Shown here: piece after piece, positions 1 to 64,000 of the stretch
Layout of the letters: each line of letters opens with the position of its first letter
How positions within the stretch are numbered: the stretch's first letter is position 1
Source: Membranipora membranacea
Lineage: Eukaryota > Bryozoa > Gymnolaemata > Cheilostomatida > Membraniporidae
Length of the DNA stretch: 64,000 nucleotides
NCBI GenBank assembly: GCA_914767715.1
Contig: OU612070.1
Location: forward strand, 13,843,501-13,907,500
Reading direction: 5' to 3'
The notes under the pieces: model-generated
Databases searched by the model: none
What the model was told of the DNA's origin: nothing
What the model saw: only the letters and a program-made list of their open reading frames with translations
Translations under genes and position numbers: made by a program

Positions 1-189
1 TTAGTATTTTTTTCAATATTATACTCCATGTCCATGTTTTGAATAGCTTTTTAGGGTCAAAGCCTAAGTGTGCTTTTAATACATAGGCTACATCTTTGGA
101 TGAATTGCAGTTGTGAATCAAATCTCTAATTAAGGGCCCTGTGCTTCTCTTCTTGGCCACATCATTAAAACCATATATCGATACCTAAA
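1..189 (-). other. possible partial exon, unidentified
   Basis: On the minus strand a frame is open from just left of an acceptor-like TTTAG at about 190 to the window edge, reading a fairly natural sequence with segments such as DVAKKRSTGPLIRDL and KAHLGFDPKKLF. A stop lies immediately upstream of the acceptor, as expected for an exon start. It continues beyond the window. No family is recognised. It could also be a transposon fragment. Confidence 0.25.
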
Positions 190-909
190 GTCGAAAATAC
201 CGAAAATGAGAAATCGAAATCGGGCCAAGGGGTTGTTGAAATCAAAGGTGTAAAATCGAAAAATTGAAATCGGGAAAATCTATGCCAGAATCAGAACCGA
301 GGCAGTCATAGCCAAATACAAAATCGTGACAGCACTACTGTGCAGTGTACCGTCATAGAGTGAATCTAATTCAGCCACACTCAATCTTGGTCACAGTGGC
401 CATTACGGCCAAAATGGTCATTTTTTTGGCCAATCACAGCCTTACCACAAAAGAAAAATTAAAACACATTTTGTTGCCTTGCTCAAAAATAAAAAAGTAA
501 GAAGGAAATACCGCAGTATTCTGTCACAACCGATGTTCAAGCTAGCAGACTTTGAAAAGTCTAATAGTTGCTAGTTGCTTGTTTATTTCCTTCCCAAATA
601 GGGCTGGAATGCCCAAAACCTGCCTCTAACATGAAGACCTGCCCAATTTGCCCAAAACGTGGTGCGGTCAATTGGTATGCTCCCCAACAAAAAGTGGCCA
701 ACCCGAAAACAGGTTGGACATGCATACTCTTAATAATGGCTCTACTACCTGTTGATGTTGTTATTTGTGTTGAATTGAATTTGATAATCAAATGGGTGGT
801 TAACTTGATATGATTTATACTATCAGCCTGGCAGCACTACATTACAAGTAATAAAAGAACAAGAATTTGCTAAGCTATAGATTGTCTCTGAGGGCTTGAG
901 TTGTGATTC

Positions 910-3241
910 TTAGGAGTACAGGGTCCATCTCGACTCCTAGGGAGCGATATATGATTAATAATTATAACAATAATTATGAATTATAATCAATGCTCCTAGG
1001 TAATAAAAAACCTCTCGGTCACATCATGAACAAGACTCTTCAACTTCACTTACCTCACAGAAGCTCTGTTTACATGAGTGACATTTGCTCAGTTTGAGTG
1101 ATTTACTGGCCTTTCTGTCACAGATGTAACATTTCTTAGTGGTTTTGCAGCAACAGCTGAATGCTTTTTTAAATCTTGCCGAGATTTTTGACCCCTTGTC
1201 TCCCGTAGGCTTGGTAGGATCGTGGTGTGATTTGTAGATCAGTCTTTTCTCATGTAACTCATCCTAGAATTTATTAATTTGTATGTGATGAGTAATGGAA
1301 TAAGGTTTGTTGTGTAATTAGTTTCAAGCATTGAATTCCATATCTGGAATAGCATCATTAGCTTTCTTTTGCAAAACAAAGGGCTTGCAAAAATAGCCAG
1401 TCCCTAGTAGCAATCTAGAAATGCCCTAATCATCGACACTGTATGGGGTATAATTATTGTTTGCAATTTTGTAAACAAGACAATTACTCAGGCTAATTAT
1501 TCATGCTACTAGGGACAGCCAATCAGATAACAGTCAGATGGGTCCCTGTGTTTAGTGTCCTAACCGTATAACGCTATGATACTATTTCCATTCTAAGAGA
1601 AGAATCTAATTCAGTGGTTTCAAGACATTGAACTTGGATTGTGGCAGTAGGGGGCAAGTCATTTTATATTATTAAGTTCAACAACCACAAATCCTGAGAT
1701 ACTTTGCTAGAATTAGCAACCTGTCTACTAGTCTTTCAAATAGACCAAAACCAAGAATCCTTGCCAAAATCTATTAGTTAGTGGTAAATTTTAAATGGTA
1801 GATAGCTAAATTAACTCTTCTAGTTGGTAGATTACCCTTGATGCATTACATTTCATAATTGTCTTTCCATCAAGTTTTGTCCCATTAATTCAAGCGAACA
1901 CTTCCCGGGGTGTTGCGGAACCAAGTCAGCAGCTCTATAAATGCCCAAACTCCTAAAGACAGACAGACTTCCCTAAACTCACATACATACCTTCAGTCTC
2001 AACACAGTAATAACTCTCTGTTTCGCAAGCATTCTATGAAGTGACTTCACTCGCTTTACTTCTGTTTCTGGATAGAAGTAGAGTGCCAGCCAGTGTCTTA
2101 GCCTGATGAGATATGCTTGGAAAATGACTGTCAGCAGCAACACAAAATACACAATGCCAATACCTGAATTGAATAAACAGAAAACGGAGATCATATTGTG
2201 TATATAAGATCAGTGTTATCACTATAGGGAGTTTGCCCTGCTTGTTTTGATGCACTCACCTAAGAGCGTTCAAAACAAATATACCCGAATGTGCATTCTG
2301 GCCAAATTAAGTTTAGGCATCTTTGCTCATAAGGTACTTGGTAGTTAAATTTCTGCTCTGAGAACTGGCAATGACTAGCGCTATTGCCGTCAATTCAAAC
2401 CTTGCAACATAGCTTTTTTCTGGGTTATTACATAGATGGATTACATATGAGAGCAAATGGCAAAATGCCCAAAATTTGAAAATCCACTACTCACTCAAGT
2501 ACTGATTCTCGTTGGGTTTTGTGCCGACAGGCAAGCAGACGGATATGTCGATGTGATGGTCCGTTGCCTGGTTTATAGCAAACTCCTTTGTTCTGGGAAA
2601 ATGTCCATTCTGCTTCCATACTGTTATATCAGTCTCCTGGTCCACATCGATGGCTATCTCATTGAAACGCCTTATATACTTTATACCCTCATATAGGGCA
2701 AAGTCCAGTAAGATCACTAATATGGCTCCTGAAAAAATTTTCATTCATTTCAGTTGCTATATGTTGCTAACAATTTTTATAAAATATAGCACCATACCCC
2801 TTGCCACTATGTTATTTAAAAGTTATATTGTTTCCCTGCTCACTTATTGTTTACCAGTATTATACACTACTATTTTTGCTAAAGACAAGAAACGTTTGAG
2901 CAAGTTTTTTGATCAGGCCTCAAAGCTCAAACTCCAAGTAGACGATCTCGACAGCGTTATGACTAAGCGTACCAAAACACTTGCCCTCCGATATATCCAT
3001 GACGATGACCACTTTATGAACAACTTTCTTGCTAAATGCCCCTCAGGCAGGTATCGAACAATTAAACACAGAAGTGCCCTTGGTAAAGACTGTTTTTTGA
3101 GGCATGCTATCCATATTTTAAATGATATTCTCTTTTAATCATCCATCAGTGTTTAATCTTATTTTTCCTTGTATGTGCTGGCTCCTTTTCAGTATGAACA
3201 CCCTTATCTCGCAACATATTATTTTATGTTAGTGATAGAAT

Positions 3242-3307
<66 letters not shown>

Positions 3308-6300
3308 GTTCAAATACACAGAGGATATGAATATTGTGATGGATGGACAGATGGACATATGATTGAACAAGAGGATTTTCTGATGGAGAATGATTTACGG
3401 ATGGGCGGATAGGTAGGACGCTTTGTCCCCCCCCCCCCCCCTACGACCGGGACAGATCTGAGAACATGATTGAAAGGATAAATATTGGGAGTTGTTCTCT
3501 CATTCATGGGTGATGGGATAAAACTGGTATAAAATTAGTTCACTGTTCTTGCTCTAAAATATTAAAACCTAAATGCTAACTCTTGCTGTTCTCAAAATGC
3601 TGTGGTAAACTACAGTATAGTCCAAAAAATGCTAGCAAGCACTCAAATACACCATTGTGACATGACAGGTAGGGACACTGCCAAATAAAACGTTGAACTG
3701 CGTAGTATCATGATAAAGAAGTGATTGTCATTGGGTTAATGAGTAATATCAGTAATAAGATTCGCTCCTCCTGACTCATACCTGCTATTGTGATTGTAGC
3801 TGGAATCAGACCTGTTATCAGACCCTTTATCTCTGCTTGTGACATTTTCACTTGTCTTTTATCCGTTATCAGCTTTCTCTCTGATGGGGTCAAAGGTAAC
3901 AGCGAGGGTTTCCCTGTAATAAATTATCAAATCAAACTGTCAAATCAGGATTTTACTTATAATGTTGCCACATGTGCTGACTGTGTGTTTACACTACCAT
4001 GTGGTCAGTCCAACAGGTCAGGGATATCGACAGTGATAAAGTAAAGGGAACATTCAATTATAGTTCTTATATTTATTAGCAAAACAGCAAAAACTGTTTT
4101 GTAGGCTGATAATAAACTTAGGAGCTACCTTTCTTTTTTCGTTTCTCGTCAACCTCCACAAACAGTGGTGTGATGTACATGTTGTCATGGTTATCTGTCT
4201 TAGTGATTCCTCTGAGATAAAGATACGACTGAACCACAATAATGAGCACAGAAAGTGAAATGACCCTTTTCACCTGTAACATGACCATGTTCACAAACTT
4301 TACTTTCTGCGTGACGCCATCCCTGATTTGCTTTACTACATCAGTATTAGTTGGAATCGTCTGCACATCACCTTAAAGTTCAACAGTTGTATGATATATA
4401 TTGTGTGGCAGGCAGAATCTGGATCTCATCCATGCAATGAACTCCCTCTTCAGTTCATTGATCCGTGCTTATTGCAAGATAATAGAATTCTATAAGGTGG
4501 CAGTACCTGAAATCTCGATATGAGTAGCAAATGATTTCTGTCCCATATATTAGGCGAGATATTGCCCCCTCTACTGGGATATAGAGACCAGAATTTTAGA
4601 CAAATATTACTCCCTACCTTGTATGAAGTCTTCTACTTCGATTCCGGCTTCGAGTCCCGTGTCGATTTTTCTGATTGTATCTCCAATAGCGCTGGGTGCA
4701 TTTATGGGTAATTTCATCCGTACACTTTCTATCCATTGTAAACTTTCCTTAGCTTTGTTCCATTGACTCTTCAGCCCATCTAACTGACTTTGTAATCTGT
4801 CCAGGCTCTCTTTCATTTCTGAAATGGAGTTTTTTTGTTCTGTTTATTATTAGATTATTTAAATCTATAATATTAACAGAGACAGGATATTATGATCCAC
4901 TGTCTATTTGAACTCTTGCAGTTGAGGTCTCTCAAGTCGGCTGATACTGGAATGTCTATCCTACCAAAGATTAGTTCTTGGGATATATATTTCTCACCTT
5001 CTTTAAATTCTTCAAATGGCGCCCTTGCAATTCGTACAAGTGCAACACTTTCATTATAGAGTAGGTCAGCGGTGCAGCTAGGCATGATTGCCAGCTCAGA
5101 CCCATTACTACTGATCGTCATCAGCGGACCAGTTAACATCAGTGTCACAGCTATCGTCGTTAGCACCAAACGACCTGCAAAAATCATTGTTAGTTGTCAA
5201 CAATTTAATACAGTTTACCAGCTATGACGATTAGGGGGAATTTATCAGCGATGGAATGATAGCCAAATTGATAATACATGTTTGAACAATGATGTCAGGA
5301 GCATGATACAATCAATTGATAAGAGGAAAAATGCCATGACAATGCATAATATACAAATCTGACACCCCAGTACACCCACTGACCAAATTTTTCCTTGATT
5401 AACATATGAGCAATAAAATAATAAATTGATGTCACCTGGTCCCCAGGTCATTAATAGTACCAGATAACAGAAAATTGTTTCCTTGTCTGATGATAAATCA
5501 AGTTTGATCCTTTTTGCCCGCATTGGAATTGCCCCTTGCCTCCCTCTACTGACACGCCAAAGGCAAGGCTTTTTTTGACTTCGGGGGGCAGAAACGATTA
5601 AACTTGATCTATTTTGATCAGGGAGAATGTCCCTGGTCTGATGACGTGTTATTAGTAAACATAGATGTAAAGGGATAAGGTCATTTGAACTGACTAATCA
5701 GTTCTGTGTCATCTTATCATATTGTACAGGCGCTATATCAACAGAGAGTGGGCTCTGCAATCTTATTGAGATTATTATGATCAGTTTCCAGGGTAATGTT
5801 TTCAATTGAAATCTCATTCAGTCTGTCTGCCAGGAGATATTTATTTTGTACTTCTATTTATTAGCTCTAGAAGGAATCTGGATGATGCATACAGTCTTAG
5901 ATTAAAAACTACCTGACTTAAGTGACAGAGTGGGCATACAGAGGCAAACAACGACTCGACATTGAGTGCTGACAGCTAAGCCGATACACAACAGCAGCCC
6001 AGTTATCCCTGCGGCTATAGCTGATCCGATCATAGGAAACTCCAATGCATAGGCAAGGCTGAAGTAGGTGGCTGCTCCTGAATTGATAAAAGAAACATCA
6101 GGAAATTTATGATTGTAAAAACGTTTCAAGATATTAGGAGTGTATTATGGAATCAAAGTAGTTGTGCTCAATCAAATGTGAAATTATAGCTAGAACCCCT
6201 AAATTTATATTCTTGAAGATATTGTTTTACCAGCATTGAAAATGAACGCCCACCTGCAATTATCAACATAAAAAAAGCTCACCAAGAATGAGGCCGAAGA

Positions 6301-7244
6301 AAGCTCCGATTGCACCTTTAACTATTTTGTGCTCATCTCTTCTTGACTGGAATATTACCCGGCAGATTTGGGGAAGCAGGCAGCAACTTGCATTGTTCTG
6401 GTTCTCAACTTTTAGTTTCCGTCCAGGTGAAACTTTGCCTGGAAAAAGTATAAAGGATTTGGTCAAGAGATCTTAGGGAGTACAGAAGCAATATATTCAC
6501 ATATTGAAATTCCAATTCTGTTTACAGCATAAAGCATTAAGCTGACACTGTTATTGGAGGAAATAACTCCTTTTAATCTACGTTTTATTACCTTTACCTT
6601 TGCCTGACTCCCCTGACTTTAAATCTTTTGTAGTCTTCACTCCAGCGGTCTGTTTTGACTTGTGTGCAGTCTTTGTTGAAAACTTCGGAAGTTTTGGAAG
6701 TTTGGATGTTTTCTTCACATTACTTCCTGTAGCCTGAGAGTCTGCTGCGGTAGCTGTCAATCCTTCAAAGAACTTGATTCGATTTCTACTTTTCACTTCA
6801 CCTGACCCTAAAAATAGTCAGAAATTACAAATTACTAATAACAAAGCTTTTGGGAGAGAGCATTTTAATAAATCAAATGGTTTAATCATTATCTGATCTT
6901 TTCTAGCTGCGATGATGAAATATAAGAACAGTATCGTTCTTAAATTGTACACCACTAGATAACACAATGCTCTCATTGCTCTGAGTGGATCATTACATTT
7001 ATCACACTAGTGGGCGAGTAGAACAAAAGCTCAGCATTGAACTTTTTTCCTTTTTTACTTAGAACACTCCGGTTAAACTGTCCAAAATCATATCTATTAT
7101 TGGGCAATGTGAGTTTGAAATCATTGATAAAGTACTTCTCAAATAAAATGGCATGTCCTCATATGGATTGTGCTACTGCTGTCTGATGGATATCCTTCAG
7201 TCACTTGTTTTAAGTAAAACAATTAAAAAAAACTTACCTTCCAT
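910..7244 (-). CDS. DC-STAMP domain multipass membrane protein (DCST1/DCST2/sneaky-like), about 12 exons
   Basis: Exons deduced from GT/AG sites and phase: 7238-7244 (ATG), 6598-6807, 6283-6438, 5913-6077, 4998-5174, 4618-4818, 4129-4371, 3782-3913, 2495-2728, 1991-2163, 1054-1263 and possibly a tiny terminal exon 910-936. The first ten coding exons join in phase 1 and the last two junctions are phase 0, giving about 644 residues, close to the roughly 700-770 of vertebrate DCST1/2. Order: Lys-rich cytosolic N-terminus, two TM segments, the RVVVCLCMPTLSLKSGR region, TM with LTGPL, a coiled-coil-like ectodomain, TM, the hallmark DNMYIT...VDEKR followed by SLLPL and PSERK, two more TM segments, then a Cys-rich RING-like tail (CYICD, CHSCK). 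In animals this family (sneaky, SPE-42/49, DCST1/2) acts in sperm-egg fusion or sperm plasma-membrane breakdown; that role here is inferred. The RING-like tail looks short, so the terminal exon at 910-936 is the weakest part. Confidence 0.82.
936..1004. repeat. AT-rich imperfect hairpin (possible small MITE)
   Basis: The stretch begins and ends with CTCCTAGG-like sequence, and its two halves (AGGGAGCGATATATGATTAA and the complement of the GATTATAATTCATAATT side) form an imperfect self-complementary fold about 65 bp long. It lies in the last intron of the DCST-like gene. It may be a small non-autonomous element or simply AT-rich foldback DNA. Confidence 0.35.
2788..3306 (+). mobile_element. 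5'-truncated non-LTR retrotransposon (RT C-terminal end) with (AATC)n tail
   Basis: An open frame ending at 3138 encodes the C-terminal region of a non-LTR reverse transcriptase polyprotein: FKSYIVSLLTYCLPV, then KDKKRLSKFF, a PSGRYR motif and KDCFLRHAIHILN. This is the arrangement I know from L2/CR1/RTE-like ORF2 ends (a PSGRRYR-like motif, then KNSFFP). A short 3' UTR follows, then the perfect (AATC)n tail, as expected for microsatellite-tailed elements of this class. It sits antisense in the DCST-like intron between exons 2495-2728 and 3782-3913. The coding end is intact, so the insertion is not very old. A decayed relative lies at 36.3-36.75 kb. Confidence 0.7.
3244..3306. repeat. (AATC)n microsatellite
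   Basis: About 16 perfect tandem AATC units, located directly at the 3' end of the non-LTR fragment, so most likely its replication-derived tail. Confidence 0.95.
3427..3441. repeat. poly(C) tract
   Basis: An uninterrupted run of 15 C within a DCST-like intron, between the retroelement fragment and exon 3782-3913. No other element is visible at the run. Confidence 0.9.
5489..5632. repeat. diverged foldback element related to the hairpin at 9.05 kb
   Basis: The left side (TCAAGTTTGATCC, then TTTTTGCCCGCATTGGAATTG) matches the left arm of the hairpin at 9046-9158, and the right side contains GGGGGGCAG and AAACTTGATCTATTTTGATC as a diverged reverse complement. The middle holds CCCTCTACTGAC, also similar to the spacer of the other copy. 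It appears to be an older member of the same MITE-like family, inside a DCST-like intron. Confidence 0.55.
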
Positions 7245-7518
7245 ATTTCCAGATGATGATTTCAAACAACCGGGTACATTGAAACTCAGATTTAAACTGA
7301 ACCTCTATCATCAGGAAATTTAATGACAGTGATTGCTCATACTTTTGTGCGCTTTACAGTTATCATTGCAATAAGAGGAGCTTTTAGCTCCTCTTATTTT
7401 ATGAGCAACACTGTAAAAATGAAAAGCATGACTCTTATAATGGATTGATGCCAAGAAGCTTATCTTGATCATAATATTGGTTAGAATTGGAAGAAAGGCC
7501 CTACAGAATATGACTATA

Positions 7519-7602
7519 GCATGGCTGTGAATAGCTAGAACTGCTTCTCTTATCCTGAAGTCACGAGAACCACAGATAAGGATGTGGCTTCTGCCAACAG
7601 CT
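7519..7602 (+). repeat. dispersed repeat family A, copy 1
   Basis: About 84 bp running from GCATGGCT through TTCTCTTATCCTGAAGTCAC to CAACAGCT. It matches 62585-62668 over its whole length and 7727-7799 over most of it. No terminal inverted repeats or Pol III boxes are obvious. Probably part of a short interspersed or MITE-like element. Confidence 0.7.
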
Positions 7603-7726
7603 CTCTGATTACAACAATTGGACTGTATATTCTAGTAAATATTTGCTAAAAAAACCGCAGATTGATTCCTGTTTGTTGTTGTCGTATCATTTTTATAATA
7701 ACAGGGTAAACATAAACAAAATCTAA

Positions 7727-7799
7727 GAATGGCTAGAACCACTTCTCTTATCCTGAAGTCACAAGAACAACAGATAATGATGTGACGTCTGCTAACAGC
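7727..7799 (+). repeat. dispersed repeat family A, copy 2
   Basis: Shares the core CTTCTCTTATCCTGAAGTCA and flanking sequence with copies at 7519 and 62585. The stretch just downstream (7810-7888) is in turn related to 10395-10474, so this copy may be part of a larger repeat. Confidence 0.68.
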
Positions 7800-7809
7800 G
7801 AACAGTCCA

Positions 7810-7888
7810 CTACTCAAATTCATTACATTGAGCATCATACACCTCATACAATAGTCAGAGATCTGAATCGCTTGCTCTACAGCCAGTG
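7810..7888 (+). repeat. dispersed repeat family C, copy 1
   Basis: Contains TACTCAAATTCATTACATTG, GAGCATCATAC and GCTCTACAGCCAGTG, matching 10395-10474 in the same orientation with scattered differences. Confidence 0.6.
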
Positions 7889-8780
7889 CAAAATTATTAG
7901 CCTTGAAAAGGTTACAATGATGTCATAGCCAAGCTGAAACACAACAGAGTAAGCAAAACAAATCTTGTGCATGCCTATGAGACAAATAAATATATCAACT
8001 CTGTCATCAGTTGAATATTTATCCGATCTGGTTATTTTATCGCAGGTAGTGGAGAGCAGTTGATGCACTCTGCTGGCTCGAACTATATCTGATGATTTAT
8101 TATCTCCTCATGTAACTGCTGACAGCATTGCGCTGCCTGTAATCAGCCTTGATTGCTGCATCATGCCTGGCCTAGAATACTATCTTGAAAACTACTGATC
8201 CGATTTCCTTGATTTTTTCATTCTTATTGTAGGTATTCTGTGTTTAACAATTTCCAAACACTCAATTTTTTTAAATATAATTCCTTATGATTGTAATTCT
8301 ACTTTATAAAATCTAAGCCACTGGTGCCTATGCAAAAGAATAGGAGCTGCAAATAACTAGGGGCATCTGTCTTAGACGCCTCACAACCATTTATTTGTAT
8401 CAATGCAGGGTTGGCAGCACATAGTAGTCCCAGTAAAATTAACTTGCAATAATAAATCGTAATAGAAAGCATTGACATGAATTTTAAGTACTATAGAAGG
8501 AATTAACAAGCCAGCTTGTGAACAATTGTAAAATACACTAAAATTACTGGAATTCAGAGACTTATATTATTACGCCAAATCTGGTGCAGAAATGTTGCAG
8601 GAAAAATTCATGTATGGTTGGACTTCCCTCTGAATTCATGAGGCATTTAGTTCAATTTGAGTAACGATGTTGATTCAAAACTTGAAAATACACAAAAAGG
8701 ATTGTTTGTAGGTAATGCAATTTTTCACTTAACATTAATTTTATTAGGAGTTAGCAGGGCAAAATGAAGGTTGAGCTTAC

Positions 8781-8852
8781 GGCCTGCCTCGGCAATTTCA
8801 TTTGGTTCAAAGTCAATGCTTATTGCCCTCACCAAGGCTTTGGAGGATGCAG
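8781..8852 (-). other. possible orphan coding exon (24 codons)
   Basis: On the minus strand a pyrimidine-rich acceptor (TATTCTTCCTTATAG) precedes 72 bp open in one frame, followed by a donor GTAAGC. The translation (core KALVRAISIDFEPNEIAEAG) looks natural, but no neighbouring exon was found and the family is not recognised. It may be a relic or a chance arrangement. Confidence 0.22.
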
Positions 8853-9045
8853 CTATAAGGAAGAATATTTCAGTCTCAGTACGGTTTGCTCATTTATTTT
8901 TACATCTTTACATACTTTTTGACAAAATTTTGACTTGTTTAGGAGTAAAATAATTCAAGATTGCCACTTGGCACATCATTTTTCTTCATCAATACTGGTC
9001 AGCACTGGCACTAGGGTAATGGCATTTGTCCACCTTGGGCAACAA

Positions 9046-9158
9046 CTAGATCAAGTTTGATCCATTTTTCCCTCATTGGAATTCCCCCCCCCCTCTACTC
9101 ACAGTCAGTAGGGGGGGGGGAATTCCAATGAGGGAAAAATGGATCAAACTTGATCTAG
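9046..9158. mobile_element. perfect 48-bp-arm hairpin (MITE-like foldback element)
   Basis: Two perfectly complementary 48-bp arms (9046-9093 and 9111-9158), each containing AGATCAAGTTTGATCC and a C10/G10 run, are separated by a 17-bp spacer that itself begins and ends with CTACT/AGTAG. The perfect arms indicate recent origin or ongoing gene conversion. A diverged relative lies at 5489-5632, so this is a repeat family rather than a single accident. No coding capacity. Confidence 0.8.
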
Positions 9159-9580
9159 GCCGACAACTGACACAGCGCACTTTCTTTATGGCATTGTCAA
9201 CACTGATGGTTTAGCTATCAGTATGTGAATTTGACTGTAATTTTTTTTCAAGCTGAATCAAACATTAAACTATATTTTTGTTATGGCTGCATGATAAAAG
9301 GGTAGTCTTTATGTATCAACTGCATTTATTGCTCTAAGAACTTGCTATGACTTGCTATTAACATACCATCTCTCCTCGTTCGGATAAAGTGCAACAATAT
9401 AATTTGTAAAATCAGGTAAAATTATGCATTTCATAATATGAACGCTCTAGTTCTGGCTTAAAACAAATGACAACAACGGCCAAATTACACCTTCACTGCG
9501 GGATGCGCAGAGTGGTACTCCGGGTCGGGAGTGCGTCCGTGGAGACCTCCTGATTTCTTGGTCTACCAACTTATCATGTA

Positions 9581-10685
9581 TGTAGTGCAGACTACTATCT
9601 ATTTCGTACTGAGGAATCCTATTATACCTTTGTACCAACTACATTTATATATATATTATTACATATTATGGATCCAAACAAATCAACAAAAAACTTGTAA
9701 GACGCTACAACAAAAACAGAAAATAAAAACCGACAGAAAAAGCAAAAGAAAAAAAGAAGAAGGTAAGAATGGGAAAGGGACTCTACTTATGACTGCTTAC
9801 TGTACAGCATGTATACTCATGAGGACAGCTAGATTACTCATATGTGGATTATATTACTTGTAGAGTCACCCAGAAGGCTGGCGGCTAGTAGAGAGGACAA
9901 TCCACTGATAGCTCTGTACTGAGAAGATCTTGCTTGAGCAAGTCAGACATTTGTAACAGTGATTTGAGGTGAGCCTGTTCTATCGATTGCATTGATACAA
10001 CATACAGTGGTGCGCGTACCACTGCACAACACACAGGTCTTCAGCTAGAAACCATGAGTCAAACGCTGTTTCGAGGCCTTCTCTAGTACAACCTCCTCAT
10101 GGCCGGCCCCAGCAGCATGAAGCCACCCCTGTGTGTTGCTGAGCATCTCAATCAATCTCATCGATCCCTCAGTGCATTTTGTCAGTTTCGGTGGTTTGAC
10201 ATAATTGGTGTGTTTACGCTGTTGCGCAACCAGGGAGGCTGCCAACTCTTCATTGTTTCAGTGCAACAATGTTCGCCCCATCACTCTCATGCTTATACTC
10301 TAAGCCAAACCAGTGCAGGGAGGTTTGCTTTCCATCAACTCATCGGCGCAAAGTCGCTATCGTCAAGGCACCCGCCCCTCGTGCCACTCGTTCGCTACTC
10401 AAATTCACCACATTGAGCATAGTACAACTCATACACAAGTCAGAGAGATGACTTGTTTGCGCTACAGCCAGTGGGCTGACTGTGATTTCCTGTCTCGCTC
10501 TGCCTGCCTTTTATGCGAGGGCCAAGCTTTTAATCCTATGTTTGTAAAACCTTAGATCTAACTCAGACTCACTTTGATTTTCACTCTGCAGAGATTAAAC
10601 TACTTTAATTTGAGTATTAAAGGCATAATCTTGCTTAGCCTTAGTTGTATCGGTTACTCTAAAACCCTTAGTTTCAGATATAACA
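9581..10685 (+). repeat. dispersed repeat family B, copy 1 (with about 640-bp internal insertion)
   Basis: From TAGTGCAGACTACT to CAGATATAAC this region matches 35462-35912 at high identity, including ATGGATCCAAACAAATCAAC, the A-rich AAAGCAAAAGAAAAAAAGAA tract and CACCCAGAAGGCTGGCGGC. After GATTGCATTGA, copy 1 carries about 640 bp (near 9993-10636) absent from copy 2. That segment is more GC-rich, has overlapping open frames without recognisable product, and includes repeat C at 10395-10474. No terminal inverted repeats were found. Confidence 0.72.
10395..10474 (+). repeat. dispersed repeat family C, copy 2
   Basis: Matches 7810-7888 (TACTCAAATTCACCACATTG and GCGCTACAGCCAGTG). It lies inside the extra segment of repeat B copy 1. 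Confidence 0.6.
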
Positions 10686-13600
10686 TAATGGTGGAACATA
10701 AGGATTGTATTCAGAGGTACCCTCACTGCAAGCGTGTTGTTTCCTGTTGGTAGTTGTTCTTAGGCGCAGGGACGCGCCATTGTTGTTGTCAGCGAGGCTT
10801 AGAGTCTGTTATTTAAGTAGGGTATTTAGAAATTGGGCTAAAAAGTCATGTATCAAATTCCTTCATTAATTAAACAAATTAAAGTCTTGGCAAAGAACTA
10901 TAAACACCCACTTCACATCCCCATTTTCGATGATTCAGCAGAAGGGGTAAACTATGCCAAAGTACTGTGCAAATTATTTGCTCATTAGGTGACAATGCTG
11001 AGATTGCAGCCTCATTTCATTAGTTTTGAGCTACACAGCATTCTGTAAGCACACATTTGGCTGTGTTGCAATGAACTAAACCCATTAGTTCATTGGTTTA
11101 AGGGCAGCAGCGGTTTACAAAAAGTCCATAGTGGGATACTTGTTTATCTTCTCTGCTGTATTTCTTCACTGTTATTATAGTTGAAGTGCCTTTTTCCTCC
11201 GCACATTACCACCGAGCTTCAGCTGTTACTATTGATTATTACAATTTATTTTATCAATTATCTTCAGTTCAACAGATGTTAATCCACACAATAGAAACAG
11301 ACACAGTTGTTTTACTTGCATAACAGGACTCCATATATATCAGGTTAATTTTGTTATCACATATCACAGGTTTCCAAGTAGTGTCACCCATTTTCTCAAA
11401 ATACCACTAGACGCCCTCGATCATTAAATTACAACCAAATTTGATGTTCTATCTTTTGCATTCAGAAGCACCACTACTATTCATTTTTATGAAAAGGCTA
11501 TTGCAAAATTTATTTAACTCATTGGCAGCTGATTTTTTGTTTCTGCTCAATTTTGTGCCATTTATATTGTTGTCACACCATAAAAAAACAATACGAACGA
11601 TGAATTTATGCTGACAACTGAAGTATTATTTTTATATATATGGCATATATCCCAAAATCACTGATTAGGTGCTACTTGTGCTGCGATGAACCGGTTTTTT
11701 ATATGCATGCCGGCAGAAAAATTTCTGTATGAGACTCAATAATTTTATGATATCTCAATTATTAATATCATCAGCAATCTGGGACTATAAACTACTGCCC
11801 TACAGAACAACGACATGGGTATTACATGGCTTAGATTTGGAAATCTTAAGTCATGTTATGTCGTGGGGCATATCATGAAATACATAATGTTCATCATCAA
11901 ATCAATTGCCCTCACTCTCTCCTGCCCCAAACTACTTATAATGATCAGATATGAATATTATGCAAATATACACTTATATTCAGTTGGGGACACTGATACA
12001 TATATAACTTAACATCTGTGGTTAGAGCCACTGGAAGTGGGGTACATATTATAATGTAACTTTTAGGATTTCCAACTAAAATCTTTGGCATAAAATAAAT
12101 AACGTTGTAATCATAATCAAGCGAAAAATTATAATCTTTCTAATTTGAAATTACATTCAGGCTATAGGCTAATTTTAATCATTTTGTGATGATTTTTCAA
12201 AATTTATTCAGATTGACAGGCTTTTTAGGTTGATAATATTGTCTCAGTCACGCAAGTTTTCACGGCATATAATGAGTAATGACTGTTGTCAACATATCGA
12301 AAGTTCTTGGTGGTCAACTGGATATTTTTATGTATGGTCTTTTGAAGTGTTTGGCTGACCACCTGGTTGATTCAGAATGAATACTTGAAATAATTTTGAT
12401 CATGTGTCATTATTGCACTAAAAAAATCATGATTGGTAACACCGCTAATACAATTAATATGTTTGTCATATAAATATATAATTCAAATATTAATACTATA
12501 ATTATCGCTTTGATTGGTTTGACACAAGGTAAATTTTGGTTCTATTTTGTGTAATGGTGTATGGGTAATGGTGTTACTATATAATGTGTAATGGTTAGCA
12601 CTTTTAACTTTATGGACCTCTGAAATCCACCTAAGCAATCACTAACTTGATTATTAGTGCCTTGCAATGGTTAATCCTGAAAATGTAGTTGAGTCACGAA
12701 CAAGTGGTTGCCCGTACTCTGAAAGTAAAGATGACCGTCTAAATTTCAATATTAAAATATAATTATGGGTAATGAGGATAAATATGACTGCGGTTATAAA
12801 ATGATATGGGATTTTTTTCAAAAGGTAGCGCAACTAGTAATAAAATAACCGGTATACTCTGGCTAAATGCTCGCCAGGACAAATCAATGTATGACGTGAC
12901 AACTTCACCGTCAATAAGACAAGATTCACTTGATCCTCTGCAGGAAATTACTATTGGCAGACTCGCCAATAATGATGGAGCTTCAACAAAATTATAACCG
13001 ATGATCAGTCGATATAACCAAGGACTTACCTTTGCCTTGAACTGGAGCTTTATAGTAATTATTTTATCAAACAAATTTCAACCTTGAATATTGCCGCGCA
13101 ATATTAATAAGAGTTTTCACAATTGTGATAAACTTACCTTGTCAATTTTTCTGACGGAAAGATGCTCGCTCCCTTCGGCCGGAATTCAATATGTAGGTTT
13201 CTGAGTAATTCAGTAATTTCCTAGTGGTTAGTAGTTCTTAATGTGGAGTAGACATTTATTTAATTATAATTATTCCATGAAAATTAATCCAAGTAAATTG
13301 CACATAACACAACATTCGTCAAGGCTGTACCAAAATGAGCTTATGTTTAATGTCTCCGCAGCTCTTTATATAGTCACAGCAATGATGTGAGGCAGTTCAT
13401 CGGTCACAGCAGGTATCGTTTCCTAATCGAACTAATAGGTCCGTTTAAAGTTTGACATTATTGCAACATATTCTTTGTTACTGCTTACAATGGTCTTGCC
13501 ATCTTTCACTAGAGTTCTCAAACATTCCTATTCAGGTGAAACTAATGTTACTCCTAAGATAGAGATCTTTCAACATTTTAACTGTTTTGTCCTCCAGATG

Positions 13601-13840
13601 TGCGGCATTGATTGATCTTTCTATTATTTCTTTTCAGCTTCGCTTGATAACTCAGATGAGTAACCATTGAATATTGAAATGTTAAATGTTGAAAATGAAA
13701 TATAAATCAAACATTTGAATATGTAAGATCTAAAACTCTAAAATATGAAAATCTATAATAATCTCAAGTAAATTAGAAATAACAGCTAAAAGTGGTAAAA
13801 CATCATAAATAAAATTGCACTTTAATGGATTAGTTCTCAG
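10686..13840. other. AT-rich non-coding region
   Basis: No supported gene. On the minus strand two strong donor-like sites (GTAAGTTT at about 13,135 and GTAAGTCC at about 13,028) follow short open stretches, so a minus-strand 5' exon may exist near 13.0-13.2 kb beside a small GC-richer patch (TTCGGCCGGAATTC). No downstream exons could be matched to it. Confidence 0.4.
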
Positions 13841-14092
13841 GGACTTACAATGCTGGAGAATTATTCACTAACCCAGGAAGTTGTTTATCTCGCACCAAAA
13901 AGTCCCTTAGTTGAGCCATTTGCTGTCAGACGGATGGAAGATTATCAGCCCACAGAAAAACCTTCATGTACCATGAAGCCAGCGGCCGATCCTCAATGTG
14001 GAACTGTCACAATCACACCAGATTCATCATTAAAATTATCAGCAAGGAAGGGCACAGACCCATTGTCTGATGAGGGCTATAATTCAGGGTAA
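13841..14092 (+). CDS. probable terminal coding exon of an unidentified plus-strand gene
   Basis: An acceptor (TTAGTTCTCAG) ends at 13840 and 84 in-frame codons follow to a TAA at 14090-14092. The protein is natural-looking and rich in Pro, Ser and acidic residues (YLAPKSPLVEPFAVRRMEDY; ending DPLSDEGYNSG), resembling a disordered cytoplasmic tail. An ATG lies at 13850, so it could also be a small single-exon gene. No upstream exon was identified. It would converge with the minus-strand exon at 14,861-15,058. Confidence 0.38.
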   Translation, partial: GLTMLENYSLTQEVVYLAPKSPLVEPFAVRRMEDYQPTEKPSCTMKPAADPQCGTVTITPDSSLKLSARKGTDPLSDEGYNSG

Positions 14093-14860
14093 TGTGAGAA
14101 ACGGATTGGGCCGTGTACACAACAAGGTGTAGTTGGATTGCTTCAAGTCTACTCTTTGATGAGCCAGTGGGCTTTTATCTTGAGTTTTAGAAAATGTGTT
14201 ATAAAATGGTTAGCAAGTCGGTGGATGTACTCCAAACTTAACTGCAAACAATTTAAGTCTAATAGTTTTTGTGTCGATTAAGATTGAATAATTCTTTGTG
14301 TGTTATAGTTCACTGGTGACTAAGTTTCTAAATTATCATTCATTCAAAAGGTTTACTCCTTTATTCATAAAACTATATTTCTCAAATCATCTTGTCTTCA
14401 CTGCCAAATTATTTCTCTGTTTTCTCACTGCTGACCTACTGTCAAGCTTCACCATAGTCTTTTGTAACAATCAATCCTGCAATCAAATATGACATGTAAC
14501 AGTGTGCTTTTACATGGGTCATCAACTAGCCTATCCATTGAGGTTATAGTTTGTGGAATCAGTGGGCAGGATTTCGGTGAGGTGAGGTGAAGTTCACTGT
14601 CTCATCCCCTGCCTCCTTTAGATGTTTAGCATAGTTTTGTATGTATTGTGGACAGAGTACATAATATTGTTGCCATCATTAATCATGGGGCAGCGTACTC
14701 CACACTAAAGATTGTCTAGAAGTTTTGACTTCTGATTTTCTCCCCAAACAAATATCACAAGAGTATTTGGCCAATACCATGTGGTATAGTCATAAATTAG
14801 GCCAGTCAGTCCTTCTCAGTGAAATCTGAGAGTTTGAAGTCAGAAGTATGCCTTCTCTTA
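14093..14860. other. intergenic region between two probable convergent terminal exons
   Basis: AT-rich DNA with stops in all frames. No repeat, RNA gene or clear polyadenylation signal could be assigned. Confidence 0.4.
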
Positions 14861-15058
14861 TTATGGGCAGGTAGCTGGGATAAAACCTGGAAGGTCTGTA
14901 TCTAGATAATACCTTTTGTCCATCTCAAAAAAGGAATGTTCTGCTACCACAAAGGCGGAATTGGCGTCATATCCTGTACTGCGTCTTTCATTGTTCGACA
15001 TGTAAATCTGCCATTGAATTAAGACAGGGTTTTTTCCACCCTGACAGTAACATGACCT
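14861..15058 (-). CDS. probable terminal coding exon of an unidentified minus-strand gene
   Basis: On the minus strand an acceptor TATATTCCAG is followed by about 65 codons ending in TAA (14861-14863). The translation looks genuinely coding (CYCQGGKNPVLIQW, then YDANSAFVVAEHSFF and DKRYYLDTDLPGFIP). No family is recognised. The preceding exon is not visible within 300 bp, and the Polinton begins at 15,372, so the rest of this gene may lie beyond the element, which would then be an intronic insertion. That is an inference. Confidence 0.42.
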   Translation of the reverse strand, partial: RSCYCQGGKNPVLIQWQIYMSNNERRSTGYDANSAFVVAEHSFFEMDKRYYLDTDLPGFIPATCP

Positions 15059-15365
15059 GGAATATATTTTGTGCAATTATAATCTGCATGAAACAGGCAG
15101 CATGATATATCAGTATTTTATCACCATATAATTATGTTGGTGTAAATGGTAGTCAGTAGTGATACCAGTTCTATCTTGTTATCGAGGTTATTACAGTTAT
15201 AATCCAGTTGAGCCAATATTACCCAACCTAAAAAGTAGAAGACATTACCTATTTCACAAATTTATACATAAAAAATTATTCAAAGCATATTTTTCGCCTG
15301 GTGCAAAAGTCCAATAAACACCAACGCTCCCTTAGAAGTAAATGTTCAGTAATAAAACCTTCTTT

Positions 15366-15371
15366 TAGGAC
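15366..15371. other. left target-site duplication TAGGAC
   Basis: TAGGAC directly precedes the AG terminus of the Polinton and is repeated exactly at 33087-33092 after its CT end. A 6-bp duplication is the known Polinton signature. Confidence 0.95.
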
Positions 15372-15501
15372 AGTAGTAAAAGTGGGAGCAGGTCGTTAGC
15401 CCGAACCCATTGAAACGAATGAGCGGCTCGATCCCTTTTGTAACGTTCCTGGTGGAACGACTACTCATATTGTATGGGAGTTGTCAATTTCTACCCTATC
15501 A
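15372..15501 (+). repeat. left terminal inverted repeat of the Polinton
   Basis: 130 bp beginning AGTAGTAAAAGTGGGAGCAG; the reverse complement of 32957-33086 with two substitutions. Confidence 0.96.
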
Positions 15502-15577
15502 CAATAATAAGATACATACTTAATCTATGGATATTTTCAGTACTTGTTATTTGCATTTATGTCGCATTAGAAGTAAC

Positions 15578-15898
15578 ATGGTGGATGCTAGGCTAGAGCG
15601 TAATATTCATGTCTTAAGAGACCTGCATAGGAGCAGAGGAGCAAACCGCAAGCGCATACTTCAGAATCTGGGTGATGACACAGTTGATGCCTTGAGCGAC
15701 TGTGCATGTAATATAAGGAATGGTAATGTTCCACTTACGACACACCAATTCAGGGCACTGAAGCCATATCACAAACATTTGAAACAGCTAAGCAAAAAGT
15801 CATTATCTCGCAAGAGCAGAAGGAAGACATTAATGAAAGGAGGATTTATTGGGCTTTTACTAAAACCACTTGTTAAAGTGTTACTAGGAGGAATGTAA
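15578..15898 (+). CDS. small basic Polinton protein with hydrophobic tail
   Basis: First gene of the plus-strand block, 106 residues from the ATG at 15578, chosen because it has A at -3 and G at +4; an in-frame ATG at 15527 has a poor context. The protein is rich in Arg/Lys (HKHLKQLSKKSLSRKSRRK) and ends in a Gly/Leu-rich amphipathic segment, KGGFIGLLLKPLVKVLLGG. Proteins of this shape (helical basic body, then a KGGF hydrophobic tail) recur in Polintons and adintovirus-like elements, where they have been compared with adenovirus core or membrane-active peptides; I rely on memory for that. A virion role is likely but unproven. It ends 4 nt before the next start codon. Confidence 0.75.
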   Translation: MVDARLERNIHVLRDLHRSRGANRKRILQNLGDDTVDALSDCACNIRNGNVPLTTHQFRALKPYHKHLKQLSKKSLSRKSRRKTLMKGGFIGLLLKPLVKVLLGGM

Positions 15899-15902
15899 GG
15901 AG

Positions 15903-16730
15903 ATGTCTTCATTGAAAAAGTATTTCCTAATCGAACCAGAAAGGTATAATGAATTGGTCAGTCACTCCAAGTCTAGAACTGATTTGTTGACACACCCGAA
16001 TGTCAAGGTTTTGAAAGAAATAGATACAAAGATTGATGATATTCTCAAGGAACCAACAACTTCAGATGTGGAAAAGCTTGACGAGTACAACTCTAATCTA
16101 GATAGATACAAAAGGAATTTCCGAAATGCTATTGAAACTTCAAGAAAGGATGCATTCTTGACTGACCCTATACCAAGAGAAAGTAATTTGCAAACACTTA
16201 AGCTACCAACTCAATCTGTCTCCGATTCAAACTCTAATGCTCATCCCAGCAATTCATCCACAAACACTTCAACACCAACACTGGAAAAAGCATCAAAAAA
16301 AAACATTTTTACTGAAACATTAAAAACTGTTCCAAAATCTTATCAGTCTAGCGCTGTCAGACTTTCTAAATTCATTAACTCATCAAAGGATTTCACTATG
16401 ACTACCCCAGGAGTGTTGAAATACAAGGGTAATGAATGGAATATATCAGATGCTGAGGAATTGTTTAAGAGTGCGGTAACTTATAGGAACATTTTTGGAA
16501 AGCAGAGGGAGACAGTTAATAATTTCGTCGCGGCATTAGCAGAAGCAGGATTCCCTACCTCCTCATTACCCTATACCCGTAAGTTAAAAGCTCTAGATAA
16601 GAAACGAGTGATTGTTGATAAACTTCCATCTCCATCATGGAAACAGCTAAAGCGAAAAGACAAAAACAAAGGATTAAAAAGTACACCAACAGGAACAAAA
16701 CCAATAAAGTGGGAAAAGTTCGACAGCTGA
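15903..16730 (+). CDS. Polinton protein of unknown function (275 aa)
   Basis: Starts 4 nt after the upstream stop. The N-terminus (KKYFLIEPERYNELV, then THPNVKVL) resembles a recurrent Polinton protein family encoded next to the integrase, where it looks helical. A Ser/Thr/Asn-rich linker occupies residues of about 95-135. The second half (SSAVRLSKFI, GVLKYKGNEWNIS, then FVAALAEAGFPTSSLPYTRK) looks like a compact helical domain with a conserved Trp. The C-terminus is Lys-rich. Its last 94 nt overlap an upstream in-frame ATG of the integrase. No enzymatic motif is visible; a structural or scaffolding role is only a guess. Confidence 0.72.
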   Translation: MSSLKKYFLIEPERYNELVSHSKSRTDLLTHPNVKVLKEIDTKIDDILKEPTTSDVEKLDEYNSNLDRYKRNFRNAIETSRKDAFLTDPIPRESNLQTLKLPTQSVSDSNSNAHPSNSSTNTSTPTLEKASKKNIFTETLKTVPKSYQSSAVRLSKFINSSKDFTMTTPGVLKYKGNEWNISDAEELFKSAVTYRNIFGKQRETVNNFVAALAEAGFPTSSLPYTRKLKALDKKRVIVDKLPSPSWKQLKRKDKNKGLKSTPTGTKPIKWEKFDS

Positions 16731-16738
16731 GCAATCAA

Positions 16739-17797
16739 ATGTCTCAAAAGCTTACACAATTGTACTATAAACCTTCCCTCCCATCATCTCTTGGAGGGCA
16801 ACAACACCTTCATGACAAAGCAGCTGATATTCCACAGCAGATGATAAAGGAGTGGTTGTCAACACAAGATGCATATACTTTGCATAAAACAGCGCGCAAA
16901 AATTTTTTGAGACGACCAACAATTGTGAGTGGGGCAAACGTTCAATACCAAGCTGACTTGGTAGATATGCGCAAATATTCACCTCACAACTCCGGTTATA
17001 ATTATATCCTCACATTGATTGATGTGTTTACGAAGTTTGGTTGGTGTGTTCCTCTTAAAACGAAACAAGGGAAAGAAATAAGTGCAGAATTGGGAAAGAT
17101 TTTATCCACTTCACCATGCAAGGATTTGCAGACTGATAAAGGAAAAGAGTTTTACAACTCATCGGTCAAAACTCTGCTGAAAAAGCTTCAAATAAGGCAC
17201 TTTTCTACCGAAAATGATGATATTAAAGCGTCAATTGTGGAGCGTTTCAATCGTACTATTCAATCTAAGCTCCATCGTTGGTTTACATATACTAACACAT
17301 ATGGATGGACCCAAGTGATAGATGATATAACGAAAGGGTATAATGCCACCAAACACTCTGCGACCAAGGTTCCTCCCAAAGATGCAGCAAAAGCCAACCA
17401 AGAAGATATATGGCTCAACCTTCACTTCCGAGAGAGTCTCCAGAAACACAAAAAGAATGACATTAACATAAATGACCCTGTGAGAATAAGCAAGTATAAG
17501 CATGTTTTTGCAAAAGGATATGACCAAAACTGGTCAAGTGAGGTATTTTTTGTTGACAAAATCGAAAAGACATTTCCAATAACATACAGGTTGCGAGATC
17601 AAAAAGAAGAAAAGATTCATGGAACATATTATGCAAACGAATTACAGAAGGTCTCTTTGCCAAAGACATTCATTATCGAGGATATTATACAAGAAAGAGG
17701 AAATAAGCGTAATAAGGAATACTTTGTGACATATAGAGGCTACCCTAGCAAATTTAATGAATGGATTAGTGCTGAACAATTAATAAAATTGCGATAA
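16739..17797 (+). CDS. INT: Polinton integrase (DDE core plus C-terminal chromodomain)
   Basis: Retrovirus-type integrase that catalyses insertion of the element's ends into host DNA. The frame is open from an ATG at 16637, but the ATG at 16739 is preferred because it lies 8 nt past the upstream stop and precedes the conserved LYYKPSLPSSLGG. From that start the catalytic residues are Asp73 (YQADLVDM), Asp133 (LQTDKGKEF) and Glu168 (IVERFNRTI), with spacing close to D35E. No HHCC zinc finger is seen at the N-terminus. An SH3-like region (DPVRISKYKHVFAKGY) follows. The last about 45 residues (FIIEDIIQERG, EYFVTYRGYP, NEWISAEQL) form a chromodomain, which in other elements reads histone methylation and steers insertion. 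All key residues are intact. Confidence 0.93.
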   Translation: MSQKLTQLYYKPSLPSSLGGQQHLHDKAADIPQQMIKEWLSTQDAYTLHKTARKNFLRRPTIVSGANVQYQADLVDMRKYSPHNSGYNYILTLIDVFTKFGWCVPLKTKQGKEISAELGKILSTSPCKDLQTDKGKEFYNSSVKTLLKKLQIRHFSTENDDIKASIVERFNRTIQSKLHRWFTYTNTYGWTQVIDDITKGYNATKHSATKVPPKDAAKANQEDIWLNLHFRESLQKHKKNDININDPVRISKYKHVFAKGYDQNWSSEVFFVDKIEKTFPITYRLRDQKEEKIHGTYYANELQKVSLPKTFIIEDIIQERGNKRNKEYFVTYRGYPSKFNEWISAEQLIKLR

Positions 17798-17844
17798 ATA
17801 ATTTTGTCTCCTCACTTACTGTCTCTACGCACTCCAGGGCAGTC

Positions 17845-18600
17845 ATGAGCAATTCATTTTATGTAGTTCTGCCATCAAATGCATCTTTAAAATTTTTTCC
17901 AGATAATAAACTTCATTCATATAAGACTAAAATCCCAAAACTTCCAATTCATGATGGTGCCTGGGAGGTGGGAATGACAGAAATTCAGTTTCCTGCCAGA
18001 TGGCCAAATGTCATGAATGCAAAGGTTTGGATTAAATTCTCCAACGGAACAATGACTGAGTTCAGTTTGCACGATGGGTTTTACCCCTCTGTTGAAAAGC
18101 TGGTCTCCGAAATAACAAAGGTCATCAGCAATGCTGGGTGCACGGGTAATTTAAGTATATACTATGACGAGCTTCGTGATAGAACAGCTATAACAGTGAA
18201 GGGTAATGAAGTAGCCGGTGTGACTTTCACAGAAAACCTAATACAGATCATGGGTTTTAACAAAAACCATGGCGAGTTATTTCTAAATGGAGTTCATTGG
18301 TCAGGCGCAGCTAGCGATATCAATGATGGTTTGGTTGGGTTATTTGTGTACACAGATATTGTTCAGCGTAGATTGGTTGGAGACGTAATGGTGCCATTGC
18401 TCAGAGTTGTACCGGCTGAGCCATCTCGCCAAAGCTCAACATTTAAGTGGGTTACTTTTCAAGACGTGCAATATGTTCCAGTTGCCTCCACACATACAGA
18501 CACAGTGGAGGTGAATATAAGGCGAGACGATGGAAGAATAATTGCATTTGAGAAAGGAAAGACAAACGTGACGCTACATTTCCGGAATGTCAAACCATGA
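17845..18600 (+). CDS. probable Polinton minor capsid (penton) protein
   Basis: 251 residues. The N-terminus (FYVVLPSNASLKFFPDNKL, then WEVGMTEIQFPARWPN) is the widely shared signature of a Polinton virion protein encoded just upstream of the major capsid gene. The rest is strand-rich with alternating hydrophobic residues and no enzymatic motif. Size, position and predicted beta content fit the single-jelly-roll penton described for Polintons, but I cannot separate this from another minor virion protein by eye. Its stop codon overlaps the next start (ATGA). Confidence 0.72.
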   Translation: MSNSFYVVLPSNASLKFFPDNKLHSYKTKIPKLPIHDGAWEVGMTEIQFPARWPNVMNAKVWIKFSNGTMTEFSLHDGFYPSVEKLVSEITKVISNAGCTGNLSIYYDELRDRTAITVKGNEVAGVTFTENLIQIMGFNKNHGELFLNGVHWSGAASDINDGLVGLFVYTDIVQRRLVGDVMVPLLRVVPAEPSRQSSTFKWVTFQDVQYVPVASTHTDTVEVNIRRDDGRIIAFEKGKTNVTLHFRNVKP

Positions 18601-19025
18601 GTAGATCATATAGCTTTGATACCCCATCAAACATATTACATAAACATTACAAAGGAAATGCGTACCAACAAGGTGGCTTTATACCTGTATTTCACGGTGC
18701 AACAAGACAGCGTGGCTATGGGTTAGGAGGTGTCTTCACGCGTATTTTTAGAAGTTTTGCGCCAACTCTCAAAACTGTAGCAAAGTCAGCTGGCAAGCAA
18801 CTACTAAAGACAGGTGCTAACTTTGCTTCTGATTTGATTGATGGACAGAAACTTTCCACTGCTGCAGTCAAAAATTTGACCTTAGGTGGGAAGAAACTTA
18901 TTAGAACTCTAACCTCAGACATAACTGGAGGCAAAAGGGGAGGAGTCAAGAGGAAACTGGCTGTGGGAGGTTTGAAGGGCAATAAAAAGCGACGGCTACA
19001 GAAGAAGCGCGACATTTTCTCATAG
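18597..19025 (+). CDS. basic minor virion protein, adenovirus pVI/pX-like
   Basis: 142 residues. It contains a GGFIPVFHGATRQRGYGLGG motif, then an amphipathic helix (VFTRIFRSFAPTLKTVAKSA) and a strongly basic tail (GGKRGGVKRKLAVGG, KKRRLQKKR). The PVF...G.G-G-F pattern is a recurring Polinton/adintovirus feature that has been likened to adenovirus pVI or core proteins (membrane disruption or DNA binding in the virion). Here that function is inferred from composition and from its position between the penton candidate and the major capsid protein. Its ATG overlaps the preceding stop by 4 nt. Confidence 0.7.
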   Translation: MSRSYSFDTPSNILHKHYKGNAYQQGGFIPVFHGATRQRGYGLGGVFTRIFRSFAPTLKTVAKSAGKQLLKTGANFASDLIDGQKLSTAAVKNLTLGGKKLIRTLTSDITGGKRGGVKRKLAVGGLKGNKKRRLQKKRDIFS

Positions 19026-19030
19026 GCAAA

Positions 19031-20380
19031 ATGACAACAACAGGTGAATATCAAAAACTTGACAAACATGCTGTGGAAATTGCTATGGATGAATTACAGA
19101 TCTTTGACAACATTCACGTCAACACAAATCTTAAGGAATCTGAGATCCATGAGATAACACCAGAGACGCATCCTCAAGGCTTAGAACCAGTGACATTCGA
19201 AATAACCGGATCCAATACTCACTACTATGATCTTGCAAACTCATTACTTCATCTTCAGATCATGATTCAGAATTCAGATGGAACTAAATTGGATACTGAT
19301 GGAACGAAAGTTGTTGTAACTCCATCACAGCAGATTTTTCATAGCTTGATTTCTAAGTTCTCAGTACTGCTTAATCACAAACAAGTTGAAGATAATGTAC
19401 ATTATGCACACAAAGCATTTCTTACCAACATTTTGAATCATGATGACGGAGCTAAGCACACTCATTTGCGAACAGTTGGATGGATATCAGACGACATGGT
19501 TGAGGAGCATTCTGAGCAATTAACTGGTACTCAAGACGCAAAAATGAAAGCAAGGGCTGCAAAGCTAGCGGGAAGTCCAGTACTAGACCTCATTGGAAGA
19601 TTGAACTCCCCGATTTTCATGCAAAAAAAGTATATGTTGCCAGGGGTTTCAATGAGGTTTGAATTGCAATTTAACAGCCCACAATTTGTCCTACAACATA
19701 TTAAAGGTGTTACGGATCCGTATGATTACAAAATTGAGATTGTTAAGGCATCAATGCTGATGAGAAGATTAGAAGTGCATCCGTCTGTCAGCATCTCACA
19801 TATTGAGACTCTGCGTAAAACACCAGCCAAGTATGTAATGAATGGGTCGGATGTCAAGTTCTTTACGATCTCACCAGGAAGAGGAAGTGAAACAATTACG
19901 GTATTATCAAACCAACAGGAGCCCAAACTGATCATTTTTGGTATGGTAAAGCACTCTGCCAAGAATGGGTCCTACAACCACTCCCCATTTAAGTTTGAAC
20001 CATTTCACCTATCATCCATCAATGTTATGGTTAACAACAACTATGCGCTGAAGAAACCACTAGTAGTTGACTTTGAAAAGAATATCTATATGAGAGCTTA
20101 TCATAATCTTCAAACAGTGTGTGAGAAAACCTTCACAGAGCAAGGTAACGGGATAACACCAGAACATTTTAAGAGCAGCCTTTGTCTCTATGCTTTTGAT
20201 TTGACAAGCGATTGGTGTCATGGTGAAGGGACCCATCTGCAGCGCATAAGTGACACAAAAGTAGAACTTACTTTCTCCCAACCACTGAATGAGACTGTCA
20301 ATTTGATGGTTTACTATGAGTATGACGAATTACTGAATATTGATGAATTGAGGAATGCAAGTTTGGCATCGGTATCATGA
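19031..20380 (+). CDS. MCP: Polinton major capsid protein (double jelly-roll)
   Basis: 449 residues, starting 5 nt after the preceding stop. The N-terminal half contains the characteristic VTFEITGSNTHYYDLANSLL segment, then QQIFHSLISKFSVLLN, and a second part with RLNSPIFMQKKYMLPGVSM. These match the Polinton capsid family often annotated in animal genomes as F54H12.2-like, which builds the icosahedral shell from double-jelly-roll trimers. The length is at the compact end for the family, with no frameshift or stop. The stop codon overlaps the protease start (ATGA), suggesting coupled translation of shell and maturation protease. Confidence 0.88.
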   Translation: MTTTGEYQKLDKHAVEIAMDELQIFDNIHVNTNLKESEIHEITPETHPQGLEPVTFEITGSNTHYYDLANSLLHLQIMIQNSDGTKLDTDGTKVVVTPSQQIFHSLISKFSVLLNHKQVEDNVHYAHKAFLTNILNHDDGAKHTHLRTVGWISDDMVEEHSEQLTGTQDAKMKARAAKLAGSPVLDLIGRLNSPIFMQKKYMLPGVSMRFELQFNSPQFVLQHIKGVTDPYDYKIEIVKASMLMRRLEVHPSVSISHIETLRKTPAKYVMNGSDVKFFTISPGRGSETITVLSNQQEPKLIIFGMVKHSAKNGSYNHSPFKFEPFHLSSINVMVNNNYALKKPLVVDFEKNIYMRAYHNLQTVCEKTFTEQGNGITPEHFKSSLCLYAFDLTSDWCHGEGTHLQRISDTKVELTFSQPLNETVNLMVYYEYDELLNIDELRNASLASVS

Positions 20381-20892
20381 ACTCACAACAGCTAAGGAAT
20401 ATTTTGAACAGTGATGAGCACACATCAAGGCTGAACCCGAGTGTTAAATCATTGGATGAATTTGTGAACACCGAGATATTTATTCCATCAATGAATATTG
20501 TCAACTTTGACCAATCTCATCAGCCAGGAAGCCATTGGATCGCGGTGAATATAACAGACTCCGGAAGCATAGAGTACTTTGACTCATATGGAGACACTGT
20601 CCAAAATATTTTGATTGATACCAAACTAAAACAAATGGGAAGAATAAAGCGTAGTAAACATGTATTGCAAGGGATTTCTACAGTTTGTGGACAATATTGT
20701 CTTATTTTTCTGTTGATGCGAGCAAGAAACTACTCATACAAAAATATTTTATCTAAATTGAGACAAGTTGACTCATCAAGGGAGAGGGACTTTATTGTTA
20801 GCCAAGTGATCAATGACCTTTATTTTGGAAATATTTTAAAAAAAAAGGTAGAAGTTTTTGATAAAAATATGCTATATAATGAAAATCAATAA
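20377..20892 (+). CDS. PRO: adenain-like cysteine protease (virion maturation)
   Basis: 171 residues, Ulp1/adenain superfamily. Apparent catalytic residues: His53 (PGSHWIAV), Asp69 (EYFDSYG), Gln98 (VLQGIS) and nucleophile Cys104 in STVCGQYC, in the order His-Asp-Gln-Cys with the typical CGxxC helix start. In Polintons this enzyme is thought to process capsid proteins. It is the last gene of the plus-strand block. A canonical AATAAA overlaps its stop codon. Confidence 0.9.
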   Translation: MNSQQLRNILNSDEHTSRLNPSVKSLDEFVNTEIFIPSMNIVNFDQSHQPGSHWIAVNITDSGSIEYFDSYGDTVQNILIDTKLKQMGRIKRSKHVLQGISTVCGQYCLIFLLMRARNYSYKNILSKLRQVDSSRERDFIVSQVINDLYFGNILKKKVEVFDKNMLYNENQ

Positions 20893-20893
20893 A
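20888..20893 (+). promoter_or_regulatory. AATAAA polyadenylation signal ending the plus-strand block
   Basis: AATAAA overlaps the protease TAA stop, with more AT-rich sequence downstream before the convergent POLB gene. Other AATAAA hexamers occur near earlier gene ends (16703, 17782, 18981), so individual shorter transcripts are possible; in DNA this AT-rich they may also be chance. Confidence 0.5.
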
Positions 20894-21153
20894 TATTTTA
20901 ACAGAGCACAGATTTATACAGTAAACATCCATGTGGAATACAAATGCAAATGAATATACATGGGAAGTTTAATAAACCACAAGAGTAAGCATTTCTCATC
21001 ACGATAAAAGGAGGTGAGACATTAGAAAAATATCATAGAAGCATAGACACCATAAGTGGAAGCATGTACATGTTATCATTTAAAGAAATTCAAGGGTGAG
21101 TTCAGAAATCAGTGTTCATGCATAGTATTTAGCGCAATATTTTTCATAATACA

Positions 21154-24100
21154 CTATAAATTAATAGGTGATGTAGACACACCATCATCACAAACTAACC
21201 GTTTCGCGTAGAAAAAAGAAAGTCCAGACCTTAATTGGGTATATGTGACCATTGAGTTTTTCTTTCTCATGATCCCTTTATTTGTACCAAAAACAGGTTT
21301 TTTGGTGGTAAGTGTGCCAAGAAAGTGTGCTTTGTTGAAAGAATTCAAATTACGCATTATTCCTTTAGTGCTAGTTTTACTGGTTGATGCATTGAAAGTG
21401 TGATAGGTTTTGGCGTTTAGTGCAATGATCCCAGTGCCTGAAAACTCCTCTTTAAACAAACCAGGTGTTCGCTTATGATATACATGTACAGTCTTACAGC
21501 AAGGTTGCATGGTCCATGGAAGACCTTGAACTTTAGTCTCAACGAAGGATTTTTTATGCTCCGCACAGAATTCAGGGATAAACCATTCACCAAATTCTTC
21601 AAAATACTGTTGTCTTAAGTTCATGGGAACCAAAGATTCCAAATCCCCACATGTAGCAAAATAGGCCGAATCGGTATCCATGCACACATACTCAAAAGAA
21701 GAATCGTGAAAGAATTTTTGCATGAAATCATAATAGAACTGCAGCATGCGTAACTTGGCAATTTGCAGAATAGAGAAGCCTATTATTATGGGAGTATCAA
21801 GTTTTATTTTCTTTTTACTCAACTCGATCTCAAATACATCGTCATCCAACTCCTCTATAGACATAAAATTTTTGTTGTTGACATATGAGTTAGCTGTTTT
21901 GAGGTCAGTTGTATATTTGATATCGGTAAACCGTTCCTTATTAATTATAGTGGCCCCAAAAATAGCGTTACCCTGTAACTTAGCGGTGTCAGATCTGACC
22001 TTGGTTGAGGGGTCACCATCACCTTGTCTTCTTTCATCACAGATTGCTTCTCCAAACTCACGGAAACACCGATGTTTTTTGAATTGAACTATTTGGTAAA
22101 TTTTCGAGATCTTTAGTCCATGGTCAATGTACCATTTCAGCAGAGATGTTAATACCAGAATTTTTTTACCAAACATACTACCAATGAGGGATCGCTGTGG
22201 AGTTCGATACAGATTGTTCTCAATCGCAAAGTTCTTCATCAGAGGGGAGAGATCTTCCCGACTGATGCTAACATTTTTGAAAATTGGTGGCATTTCCTGA
22301 AACTTAGATTGTAAATCAGTTGGCACATGTACATCACATTCTACAAGACCAAAAAAGCTCTCTGATTCTATTGCTGAAATAATTTCACTCTCAGTCATCG
22401 ATTTCTTTTCACTCATATCTCTAAAAGAAAGTTTTTTCACAAATCTAGAGACCATCCTAGATGATTTTTTTTGTTCTAACCACTTGCACTCAAAAATAGA
22501 GACAACTTTGAAACCTAGCTTTTGTAAATATCCCTCCTTTTCTACTGTGTCCTGATACAATTGTTGATAAGGGACACCATTAATGGGATTTGTTCCCTGA
22601 TTGTTCGTGTTTGGGCATTGTGGGATTGGGCATCCGTGAAAAATACAGCCGTGAAACTGGTATACGGTGTTATTTTCTTTGCAAAATCCATCAACTGGTA
22701 AGGCATGCTGACCCAAATAAATTTCACCTTGGTTATATTTGTGTCTGATATGTGTCTTTGTCAAGTGAGCATTGAACTCAAGCCACTCATTGGCTAAACG
22801 CCCTCGAACATCCACAAAGCATGGATAGAAATTTTCGTCACATCGTCGTCTGATCATACAGCCGGTTGGTAAAGGCTGCATCGCTGCATATAGATATAAA
22901 CTATTGGCATCATAGCCTTTTATCTGTTTACAAATTTTTGCCTGCTGACCATATTTATTTGACTTAAGATAGGTTTTATCACACTCATGGTACCTATGAA
23001 ACACAAGTGCTGGCCCTCCAACAATGTTATCTCTGATTGTCTTATGTAAGTCTGAATTTTTTTGAGATATGAGTGGAATAGAAAATTCATTTGTCAATGA
23101 CTCCTTGAAAAGCCATTTTGTAGCAAGTGATGGGACACTGACAGCATCTTTGAGCATGTCTAAACCTTTTGAGATGTACACAGAGGACTGTTTCTCAAGA
23201 GCCTCAAGAAATGGGACCACATCCAAATTGTTGTACCATATCAGGAAATCACGCATGGTTTCCATATTGTGATCACGCCATATCTTTTTGCAGTAGTCGT
23301 ATTCATCATGCGTAATATTGGACTGTCTAAGGGATGAATAAAATGCAGAGTGAGGGGGTAACGTAGTCGCATCAAGCATGTCCAAAGAAGTGATGTATTC
23401 ATACGGGAAGTAGCCTTTTTGCACAGAACAATTGTAAGCTTTTAGGAAGGACTCATAAGAAAATCCTGGCGCGATATAATTAGTGGCATCTACAAATTTT
23501 AATTTTTTGGTTTTAATACATTTCATACAATTGTTTCTTTTTATTGCAAATTTTATTTGATCTGTTTGACATAGGTGACGGATCAAAGGTGCACGGATGA
23601 CATTTAAGTCATACTTTTGACCGTTAAAAGAGACCACTGGCAGTTCCGCTAAGTGGTCTTTGAGCTTTTCGATAAGACTACCAATACTATTGGATTGATA
23701 TTTTGCGGGATGGGACCAATGTTTCTGTGAGTATTCTAATTCGGTTTGCATGCGCATACTATCTAAGCTCTCAAGTTTTTCCAGCAGGGGGGAAACTTTT
23801 TCTAGACACAGAGAGTATGCAATATCACTGAGATGAGACAAGTAAATGACAAATTTTTTAACAAGTGTGTCAGTGTCTCCATCACTTACTAAACAAAATG
23901 GATCAAGGTACCCAGGGATGTTGGAACACACACTGATGCTCATGAGCTTGTGGTCATTGTTAAAAGTCAGCTTGGGTGTGTTTTCTAAAGTGGACTTGGG
24001 TAAGTAGCACTCGATATCAAATGTCACACGATAGGGATAAAACCGTAATTCATTAGGAATGGTAAGTCCTGTCCTATTCTCTATCTCGTCAAAGATATTA

Positions 24101-25371
24101 CCCGGTGGGTGAAATACATCTTTATCAAATCTGTAGCGTGATTGCTGCTTAGCACAAATTTTCCTATGTCGCAGAAGGTTATTTTTTCTAGGGAAGCTCA
24201 ACTTGCATGTTTTGCAAGTAAAACACTTAGAAAAAGTTGACATATCTTGTATGTAACAGAAGTGTTTGCCAACCATACACAAGTTTAGCTCTACTTTGGA
24301 CTTACTGAATGATTGAAACAACAGTGTGCAGTTTCCATCACTTGACAAGCTGTATACTGATATCTTGAGGTCAAAAATCTTTTCGATAGATGTCAAATCA
24401 TCTAAAGTCACCCCTTGGAACTCAGAGGCTGAAGGTAGAGATCCACCAATGTATTCAACAAATCTATGGAGCAAGTCATGTATTTTTACCAAACTGCTTT
24501 TTGGAAATAAACAGTCACATCGCTTTTTACAAGTGCAATTTTGTTTCAAGTAGAGAGCACGGAAGAAACAAAGATTATCAGAGATGGGTTTGTTGTTTAC
24601 TCCCCTCTTTAGAGTTTTGACACATTTCAGTTTTTTGATATGTGATGGAATGTTACCGGGTGATCCAATCTTGGGAAACGGAAGTTTACTCAGGTAAAAT
24701 GATATATTTGTTACATGAAGGACACCCCATGAACTGTTGGGTCGATTGGCTTTTGCCTTTTCACATAAGTCCACACTTTCTAGAAGCTCTGCAACATCTT
24801 GCATGTCTGTTAATGATTTAATAGTCATGGGCTTATCGAAAATCATCGTGTTGTTTGCAGAACTATGGTAGTATCTTAATTCGTCGGTATTGGTGTTTTT
24901 GAGCACATAACCTAAGCAGCATTGAAGCTTGACTTGTTTGGATAATTTTGTAAGCCAAAGGTTGCATAGAGCATCATATATTGTCACAGATTGATTTATC
25001 AGTCGGAAATTGAATATGTCAACAATTTTCCTACAACGAAAGTACGTTTTGATGGCTTCCCAATTTGACTTAAGGATGTCTTTAAGAGGAGATGCATGTG
25101 CAAAGGTTTCTACCTGGGTGGATTCATTTGTGTCATTGTGATTGATTGCACCGCCAATCTGTTGGGAGGCACCATCTGATCTTGACACAGTAGAATTGAT
25201 TGCTTTCGAGCACTTCTGCTTGTGTAAGTTCAGTTGGTGGCGCCTGGTAAAGTTCCTGCCACAGCTATCGCATTTAAAACCGATAAAGTTTTTGTCGTGT
25301 TTGGTCTTAAAATGCCTATTGAGATTGGATTTGGTTGAGAACTCAACTAAACACACTTTGCACATGTACAT
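21154..25371 (-). CDS. POLB: protein-primed DNA polymerase B with N-terminal zinc fingers and OTU-like region
   Basis: About 1,405 residues from the first ATG at 25369-25371; the frame extends a few codons further, but only to a TTG. Order: two C2H2 fingers (residues about 1-55), an OTU-like segment with DNLCFFRAL (about 264) and a His-containing partner, a further C2H2 finger (about 385-405), the 3'-5' exonuclease motifs FDIECY (about 450), SFNGQKYDLN and YNNLDVVPF, then polymerase motifs GYDANSLYL (about 820), KLQGNAIFG (about 1132) and YVCMDTDSAYF (about 1230). This is the replicative enzyme of the element, expected to prime from a terminal protein. All catalytic motifs are intact with no stop. 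It converges on the protease gene 260 bp away and lies just downstream of the 441-aa gene on the same strand. Confidence 0.95.
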   Translation of the reverse strand: MYMCKVCLVEFSTKSNLNRHFKTKHDKNFIGFKCDSCGRNFTRRHQLNLHKQKCSKAINSTVSRSDGASQQIGGAINHNDTNESTQVETFAHASPLKDILKSNWEAIKTYFRCRKIVDIFNFRLINQSVTIYDALCNLWLTKLSKQVKLQCCLGYVLKNTNTDELRYYHSSANNTMIFDKPMTIKSLTDMQDVAELLESVDLCEKAKANRPNSSWGVLHVTNISFYLSKLPFPKIGSPGNIPSHIKKLKCVKTLKRGVNNKPISDNLCFFRALYLKQNCTCKKRCDCLFPKSSLVKIHDLLHRFVEYIGGSLPSASEFQGVTLDDLTSIEKIFDLKISVYSLSSDGNCTLLFQSFSKSKVELNLCMVGKHFCYIQDMSTFSKCFTCKTCKLSFPRKNNLLRHRKICAKQQSRYRFDKDVFHPPGNIFDEIENRTGLTIPNELRFYPYRVTFDIECYLPKSTLENTPKLTFNNDHKLMSISVCSNIPGYLDPFCLVSDGDTDTLVKKFVIYLSHLSDIAYSLCLEKVSPLLEKLESLDSMRMQTELEYSQKHWSHPAKYQSNSIGSLIEKLKDHLAELPVVSFNGQKYDLNVIRAPLIRHLCQTDQIKFAIKRNNCMKCIKTKKLKFVDATNYIAPGFSYESFLKAYNCSVQKGYFPYEYITSLDMLDATTLPPHSAFYSSLRQSNITHDEYDYCKKIWRDHNMETMRDFLIWYNNLDVVPFLEALEKQSSVYISKGLDMLKDAVSVPSLATKWLFKESLTNEFSIPLISQKNSDLHKTIRDNIVGGPALVFHRYHECDKTYLKSNKYGQQAKICKQIKGYDANSLYLYAAMQPLPTGCMIRRRCDENFYPCFVDVRGRLANEWLEFNAHLTKTHIRHKYNQGEIYLGQHALPVDGFCKENNTVYQFHGCIFHGCPIPQCPNTNNQGTNPINGVPYQQLYQDTVEKEGYLQKLGFKVVSIFECKWLEQKKSSRMVSRFVKKLSFRDMSEKKSMTESEIISAIESESFFGLVECDVHVPTDLQSKFQEMPPIFKNVSISREDLSPLMKNFAIENNLYRTPQRSLIGSMFGKKILVLTSLLKWYIDHGLKISKIYQIVQFKKHRCFREFGEAICDERRQGDGDPSTKVRSDTAKLQGNAIFGATIINKERFTDIKYTTDLKTANSYVNNKNFMSIEELDDDVFEIELSKKKIKLDTPIIIGFSILQIAKLRMLQFYYDFMQKFFHDSSFEYVCMDTDSAYFATCGDLESLVPMNLRQQYFEEFGEWFIPEFCAEHKKSFVETKVQGLPWTMQPCCKTVHVYHKRTPGLFKEEFSGTGIIALNAKTYHTFNASTSKTSTKGIMRNLNSFNKAHFLGTLTTKKPVFGTNKGIMRKKNSMVTYTQLRSGLSFFYAKRLVCDDGVSTSPINL

Positions 25372-25461
25372 TGATAAAGTGTTATTGCTTTCCAAACAGA
25401 TTAAATGAGTGTAGTAGTAGGAAGAAAAACAAGTTGAAAATATAACTAATAACTAATATAA

Positions 25462-28400
25462 CTATAAAGACAGATAGTCAAAAGACCCGTCTGCCACGGG
25501 ATTAGGAAGATTTCCTGACCTTGTGGGGAGTATCTCCTCCAATCTTGCTATATTGATTTTTGGCATGATGTTAACTGCCTCTCCAATTGTTGCCAGTCCG
25601 AGCTGGACAACATATGATACACGTGTTTGGTTTCCTTTGCACGCTGCTCCTAGCTCCAATGCATCCTCGAGTGTGAGTGTCTGCTGACAGTTGTATAATC
25701 TAATCAACAAAAAAACTCGGGGATTACTTATCGATTTGTGAAGGTTTTACATGCAAATGTGATAGAAATGGCAATGAGTCACTTTATAATCTACACTACG
25801 AAGCCAACTGGCAAATCAAAGCTGTATATAGGTAATGAAGAGAAGAAGACTATTACTCACACTGTATCAGTATTCTCTGGTGTTCCTCTTATCCTGAGAC
25901 GAGCATACTGACTTCTGAAACGTTTATTGACCTTGGTACCCATAAAACATTTCTCATACTTGCTCTCTATTGCAGCAAGCGCCCGTGCCAACGGCGAAGA
26001 TACTGCCGGTGAAACCTGATACCCGCGGATTGTTTTTGTTCCGTATTGGTACCTTGGGCTAATAACTGCAAAAACAACAGAAAAATAATGACATTTTGAC
26101 AATAGTAAAACGACACATCATACAACAGCTGTCAATACTTTGAAATGACACCACTGCAAAAATACCTGAAGCATTTGTCACTTATTCTATTCTCAATGTA
26201 GTGCAGTGTAAGTCCAATAACAGTGTTTAAATATTTAGTAGTTGTCCTATCCTTGCATAACATAACTCCCAAAACTAAACACAATACCAATAGTTAACCA
26301 TTTTTACAGTTGTCCTTTTTTTGCAAAGTCAGTTCAGAGAAGAAACAACTTATAAAACTTACATCCTTCCGACAGTTGGTGAAGAGCAGTGATGCTCAAT
26401 GGTCTTCTGAGTGTGTCCGACTTGTGCCAGACGTCACCATCCTCCTATAATCGTAAATATATAAGTTATATTTAAGGATTGTCGTTATACTCTATTTATA
26501 ATGTGCAATTTACATGTATATGAATTCCATTTTTAAGGATTATGCTAATACTCTAATTATGATAAACATATGATATGAATGTGGAGAGTTTGTCATGAGA
26601 AGGATAAGAAGAATCAATAAATGGAAAACATACGTTTAGTTCGACGTCATCAATATCAAAGGCCTCCACCTTCACAGGGAAAACCACTAGTCCAGGAAAT
26701 TGAGTTGTTGGAGGAGTTGGTGGTAGAAGTAGGGGCCTTTGTTGTGGTGGTGGAGGTGTTGGCTCTGGGGTGCTAGGCTTTTGGGAATTCTTTGCACGTT
26801 GTTGCTTGAACTCCCTCACAACTGACGAAGTAGACGGCTCTTCGTCATCTAAGTCAGGGAGTTCTCCATCATCATCCACTTTTGGTAGTGGGAGCTTAAT
26901 TAAACTCAGCTTCGTCATGTTCTAAAATGATCATAATCAGAAAATTATTTAATTATTTGAGAGTATATTATTATGAATTCAAACAGGGATGTATTGATCA
27001 CAGATATACCTTGGGTTGAGAGATGGAATCTGATAAAATGATTTGATACACCACCAAACTAGATGCATGGTATCATTTATAATTTGGGAATGCAAGTTAA
27101 GAAACGTGAGTCACCTTTTTGGAAGGTTGGATGGTTTTTTTCTTTCGTTTTGGAATCGGTGCATCAAGCATATCACCATTACCATCAACATTCTCCTCCT
27201 CACTATCGCTGAACATCTATAAAAAATAATTTTTAAAATAAGTCCAACGCAATGCGGACAACAAGCACACTTAGGTACGATGGTATACACATTGGACTTT
27301 GTCGGAGATAAATATGCATCAATGAAAGTCACTCGTGAATGACAGTTTGATACTTTGATAATCTAAAGTAAAATGTGCTTACCCGCTGATAAGCTTTGCG
27401 CTTCTTGGAGTGGGAAGCATGTAACTCATCTCTTTTTTCATCGTCTTCCGACGATAGGACAATAGGTTCGTCGTCAACTTCATTATCATGCTGAAATGAA
27501 TAATTCCATGCTCATTACACATTAATCTTTCAAAAAAGAGAAACAAGCTATTTTCAGAGTGTTGCTTTGAAATAACAGCCAGGTCATTATTCACCTGACT
27601 TTCTCATCAATCAAACTTTGACATAAGATGTGTAGTTACTATGCATTATAACGCTGTAAAAGTAGTACATTATAATATGTGAATTGAATTAAAAACAGAC
27701 TCTAATAACTCACTCTTTTTAGTTTCTTTGCCGGGGACTTCCCTTTACTTGAAGCTGGTCTTTTTTTTGGGCACTGTATCTGAAATTCATTCTCAAATTC
27801 TTCCTGAAACCAAACAAGTTTGGAGTTATCAATTCAATACAAGTCAATTCAATGCTAGGTTGCCTAGCAATGGTAACAGTAATTACAATAACATGTACTT
27901 CACTCCATTTAATCCCCGCACATCAAATTATGCATCAGGCAATAATTCATGAAAGTTACTTACCATTTCATCATCATATGCACCATCAGACAATTTAACC
28001 TCCTTAGCTTCATCGTCAAGAAACATACGTTTGGCATAGGAGCTCATCGCATCACCTCCAATTCTCTTGGGCATCTAAAATGAAACAAAATGAAAAATGA
28101 ATGGTTTGCTTAAAACTGAAATGCAGCTGTTTATGCAAAAATACAACATTATCAATTTAAAACTGTTTATTGCAAAAAAAAAATTTTTTAAACCAAATAT
28201 GAATCAATACTCTGTTCACGCATCATTGAAATTTAGTCTCTACAACGATTATTGAATGAGGTACACCCCAAACACAGATGGTTACAAAAAGAAAATAATG
28301 AGTTAAAAGATGAGCGTTTTCGACACGCCCTCAGGGTGGACCTAATCTTCGCTAAAAAAACTGAAAAAAAAATCTTGGGCAATTTACAAAAAACACACTA

Positions 28401-28537
28401 CAATGAAACTTAACCAGTAAAGTCAGCATTCTTACATGAATGTTGGTCCTCATGTCTGTTGACAGACAACCACCATCTCCCATATGGGATCTTTGCCCAG
28501 GTTTGTCATATTGACATCCAAAACAAGTGTCTAGCAT
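25462..28537 (-). CDS. spliced Polinton-borne nuclear-type protein, 9 coding exons, 441 aa, unknown family
   Basis: Coding exons: 28436-28537, 27964-28074, 27714-27803, 27383-27490, 27115-27216, 26634-26921, 26363-26444, 25861-26065 and 25462-25699. All have GT/AG ends; the first six are phase 0 and the total is exactly 442 codons with stop. A non-coding first exon (about 28652-28735) precedes. The N-terminus carries CFGC...SH...C (C-x2-C-x9-H-x5-C). The middle alternates acidic stretches with basic, NLS-like ones (KKRPASSKGKSPAKKLKR, SKKRKAYQR, IPKRKKK), followed by a Pro-rich stretch. The C-terminal 170 residues look globular (GYQVSPAVSSPLARALAAIE; TLEDALELGAACKG). Composition suggests a nuclear chromatin- or transcription-associated factor. 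I do not recognise the family. It may be captured cargo or a fast-evolving early gene. Confidence 0.75.
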
Positions 28538-28651
28538 CTATAATATAAAAAAATTAAAAAAGATTAAAAAAGAATTTCAAAACAAAAGTAAAAAAATAAA
28601 AATGAAAAAAACAAAGATCATTGTATGTGAAAACATTTAAAACAAACTTAC

Positions 28652-28735
28652 GATTAATATTTGAAGGAAGATCAAATCTGCTAAAGAAGAGTGGTGGCTT
28701 CTTGTGAGCTTAGTGAATTCAAACTAAACTGGAAG
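28652..28735 (-). other. non-coding 5' exon of the 441-aa gene
   Basis: A donor (GTAAGTTTG) at 28650-28651 on the minus strand ends an exon without any ATG, and the next exon begins with ATG immediately after its acceptor. The right boundary is estimated from the TATA box about 30 bp upstream. Confidence 0.55.
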
Positions 28736-28761
28736 AATGTGTTGGCTATTCCAGCGCTGAG

Positions 28762-28769
28762 CTTTTATA
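28762..28769 (-). promoter_or_regulatory. TATA box TATAAAAG for the 441-aa gene
   Basis: TATAAAAG on the minus strand, about 30 bp upstream of the inferred start of the non-coding first exon. It is the clearest core promoter in the element. Confidence 0.6.
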
Positions 28770-29011
28770 CCTTGGTTTCCAGCCTAAAATCTACACAGCT
28801 TAGAGGTGTCTTAGAGGGAGGGTTACTTTTCTGTTGCATGAAAAAATATTAATGTTTGCCTGTAGCTCCAATGATTACTGTGTTCAACAACCCATGACTA
28901 AGATATTTCTGTGTTCTGAGATAATTTATTGACTACCACTTAGACTTTGAAAAATTAATTGATGAGTGCTGTTTAACCCTTGTGGAAACATCAGTTCTTT
29001 AGAAAAAAATA

Positions 29012-30425
29012 TCACTTTGTTAAATAGACAACGCTTGGATTTTCAAAAATCTTAGCTCGCACACGAGCTTTTTCATCACAACCCGGGGAGCAATTCAAAA
29101 ACAGATAACCATAACGATCTTTCACTGCATCCAAATAAGCTTCTATCACAAGTTTTTCCTTACCCATTTGTCTGCCAATTGTTTTGATTACTGAAATGTC
29201 TCTCACAGATTTCATCAACCAGAAATGGTGTGAGTTCAAACTAATCGTACGAAAAAATGGTCCTTTACAAAATAGATTTTGTGTCAGTGTGATTATACTA
29301 TAATTATAATGATGACTAAATTTTGTATAAAAGTCAGCAATATCCTTAGAGCTGGAGACTTCCTCCATTAAATCATCAATGACTAGAAGTCTATGCTGTC
29401 GATCTTTAGGTAATGATTCCATTGTTGCTAGCCCTTCTATAAATTTTATTGGCACCGAGGCATCATAAGAGTTGTAAAGTGGTTGGTAGATTGAGTAACA
29501 GATAATTATTTCCACAGGCGGTGGAACAAAGATTTTGTCAGCATTGGAAATAATCTCCCTTAGTAGGGTAGATTTACCACTTGATGTTGGCCCTAGAAAC
29601 AGACAGCATAAACAGTCAGCAGGTCAGAGATTGTGACTAAAATTCTCTCATCTACACACATACATCGAATATTGCTCATCATTTCACTATGACCTCTTAA
29701 GTGTTTGTTTCAAGTTTGCAGCCACAGATGATTAATTACTGTTATGCGAGCTAATCATCACATGATAACTGCACCTCCAAGTACTGGAAGTGATGAAAAT
29801 TAAGGGAAGGATTTTGGTAATGAAATGCTCATTAAATTTCTCCACACACAGATGTAATTACTGTTATGCAAGCTAACCATCACATGATAACTGCACCTCC
29901 AAGTACTGGAAGTGTTGAAAATTAAGGGAAGGATTTTGGTGATGAAATGCTCATTAAATTTCTGCAGACACAGATGTAATTACTGTTATGCAAGCTAACC
30001 ATCACATGATAACTGTACCTCCAAGTACTGGGTGTGTTGAAAATTAAGGGAAGGATTGCGGTAATGAAATGCTCAATAAATTTCATATTTTATGAGAGTT
30101 TTTACCCGCAAAAGTTCCGATAATATGGAGTTTTTACCCGCAAAAGTTCCGCTTCTGCTCTAATTTTGAACGCATTAAGGAGATTAGTTAGTCATTCAGC
30201 ACCACCCTTTGACGTCAATTACAAATAGCCTTGGTTGATTGCTCGGCAAATTCGCTGTCATAAATCCCAACATGAAGTTTCATGAAGGCTCACCTCCGCT
30301 ATGGATATGAGGCACATATAACCATGCTTAAGGTCAAAAAACAACTAGATAAAATTCTTACCTGAGATTATAGATGTGAACGGTGCCTCAAGTTGAAATT
30401 CTGTCGTCTTAAGATTTGAAGCCAT
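29012..30425 (-). CDS. ATP: FtsK/HerA-type genome-packaging ATPase, two exons
   Basis: Exon 1 is 30362-30425 (ATG, 21 codons plus one base) and exon 2 is 29012-29592; together they give 214 residues. The 769-bp intron splits the codon of the first Gly of the P-loop, so splicing creates Walker A GPTSSGKS (residues 22-29). Walker B is LLVIDDLMEE (Asp94-Asp95), followed by TLTQNLF, the conserved sensor-type Gln/Asn segment of these ATPases. The enzyme should pump element DNA into the capsid. Length is normal for Polinton ATPases (about 200-250). Without splicing the frame lacks the P-loop, so splicing is required for activity. The start codon lies 1 nt past the stop of the 66-aa gene. Confidence 0.88.
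29724..30085 (-). repeat. three 122-bp tandem repeats inside the ATPase intron
   Basis: Three direct copies with a constant 122-bp spacing (TAATTACTGTTATG at 29733, 29855 and 29977), each containing CATCACATGATAACTG and AAATTAAGGGAAGGATT, with a few substitutions between copies. A second short duplication (GAGTTTTTACCCGCAAAAGT) follows at about 30095-30148. Function unknown; could be splicing or replication related, or neutral. Confidence 0.9.
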
Positions 30426-30426
30426 A

Positions 30427-30627
30427 CTAGAGTGTAGAGTTTGTTGACTTTGTAGTGGATTCAAAGTTTTCACCGAGGAGTTTTATGATAGAATGAAGCT
30501 CTCCTTTCTCTTGTTGAAAAAACGCTGCACACAGCGAACATATGGTGGCTATGGTAATCAGGATAATTGTGAGAAGTGCACGGTATTGTGATAAAAACTG
30601 TCTGGTTGTGATATCAGACACAGGCAT
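30427..30627 (-). CDS. small single-pass membrane protein (66 aa)
   Basis: Directly upstream of the ATPase start (1-nt gap) and 6 nt downstream of the 112-aa gene. A single hydrophobic segment, LLTIILITIATICSLCAAFF (residues about 18-37), is followed by a short polar tail. No family recognised. Position and spacing argue that it is a real gene of the element rather than a chance frame; virion membrane or release roles are speculative. Confidence 0.55.
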   Translation of the reverse strand: MPVSDITTRQFLSQYRALLTIILITIATICSLCAAFFQQEKGELHSIIKLLGENFESTTKSTNSTL

Positions 30628-30633
30628 AGTAAA

Positions 30634-30972
30634 CTAACGTAAATGAGGGGGTAATGTCACAGTATAGGGTGCGTCTGGTAACAGTACCACGATCTGACTG
30701 AACAAAGTCTCTTTCTTTGCCTTTATTAAATATCTTGTCACAGGTCTATGAAGTCCTGATGGAATCATCTGCATTGCGATTTCATACCAAATATCAAAAT
30801 GGTGACGTAATTTGTCAGTGTGCAAAAGATACATGTATTGATTTATAAGTTGACAGTCATGATGAGAGAAGTCTGTATAGCCTTTAGAATTACAGCCTTG
30901 ACAATTTTTGCTGACCTGAAGGGAGATTAATTCCCACAAAGTAGCAGCCATAGATGCATCTGTTTTATCCAT
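30634..30972 (-). CDS. small Polinton protein with C-x2-C...H...C motif (112 aa)
   Basis: Contains NCQGCNSKGYTDFSHHDC (Cys24, Cys27, His37 or His38, Cys40), a likely zinc-binding knuckle, followed by a helical region (YMYLLHTDKLRHHFDIWYEIA). A similar CxGC-SH-C motif is found at the very N-terminus of the 441-aa protein of the same element. I recall related short Cys/His proteins in other Polintons but cannot name a function. Its start overlaps the end of the 176-aa gene by 8 nt. Confidence 0.6.
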   Translation of the reverse strand: MDKTDASMAATLWELISLQVSKNCQGCNSKGYTDFSHHDCQLINQYMYLLHTDKLRHHFDIWYEIAMQMIPSGLHRPVTRYLIKAKKETLFSQIVVLLPDAPYTVTLPPHLR

Positions 30973-31495
30973 TATGTTGTAGCCATAGACTGATTATGCT
31001 AAATAACAGCAAAGTAACCAATACATAAAGTATCTGCAGTGTCACTGTCTGAAATCTCATGCGAACGATAGCTTTATTTAAAGTTCTGCAAAAACTGTTT
31101 ATTGATTGGGTGGTTATTATACTCCTCACTTCATTTTTGCCCAATGACAAAAATACCTTTTGTAGAATAGTCAATAATGTGATAGAATGAAACAGCAACT
31201 TCTTGCTGTTTGTGGAAGAAGATAAGATTTCTTCACAGAGGGAGGCATAGGTCTGTGAAGTTTGGCTGGCAGATAAGATTTTTCTTGATATCAATTCAAT
31301 ATCATTTACATACAATTCTTCCACATTTTGTTGAATCATGTACAGCGTGCTGGATTTGTCATCCATCAATGTCACAGATAGAGGATAACATTTGCCTGCA
31401 AGATTGCTTAGCAAATATTGCCTTGCATTGATGGGTGAACTCAGATGTTTCAACAGGTTAATATAATCACTTGTCTCTTCTAACCGTTCCATCAT
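30965..31495 (-). CDS. C-terminally anchored membrane protein of the Polinton (176 aa)
   Basis: Read from the first ATG at 31493-31495; the frame is open slightly further, but only to GTG. Largely helical with a C-terminal hydrophobic segment (LQILYVLVTLLLFSIISLWL) and a five-residue tail, typical of a tail-anchored protein. It is the first gene of a minus-strand run of four packed genes ending with the ATPase. No family recognised. An intergenic stretch of about 190 bp separates it from the divergent spliced gene at 31,682. Confidence 0.58.
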   Translation of the reverse strand: MMERLEETSDYINLLKHLSSPINARQYLLSNLAGKCYPLSVTLMDDKSSTLYMIQQNVEELYVNDIELISRKILSASQTSQTYASLCEEILSSSTNSKKLLFHSITLLTILQKVFLSLGKNEVRSIITTQSINSFCRTLNKAIVRMRFQTVTLQILYVLVTLLLFSIISLWLQHNG

Positions 31496-31681
31496 AGGTT
31501 GCCTAGGAAACACTAATATGAATAGGTATCTTCCGAGTAATATATAACCACTTGGTTCACTGGTATTTAAGTGCTTGCCTGCTTACCAAATTCACTCACG
31601 GACGCACACACACACACAGACGGACTTACACACTACCAAAGTGACTATTTGTTTGATCTATTATAGGACACTTTTATCACT
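31496..31681. promoter_or_regulatory. divergent promoter region
   Basis: Lies between the minus-strand 176-aa gene and the plus-strand spliced 108-aa gene. AT-rich TATATA-type sequence at about 31,536-31,545 and TATTTAAG at about 31,563 are candidate core elements for either direction. A short CACACACA run follows. Confidence 0.4.
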
Positions 31682-32294
31682 ATGGAACATGTGAGTATAC
31701 ACATGTACTTTGCTTTATTTTTCCTACTATAATTATAATATTTTTTATGTTTCAATTTTTTTACCTTTGTTGTATATGACTTGACAAATTGCTTATGTGA
31801 ATTTCCATTGCTCAGAATACTATGTTGGCTTGGTAACTAGTCATGGGTTTTTTGTTGCAGACTCGTTCCTGTACAGAATGCGCCAAAGAAATGTTTCCTA
31901 ATGGTGAGGAGCTGTGCCTCACGAGACAGACGGCAAAGACAGATGAATTAAAAGAAATATTTGCTGCTGAAAGTTTTCACTGTCCGACATGTGAGAGTAG
32001 AGTGCCAATAATGGATGCCAAACGTAAGTACATACATTCAGTACACTAACCATCGATGTTTTCTGAAGGTAGTGATACTTTCATTACATTCCTGAAGGCA
32101 ATTGTCATTAATACGTGAACTCAAACTTCTGTGTTGTAGATGTAAAGAGGTTGCAACATCGATTCAAAATTATGAGATCGGATCTGGTGCGTAAAACAAG
32201 AGCGACACTCAGGGAATTGGCAGCAGCAGAGGCAGAGTTAGATAGAAATATGAGACAAAAACTACGACGAATGGCAATTAAAGACAGTCTGTAA
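31682..32294 (+). CDS. spliced small zinc-ribbon-like protein (108 aa, 3 exons)
   Basis: Exons 31682-31690, 31861-32023 and 32140-32294, with GT/AG boundaries and consistent phase (0, then 1), ending in TAA; total 109 codons. Residues about 7-20 contain CTECAKEMFPNGEEL and about 44-50 contain FHCPTCESR, so two CxxC pairs could bind one zinc. The C-terminal 50 residues form a basic helix (VRKTRATLRELAAAEAEL, then MRQKLRRM). This layout suggests a nucleic-acid-binding regulator. Family not recognised. The first exon codes for only three residues. Confidence 0.68.
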
Positions 32295-32312
32295 TCTTTA
32301 ATTGATAACTAA

Positions 32313-32579
32313 TCATTTTTTCTTCTTTTTTTTGTTAATTTTTTTTATCTGTTTTTCTACTTTTTTGTTGTTTTTATCCAGGGCAGCGTAATTTGCGTTG
32401 GAATGGTGGGTGTCAAAGTTATGTTCATCAGCTTTATGCTCATCAAAGTCATAGCATGAGTCTGGTGTTGTTACCCTGCTGCCTACGGGAGCACTCACAA
32501 ATTGCGTTGCCAATTTTGTCAGATCAGGAATGCTTGCACCTGCTACCAGTAACATGTAAACTAGTACAATCTGTTCCAT
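32313..32579 (-). CDS. possible small secreted or membrane protein with Lys-rich tail (88 aa)
   Basis: Open frame on the minus strand near the right end, converging with the 108-aa gene. It starts MEQIVLVYMLLVAGASIP, which looks like a signal peptide or anchor, followed by an Asp/His-rich middle (DFDEHKADEHNFDTHH) and a poly-Lys C-terminus. A competing plus-strand frame overlaps it. The signal-like start makes it the better candidate, but it may be spurious. Confidence 0.4.
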   Translation of the reverse strand: MEQIVLVYMLLVAGASIPDLTKLATQFVSAPVGSRVTTPDSCYDFDEHKADEHNFDTHHSNANYAALDKNNKKVEKQIKKINKKKKKK

Positions 32580-32599
32580 GGGCTATGTCAGATGCCTAA

Positions 32600-32956
32600 T
32601 CTGTCAACTTTGCATTCATTTATTCCCGTGTTATTTTATGTGATTTTATGCATGTATCTCATTTCAAAACCTTGTCTTTGCCGCATTGTCCTCAGATTTT
32701 TATTGAAATTGTTTTAACACTTCAATGAACATATATATACAGCTGCTCATTTTGTATATCAATTTATCATTCTACCCTGTACCAATGAACATTTATCCTC
32801 ACAAACAAACTGACACTCAATTCATTAATATTTACAACAACACTAGCTAACAGTGAATGTGATCAATCACATTACCCACACAAGCATCTCATTTATCATG
32901 AATAAATATACATAAAAAGAATTACATAAACAAACTTCCATCCTCACCATACAAAA
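32600..32956. other. non-coding right arm of the Polinton
   Basis: AT-rich sequence between the last candidate gene and the right terminal repeat. CATAAAATAAC on the minus strand at about 32,630-32,650 could be a promoter element for the 88-aa frame. Nothing else identified. Confidence 0.4.
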
Positions 32957-33086
32957 TGATAGAGTAGAAATTGACAACTCCCATACAATATGAGTAGTCG
33001 TTCCACCAGGAACGTTACAAAAGGGATCGAGTCGCTCATTCGTTTCAATGGGTTCGGGCTAACGACCTGCTCCCACTTTTACTACT
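32957..33086 (-). repeat. right terminal inverted repeat of the Polinton
   Basis: 130 bp, reverse complement of 15372-15501 with two substitutions, ending TACTACT. Confidence 0.96.
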
Positions 33087-33092
33087 TAGGAC
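33087..33092. other. right target-site duplication TAGGAC
   Basis: Exact copy of 15366-15371, directly after the CT end of the element. Confidence 0.95.
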
Positions 33093-35309
33093 ACATTTTG
33101 GCAAAACAGCTCTCTTAAATCTGCTGCACAATTTCAGACTGAAATGCAAAACGGCTGACAGCCTACTTTCTTTTAACTAATACTTTATATAATAATTGTC
33201 ACAAGGACAATAATTTTATATATATATATATATATATATCATTTTTTATTTCTATAAAGCCATATATAACTTACTTACTTTCCCATTTCTAGAACATCGT
33301 CATTTATTTATGTATAACCCCTTTTTTTTGTGTGTATTTAACTGTGTGTAGAGGTCAACAAGTTACTTTTTAACTACTCTGTTATCTGTAAACTTTCTAG
33401 AAAACCTCTTTAAACAAATAAACAATAAATAATTACAGATAATGAGCTCAGCTAATAAACATAATTACAGTAACAATGAGCTCAGCTAGTATGTACCTCT
33501 ATCAGTATGGAGGTTAGGGGCTCAGGAATATATTTTTAAACAAGTAGGGTCGGACCGGATGTCAAAAAGCCTGCATCATTGACCATAGCGTTGCATATAT
33601 TTTTTAACAAGCAGGGCTTACAAGATGTCATAAAGCCTGCATCATTGAACATAGCATTACGATTTTCACAGATTTTTATAACCAGCTACTGAGGCAGTCT
33701 GAGCAATCGTTCGATATCTGACCCTTCTGAGGATAATTTTGAAAATGTGTCCCTCACTGTTGTTAGGTTTCGTTTTATTAAATCAAGTCTGGATAGCTTG
33801 ATTCCGCCACAGCGTTATATTTTTACCATTCGATGATTGAGCTTCATTTTTGATTGTTAGAGGATGACAAGATTTATTTTCTCCGAATTCCAAATCGCTG
33901 AAATAGAGCGTTCTATGCCGAGTTTGTTGAGGGAAATATTTACCTTCTCAGGATAATTAATCATTTTTACCTAGCTCTCCTCTCAAAGAATGTGTATCAA
34001 AATAAAATACAATGTAGGATTAATTCAATTTACTTGTGAAGTAGAATCACCTAGGTAATGTATCATTCGGAGGTTTGATTAATTATCACCTCAGAGAAAT
34101 GTAATTTTTGAACCAAAAGCATATAAATTGAAACAATAATGGGTGAAAAACCCTCTGCGCAGGGGTCCCGGCCCGGGTGGGTCTACAGGATATCCATGAC
34201 TTGACTTATCAAACGACATGACTTATACTGAGAATGTATGATCATGAGACGAATGTGTGCATAGAATGAATGTCTTTCATAGCTTATTAGAAAAGGGTCG
34301 GTTATGGGAAGATAGAGTTTATGACCCATTTATTATCTTTATGTAGATGCTTGGCAGTGAAGCCTACACCGCACAATCCAATTAAACTGTCTTGCTGCAT
34401 GATTTGTGTTGCTAATATCATGCTTATTTTATGCTCGTTATATATTGTGGTGGTAGATATATTAACCCACTCAAAATATCTTCGTCGGCCAGCAACGGAT
34501 TGTTACAGGCAAAGGAAATGAAGAGTGACCTTTATGCCAGAATGATTAGTAGCTACTTTATCAAGCATCCAAACACTGTTTGATAAGTCTATGATGGGGG
34601 TACCATCATGAGCCGTAATCATGATCTTCACCACAAAGAATTTGTATACGTGCCGATATAGGAAATCAGTATCAGCTAAGTGAAGAGCCTATTGCTACAA
34701 CGCCCAAGACATGAGTACCCGGTACCATGGTTATGTGGTCAAAATCTGTCATCACCAGAATTCAGAGACACTCAATTGTGCCTGAACCGAGAGAGAGAGG
34801 CACGTATTCACACCCCACGATAGATGACTCAGTATATCATATTTATCCCCAATTTAGTTCACATAGTATATAATATCACAGAGTAAGGATATATCCTTAC
34901 TCTGTGATAATATTAAACAAATTTCTTGCTGATCGTGTGTTTCAAGCGATCGGAAAAAGTTGATTATCTCTTGATGTTAAAGTAGCAATCATATTGTGGA
35001 TTGTACCACAATCACATTGAAATGTATGTTCTTATGTATGCACTAAAACCTTTCCTCCCACAGCTATATTATAGAAGAAATCATTTGTCAGTAAACTAGA
35101 CTACGGTGCAGGGCAGTCAAAGCCCAAGATATGCACTGTTTATATTATAGATAAGATGTTGGTTTACAGAGAAGAGCGGCATTCAGGTGGTATAGTGAAA
35201 CACAGTAGAGTAAATCAATTATTATTTCAAGAGATCTTTCGTTTTATAGTATAGACTGTGACCTAGGGACTAGGTCATTTAAGAGCCGGAATAATGCTAC
35301 ATTGAATAT
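33093..35309. other. non-coding flank of the Polinton with short tandem repeats
   Basis: No supported gene. Contains a (TA)n run at about 33,220-33,239, two short copies of ATTACAG...AATGAGCTCAGCTA (33,434-33,490), a diverged pair of about 65-bp repeats with AGCCTGCATCATTGA (about 33,530-33,660) and a perfect palindrome at 34,874-34,909. Confidence 0.5.
34874..34909. repeat. perfect 36-bp palindrome
   Basis: TATCACAGAGTAAGGATA followed directly by its exact reverse complement, with no spacer. It could be a cruciform site or the joined ends of a former inverted-repeat element. Confidence 0.85.
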
Positions 35310-35912
35310 TAGTCAAATTCTAATAGCCATGACATATTACTTTGGAGTTGCCCCACCACACATAAATGAAGACAACTCCCATTTTTACATGTAGTTGGGA
35401 TACAAAGGTATATATAACATGTCTCAGTCAGAAACCAGTCAGTCATATAACGGCAACCAGATAGTGCAGACTACTGTCATATTTCGTACTGAGGAATCAT
35501 ATTATACCTTTTTACCAACTACATATATATATATATATATATTATTACATATTATGGATCCAAACAAATCAACCAAAAACTTGTAAGAGGCTGCAACAAA
35601 AACAGAAAATAAAAACCGACAGAAAAAGCAAAAGAAAAAAAGAAGAAGGTAAGAATGGGAAAGGGACTCTACTTATGACTGCTTACTGTACAACATGTAT
35701 ACTCATGAGGACATATGAGGATTATATTACTTGTAGAGTCACCCAGAAGGCTGGCGGCTAGTAGAGAGGACAATCCACTGATAGCTCTGCACTGAGAAGA
35801 TCTTGCTTGAGCGAGACAGACATTTGTAACAGTGATTTTAGGTGAGCCTGTTCTATCGATTGCATTGAGTTTAGTTGTATCGGTTATTCTAAAACCCCTA
35901 GTGTCAGATATA
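35310..35912 (+). repeat. dispersed repeat family B, copy 2 (longest uninterrupted copy)
   Basis: The left part (ATTAGTCAAATTCTAATA, GAGTTGCCCCACCACACATA) matches the reverse complement of 41,145-41,285. The middle and right parts match copy 1 at 9581-10685. The last shared bases are TCTAAAACCCCTAGTGTCAG plus ATATAAC. Contains a (TA)n run and a short frame starting MDPNKSTKNL. The absence of terminal inverted repeats suggests a retroposon or the remnant of a larger element. Confidence 0.7.
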
Positions 35913-36303
35913 ACACCAGAAGCAATTGATTCAATCAATGGCCAGGTATTTGCCTATTTCAAATTTCTTGGATGTGATACTGGTTCACAGGAATTAAATG
36001 AGGATGCTCATGTCTTATTTGATTACTTGGTGTCTGGATATAAAGCATTCTCAAAAACAAGCACTTCGCTAGGGGAGACAAATGCTACATTTTTCTGCAA
36101 ATTACATCAACCTAACCGTGACAACCATTTTTACACTCAGCCTAGACCTCTAGGATTGGTACAGCAGTAATTTTGTACCATCGAAACCCAGGGCTCTTAA
36201 CCTGGGAGGATTCCAAACCTGAGTTTTGATATTAGCATGTCCCATAGTGGTATTTTGAAGGCGTAAAATGCCCTTAGCATAAACAGCTGAGGGTACGTCT
36301 GAG

Positions 36304-36745
36304 ATGGCACCGAAAAATTGTCGGGGGAAATACCTGAGATTTGAAGATTATGTGCAAAGAATAGCTGGCAAAGCAAGTCAAAGAATGTATGTTGTTAAAA
36401 AAATAAAAAGTACAAAGCCATTAGCTTCCATGATGTTCAAAGGTTTTGTAGTTTCCCTCTTGATGTATTGTCTGCCTGTTTGCACACGAGCATATGTACC
36501 ATAGACAAGAAATTACTAAGGAAAGTTTTTTTACTGTTGCCAAGAATTTGAGGCTTGACGTAGGCGACCTCGATATTATTGTGCTGTTTTGCTGATGAGC
36601 ATCACATCATACAAAATTTTCTAGAGCGATGCCCTCAAATGCAAGTTCCATACATTAGTAGCAAGCTCCTTTGATGACAAAGTATATGCATCCTTTTCTC
36701 GCAACATTTCATGCTTGTGATAGCAAGTGTATCAATAAAAACCTA
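36304..36745 (+). pseudogene. decayed non-LTR retrotransposon 3' end
   Basis: Encodes EDYVQRIAGKASQRMYVV and FKGFVVSLLMYCLPV before a stop and frameshifts, then degraded continuation (GACAAGAAATTACTAAGGA, GCATCACATCATACAAAATT, GCGATGCCC). These parts align with the better preserved fragment at 2788-3306, so it is an older member of the same or a related family. It ends near ATCAATAAAA, a short tail-like sequence. Confidence 0.62.
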
Positions 36746-38160
36746 GAGCATTTCTTGTAAACATAAAATCGTAAATAATTTTAGATTTGATCCAGATGAA
36801 CCAATTCATATGGACTAACCAAGGCCATCGCCACAGGTGGAAATGTATCATCATGATGTAAAAATATTTGATTTAAAGGCTGACGAATCGAGCCGCCAGG
36901 GTAGAAAGGCATATAATTGATGTAATGTGATGCTATTGAAATCATTGCCTGGATTTATCCAGTTCACCTGCAAAATGACTTTTTTAACATTCCTAAAATT
37001 CAAATTTCTATTTAGCCATAATAATCTATTTCGCAAATCACTGGGATTGGCAGTGCAGTAAGAGCATAGCTTATCACAAATGAAATCAAATACCCACAAC
37101 AAATACCACACATAATTCTCATGCAAAAGTTTTATGTTATCTTTATTATTCATCTCTGCCAAAAATTAGCAATGCAAGCAAGGTGATCTAGAATAGAGTA
37201 CACAATAAGAGGCAAACGCAATAAATAAAGAAAGCGACTTCAACAACAAGCAAACCAATCCTGAGCTGCTGTCAGCCACCATCAGAAAACACCACTTGAA
37301 CAAATTGACAATGCAGTTGCAAATTCCTTGTCACCAATGAATTCATTATTTCAATGGGCTGTCACAACTATCCACACCAAAAAATAATTTAGATACGATC
37401 ACTTTGGATATTATTAATAATGCCCGAGAACATGGCTTCTCAATATTAAGACGCTGCCAAGCTGAAAGTCAATCTATCGGCTATTAAACAAGTAGATAAG
37501 ACTTTCCTGGGAAAGCGCATTATTTTGCGACCTTCCAATGATATAAATGTCCAACTATCTGCTTAAAACTCTTTCGCTCCTGCCCATTGTTAATGTTAAT
37601 TAGTGGTCGGATACTAGGCGTTTTTCCAAAAAATGCCTAAGTTTACATAGACATTACTTTGTAACCAATTGTGCTAACCACAATCTGTAAAAATCTTCAA
37701 ATTCTCCAGCTCTTTATCTGTTGGGATTTAAATTTTGGTAAGCATTTGACAATGCATGTATACATACTGCCCATTGACCTAGGGGAGGAATAAAGCATTT
37801 GTGATATCTGAAGTTTTATTTTCAAACTCACTTTATGACATTTAGTCACAGTACAGATCGCCCAATAGAGTGTCTGAGTTGGATTTATATGCACAGATGT
37901 GTTGGTTATTGATTTGCGATATATGATCTTATGATATTTATTGCTGTAAAGCTGAACTTACATAAAAAGCAGCAAAAAATGATTGTTATCGATTTGAAAA
38001 AAAATATTTTTGATGATCAAAATATTATTTTAGTTTTTGATAGTAAAAACAAAAATGACTACCATACATCAAAAGTATGAGTCACCATCAGAGTTGTCAA
38101 TCTCACCAACATGACTGACTACAACCTGCTCCTGAGGTGCCGTTCTGCCTCAACCAGCTC
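36746..38160. other. AT-rich non-coding region
   Basis: No supported coding sequence, RNA gene or clear repeat. Short open frames have unremarkable composition. Confidence 0.4.
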
Positions 38161-38165
38161 TCCTT

Positions 38166-38773
38166 TGTCGACCCGCCCTCCCAGGAGCTCCATGTCCAGC
38201 CCCAACTATAGCAACTTTTCGTGGTGGGGAGCCTGAAACAACAAAACAGGAAAGCGTGTTATGTTGTTGTGTATAACATGTGAAATACAATAATTGTTAC
38301 ACAAAGGTGTGTGGTTTATACTGTATACTGTATTGGGGGGGGGAGACTCACCATCAAAATCTGAATCATCAGCATCAACGTCTGTTGCAGAGTATCGGTT
38401 ATCCATCTCATCAACTTCACCAATTTGACTATCCTCTTCTGATTCACTCACTGTCACTTGACTAGTAAAAGAAAAAGTTACTTTATATTGTGAAACACAA
38501 TGCATATCATGAACCAGAAAGTTTGGTGTAGTAGTAGGCTTACTAGTTGCACAAGTATATTTATCTTTTGACAAATTGAGTTGATAGAAGGTCAGGTGAA
38601 TGACATTTTTCTCACATATCATGTTTTAATTTAGCAATTTTATTTAGATATTCAGATTCACCCTAATTTGTAACCCTACTCACCTCATTTTCATCATCAA
38701 GCTCTGAGCCAACTCCTCCTGAACATTCATCAAGCACACCAGACTCATGAATCCTAGTCCTAGAGCTTGCCAT
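38166..38773 (-). pseudogene. exons of an acidic, possibly transposase-derived protein, apparently degraded
   Basis: Minus-strand pieces: 38684-38773 (ATG, 30 codons, ends in donor GTGAGT), about 38352-38461 (acidic: SESEEDSQIGEVDEMDN, DADDSDFDG, ends in donor GTGAGT) and about 38166-38234 (SPPRKVAIVGAGHGAP, ends in TGA). Exons 2 and 3 join in frame, but exon 1 and exon 2 do not with the sites I can see, so an exon is missing or the gene is broken. Acidic N-termini like this occur in piggyBac-like transposases, but no catalytic region follows; the assignment is weak. Confidence 0.3.
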
Positions 38774-38859
38774 TGAAATATTTTTGTGACTGAAATTTTC
38801 TGAAATCCTAACTTGAGTTTTATTTTTTGAAGTGAAAGCAAAGTGAGTCCCCAAATATC

Positions 38860-40730
38860 TTTTCTAAAACTCTACCCAATCACATAAGAGTATGAGGAAG
38901 ATGATCCAATAAAGATTTTGAAGAAAAAACTGCCCTATCATTGGACATTTGGTTGTCATAGTGACTGAGCGTATATATCCGTCATTAGTATTAGACCACA
39001 CACTGCATGAATGCGTATATATATATATATACTTTTTATTGGCATCAAAAGTCATCTCATTCGAAATGTTTTGCACTCAGTGTATGTCATTAGGAGGCAA
39101 TGAGTTTTAAGACATCAAGCAGTGTTGACCCTGTGATCAAATATGCATGTCATCTCAGTCTGAACCGAGATGCTTTGACAGAAAGGCAAGTTGGGGTGTA
39201 ATGTGTTGATATTCAAATTAAAGACTAGATTCATTCAATCATGTCAAGTTCATAACAAGCTAAATTTTAAAAGCATTCTCAAATGCGAATTGGAATTTAG
39301 CCATATCAATCTCACATGAATGATTTGAATAGGCAGTGCAATGAGAGTGAACTACCTGAATTTAGTAATTCTGACAATCAAGATATATTGATATCTGATG
39401 ATAATTATATAATTTAACTCACTTTATATTTCTGTTTGTAGAACTTGAATTCCGCCAACAGGACTTCTTCTATATAGAACTGTACTCGTCTGTCTCTAGA
39501 TACTCGTCAGTAGCTGTAGAGCCGTCCGATTGTACGTCTGTCTTGGTTGATGGTTACCGTGAAAAAGCCAAGATCACAGTACACGTATGCTGATTACCGG
39601 TAAGCCCAGCCCTTCTCTCTATAGTATGAGATCTTCACAGAGTTGCTGTAAAATACTGGGCAGAGGGTGTAATATTCTGTAACGTCTTAAATCTACAGTC
39701 TATTGGGCTGACGTGTACTGCTAGTCCATATTTGGAAGTGTGTAGCGAAAGCGAAAATTGTCCAATAGCTATAAGCTACGTAAGTGTAAGGACAGGATAC
39801 CCTCGGTTGATCACAGGATATCCCTTGAGACATTAATGGTCCCGAAATTATAATAAGGTCTATTAAACATCCGTCTGACAAACATCTGTCTGTCGATTAA
39901 ACATTCTATACTGACATTTGATTAGCATTGGTATTAGCATTAGTAGGATGTGTAATTAATCATAGAATTAGCTTATGCCTTATTTATCAAAAAGTACATC
40001 GTACATGGCGAAAGGTTTAACCGTTGCTTTAACACACAAGATGAGCTATAAGCCCGAAATATTAAGTTTATATGGTTAAATAAATGACTGTCCTTGTTGG
40101 ACTGTTCTGAATACCAATAACTGTCTAGTATTTGCTATTGTTGATATAATAAGTCTACAGGTAAACTGAAAGTAACATTATGATGTGTAACAAGAGCATA
40201 GCTTATCACAACTAGAATCTAATACTTGATCATTCATTAATAATATGACATAAATTATTGTAAGGCGACATTTAACATCGTTTATATATTATTCATCTCT
40301 GCCAACGAGCAAAATCTGAGTTTTTAGCTCACATTCTAAAATCCCCTGAGAAGCCTGAGTTGAACCCAAAAATCTGAGTAATATTGTCTGTGATATGTAA
40401 TAAATCAATCAAATCAATCAGGTGAAGACCAGAGAAGGCAGGGGAGGGATTTTGTTTTGCAGCTTAATTTGAGTTAGAAATTTTCCAAATGCAATCACCA
40501 ATAGCTCCTCGGCCATATGCCATCAACAGCTTGAAGTCAATATGGTTAGTTGGGTATCCAGATGAATCACAGCATGAAAGGTTTTTACTATGGTATCTAC
40601 TGTCATGAGGATATTGCTCACTGTGTTAATGGCTGTGATGCCATACAGAGAGCAAAGAGTTACAGGGGCCTTAGCCCATGATAATATTCAAAATTGTATT
40701 GTGCTAACCTAAATTATTAGCCACCACTTT
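38860..40730. other. non-coding region
   Basis: AT-rich, with a (TA)n run at about 39,018-39,032 and a short AATC-type tail (AATAAATCAATCAAATCAATC) at about 40,397-40,418 that may mark another truncated non-LTR insertion. No supported gene. Confidence 0.4.
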
Positions 40731-40738
40731 ATTTCACA

Positions 40739-40826
40739 GGGATAGGAAGAGGAATACTGCATTCCTTGAGGAGATTTCCCAACTATTTGCAGTCAATAAG
40801 CTAACACAATGAGTGGAGATGCAGAG
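40739..40826 (+). other. possible 5' coding exon (MSGDAE)
   Basis: TTTCACAG acceptor at about 40,738, then a leader and ATGAGTGGAGATGCAGAG followed by a strong donor GTGAGTGA at 40,827. Only six codons would be encoded and no following exon was identified. Confidence 0.25.
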
Positions 40827-41034
40827 GTGAGTGAATGTATTGAATGGTAGCTTATTGTTTAAGATTAGCTGGATTCATGTTAGCCTCACCAGCCTCCCAA
40901 CGATGGACCGTGTGACAAGGCTACTTCTGTCTGCCTGCTCAGCTTGGTGTGATGCAAAGCACAATCATCCCTACAATCACTCCCTTGATAACATCAACTC
41001 CATTGGAGCTATAAACAAAGTGTTCTACATGCCT

Positions 41035-41285
41035 GCCGCTATGCTATATCTGAAACTAGGGGTTTTAGGATACCCAATACAACGAAACTCAACACAATCT
41101 GCCCCCCTTGATTATATTTAAAATCCCAGGTTTTGGAGTAGACCTGTGGACTGACAGGTTTTTGGCTGAGTCATGTTATTTTTACCTTTGTAGTCAGACT
41201 TCATGTAAAATGGGAGTTGCCTTCAATTTATGTGTGGTGGGGCAACCCAAAAGTATTAGAATTTGGCTAATATGCAATATAACAG
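41035..41285 (-). repeat. dispersed repeat family B, copy 3 (internally deleted, inverted)
   Basis: Read on the minus strand it begins with the left end of copy 2 (TTAGCCAAATTCTAATA, GGTTGCCCCACCACACATAA, AACATGACTCAG, CTGTCAGTC) and ends with its right end (GTTGTATTGG, ATCCTAAAACCCCTAGTTTC, AGATATAGCA), lacking the A-rich middle of about 420 bp. Confidence 0.65.
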
Positions 41286-41423
41286 CTACTCACTCATTGA
41301 TTATTTATTTATTTTAAAATAAATGTGGGTTAAAATAGCTTTGTCTCTGTCCAAGGACTGAGAAATATCAGCAGGCAGGTCGGAGCACACCTAGGGCGTC
41401 AATTGAGCCCAGTAGTCAGTATT

Positions 41424-41502
41424 CCGCAGCGGGATTCGAACCCAGGACCTCCAACGCTTGCGCGTTAGAGGGTAGGCTCTAACCAACTGAGCTACCTTTA
41501 TG
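41424..41502 (-). repeat. tRNA-derived SINE head or degenerate tRNA
   Basis: Minus strand carries a near-perfect A box (TAGCTCAGTTGG, 41483-41494) and B box (GGTTCGAATCC, 41432-41442) at tRNA-like spacing, with an 8-bp hairpin (CTCTAACG/CGTTGGAG) where the anticodon arm should be. The acceptor stem does not pair and the T stem is imperfect, so it is not a functional tRNA but probably a Pol III-transcribed SINE head or tRNA pseudogene. Confidence 0.65.
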
Positions 41503-41899
41503 GATAAAGGGAAAATATCTGAATTGACGTGTCTGGTCTTGTCAAGACAGGCTTACCCTGAAAATGCATTTTGCTATTTATGTATGGTTGCTCGAAATTA
41601 TTCCTCATCGGACATGCATCCTCCGCTTTTTATGATTGTTTTGTAATATCTACACAAGCCATCAGGTGCCACTCTATGTTATTTGAGTAGTAATAAAGCA
41701 TAATGTTTGGTGTTGCTGTGGTCAGTGATTGTTTTTACATGTTCATGAAATGTGTTTGGTTGTTGACGTGTTGACATGCCATTGCTGTTACACCATTCGC
41801 CAGTTTCCGCTGCTGCACAAGCTATTGATGGGTCATTTGTTGCCTTTGTTCTGGAGGCACACTCGGTGCCTTGTGGCACTCAGACATTACAGATATGCT

Positions 41900-44150
41900 C
41901 CGATGAGATTGTTGTAGATGTTTTGTGTACGACTTGCTGTTTCCTGTTAGTTAAATATTCAATGCACAGATTTATGATCGACTGATCATATTTTAGATCA
42001 TCCATAATGTGGGCAAGCGTAACCGGGCGCATGTTGTCACTGTCTAAGAAGGTCTCAAATAAGGCATGTACTTGTCTTTGCAGTCTAGTGAAGTTTTACA
42101 GGGTGATATTTCTCTAACCATAGCATCTGTAGTACCGATCTCTTTGGTATAGGCATAATGGTTATTATCGACCACATTATCCACAGAGAGACTCCGTATA
42201 ATATAATCTTCAGCTATTTTCCCGCAGTGGAAAACCAGTGCTATATTAGGCCAATAGTCTTTATACTCCTTTGGGAATGATACATTCTCATGCGGAAATA
42301 TCTCAGATCATTTCCAGAGAACAGGGTATTTACCAGTCCTAAGCATGGTCTCTTTCTTGAAACAGCTATGGATTCTGCATTCAGCTTGCTGATCCATTGC
42401 CAAAAATTATCTGAATGTGTGGCCTTTCTAGTATATAGGTTTATCAGTCTCTATAGTGATGTCAGATGTAGGTACAAACGGTGATATTGGCTTGTCAGTA
42501 TGCTGTAATAATATTGGGAAAGACAACTCTGACTGATCATTGTCGGTATTATAATAGCAACTGAGGTTGTTCACAAACTTGTCCGGAGATTGCTAGTTGC
42601 CATTGACTGTTACCTATGGACTTGTACTGCGGAGATGTCAATAATTCTATATTTGACCACCATTTTCTTGAATCCGCCATTATTTTGTTGTTATTCTGAG
42701 CATGGCATTTTCTTAATTTTTTACATAGCTTTGGTAGAGTTTTATCAGACATTTCCATTTTACTTTGTTCTTGCTTCGGTGGGATTTTTGTTTTGCACGT
42801 CTTAATTTGAGTGTCAATCGAATTGGATAATGTTTGTCAAATATCTTTGCTGTCCACATATGGAGCTTGCTCAGCTTCATGCCAATTTAGTTCCGCAGAA
42901 ATTTTGATTTTAGCGGGTGGTTTTTTATTATGCTTACTGATAGGTTTATAGCTGAGAGGTTTTCGAAAACCATGACTGACAGTAATGGATTTATGGTCGC
43001 TGCTACCGAATACTCGAGAACATTGGTGAACAGGTTGTCTAGGTAGGCTTCTTCTCTTGTTGGAAAGTTTATGAGTTAAGTAAGCCCAAGTGCTGGCTCC
43101 ATAGAAGCTGAATCTAGGCCATTAAAGTGCCTGTATAAGATGAGCTGACTATTTTTTGTGCTGTTCGATAGAAAGGATCTGGATGGTGTCATACAGGCGA
43201 TCTGTTGTAGATTGTTTGTTGGATTCATTTGGAGCCCAGGCGGATGATATATCACTCCGCATACTAATGGCTCTTTGATATGAGGCACACTGACCAACAC
43301 TTGTCACATACACTATATGTGACAGCCTAGGTGCATGACTCTACATGAAGTTAGGCGTTGTATATTGCACTCTCATGGTTGCCATGGTCCTAATCTGATT
43401 AATTGTTATACTCTTCCGCATTTACTTCCGTTGTTTGCACATTTAATTACCATCTAAATCCGAGGTTGGCCATCAAAATAATGACGTATCATCCCACCCG
43501 TTTCTATTTTTACGACCTATTTATACAGGTCAGTATAAAGAACAGTGGTTTTTGCTCTGAAGAATCAGTTACAATTTCGAGTTACAATTGCGAGTTACGA
43601 TCGGGAGTTACCTGTGACAGTTACAACTTGGCGTTGCAATTTATCAGTTGCTTGGGCATTTGCCCCAGGGTGCAGTTCAGTAAAAAAATCATCAAACTGC
43701 CAAAAAACTGCATTCAGTATAATAAAGTAATCTCATATGAACTCTTCCAGCAGTGAAATGTCGTGATCTTTCTCGATCCGACACTCATAAAGATGAAACC
43801 GTTGTTGAAGTGTATGCAGTCAGCTAGTTGATGTGATACTCTGACTTAACATAAAGCCCAACACCTCCCCCACCACCCACGCGCAGTAATTGTGACCTTT
43901 GCTGTTTACAGTTTTTCAGTCTAGGTGGTTATCATACTCACTGACGGATATATCGGTTGGTTACTATATTTGCAGATGTGTGATTAGTTGGATTTTTCAT
44001 TTCAGCATTGTCTAACAGGAGTAAGTTCTGTTCTGTTCTGTGATCAATCCAATCCCAGTCATAATGTGCTGATACGTGTGTTGAAGCATGGTTGAGATGG
44101 TTCAGCTGATCTCTGGAGCATTTGATATTTGTGCCTGGCATAATTGGTAC
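41900..44150 (-). pseudogene. degenerate CR1/L2-like non-LTR retrotransposon (endonuclease and RT remains)
   Basis: On the minus strand, fragments appear in the expected order. Endonuclease parts are GGGGVGLYVKSEY (about 43.85 kb), PLVCGVIYHPPG and FNGLDS...LGLT (about 43.1-43.3 kb) and FPTREEAYLDNLFTN...YSVAA (about 43.0 kb). RT parts follow (about 42.1-42.3 kb): WPNIALVFHCGKIAEDYI and NNHYAYTKEIGTTDAMV, the counterparts of YRPI-LT and N-QYAF-RSTTDAL. The pieces lie in different frames with stops, so the copy is dead. Exact ends are not defined. Confidence 0.68.
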
Positions 44151-44730
44151 CGCTGATATCCTTGGAAATTGTCTCTATGAGTTGGTGAATTGAACTACCA
44201 ATACTGCACAAATTAATCTAGCAGACTTAGACTCTATTCCTCAACATCAATTGCTCAGTTGTTTCTCTCTTTCGGTCTCTCAATGTGACACACTCATTCA
44301 TGATATCATTGACATAAAACATAGACATTTCATCAAAAAGTGGACAATTTATAATGGAAAAACCACAATATTGTTAACTATCTGTCTTATCAATATTCAA
44401 TGGTGCAAATGTTTTTGAATAAATATTTTAGCGCACTGCTATGGGCAGGGCTGGTTAAGTTTAACTAGTATACTCTTGCACACAATTCATGATGCCTGGG
44501 GGATTGTCTGTAAAACAGTCATTGGTTGTTAGACTGACACAAAAGGCTTATATAAAGGGGATGCATTATGCACCGGTGGAATTTTACCACCTCAATTTTC
44601 ATGAATTCATTGAAACTGACTAGCAAACTGTGTTCTGGTGAATTGGTCTAATAACACATGTCAATACAATCATCACCAATAAACAAGTTGTGACGGTATT
44701 GGTATTAACAAAACTTTTGGCTGCATTTCA

Positions 44731-44881
44731 GTATCCGGAGCGGCATATGAAATCCTTTAAGAGAGATTATCAGAGACATGGGAAATATAATCTAGATATT
44801 CAAGTTCCTCATCTAGCAAGATTGGCTGATCACTACAAACAGAAATATCATCAGACTCAGAACTGGACTGATTGTCTAAAA
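44731..44881 (+). other. possible coding exon, readable on both strands
   Basis: Plus strand: acceptor GCTGCATTTCAG, about 50 codons (YPERHMKSFKRDYQRH, LARLADHYKQKYHQTQNW), then donor GTGAGTAG. Minus strand: acceptor CTACTCACTTTTAG, then SSSESDDISVCSDQPIL...ELEYLDYISHV and a TAA at about 44,757. Both have plausible splice sites, but only one is likely real. Neither family is recognised and no companion exon was found. Confidence 0.3.
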
Positions 44882-45373
44882 GTGAGTAGACTTTAGAATG
44901 AGTTTCCATGAGGACGCAGGGACATGAGGAGTAGGTGAAGATTTGTTTTTTATCATGCCCTTTTTGGGAACTTATAATGCAAACCGCAGTCCGCAGGGCA
45001 TAGTGTGTGCGTAAGCGCTCTATCATATTGACACTATTCTCTTCCATGACACACCAATTTAATAAAAACAATTTTTACTTGTCAAGATTCACATTAGTTG
45101 CCCACTTGGTAAGAATAAAAAAGTTGTTTATCACTCGATGAAAGCACTACCTGCTCACCATAAACAATACCTGTAACATTCTGTCAATCATAGGCGTATT
45201 TAACTATCTCGAACTCTCGAATGTTAGAGGCAAGGATGGTTAGAGTGTTGGGAAAAATGTTCCACCCTCGAATCAAGTAATGAGGAATTGTCTTCTTTGT
45301 CTGTTATTATTATTAGTTGTCCTCTCTTTGTCACTGGACATAAAAGTAAAATTTTGATATGAAACCAGTAGAC

Positions 45374-46765
45374 TTTTTGTTGTCTATTGACATTCCAAGG
45401 TCATCTTAATTAATACTTTGGGATGCAACAAAGTTACAGGAAAATACAGATAGAGCAAATCTTTTCTCCCTAAAAACTTCCTCATGCTACCCTAATGCTA
45501 CCCAAATCTCTGGAGTATTGCTCTGTATATATTGTTACCCAGAAAGTCCCTTGACTTTTATCCCTCCAATCCTCTCATCAATATGCATATTTAGCAGCAA
45601 AGCAAGCACACCTGTCTGTTTTTGTTTTTTTTTCATCATCATCATCATCATGATCATCATTTCATTATTGATGATGATGGTTGGTGGTTGATTGATTGCT
45701 TGTTGTTGATTCATTGATTTTATTGTTGTGTTGATTGATTGAGACTGTCAACAGAACCCCACAGAACCACCACTTGGCCATCAATCATAGTCATAGCTAT
45801 CAATCATGGTCACAACACAGCCTCAGAGTCAGACCCACTGCAGTCATCATGGGCACCTGCTGGATCAGACATAGTACACAACAATATATACATCATATTT
45901 ATTCTGGGGAATGATGTTGATTTTCCAATCTTTAACCTGGAGGTCAACAAGTCACTTACTTACCATTGGAGTTTGTCTGGTTATGTTAATATTCTCTACT
46001 CTAACAATTTGTTAGAGACTCTAACAAATTTGTTAGAGTCTCTAACAGATGCTTGTCTCCTGAAAAAAATTTTTGTTGTCTATTGACATTCCAAGGTCAT
46101 CTTAATTAATACTTTGGGATGCAACAAAGTTACAGGAAAATACAGATAGAGCAAATCTTTTCTCCCTAAAAACTTCCTCATGCTACCCTAATGCTACCCA
46201 AATCTCTGGAGTATTGCTCTGTATATATTGTTACCCAGAAAGTCCCTTGACTTTTATCCCTCCAATCCTCTCATCAATATGCATATTTAGCAGCAAAGCA
46301 AGCACACCTGTCTGTTTTTGTTTTTTTTTCATCATCATCATCATCATGATCATCATTTCATTATTGATGATGATGGTTGGTGGTTGATTGATTGCTTGTT
46401 GTTGATTCATTGATTTTATTGTTGTGTTGATTGATTGAGACTGTCAACAGAACCCCACAGAACCACCACTTGGCCATCAATCATAGTCATAGCTATCAAT
46501 CATGGTCACAACACAGCCTCAGAGTCAGACCCACTGCAGTCATCATGGGCACCTGCTGGATCAGACATAGTACACAACAATATATACATCATATTTATTC
46601 TGGGGAATGATGTTGATTTTCCAATCTTTAACCTGGAGGTCAACAAGTCACTTACTTACCATTGGAGTTTGTCTGGTTATGTTAATATTCTCTACTCTAA
46701 CAATTTGTTAGAGACTCTAACAAATTTGTTAGAGTCTCTAACAGATGCTTGTCTCCTGAAAAAAA
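45374..46765 (+). repeat. 696-bp perfect tandem duplication
   Basis: Unit 1 is 45374-46069 and unit 2 is 46070-46765, apparently identical over their full length, with TTTTT at each junction (45374, 46070, 46766). Each unit contains a (CAT)n-like run, an ATTGATT-rich stretch and a palindromic TCTAACAAATTTGTTAGA cluster. The shared open frame of about 110 codons is probably not a gene. Confidence 0.92.
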
Positions 46766-48075
46766 TTTTTCCGCTGCGCGGGGCTTTTTTTGTTAGAGAG
46801 TTGACCAGACAGATTAAATACGCCTATGCTGTCAATAATATGAGATGAAAAAGCTAGGGATGGAGGTGGTCACGGTTGCTCAATGCGAACCCAATCCTGA
46901 GATCAGAGTAAAATGTGGAAAACTTAAGGCTTGGTTGATTGAGGGTCAATGTTTTGCTTCTGATGTTTTACGGTAATTGTCACAGAATGTGAGCAATGAA
47001 CTAAACCTCCAGGAAGAACAACTCATAGTTAAGCTGGCTGCTGATTGGCTATTTCCGAAAATTTGAAAAATGATGTGCATGCATAAATAATGGTCACTTG
47101 AAATTAGAGAGTGATCAGTAAAAAATGAAATTGCAATCACTAGGAGTAATTGTTTATGATGAAACATGGTTATGAGGGATAACAGGACTCATACCTTCAA
47201 CTGCCTGTCCAACATTCCATGATTTAGAGTTAGATGACACATTCCTCAGCATATCTTGCTTGTATATGCTGATTTTACTGAGTTTTTCATCATTTTACAA
47301 TCAAAATGTGAATGTTCAATGTATTTACCTGCAAGGTATATGTTCTTTGCAATATAGCCCATAGCCACATGTTTTTAGATTGATCAATTATGGGTTCTGC
47401 ATAGAGATTCCAGGATTTATAGAGTGAAAAATTAACATTTTAATGACTTTTCTCTGCATTATTTTTGAGGTTTAAGCATTGTATATCTGCAAAGGATGGC
47501 ACCTCAACTGTCAATGAGCATCTTCTCTATAGTTCCATGTCTCAGTTTAGTGAAATAAACCATCAGTTATGAGAATATTTGGTGTCAACACCATGGCCAT
47601 CAAGCCTCATCACTAAGCATATTCACAGAATTGCGGTTATTTTCTAGTGAGTCAGTGTATTCAGTGTAACCCACCCCTAATTGCTACAAAAGAACTTGGG
47701 CTATCATGGAGTTATGTTTCCAATTTAGTGTGTTTTTGAGAGGACAACTCTGAACCAACTGCACACACCTCAATTGGTCATGTGACAGCAGTTGTTCTTC
47801 CTGGAGGTTTAGTTCATTGATGTGAGTGATTTCAGTAGGCTTGATAAATTATTTAATGAACACGTTTGAGAGCTAATGACGTATAGAACGTACCTGCTTG
47901 TGAGGAGGAGCCTAAAGCCATAATGGTGTTAAGTAAAAGATAATAGTTAAAGTCTGGTTGTTAAATGGTATATTAAAGAATAGGAAGGTCAAATACCAAT
48001 AAAACATAATTATCAAGGCACTTACAATATTATTTTGAAGTACATATCTGAGGAGGGATTACAATTCTGTTGTAG
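46766..48075. other. region upstream of the NTase-TPR gene
   Basis: No confident coding exon. It should contain the promoter and at least one upstream exon of the giant gene, since an acceptor-like TTCTGTTGTAG ends at 48075. The phrase CTGGAGGTTTAGTTCATTG occurs at about 47,799 and, inverted, at about 46,996-47,015, forming an inverted pair about 0.8 kb apart. Confidence 0.4.
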
Positions 48076-51000
48076 GCACATTCCCTATATAACTCTGTGG
48101 CTACAAGAAAGCCAAAGTTTGAGGGATGGAAGGAAAGGGCATTTGAACTGCAGCAGGCGTTCTGGGGAGGTCAGTCAAAGATGACTTACACAGACCAGAA
48201 AATATTGACAGACAAGCTGAAGCAGCAGCTAGAAGCTATAAGGACGGAATGCAGAGAAAAGCAGAAAATCCCCGATGAGATGGTTGGTTTACTGGACAGG
48301 AAGTGTGAAGATGAAAACTGGGATAAAGTTTATTATGAGAGCATGAAGGCTATTTCACTTTGGTGCTCAGATGAGATGGCAAAACTCGCAGAGGTTGTCA
48401 TAAGAGAGAGTCTAAGCTGTCTAACTGCGAATCCTCCTTGTCGTTTTACAGCAGTTGCAATCGGTTCTGTGGCAAAAGGAGAGGCAACTCCCTATTCAGA
48501 CCTTGAGTTCCTGTTTCTTATTGAGTCAAAAACACCAGAAACTGTATGTTATTTTGAAACATTGGCTTTAACTTCATATTTCCTGATAGGGAACTTAGGG
48601 GAGACAAAGCTTTCCTATATGGCAGTTGAAGAACTGTACGGGTGGTTTGATGACAGGGCAAAGAACGGATTCAAGATAGATGGGCTGGCAAAAGGAGCTG
48701 GCAACATCCCCACAGGTAGTGGTCTCTCTGAAAATCACAATCACTTCATAGTCACCCCAAAAGAGCTAGCAGAAAGGCACCAACACATACTCAATAATCC
48801 AGTTGAGGAAGAGGCCCTCAGAGGTGACCTGACAGCTATGCTGACATATATGAAGCCTTTCTATTCGCACTGTGGTGATGAGCTGTTTCAGGATCTCACT
48901 GATAACCTAAACACGCAATTAGTTGACACATCCGTCAATCCAAAGAGAAAGCAAACCAACCTCAAAATGCTCATCACTGATGCACGCAAATTCAACTTTC
49001 AACCCAGCTGTGATTTGATACATAAAGGGTTCAACGCAGATGTCAAACGAGAGCTATACAGATTTCCATCCATTATTTTACTTGATACCTGTATAGTTTT
49101 CAGCACCGTATCATCATCATCGTGGAGCTCTCTAGAGTTGCTCTCTAGAACTTCTAAAATAAGTGAGGATATTGCTACATCTTTTGGCGCAATGCTTTCA
49201 ATAGCGTCATATATTCGTCTTGGATCTTATTTGTATCATGACTCACATGACGACAGAATGTCTGTGGCAAAAAGCTTATTTTGGAAGGAGAATGCTGTAA
49301 AAAATTCTGAACCTGATTTGGAAAACAGACGATGGTATATTTCTGTTGAGCTATTCTGTAGACTTTGCGAATTGATGGCTCCCATAAAAGATTATTTAGC
49401 AATGGAAGAAATGCACACAAAAGACAACTTTAAATTTCAACACTTATATCCAGATAAACAGTGGGCAAAAGTCACTACCCTGTTTTACAGCGGCAACTAT
49501 GATGATGCTATCGAAGCCCTGAAAGGAATGCACACTGAAAATGTTCACACAGTGAAGGGTGTGCAATCTCTGATCTCAACTGTGGACAGCAGCAGGCTTG
49601 ATGTCATATCAGAGATATTATACATGGCAGATGCTAAAGAAGCAGCTGTAACTCTGATGCAGTATCTGACTGAGCACAATATTGAAGATAAGAAAAGTCG
49701 ATTGTCTCTAGTGCTAGTGAATCTGGGTCGACCTGATGAAGCATTCCAAATACTGACAGCCTTAGAAACCAAGAGTAATGAGAATCACTACGCGCTTGGA
49801 CAAATTTATCAAAGCCAAAATGATTACAAGAAGGCAGAAAATCATTTCCTACAGGCACTTAAAATTTCATATAGTGAAAGTGGCTGCGAGCGCATGTTCG
49901 ATTACTATGGTAATCCAATAGCAGCAAAATATCCAACCAAACCTCTAGTTGATATGGAGAAAATGTCTGTGGAAGAAAGGATTGATATTATTGTTGATGT
50001 ATCACCATATCAACTAGGCTACCTTCTCGCATTAGCTGATATTTACCACAAACAAGAACAACATCGGTTCGCCCAAGCTTACTATACCAAATGTTTACAG
50101 GGACATAAGAAGCTTTACGGGCTATATGCTGTAGACAAGCTCAAACCCTGTATATTCTCTAGACTTGCAGATAGTTTTAAAGCCTTGGGACAGTACAGTG
50201 ATGCCGAGGACCACTACAAACAAGCATTAGCAATGTACAGAGAGCTGTCACAGAGTGGTGTCAGTAAGGATATAGCTCGTACACTGAGCTATCTGGGAGC
50301 TAACTACACAGATATGGGACAGTACAGTGATGCCGAGGACCACTACAAACAAGCATTAGCTATGTATAGAGAGCCATCAATCAGTGGTGTTAGTGAGGAT
50401 ATAGCTCGTACACTGAGCAATCTGGGAGTTATCTACAAAGCTATGGGACAGTACAGTGATGCCGAGGACCACTACAAACAAGCATTAGCAATGTACAGAG
50501 AGCCGTCAATCAGTGGTGTTAGTGAGGCTATAGCTCGTACACTGAGCAATCTGGGAGCTAACTACAAAGCTATGGGACAGTACAGTGATGCCGAGGACCA
50601 CTACAAACAAGCATTAGCAATGTACAGAGAGCCGTCAATCAGTGGTGTTAGTGAGGCTATAGCTCGTACACTGAGCAATCTGGGAGCTAACTACAAAGCT
50701 ATGGGACAGTACAGTGATGCCGAGGACCACTACAAACAAGCATTAGCTATGTATAGAGAGCCATCAATCAGTGGTGTTAGTGAGGATATAGCTCGTACAC
50801 TGAGCAATCTGGGAGTTAACTACAAAGCTATGGGACAGTACAGTGATGCCGAGGACTACTACAAACAAGCATTAGCTATGTATAGAGAGCCATCAATCAG
50901 TGGTGTTAGTGAGGATATAGCTCGTACACTGAGCAATCTGGGAGCTAACTACACAGATATGGGACAGTACAGTGATGCCGAGGACCACTACAAACAAGCA

Positions 51001-54000
51001 TTAGCTATGTATAGAGAGCCATCAATCAGTGGTGTTAGTGAGGATATAGCTCGTACACTGAGCAATCTGGGAGTTAACTACAAAGCTATGGGACAGTACA
51101 GTGATGCCGAGGACCACTACAAACAAGCATTAGCTATGTATAGAGAGCTATCGAACAGTGGTGTTAGTGAGGATATAGCTGGTACACTGAGCAATCTGGG
51201 AGCTAACTACGCAGATATGGGACAGTATGGTGATGCCGAGGACCACTACAAACAAGCATTAGCTATGTATAGAGAGCCATCAATCAGTGGTGTTAGTGAG
51301 GATATAGCTCGTACACTGAGCAATCTGGGAGTTAACTACAAAGCTATGGGACAGTACAGTGATGCCGAGGACTACTACAAACAAGCATTAGCTATGTATA
51401 GAGAGCCATCAATCAGTGGTGTTAGTGAGGATATAGCTCGTACACTGAGCAATCTGGGAGCTAACTACACAGATATGGGACAGTACAGTGATGCCGAGGA
51501 CCACTACAAACAAGCATTAGCTATGTATAGAGAGCCATCAATCAGTGGTGTTAGTGAGGATATAGCTCGTACACTGAGCAATCTGGGAGTTAACTACAAA
51601 GCTATGGGACAGTACAGTGATGCCGAGGACCACTACAAACAAGCATTAGCTATGTATAGAGAGCTATCGAACAGTGGTGTTAGTGAGGATATAGCTGGTA
51701 CACTGAGCAATCTGGGAGCTAACTACACAGATATGGGACAGTACAGTGATGCCGAGGACCACTACAAACAAGCATTAGCTATGTATAGAGAGCCATCAAT
51801 CAGTGGTGTTAGTGAGGATATAGCTCGTACACTGAGCAATCTGGGAGTTAACTACAAAGCTATGGGACAGTACAGTGATGCCGAGGACCACTACAAACAA
51901 GCATTAGCAATGTACAGAGAGCCGTCAATCAGTGGTGTTAGTGAGGCTATAGCTCGTACACTGAGCAATCTGGGAGCTAACTACAAAGCTATGGGACAGT
52001 ACAGTGATGCCGAGGACCACTACAAACAAGCATTAGCAATGTACAGAGAGCCGTCAATCAGTGGTGTTGGTGAGGCTATAGCTCGTACACTGAGCAATCT
52101 GGGAGCTAACTACAAAGCTATGGGACAGTACAGTGATGCCGAGGACCACTACAAACAAGCATTAGCTATGTATAGAGAGCCATCAATCAGTGGTGTTAGT
52201 GAGGATATAGCTCGTACACTGAGCAATCTGGGAGTTAACTACAAAGCTATGGGACAGTACAGTGATGCCGAGGACCACTACAAACAAGCATTAGCTATGT
52301 ATAGAGAGCTATCGAACAGTGGTGTTAGTGAGGATATAGCTGGTACACTGAGCAATCTGGGAGCTAACTACACAGATATGGGACAGTACGGTGATGCCGA
52401 GGACCACTACAAACAAGCATTAGCTATGTATAGAGAGCCATCAATCAGTGGTGTTAGTGAGGATATAGCTCGTACACTGAGCAATCTGGGAGTTAACTAC
52501 AAAGCTATGGGACAGTACAGTGATGCCGAGGACTACTACAAACAAGCATTAGCTATGTATAGAGAGCCATCAATCAGTGGTGTTAGTGAGGATATAGCTC
52601 GTACACTGAGCAATCTGGGAGCTAACTACACAGATATGGGACAGTACAGTGATGCCGAGGACCACTACAAACAAGCATTAGCTATGTATAGAGAGCCATC
52701 AATCAGTGGTGTTAGTGAGGATATAGCTCGTACACTGAGCAATCTGGGAGTTAACTACAAAGCTATGGGACAGTACAGTGATGCCGAGGACCACTACAAA
52801 CAAGCATTAGCTATGTATAGAGAGCTATCGAACAGTGGTGTTAGTGAGGATATAGCTGGTACACTGAGCAATCTGGGAGCTAACTACACATATATGGGAC
52901 AGTACAGTGATGCCGAGGACCACTACAAACAAGCATTAGCTATGTATAGAGAGCCATCAATCAGTGGTGTTAGTGAGGATATAGCTCGTACACTGAGCAA
53001 TCTGGGAGTTAACTACAAAGCTATGGGACAGTACAGTGATGCCGAGGACCACTACAAACAAGCATTAGCAATGTACAGAGAGCCGTCAATCAGTGGTGTT
53101 AGTGAGGCTATAGCTCGTACACTGAGCAATCTGGGAGTTAACTACAAAGCTATGGGACAGTACAGTGATGCCGAGGACCACTACAAACAAGCATTAGCAA
53201 TGTACAGAGAGCCGTCAATCAGTGGTGTTGGTGAGGCTATAGCTCGTACACTGAGCAATCTGGGAGCTAACTACAAAGCTATGGGACAGTACAGTGATGC
53301 CGAGGACCACTACAAACAAGCATTAGCTATGTATAGAGAGCCATCAATCAGTGGTGTTAGTGAGGATATAGCTCGTACACTGAGCAATCTGGGAGTTAAC
53401 TACAAAGCTATGGGACAGTACAGGGATGCCGAGGACCACTACAAACAAGCATTAGCTATGTATAGAGAGCCATCAATCAGTGGTGTTAGTGAGGATATAG
53501 CTGGTACACTGAGCAATCTGGGAGCTAACTACACAGATATGGGACAGTACGGTGATGCCGAGGACCACTACAAACAAGCATTAGCTATGTATAGAGAGCC
53601 ATCAATCAGTGGTGTTAGTGAGGATATAGCTCGTACACTGAGCAATCTGGGAGTTAACTACAAAGCTATGGGACAGTACAGTGATGCCGAGGACTACTAC
53701 AAACAAGCATTAGCTATGTATAGAGAGCCATCAATCAGTGGTGTTAGTGAGGATATAGCTCGTACACTGAGCAATCTGGGAGCTAACTACACAGATATGG
53801 GACAGTACAGTGATGCCGAGGACCACTACAAACAAGCATTAGCTATGTATAGAGAGCCATCAATCAGTGGTGTTAGTGAGGATATAGCTCGTACACTGAG
53901 CAATCTGGGAGTTAACTACAAAGCTATGGGACAGTACAGTGATGCCGAGGACCACTACAAACAAGCATTAGCTATGTATAGAGAGCTATCGAACAGTGGT

Positions 54001-57000
54001 GTTAGTGAGGATATAGCTGGTACACTGAGCAATCTGGGAGCTAACTACACATATATGGGACAGTACAGTGATGCCGAGGACCACTACAAACAAGCATTAG
54101 CTATGTATAGAGAGCCATCAATCAGTGGTGTTAGTGAGGATATAGCTCGTACACTGAGCAATCTGGGAGTTAACTACAAAGCTATGGGACAGTACAGTGA
54201 TGCCGAGGACCACTACAAACAAGCATTAGCAATGTACAGAGAGCCGTCAATCAGTGGTGTTAGTGAGGCTATAGCTCGTACACTGAGCAATCTGGGAGTT
54301 AACTACAAAGCTATGGGACAGTACAGTGATGCCGAGGACCACTACAAACAAGCATTAGCAATGTACAGAGAGCCGTCAATCAGTGGTGTTGGTGAGGCTA
54401 TAGCTCGTACACTGAGCAATCTGGGAGCTAACTACAAAGCTATGGGACAGTACAGTGATGCCGAGGACCACTACAAACAAGCATTAGCTATGTATAGAGA
54501 GCCATCAATCAGTGGTGTTAGTGAGGATATAGCTCGTACACTGAGCAATCTGGGAGTTAACTACAAAGCTATGGGACAGTACAGGGATGCCGAGGACCAC
54601 TACAAACAAGCATTAGCTATGTATAGAGAGCCATCAATCAGTGGTGTTAGTGAGGATATAGCTGGTACACTGAGCAATCTGGGAGCTAACTACAAAGCTA
54701 TGGGACAGTACAGTGATGCCGAGGACCACTACAAACAAGCATTAGCAATGTACAGAGAGCCGTCAATCAGTGGTGTTAGTGAGGATATAGCTCGTACACT
54801 GAGCAATCTGGGAGTTAACTACAAAGCTATGGGACAGTACAGTGATGCCGAGGACTACTATAAACAAGCATTAGCTATGTATAGAGAGCTATCGAACAGT
54901 GGTGTTAGTGAGGATATAGCTGGTACACTGAGCAATCTGGGAGCTAACTACACAGATATGGGACAGTACAGTGATGCCGAGGACCACTACAAACAAGCAT
55001 TAGCTATGTATAGAGAGCCATCAATCAGTGGTGTTAGTGAGGATATAGCTCGTACACTGAGCAATCTGGGAGTTAACTACAAAACTATGGGACAGTACAG
55101 TGATGCCGAGGACCACTACAAACAAGCATTAGCTATGTATAGAGAGCTATCGAACAGTGGTGTTAGTGAGGATATAGCTGGTACACTGAGCAATCTGGGA
55201 GCTAACTACACAGATATGGGACAGTACAGTGATGCCGAGGACCACTACAAACAAGCATTAGCTATGTATAGAGAGCCATCAATCAGTGGTGTTAGTGAGG
55301 ATATAGCTCGTACACTGAGCAATTTGGGAGTTAACTACAAAGCTATGGGACAGTACAGTGATGCCGAGGACCACTACAAACAAGCATTAGCAATGTACAG
55401 AGAGCCGTCAATCAGTGGTGTTAGTGAGGATATAGCTCGTACACTGAGCAATCTGGGAGTTAACTACAAAGCTATGGGACAGTACAGTGATGCCGAGGAC
55501 TACTACAAACAAGCATTAGCTATGTATAAAGAGCCATCAATCAGTGGTGTTAGTGAGGATATAGCTCGTACACTGAGCAATCTGGGAGCTAACTACACAG
55601 ATATGGGACAGTACAGTGATGCCGAGGACCACTACAAACAAGCATTAGCTATGTATAGAGAGCCATCAATCAGTGGTGTTAGTGAGGATATAGCTCGTAC
55701 ACTGAGCAATCTGGGAGTTAACTACAAAGCTATGGGACAGTACAGTGATGCCGAGGACCACTACAAACAAGCATTAGCTATGTATAGAGAGCTATCGAAC
55801 AGTGGTGTTAGTGAGGATATAGCTGGTACACTGAGCAATCTGGGAGCTAACTACACAGATATGGGACAGTACAGTGATGCCGAGGACCACTACAAACAAG
55901 CATTAGCTATGTATAGAGAGCCATCAATCAGTGGTGTTAGTGAGGATATAGCTCGTACACTGAGCAATCTGGGAGTTAACTACAAAGCTATGGGACAGTA
56001 CAGTGATGCCGAGGACCACTACAAACAAGCATTAGCAATGTACAGAGAGCCGTCAATCAGTGGTGTTAGTGAGGCTATAGCTCGTACACTGAGCAATCTG
56101 GGAGCTAACTACAAAGCTATGGGACAGTACAGTGATGCCGAGGACCACTACAAACAAGCATTAGCAATGTACAGAGAGCCGTCAATCAGTGGTGTTGGTG
56201 AGGCTATAGCTCGTACACTGAGCAATCTGGGAGCTAACTACAAAGCTATGGGACAGTACAGTGATGCCGAGGACCACTACAAACAAGCATTAGCTATGTA
56301 TAGAGAGCCATCAATCAGTGGTGTTAGTGAGGATATAGCTCGTACACTGAGCAATCTGGGAGTTAACTACAAAGCTATGGGACAGTACAGTGATGCCGAG
56401 GACCACTACAAACAAGCATTAGCTATGTATAGAGAGCCATCAATCAGTGGTGTTAGTGAGGATATAGCTGGTACACTGAGCAATCTGGGAGCTAACTACA
56501 AAGCTATGGGACAGTACAGTGATGCCGAGGACCACTACAAACAAGCATTAGCAATGTACAGAGAGCCGTCAATCAGTGGTGTTAGTGAGGATATAGCTCG
56601 TACACTGAGCAATCTGGGAGTTAACTACAAAGCTATGGGACAGTACAGTGATGCCGAGGACTACTACAAACAAGCATTAGCTATGTATAGAGAGCCATCA
56701 ATCAGTGGTGTTAGTGAGGATATAGCTCGTACACTGAGCAATCTGGGAGCTAACTACACAGATATGGGACAGTACAGTGATGCCGAGGACCACTACAAAC
56801 AAGCATTAGCTATGTATAGAGAGCCATCAATCAGTGGTGTTAGTGAGGATATAGCTCGTACACTGAGCAATCTGGGAGTTAACTACAAAGCTATGGGACA
56901 GTACAGTGATGCCGAGGACCACTACAAACAAGCATTAGCTATGTATAGAGAGCTATCGAACAGTGGTGTTAGTGAGGATATAGCTGGTACACTGAGCAAT

Positions 57001-60000
57001 CTGGGAGCTAACTACACATATATGGGACAGTACAGTGATGCCGAGGACCACTACAAACAAGCATTAGCTATGTATAGAGAGCCATCAATCAGTGGTGTTA
57101 GTGAGGATATAGCTCGTACACTGAGCAATCTGGGAGTTAACTACAAAGCTATGGGACAGTACAGTGATGCCGAGGACCACTACAAACAAGCATTAGCAAT
57201 GTACAGAGAGCCGTCAATCAGTGGTGTTAGTGAGGCTATAGCTCGTACACTGAGCAATCTGGGAGTTAACTACAAAGCTATGGGACAGTACAGTGATGCC
57301 GAGGACCACTACAAACAAGCATTAGCAATGTACAGAGAGCCGTCAATCAGTGGTGTTGGTGAGGCTATAGCTCGTACACTGAGCAATCTGGGAGCTAACT
57401 ACAAAGCTATGGGACAGTACAGTGATGCCGAGGACCACTACAAACAAGCATTAGCTATGTATAGAGAGCCATCAATCAGTGGTGTTAGTGAGGATATAGC
57501 TCGTACACTGAGCAATCTGGGAGTTAACTACAAAGCTATGGGACAGTACAGGGATGCCGAGGACCACTATAAACAAGCATTAGCTATGTATAGAGAGCCA
57601 TCAATCAGTGGTGTTAGTGAGGATATAGCTGGTACACTGAGCAATCTGGGAGCTAACTACAAAGCTATGGGACAGTACAGTGATGCCGAGGACCACTACA
57701 AACAAGCATTAGCAATGTACAGAGAGCCGTCAATCAGTGGTGTTAGTGAGGATATAGCTCGTACACTGAGCAATCTGGGAGTTAACTACAAAGCTATGGG
57801 ACAGAACAGTGATGCCGAGGACTACTATAAACAAGCATTAGCTATGTATAGAGAGCTATCGAACAGTGGTGTTAGTGAGGATATAGCTGGTACACTGAGC
57901 AATCTGGGAGCTAACTACACAGATATGGGACAGTACAGTGATGCCGAGGACCACTACAAACAAGCATTAGCTATGTATAGAGAGCCATCAATCAGTGGTG
58001 TTAGTGAGGATATAGCTCGTACACTGAGCAATCTGGGAGTTAACTACAAAACTATGGGACAGTACAGTGATGCCGAGGACCACTACAAACAAGCATTAGC
58101 TATGTATAGAGAGCTATCGAACAGTGGTGTTAGTGAGGATATAGCTGGTACACTGAGCAATCTGGGAGCTAACTACACAGATATGGGACAGTACAGTGAT
58201 GCCGAGGACCACTACAAACAAGCATTAGCTATGTATAGAGAGCCATCAATCAGTGGTGTTAGTGAGGATATAGCTCGTACACTGAGCAATTTGGGAGTTA
58301 ACTACAAAGCTATGGGACAGTACAGTGATGCCGAGGACCACTACAAACAAGCATTAGCAATGTACAGAGAGCCGTCAATCAGTGGTGTTAGTGAGGATAT
58401 AGCTCGTACACTGAGCAATCTGGGAGTTAACTACAAAGCTATGGGACAGTACAGTGATGCCGAGGACTACTACAAACAAGCATTAGCTATGTATAGAGAG
58501 CCATCAATCAGTGGTGTTAGTGAGGATATAGCTCGTACACTGAGCAATCTGGGAGCTAACTACACAGATATGGGACAGTACAGTGATGCCGAGGACCACT
58601 ACAAACAAGCATTAGCTATGTATAGAGAGCCATCAATCAGTGGTGTTAGTGAGGATATAGCTCGTACACTGAGCAATCTGGGAGTTAACTACAAAGCTAT
58701 GGGACAGTACAGTGATGCCGAGGACCACTACAAACAAGCATTAGCTATGTATAGAGAGCTATCGAACAGTGGTGTTAGTGAGGATATAGCTGGTACACTG
58801 AGCAATCTGGGAGCTAACTACACAGATATGGGACAGTACAGTGATGCCGAGGACCACTACAAACAAGCATTAGCTATGTATAGAGAGCCATCAATCAGTG
58901 GTGTTAGTGAGGATATAGCTCGTACACTGAGCAATCTGGGAGTTAACTACAAAGCTATGGGACAGTACAGTGATGCCGAGGACCACTACAAACAAGCATT
59001 AGCAATGTACAGAGAGCCGTCAATCAGTGGTGTTAGTGAGGCTATAGCTCGTACACTGAGCAATCTGGGAGCTAACTACAAAGCTATGGGACAGTACAGT
59101 GATGCCGAGGACCACTACAAACAAGCATTAGCAATGTACAGAGAGCCGTCAATCAGTGGTGTTGGTGAGGCTATAGCTCGTACACTGAGCAATCTGGGAG
59201 CTAACTACAAAGCTATGGGACAGTACAGTGATGCCGAGGACCACTACAAACAAGCATTAGCTATGTATAGAGAGCCATCAATCAGTGGTGTTAGTGAGGA
59301 TATAGCTCGTACACTGAGCAATCTGGGAGTTAACTACAAAGCTATGGGACAGTACAGTGATGCCGAGGACCACTACAAACAAGCATTAGCTATGTATAGA
59401 GAGCCATCAATCAGTGGTGTTAGTGAGGATATAGCTGGTACACTGAGCAATCTGGGAGCTAACTACAAAGCTATGGGACAGTACAGTGATGCCGAGGACC
59501 ACTACAAACAAGCATTAGCAATGTACAGAGAGCCGTCAATCAGTGGTGTTAGTGAGGATATAGCTCGTACACTGAGCAATCTGGGAGTTAACTACAAAGC
59601 TATGGGACAGTACAGTGATGCCGAGGACTACTACAAACAAGCATTAGCTATGTATAGAGAGCCATCAATCAGTGGTGTTAGTGAGGATATAGCTCGTACA
59701 CTGAGCAATCTGGGAGCTAACTACACAGATATGGGACAGTACAGTGATGCCGAGGACCACTACAAACAAGCATTAGCTATGTATAGAGAGCCATCAATCA
59801 GTGGTGTTAGTGAGGATATAGCTCGTACACTGAGCAATCTGGGAGTTAACTACAAAGCTATGGGACAGTACAGTGATGCCGAGGACCACTACAAACAAGC
59901 ATTAGCTATGTATAGAGAGCTATCGAACAGTGGTGTTAGTGAGGATATAGCTGGTACACTGAGCAATCTGGGAGCTAACTACAAAGCTATGGGACAGTAC

Positions 60001-61791
60001 AGTGATGCCGAGGACCACTACAAACAAGCATTAGCTATGTATAGAGAGCCATCAATCAGTGGTGTTAGTGAGGATATAGCTCGTACACTGAGCAATCTGG
60101 GAGTTAACTACAAAGCTATGGGACAGTACAGTGATGCCGAGGACTACTATAAACAAGCATTAGCTATGTATAGAGAGCTATCGAACAGTGGTGTTAGTGA
60201 GGATATAGCTGGTACACTGAGCAATCTGGGAGCTAACTACACAGATATGGGACAGTACAGTGATGCCGAGGACCACTACAAACAAGCATTAGCTATGTAT
60301 AGAGAGCCATCAATCAGTGGTGTTAGTGAGGATATAGCTCGTACACTGAGCAATCTGGGAGTTAACTACACAGATATGGGACAGTACAGTGATGCCGAGG
60401 ACCACTACAAACAAGCATTAGCTATGTATAGAGAGCTATCGAACAGTGGTGTTAGTGAGGATATAGCTGGTACACTGAGCAATCTGGGAGCTAACTACAC
60501 AGATATGGGACAGTACAGTGATGCCGAGGACCACTACAAACAAGCATTAGCTATGTATAGAGAGCCATCAATCAGTGGTGTTAGTGGGGATATAGCTCGT
60601 ACACTGAGCAATCTGGGAGTTAACTACAAAGCTATGGGACAGTACAGTGATGCCGAGGACCACTACAAACAAGCATTAGCTATGTATAGAGAGCTATCGA
60701 ACAGTGGTGTTAGTGAGGATATAGCTGGTACACTGAGCAATCTGGGAGCTAACTACACAGATATGGGACAGTACAGTGATGCCGAGGACCACTACAAACA
60801 AGCATTAGCTATGTATAGAGAGCCATCAATCAGTGGTGTTAGTGAGGATATAGCTCGTACACTGAGCAATCTGGGAGTTAACTACAAAGCTATGGGACAG
60901 TACAGTGATGCCGAGGACCACTACAAACAAGCATTAGCAATGTACAGAGAGCCGTCAATCAGTGGTGTTAGTGAGGCTATAGCACGTACACTGAGCAATC
61001 TGGGAGCTAACTACAAAGCTATGGGACAGTACAGTGATGCCGAGGACCACTACAAACAAGCATTAGCTATGTATAGAGAGCCATCAATCAGTGGTGTTAG
61101 TGAGGATATAGCTCGTACACTGAGCAATCTGGGAGTTAACTACAAAGCTATGGGACAGTACAGTGATGCCGAGGACCACTACAAACAAGCATTAGCTATG
61201 TATAGAGAGCCATCAATCAGTGGTGTTAGTGAGGATATAGCTGGTACACTGAGCAATCTGGGAGCTAACTACAAAGCTATGGGACAGTACAGTGATGCCG
61301 AGGACCACTACAAACAAGCATTAGCAATGTACAGAGAGCCGTCAATCAGTGGTGTTAGTGAGGATATAGCTCGTACACTGAGCAATCTGGGAGCTAACTA
61401 TAATGCTATGGGCTGGTACAGTGATGCTGAGAACTACCTAAATCAAGCTTTAGCAATGTATAAAGAACTATCAGACAATGGTTTTAGTGAGGGTATAGCG
61501 TATACGCTGGAGAATCTAGGAATCAACTACAAGACTATGGGACAGTACAGTGATGCCGAGGACTACTATAAACAAGCATTAGCTATGTATAGAGAGCTAT
61601 CAAACAGTGGTGTTAGTGAGGATATAGCAGACTCATTAAGATGTCTGGGGGACATCAGTATGGTTAGGGGTAATAACAAACAAGCAAGGATATACTACAA
61701 ACATGCGTTGTCGTCTTATCTCCAAGTTGATCCAACACATCCCAAAGTTGATCAATCATTTCATAAAACCGAATGCTGTACAATCCTTTAG
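48076..61791 (+). CDS. giant nucleotidyltransferase-TPR protein (about 4,560 aa) with CaaX end
   Basis: One uninterrupted frame of about 13.7 kb. It is open from 48076, just after an acceptor-like TTCTGTTGTAG, so an upstream exon is likely; otherwise the first in-frame ATG is 48181. Counting residue 1 at the GTG 48097: residues about 90-330 form a GlnD/DUF294-type nucleotidyltransferase with G123-S124 and metal-ligand Asp135 and Glu137 (AIGSVAKGEATPYSDLEF). Residues about 330-690 are helical with degenerate TPRs (YSGNYDDAIEALKG, NDYKKAENHFLQALKI). Residues 698-4524 comprise 89 TPR units of 43 residues (consensus GQYSDAEDHYKQALAMYRE, then GVSEDIARTLSNLG). A final degenerate TPR follows. The protein ends ECCTIL, a CaaX box predicting geranylgeranylation, with an adjacent Cys for palmitoylation. 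Probably a membrane-tethered nucleotide-transfer scaffold; substrate unknown. Confidence 0.9.
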   Translation, partial: AHSLYNSVATRKPKFEGWKERAFELQQAFWGGQSKMTYTDQKILTDKLKQQLEAIRTECREKQKIPDEMVGLLDRKCEDENWDKVYYESMKAISLWCSDEMAKLAEVVIRESLSCLTANPPCRFTAVAIGSVAKGEATPYSDLEFLFLIESKTPETVCYFETLALTSYFLIGNLGETKLSYMAVEELYGWFDDRAKNGFKIDGLAKGAGNIPTGSGLSENHNHFIVTPKELAERHQHILNNPVEEEALRGDLTAMLTYMKPFYSHCGDELFQDLTDNLNTQLVDTSVNPKRKQTNLKMLITDARKFNFQPSCDLIHKGFNADVKRELYRFPSIILLDTCIVFSTVSSSSWSSLELLSRTSKISEDIATSFGAMLSIASYIRLGSYLYHDSHDDRMSVAKSLFWKENAVKNSEPDLENRRWYISVELFCRLCELMAPIKDYLAMEEMHTKDNFKFQHLYPDKQWAKVTTLFYSGNYDDAIEALKGMHTENVHTVKGVQSLISTVDSSRLDVISEILYMADAKEAAVTLMQYLTEHNIEDKKSRLSLVLVNLGRPDEAFQILTALETKSNENHYALGQIYQSQNDYKKAENHFLQALKISYSESGCERMFDYYGNPIAAKYPTKPLVDMEKMSVEERIDIIVDVSPYQLGYLLALADIYHKQEQHRFAQAYYTKCLQGHKKLYGLYAVDKLKPCIFSRLADSFKALGQYSDAEDHYKQALAMYRELSQSGVSKDIARTLSYLGANYTDMGQYSDAEDHYKQALAMYREPSISGVSEDIARTLSNLGVIYKAMGQYSDAEDHYKQALAMYREPSISGVSEAIARTLSNLGANYKAMGQYSDAEDHYKQALAMYREPSISGVSEAIARTLSNLGANYKAMGQYSDAEDHYKQALAMYREPSISGVSEDIARTLSNLGVNYKAMGQYSDAEDYYKQALAMYREPSISGVSEDIARTLSNLGANYTDMGQYSDAEDHYKQALAMYREPSISGVSEDIARTLSNLGVNYKAMGQYSDAEDHYKQALAMYRELSNSGVSEDIAGTLSNLGANYADMGQYGDAEDHYKQALAMYREPSISGVSEDIARTLSNLGVNYKAMGQYSDAEDYYKQALAMYREPSISGVSEDIARTLSNLGANYTDMGQYSDAEDHYKQALAMYREPSISGVSEDIARTLSNLGVNYKAMGQYSDAEDHYKQALAMYRELSNSGVSEDIAGTLSNLGANYTDMGQYSDAEDHYKQALAMYREPSISGVSEDIARTLSNLGVNYKAMGQYSDAEDHYKQALAMYREPSISGVSEAIARTLSNLGANYKAMGQYSDAEDHYKQALAMYREPSISGVGEAIARTLSNLGANYKAMGQYSDAEDHYKQALAMYREPSISGVSEDIARTLSNLGVNYKAMGQYSDAEDHYKQALAMYRELSNSGVSEDIAGTLSNLGANYTDMGQYGDAEDHYKQALAMYREPSISGVSEDIARTLSNLGVNYKAMGQYSDAEDYYKQALAMYREPSISGVSEDIARTLSNLGANYTDMGQYSDAEDHYKQALAMYREPSISGVSEDIARTLSNLGVNYKAMGQYSDAEDHYKQALAMYRELSNSGVSEDIAGTLSNLGANYTYMGQYSDAEDHYKQALAMYREPSISGVSEDIARTLSNLGVNYKAMGQYSDAEDHYKQALAMYREPSISGVSEAIARTLSNLGVNYKAMGQYSDAEDHYKQALAMYREPSISGVGEAIARTLSNLGANYKAMGQYSDAEDHYKQALAMYREPSISGVSEDIARTLSNLGVNYKAMGQYRDAEDHYKQALAMYREPSISGVSEDIAGTLSNLGANYTDMGQYGDAEDHYKQALAMYREPSISGVSEDIARTLSNLGVNYKAMGQYSDAEDYYKQALAMYREPSISGVSEDIARTLSNLGANYTDMGQYSDAEDHYKQALAMYREPSISGVSEDIARTLSNLGVNYKAMGQYSDAEDHYKQALAMYRELSNSGVSEDIAGTLSNLGANYTYMGQYSDAEDHYKQALAMYREPSISGVSEDIARTLSNLGVNYKAMGQYSDAEDHYKQALAMYREPSISGVSEAIARTLSNLGVNYKAMGQYSDAEDHYKQALAMYREPSISGVGEAIARTLSNLGANYKAMGQYSDAEDHYKQALAMYREPSISGVSEDIARTLSNLGVNYKAMGQYRDAEDHYKQALAMYREPSISGVSEDIAGTLSNLGANYKAMGQYSDAEDHYKQALAMYREPSISGVSEDIARTLSNLGVNYKAMGQYSDAEDYYKQALAMYRELSNSGVSEDIAGTLSNLGANYTDMGQYSDAEDHYKQALAMYREPSISGVSEDIARTLSNLGVNYKTMGQYSDAEDHYKQALAMYRELSNSGVSEDIAGTLSNLGANYTDMGQYSDAEDHYKQALAMYREPSISGVSEDIARTLSNLGVNYKAMGQYSDAEDHYKQALAMYREPSISGVSEDIARTLSNLGVNYKAMGQYSDAEDYYKQALAMYKEPSISGVSEDIARTLSNLGANYTDMGQYSDAEDHYKQALAMYREPSISGVSEDIARTLSNLGVNYKAMGQYSDAEDHYKQALAMYRELSNSGVSEDIAGTLSNLGANYTDMGQYSDAEDHYKQALAMYREPSISGVSEDIARTLSNLGVNYKAMGQYSDAEDHYKQALAMYREPSISGVSEAIARTLSNLGANYKAMGQYSDAEDHYKQALAMYREPSISGVGEAIARTLSNLGANYKAMGQYSDAEDHYKQALAMYREPSISGVSEDIARTLSNLGVNYKAMGQYSDAEDHYKQALAMYREPSISGVSEDIAGTLSNLGANYKAMGQYSDAEDHYKQALAMYREPSISGVSEDIARTLSNLGVNYKAMGQYSDAEDYYKQALAMYREPSISGVSEDIARTLSNLGANYTDMGQYSDAEDHYKQALAMYREPSISGVSEDIARTLSNLGVNYKAMGQYSDAEDHYKQALAMYRELSNSGVSEDIAGTLSNLGANYTYMGQYSDAEDHYKQALAMYREPSISGVSEDIARTLSNLGVNYKAMGQYSDAEDHYKQALAMYREPSISGVSEAIARTLSNLGVNYKAMGQYSDAEDHYKQALAMYREPSISGVGEAIARTLSNLGANYKAMGQYSDAEDHYKQALAMYREPSISGVSEDIARTLSNLGVNYKAMGQYRDAEDHYKQALAMYREPSISGVSEDIAGTLSNLGANYKAMGQYSDAEDHYKQALAMYREPSISGVSEDIARTLSNLGVNYKAMGQNSDAEDYYKQALAMYRELSNSGVSEDIAGTLSNLGANYTDMGQYSDAEDHYKQALAMYREPSISGVSEDIARTLSNLGVNYKTMGQYSDAEDHYKQALAMYRELSNSGVSEDIAGTLSNLGANYTDMGQYSDAEDHYKQALAMYREPSISGVSEDIARTLSNLGVNYKAMGQYSDAEDHYKQALAMYREPSISGVSEDIARTLSNLGVNYKAMGQYSDAEDYYKQALAMYREPSISGVSEDIARTLSNLGANYTDMGQYSDAEDHYKQALAMYREPSISGVSEDIARTLSNLGVNYKAMGQYSDAEDHYKQALAMYRELSNSGVSEDIAGTLSNLGANYTDMGQYSDAEDHYKQALAMYREPSISGVSEDIARTLSNLGVNYKAMGQYSDAEDHYKQALAMYREPSISGVSEAIARTLSNLGANYKAMGQYSDAEDHYKQALAMYREPSISGVGEAIARTLSNLGANYKAMGQYSDAEDHYKQALAMYREPSISGVSEDIARTLSNLGVNYKAMGQYSDAEDHYKQALAMYREPSISGVSEDIAGTLSNLGANYKAMGQYSDAEDHYKQALAMYREPSISGVSEDIARTLSNLGVNYKAMGQYSDAEDYYKQALAMYREPSISGVSEDIARTLSNLGANYTDMGQYSDAEDHYKQALAMYREPSISGVSEDIARTLSNLGVNYKAMGQYSDAEDHYKQALAMYRELSNSGVSEDIAGTLSNLGANYKAMGQYSDAEDHYKQALAMYREPSISGVSEDIARTLSNLGVNYKAMGQYSDAEDYYKQALAMYRELSNSGVSEDIAGTLSNLGANYTDMGQYSDAEDHYKQALAMYREPSISGVSEDIARTLSNLGVNYTDMGQYSDAEDHYKQALAMYRELSNSGVSEDIAGTLSNLGANYTDMGQYSDAEDHYKQALAMYREPSISGVSGDIARTLSNLGVNYKAMGQYSDAEDHYKQALAMYRELSNSGVSEDIAGTLSNLGANYTDMGQYSDAEDHYKQALAMYREPSISGVSEDIARTLSNLGVNYKAMGQYSDAEDHYKQALAMYREPSISGVSEAIARTLSNLGANYKAMGQYSDAEDHYKQALAMYREPSISGVSEDIARTLSNLGVNYKAMGQYSDAEDHYKQALAMYREPSISGVSEDIAGTLSNLGANYKAMGQYSDAEDHYKQALAMYREPSISGVSEDIARTLSNLGANYNAMGWYSDAENYLNQALAMYKELSDNGFSEGIAYTLENLGINYKTMGQYSDAEDYYKQALAMYRELSNSGVSEDIADSLRCLGDISMVRGNNKQARIYYKHALSSYLQVDPTHPKVDQSFHKTECCTIL
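50188..61668 (+). repeat. 89 x 129-bp in-frame TPR-coding tandem array with higher-order structure
   Basis: The GGACAGTACAGTGATGCC start of each unit recurs at exact multiples of 129 bp from 50188 to 61540 (88 intervals = 11,352 bp). Units are almost identical in DNA and differ at a few diagnostic codons (H/Y, PSI/LSN, SED/SEA/GEA, R/G, A/V, KAM/TDM/TYM). Diagnostic variants recur at 1,161 bp (9 units) and 2,967 bp (23 units). No indel or stop occurs. Confidence 0.95.
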
Positions 61792-62081
61792 CATTTTGTG
61801 GGTAGACTGTAGAGCAAGTCACATTTGTGTATTTTAAATTTTATTATGTCAAATCTGATGTTGTAATGATTCATGTTTTATATGTAATCTTTTGATGTAT
61901 TTATAAACACTTACAGTCTTGGAGTCTTACATGATATCTAGTTCCATCATTGAATATATTACATGTTTTAGCGCCCTTCTCATTTTATCTCGATCAGAAT
62001 AACTTTGTCTTTTCATAAAATTTTTATTATGCTATATGATCATTATCATCATTATATTATTTACATACATAATGAAGTATA

Positions 62082-62087
62082 AATAAA
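62082..62087 (+). promoter_or_regulatory. candidate polyadenylation signal of the NTase-TPR gene
   Basis: AATAAA about 290 bp downstream of the stop codon in an AT-rich 3' region. It is the first canonical hexamer I see on this strand after the gene. Confidence 0.4.
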
Positions 62088-62099
62088 TACAAACTATAT

Positions 62100-64000
62100 T
62101 CAGCAATGTTCTTCTATCTGCAAAGCAAGTTCAAAGGGTTTGAGATCACACAAAGTTATCAGGTAAATTCCTGTTTTCGAGGCACGCTAAAAATATAAAA
62201 AGGAAACTGTGATAAAGCCTCATGATTTAAAAAAATGTCTACAGAGGATGATTGACCATTCAGACAGATGAGTAAGCATGGAACTCTCTAAGCAATCGTC
62301 AATCTTAGCTAACATTTTACAAGTGTAGAATTCCTACATCTGGCTGTCTCACTGAACACACAAAAGATTCTTAGTTTTTGATGGAAATCCCACTCAGTAG
62401 GCACATGTAACTACACGTTGGTATCGGCTTGTGTTAACTTCAATTCAACAAAAACAAGAGGGCAGCCTTACAGGGTCATACTATTGACATAGTATGAAAG
62501 TTTCGATCGGCAGCTTATTACCCTTCTTTCATGTTGTGTCTCTCTCCAGTTGCTTTAGAATGGGAATTAAAGCCGCTGCATAAAGCATGGCTTTGAATAG
62601 CTAGAGCCACCTCTCTTATCCTGAAGTCACAAGAACTACAGATTAAGATTTTCCACCTGTTAACAGCTATATGATACTATCTATACTTTTTATGCCCATG
62701 TGACAAGGCCATATCAGAGTCTCTAAATATGATGACCAAACTGTGCTAGTGTTATGCGAAAGGAATGGAATGGGAGAAGTTCTACAGAATATGTTCTTAT
62801 GGATACATATGGTTGGTATTAGCATCTCATAGTTATCCCCTCTCTCAACATGATGAGACAACCCAAAACTCTCCCGTTTACGCTATGCTATACTCGGATA
62901 AACGATACAAAGTTATCACTACCCAAACTATATGATAGTTAAACTTTTATAAACTTGAGTCATTGTGTTTGCTCTATTCAAAGTTGAACAACGATAATTC
63001 ATTCTAAGACACCGACTAATCTCTATTTGATTTGACCGGAACGCTGAAGTAAAAGTTACACAACATTCTCTAGTCTCAGGAATTACCATCTTTTGAAAAT
63101 TGCACTGGAATAAAAAATAGACTTCATTTTTTTATTTTGCTTGTGTTACATTTTTTCACAAGAAGGAGAAAAAAATGAACAATGTCTTAATAATAAATGG
63201 AAAAGTTTTTTGAGGGAAAACGCCCCTATCGTTCTTACTGTCAGACATTTGACAAAAGTCATATAAAATAAACCTAATGATACAGCAGGGAGTTTGTCCC
63301 CTGGTTACAACAGTCTGGGATCATAATTACAAACACATTCAAAATTTAATTTTCTTACTTTTAATTATCAAAATAAAATAACAGCACTCAAATCCTTAAA
63401 AACACATGTGCGACCTTGGGTTTTAAGGCAAAGTTGTTATTAACGGCAATAAATTTGTAATGAGAAGCCGATCTGTTGTTGTTAGTCAGTAGTTTGAAAT
63501 GAGGTCATCCCTGTGATGTTAACGTGAGCCTGAAGTTGGGTTATATTTCTGTTGAGCCAGAGCCTAGATAGCGTACTCAGCTGCGTTTGACTAAGATTAG
63601 CCCTCAGATTTGTCATAAAACGCCTCATATGCGTGTTGCTGTTCATAAATTCCGTCATCCTCTGCTCGCTAGAAATCTAGAACAAGGTAATATATGGGAT
63701 CAGGGATTGAGTCATAACCAAAGAGGCCCCCATGAGCCATAGATGCTGGACTCAGGATGCCTGTCCTACTGCAAACTCAATAATGCACACCGTTTAGAGG
63801 CAGCATGTTCGTTCAGTAACTGGTTTTTTGTTAATTGATTGCCTTAGTGGATTACGAAGAATATTTTTGCTAATTTAGAGGAGGTAACTCCTAATATTGA
63901 GTCAACTTCCTCAAACCATCAATAATGTTGTTAAATCGGATAATTAAGTAACCATTCAGCGGTAGCTTATTTACAGAGAGTATATTTACACTCATCGATA
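62100..64000. other. non-coding region to the window end
   Basis: AT-rich with no supported gene or RNA. Holds one copy of dispersed repeat A (62585-62668). Confidence 0.45.
62585..62668 (+). repeat. dispersed repeat family A, copy 3
   Basis: Matches 7519-7602 from GCATGGCT to AACAGCT, including CTCTTATCCTGAAGTCAC, in the same orientation. Confidence 0.7.

Follow-up and report, generated by a model that had tools for sequence, protein, structure and literature searches.

A single open reading frame in the 64,000-nt stretch of DNA analysed here (the window) joins a predicted nucleotidyltransferase (NTase) to a solenoid of 89 nearly identical TPR units. Sequence comparisons are best explained if this gene belongs to a multigene receptor-enzyme family, of which it is the longest member found and whose solenoids appear to diversify at the concave, ligand-facing surface. 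The fusion, the predicted fold, the conservation of the acidic motif, the size of the family and the contrast in selection are computed results. Coordinates throughout are positions in the window, on the plus strand unless stated otherwise, and the features are collected in Table 1.

Gene structure

An earlier note on this DNA had described an uninterrupted 13.7-kb reading frame, and 48076–61791 is indeed open from stop to stop, encoding 4571 residues followed by one terminal stop. Its length, homology and conservation exclude a frame open by chance. Residue 1 (in the sequence AHSLYNSV) lies immediately 3' of a TAG at 48073–48075, and the first Met is residue 36. A start motif of the AHSLYNSV type follows an NAG triplet or stands at the frame opening in 40 of 42 same-genome paralog frames, and a Q (as from CAG) comes just before it in 14 of 93 database relatives. 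These data argue for a shared splice acceptor, such that the TAG before residue 1 is very probably an acceptor site and 48076–61791 a long exon, part of a gene. Pfam searches of the three plus frames of 40,001–48,078 gave no family at E ≤ 0.1, and hence the upstream exon(s) were not located; one plus frame of 61,792–64,000 also gave no family at E ≤ 0.1. Because relatives carry the same domain order within one frame, the comparisons support reading the NTase and the solenoid as halves of one gene.

Two 300-nt copies, 100% identical and 696 nt apart (45374–45673 and 46070–46369), lie upstream of the NTase-TPR gene, and with them the same 21-nt tandem repeat at 45998–46047 and 46694–46743. Elsewhere in the window, a 122-bp unit occurs three times at 29723–30084 (93% matches), and 15524–29623 contains fragments resembling a Polinton/Maverick-like or related mobile element. 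Such mobile-element genes, together with the genome size and the presumed intron, point to a eukaryotic host, and the relatives suggest an animal.

Table 1. Features of the window, with the evidence for each
Feature	Position	Strand	Evidence or remark
Integrase core with chromodomain	16622–17797	+	part of mobile-element-like fragments
Adenovirus-type protease, sub-threshold	20347–20892	+	part of mobile-element-like fragments
Zinc-finger frame, 1432 aa	21154–25452	-	part of mobile-element-like fragments
A32-like ATPase, sub-threshold	29012–29623	-	part of mobile-element-like fragments
AG of inferred splice acceptor	48074–48075	+	sequence ttctgttgtag/gcacat; paralog frames; database relatives
One open frame (NTase, helical HEPN-like domain, TPR lead-in, TPR array and cap)	48076–61791	+	4571 codons + stop
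Nucleotidyltransferase core, ~residues 97–286	48364–48933	+	AF2 models; GlnE/DrrA matches; sub-threshold Pfam NTP_transf_2, DUF294
Catalytic motif G130-X11-D142-X-E144	48463–48507	+	conservation across aligned relatives
D202, candidate third metal ligand (IDG)	48679–48681	+	D in 105/106 aligned rows; stretch low pLDDT
Helical domain, residues 287–450, HEPN-like	48934–49425	+	
Divergent helical and TPR lead-in, residues 457–701	49444–50178	+	AF2 model; Pfam TPR_2, TPR_8 at 570–598
89-unit TPR array (unit length 129 nt, 43 aa)	50179–61659	+	Tandem Repeats Finder, protein reading, TPR_12
C-terminal cap, residues 4529–4571, and stop	61660–61791	+	cap aligned with P0001
C-terminal CTIL, predicted CaaX-type prenylation site	61777–61788	+	P0001 also ends CTIL
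First polyadenylation signal downstream, AATAAA	62082–62087	+	consensus match only

The nucleotidyltransferase domain

A Foldseek search with the whole model returned TPR and helical-repeat proteins (best 50 rows), and we therefore folded the NTase alone. The predicted fold of the NTase and helical domain matches that of GlnE/DrrA-type protein adenylyltransferases (AF2 model, structure search). The earlier note had proposed an NTase whose fold should be recoverable; in the models it is recovered, its nearest neighbors are the protein adenylyltransferases GlnE and DrrA, and the domain is best placed beside them. The GS...SDLE motif to which that note pointed is G130-S131...S141-D142-L143-E144, and its key residues are conserved in aligned relatives (G130, 104/104; S131, 102/104; D142, 104/104; E144, 103/105). 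On sequence grounds, D202 may supply a third metal ligand.

DUF294 (PF03445) scores 16.6–18.3 bits on the window NTase, under the Pfam gathering score of 21, and it matches 42 of 47 aligned members at E ≤ 0.01; we hence regard the domain as related to DUF294 yet do not file it there. In NCBIfam the matches were limited to weak ones with GlnD, MntA and aminoglycoside NTases (best E 4e-4), and the best 60 of 293 rows in a profile search were TPR and PPR-type repeat proteins. A sequence-only PDB search found TPRs in the N-terminal part, and for the NTase part yielded only weak rows such as phosphodiesterase 10A and ribosomal protein eL42, which we took as chance.

The domain could be catalytically dead, serving as a nucleotide-binding or docking module. 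It has D-X-E in place of D-X-D, and D-to-E changes inactivated MntA (PMC7641770). However, the matches show almost no variation at the G, S, D, E or later D, and the NTase omega of 0.31 (from 100 paralog pairs that are not independent) is what a functional active site should give. We therefore consider a dead enzyme rather unlikely. A small-molecule acceptor, of the sort used by aminoglycoside nucleotidyltransferases, is very improbable, since these enzymes rank far below GlnE and DrrA in the structure search.

A gene family within one genome

We queried the genome (339,339,785 bases, 18 contigs) with the NTase part. At least 64 rows match, the window included, a lower bound given that 63 of 325 candidates were scored; since one row is the window itself and two rows belong to a single locus, the other loci number 62. 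These NTase-family loci are densely clustered on C2 and C5. Paralog repeat number ranges from none detected up to 71. The longest open frames after that of the window are 3967 residues (L009, G000:C5:16.80 Mb), of which the extracted region holds 3937, with 71 near-identical 44-residue units, and 2692 residues (L011, G000:C5:17.10 Mb), with 41 such units. One internal stop is present in 4 of the 64 matching rows. L026, L032 and L034 each have one in-frame stop within the matched region and are possible pseudogenes.

The best database match, P0001, shows 56% identity and has about 2–3 units of the same kind. An amphioxus-protein query returned 805 proteins at E ≤ 0.001, of which at least 120 are Branchiostoma by name. 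One bacterial-type protein of 3107 residues, P0120, contains two NTases, each followed by TPR-like repeats. No relative was seen in searches of genome-contig and viral-contig collections. In a FastTree phylogeny of 83 NTase domains, midpoint-rooted without an outgroup, the two root branches that separate window-type domains from all others have supports of 1.0 and 0.225. Three chlamydia-type proteins (P0097, P0103 and P0120) group with the amphioxus clade in this tree (support 0.73, with the same midpoint rooting), a possible sign that genes moved between bacteria and animals.

A young repeat array

The earlier note had counted 89 repeats, and our analysis gives the same number. Each unit is 43 residues long, and divergence is greater in the first unit and the final two. 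Tandem Repeats Finder reported 129 nt × 88.8 copies at 50179–61628 (95% matches, 0% indels), and Pfam TPR_12 matched 48076–51000 with E 1.5e-90 (297.9 bits versus a cutoff of 30.1). Mean pairwise DNA identity among the 86 interior units is 0.961, with a minimum of 0.899. The 89 units comprise 23 distinct sequences as protein and just 27 as DNA, and the array is hence young. Exact unit copies peak at lags of 9 (27/77), 14 (16/72), 23 (27/63) and 32 (17/54), indicating that multi-unit blocks were duplicated. At 60% local identity, the window array covers 3728 repeat positions, compared to at most 1379 in 29 other proteins listed (242 examined).

One caveat here is that the count of 89 rests on one assembly, and an 11.5-kb array with 96% unit identity is hard to assemble. 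On the other hand, no unit interrupts the frame, and arrays of 71 and 41 units occur in paralogs of the same assembly. An assembly artefact in the number of units is, in our estimation, highly unlikely.

Variation on the concave face

In TPRs at large, variability is highest at positions 2, 5, 9, 12, 13, 33 and 34, all of them on the concave, ligand-facing side (PMC1261162). Our test set consisted of the five helix-A positions (2, 5, 9, 12 and 13), picked after viewing the variable codons of the window and then fixed; positions 33 and 34 were dropped from later tests because longer units make their place uncertain. Across the 86 interior units of the window, minor residues exceed 10% at 4/5 set positions versus 4/38 others (Fisher 0.0026; 0.0075 at a 5% cutoff and 0.032 for any variation). 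With positions 33 and 34 added, the comparison becomes 5/7 versus 3/36 (Fisher 0.0011).

We extended this comparison to other arrays. Among 242 proteins (window included), 91 have a run of near-identical units; leaving the window aside, 28 have at least five units, and the set is more variable than the rest in 28/28. Paralog DNA was analysed at 42 of the 62 other loci using template phasing, 34 with at least five units and 8 without. The set is more variable in 34/34 of these arrays, and the five positions are the top five in the across-array average. TPR position 31, which lies outside the preset set, has a pN/pS of 1.23 in paralogs and varies more than any other position in the 28 database arrays, all but one of which (27) have 44-residue units.

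Replacement/synonymous counts of paralog variant types are 405/44 at the set and 971/458 elsewhere (Fisher 1.8e-23, ignoring shared ancestry). For nearest unit pairs, omega is 1.57 at concave positions (bootstrap over arrays, 1.34–1.91) versus 0.44 elsewhere (0.38–0.53); these and the other omega values are approximate NG86 estimates, from related pairs in NTase-fused arrays only. By group, concave omega is 1.74 (C2), 1.10 (C5) and 2.85 (others). Per-position ratios are highest at positions 2 (2.21), 9 (1.69), 12 (1.43), 5 (1.38) and 31 (1.23), and low at position 13 (0.81), positions 33 and 34 together (0.39), and helix-B positions taken as exposed (0.43). Only 2 of 100,000 random five-position sets reach the observed 1.50. 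Nearest pairs in the window's own array give 2.11 at concave positions versus 0.40 elsewhere; counting variant types in the window alone, however, gives no significant excess over neutral at the concave face (p 0.18 with 86 units and 0.17 with all 89).

Because relaxed constraint alone should not push omega beyond 1, diversifying selection on the concave face seems the better reading of these comparisons. Alternatively, the solenoid might be a scaffold or spacer only, expanded neutrally by unequal exchange and without a role in recognition. The nested block duplications fit such a history, as does the spread in repeat number among relatives (none detected to 71 in paralogs, about 2–3 units in P0001). 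Yet the scaffold omega of 0.44 indicates constraint, and the excess of replacements falls on the ligand face rather than on the helix-B positions taken as exposed. We thus view a neutral scaffold as unlikely, and favor diversifying selection.

C-terminal signals

Under the CaaX prenylation rule, the terminal CTIL probably tethers the window protein to a membrane. P0001 also ends in CTIL, and P0006 in CVIS. Among 124 proteins checked, some of which may be incomplete, seven have Cys at –4, and of these we count P0001 and P0006 as CaaX-type; in six, the last 60 residues include a hydrophobic segment. Cys at –4 was found in 0/42 same-genome paralog frames, and hence membrane attachment is a prediction for the window copy, not a family rule. 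Three of these 42 frames end in a hydrophobic segment following a basic stretch; the C-termini of L019, L024 and L027 (KRKRDRRR plus hydrophobic segment) look like tail anchors.

Proposed mechanism

We propose that an NTase of GlnE/DrrA fold, together with its HEPN-like helical domain, would transfer a nucleotide, most likely AMP, onto protein. The solenoid would lengthen and shorten through block duplication as its concave, ligand-facing side diversifies, and would capture a protein ligand at many similar sites. Capture would either present a client to the NTase or release the NTase, which would then modify the client. Catalysis, a protein acceptor, AMP as donor and membrane attachment are all presumed in this scheme. 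Judged from sequence and predicted fold, recognition via the solenoid with nucleotide transfer to protein as output seems to us about evenly balanced between right and wrong. A different output, in which the NTase makes a diffusible nucleotide signal (as do cGAS, OAS, CD-NTases and HalB) and the solenoid senses the trigger, is quite unlikely.

The family might act in defence or self/non-self discrimination. The role in sensing or innate immunity that the earlier note tentatively put forward draws indirect support from the pattern of selection, which resembles that of recognition or immune receptors. A role in allorecognition, symbiont recognition or development instead of defence would fit the expansion and the diversifying ligand face equally well; we regard this as possible, if on the unlikely side.

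More tentatively than the mechanism itself, we suggest that these proteins could join Fic and SelO as a third class of protein nucleotidylyltransferase in animals: germline-diversified receptors of GlnE/DrrA fold, some membrane-tethered, aimed by TPR solenoids with a ligand face under diversifying selection and answering target recognition with protein nucleotidylylation. Should the family be active and the host an animal, there would be a third such class, with tens of copies in one genome. The loci also offer a natural set of arrays of differing length, up to 89 units, so that evolution of the ligand face can be followed one unit at a time. How receptors assembled from near-identical repeats come to recognise many ligands thereby becomes open to direct test.

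Comparison with known systems

A published precedent for the architecture is bacterial. NEX2 of Neochlamydia comprises 50 proteins, most of them a DUF294 nucleotidyltransferase with C-terminal TPRs (Domman et al. 2014, PMC4209131). An F-box is present in the majority and an OTU domain stands in front in ten, and a tested member has a type III secretion signal (PMC4209131). The window gene likewise has a DUF294-like NTase with C-terminal TPRs and belongs to an expanded family. NEX2 differs in being bacterial and in the F-box of its majority; Pfam found no F-box in residues 1–555 of the window protein or in the three plus frames of 40,001–48,078, the upstream exon not having been located.

In amphioxus, proteins named 'Protein-PII uridylyltransferase N-terminal domain-containing' or after TTC28 combine an NTase with near-identical TPR arrays, mostly of 44-aa units (at least 120 entries). 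Hypervariable positions in these arrays overlap those of the window. Identity to the window protein is 23–30%, with one match of 41% over a short stretch; the NTase lies further inside the protein (one comparison) and forms a separate clade among sampled NTases.

GlnE and DrrA/SidM (1v4a, 3k7d, 6yx5) share the predicted fold and the G-X11-D/E-X-D/E motif with the window NTase. Neither is known to have a TPR solenoid. PMC8097203 gives this motif for GlnE/DrrA-type adenylyltransferases, and describes GlnE as N- and C-terminal domain copies and DrrA as having exchange-factor and lipid-binding parts.

Coral TPR-CHAT proteins also join very long TPR tracts, with a range of up to 3,832 aa, to a second domain (PMC12314368). 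These resemble the window gene in forming an expanded animal family with a long TPR tract and one further domain, which is CHAT there and an NTase here. No CHAT domain follows the window's TPRs: the frame ends 43 residues past the array, and none is among the best 25 of 44 families for 61000–61791. Near-identical TPR-like repeats in Podospora may be linked to fungal immune-type receptors. Like those of the window, they are nearly identical kinesin-light-chain-like TPR units (PDB 4y6c, 4y6w), although fungal.

The earlier note had called a near-homogeneous solenoid of this size joined to an NTase undescribed. That may hold for the size, but it fails for the fusion, given NEX2, the amphioxus entries and the 64 same-genome rows; the NTase-TPR fusion already has precedents among bacteria and in sequence databases. 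The apparent novelty lies in the size of this member, in the large family within a single genome, and in the way a conserved enzyme is paired with a solenoid that diversifies at its ligand face.
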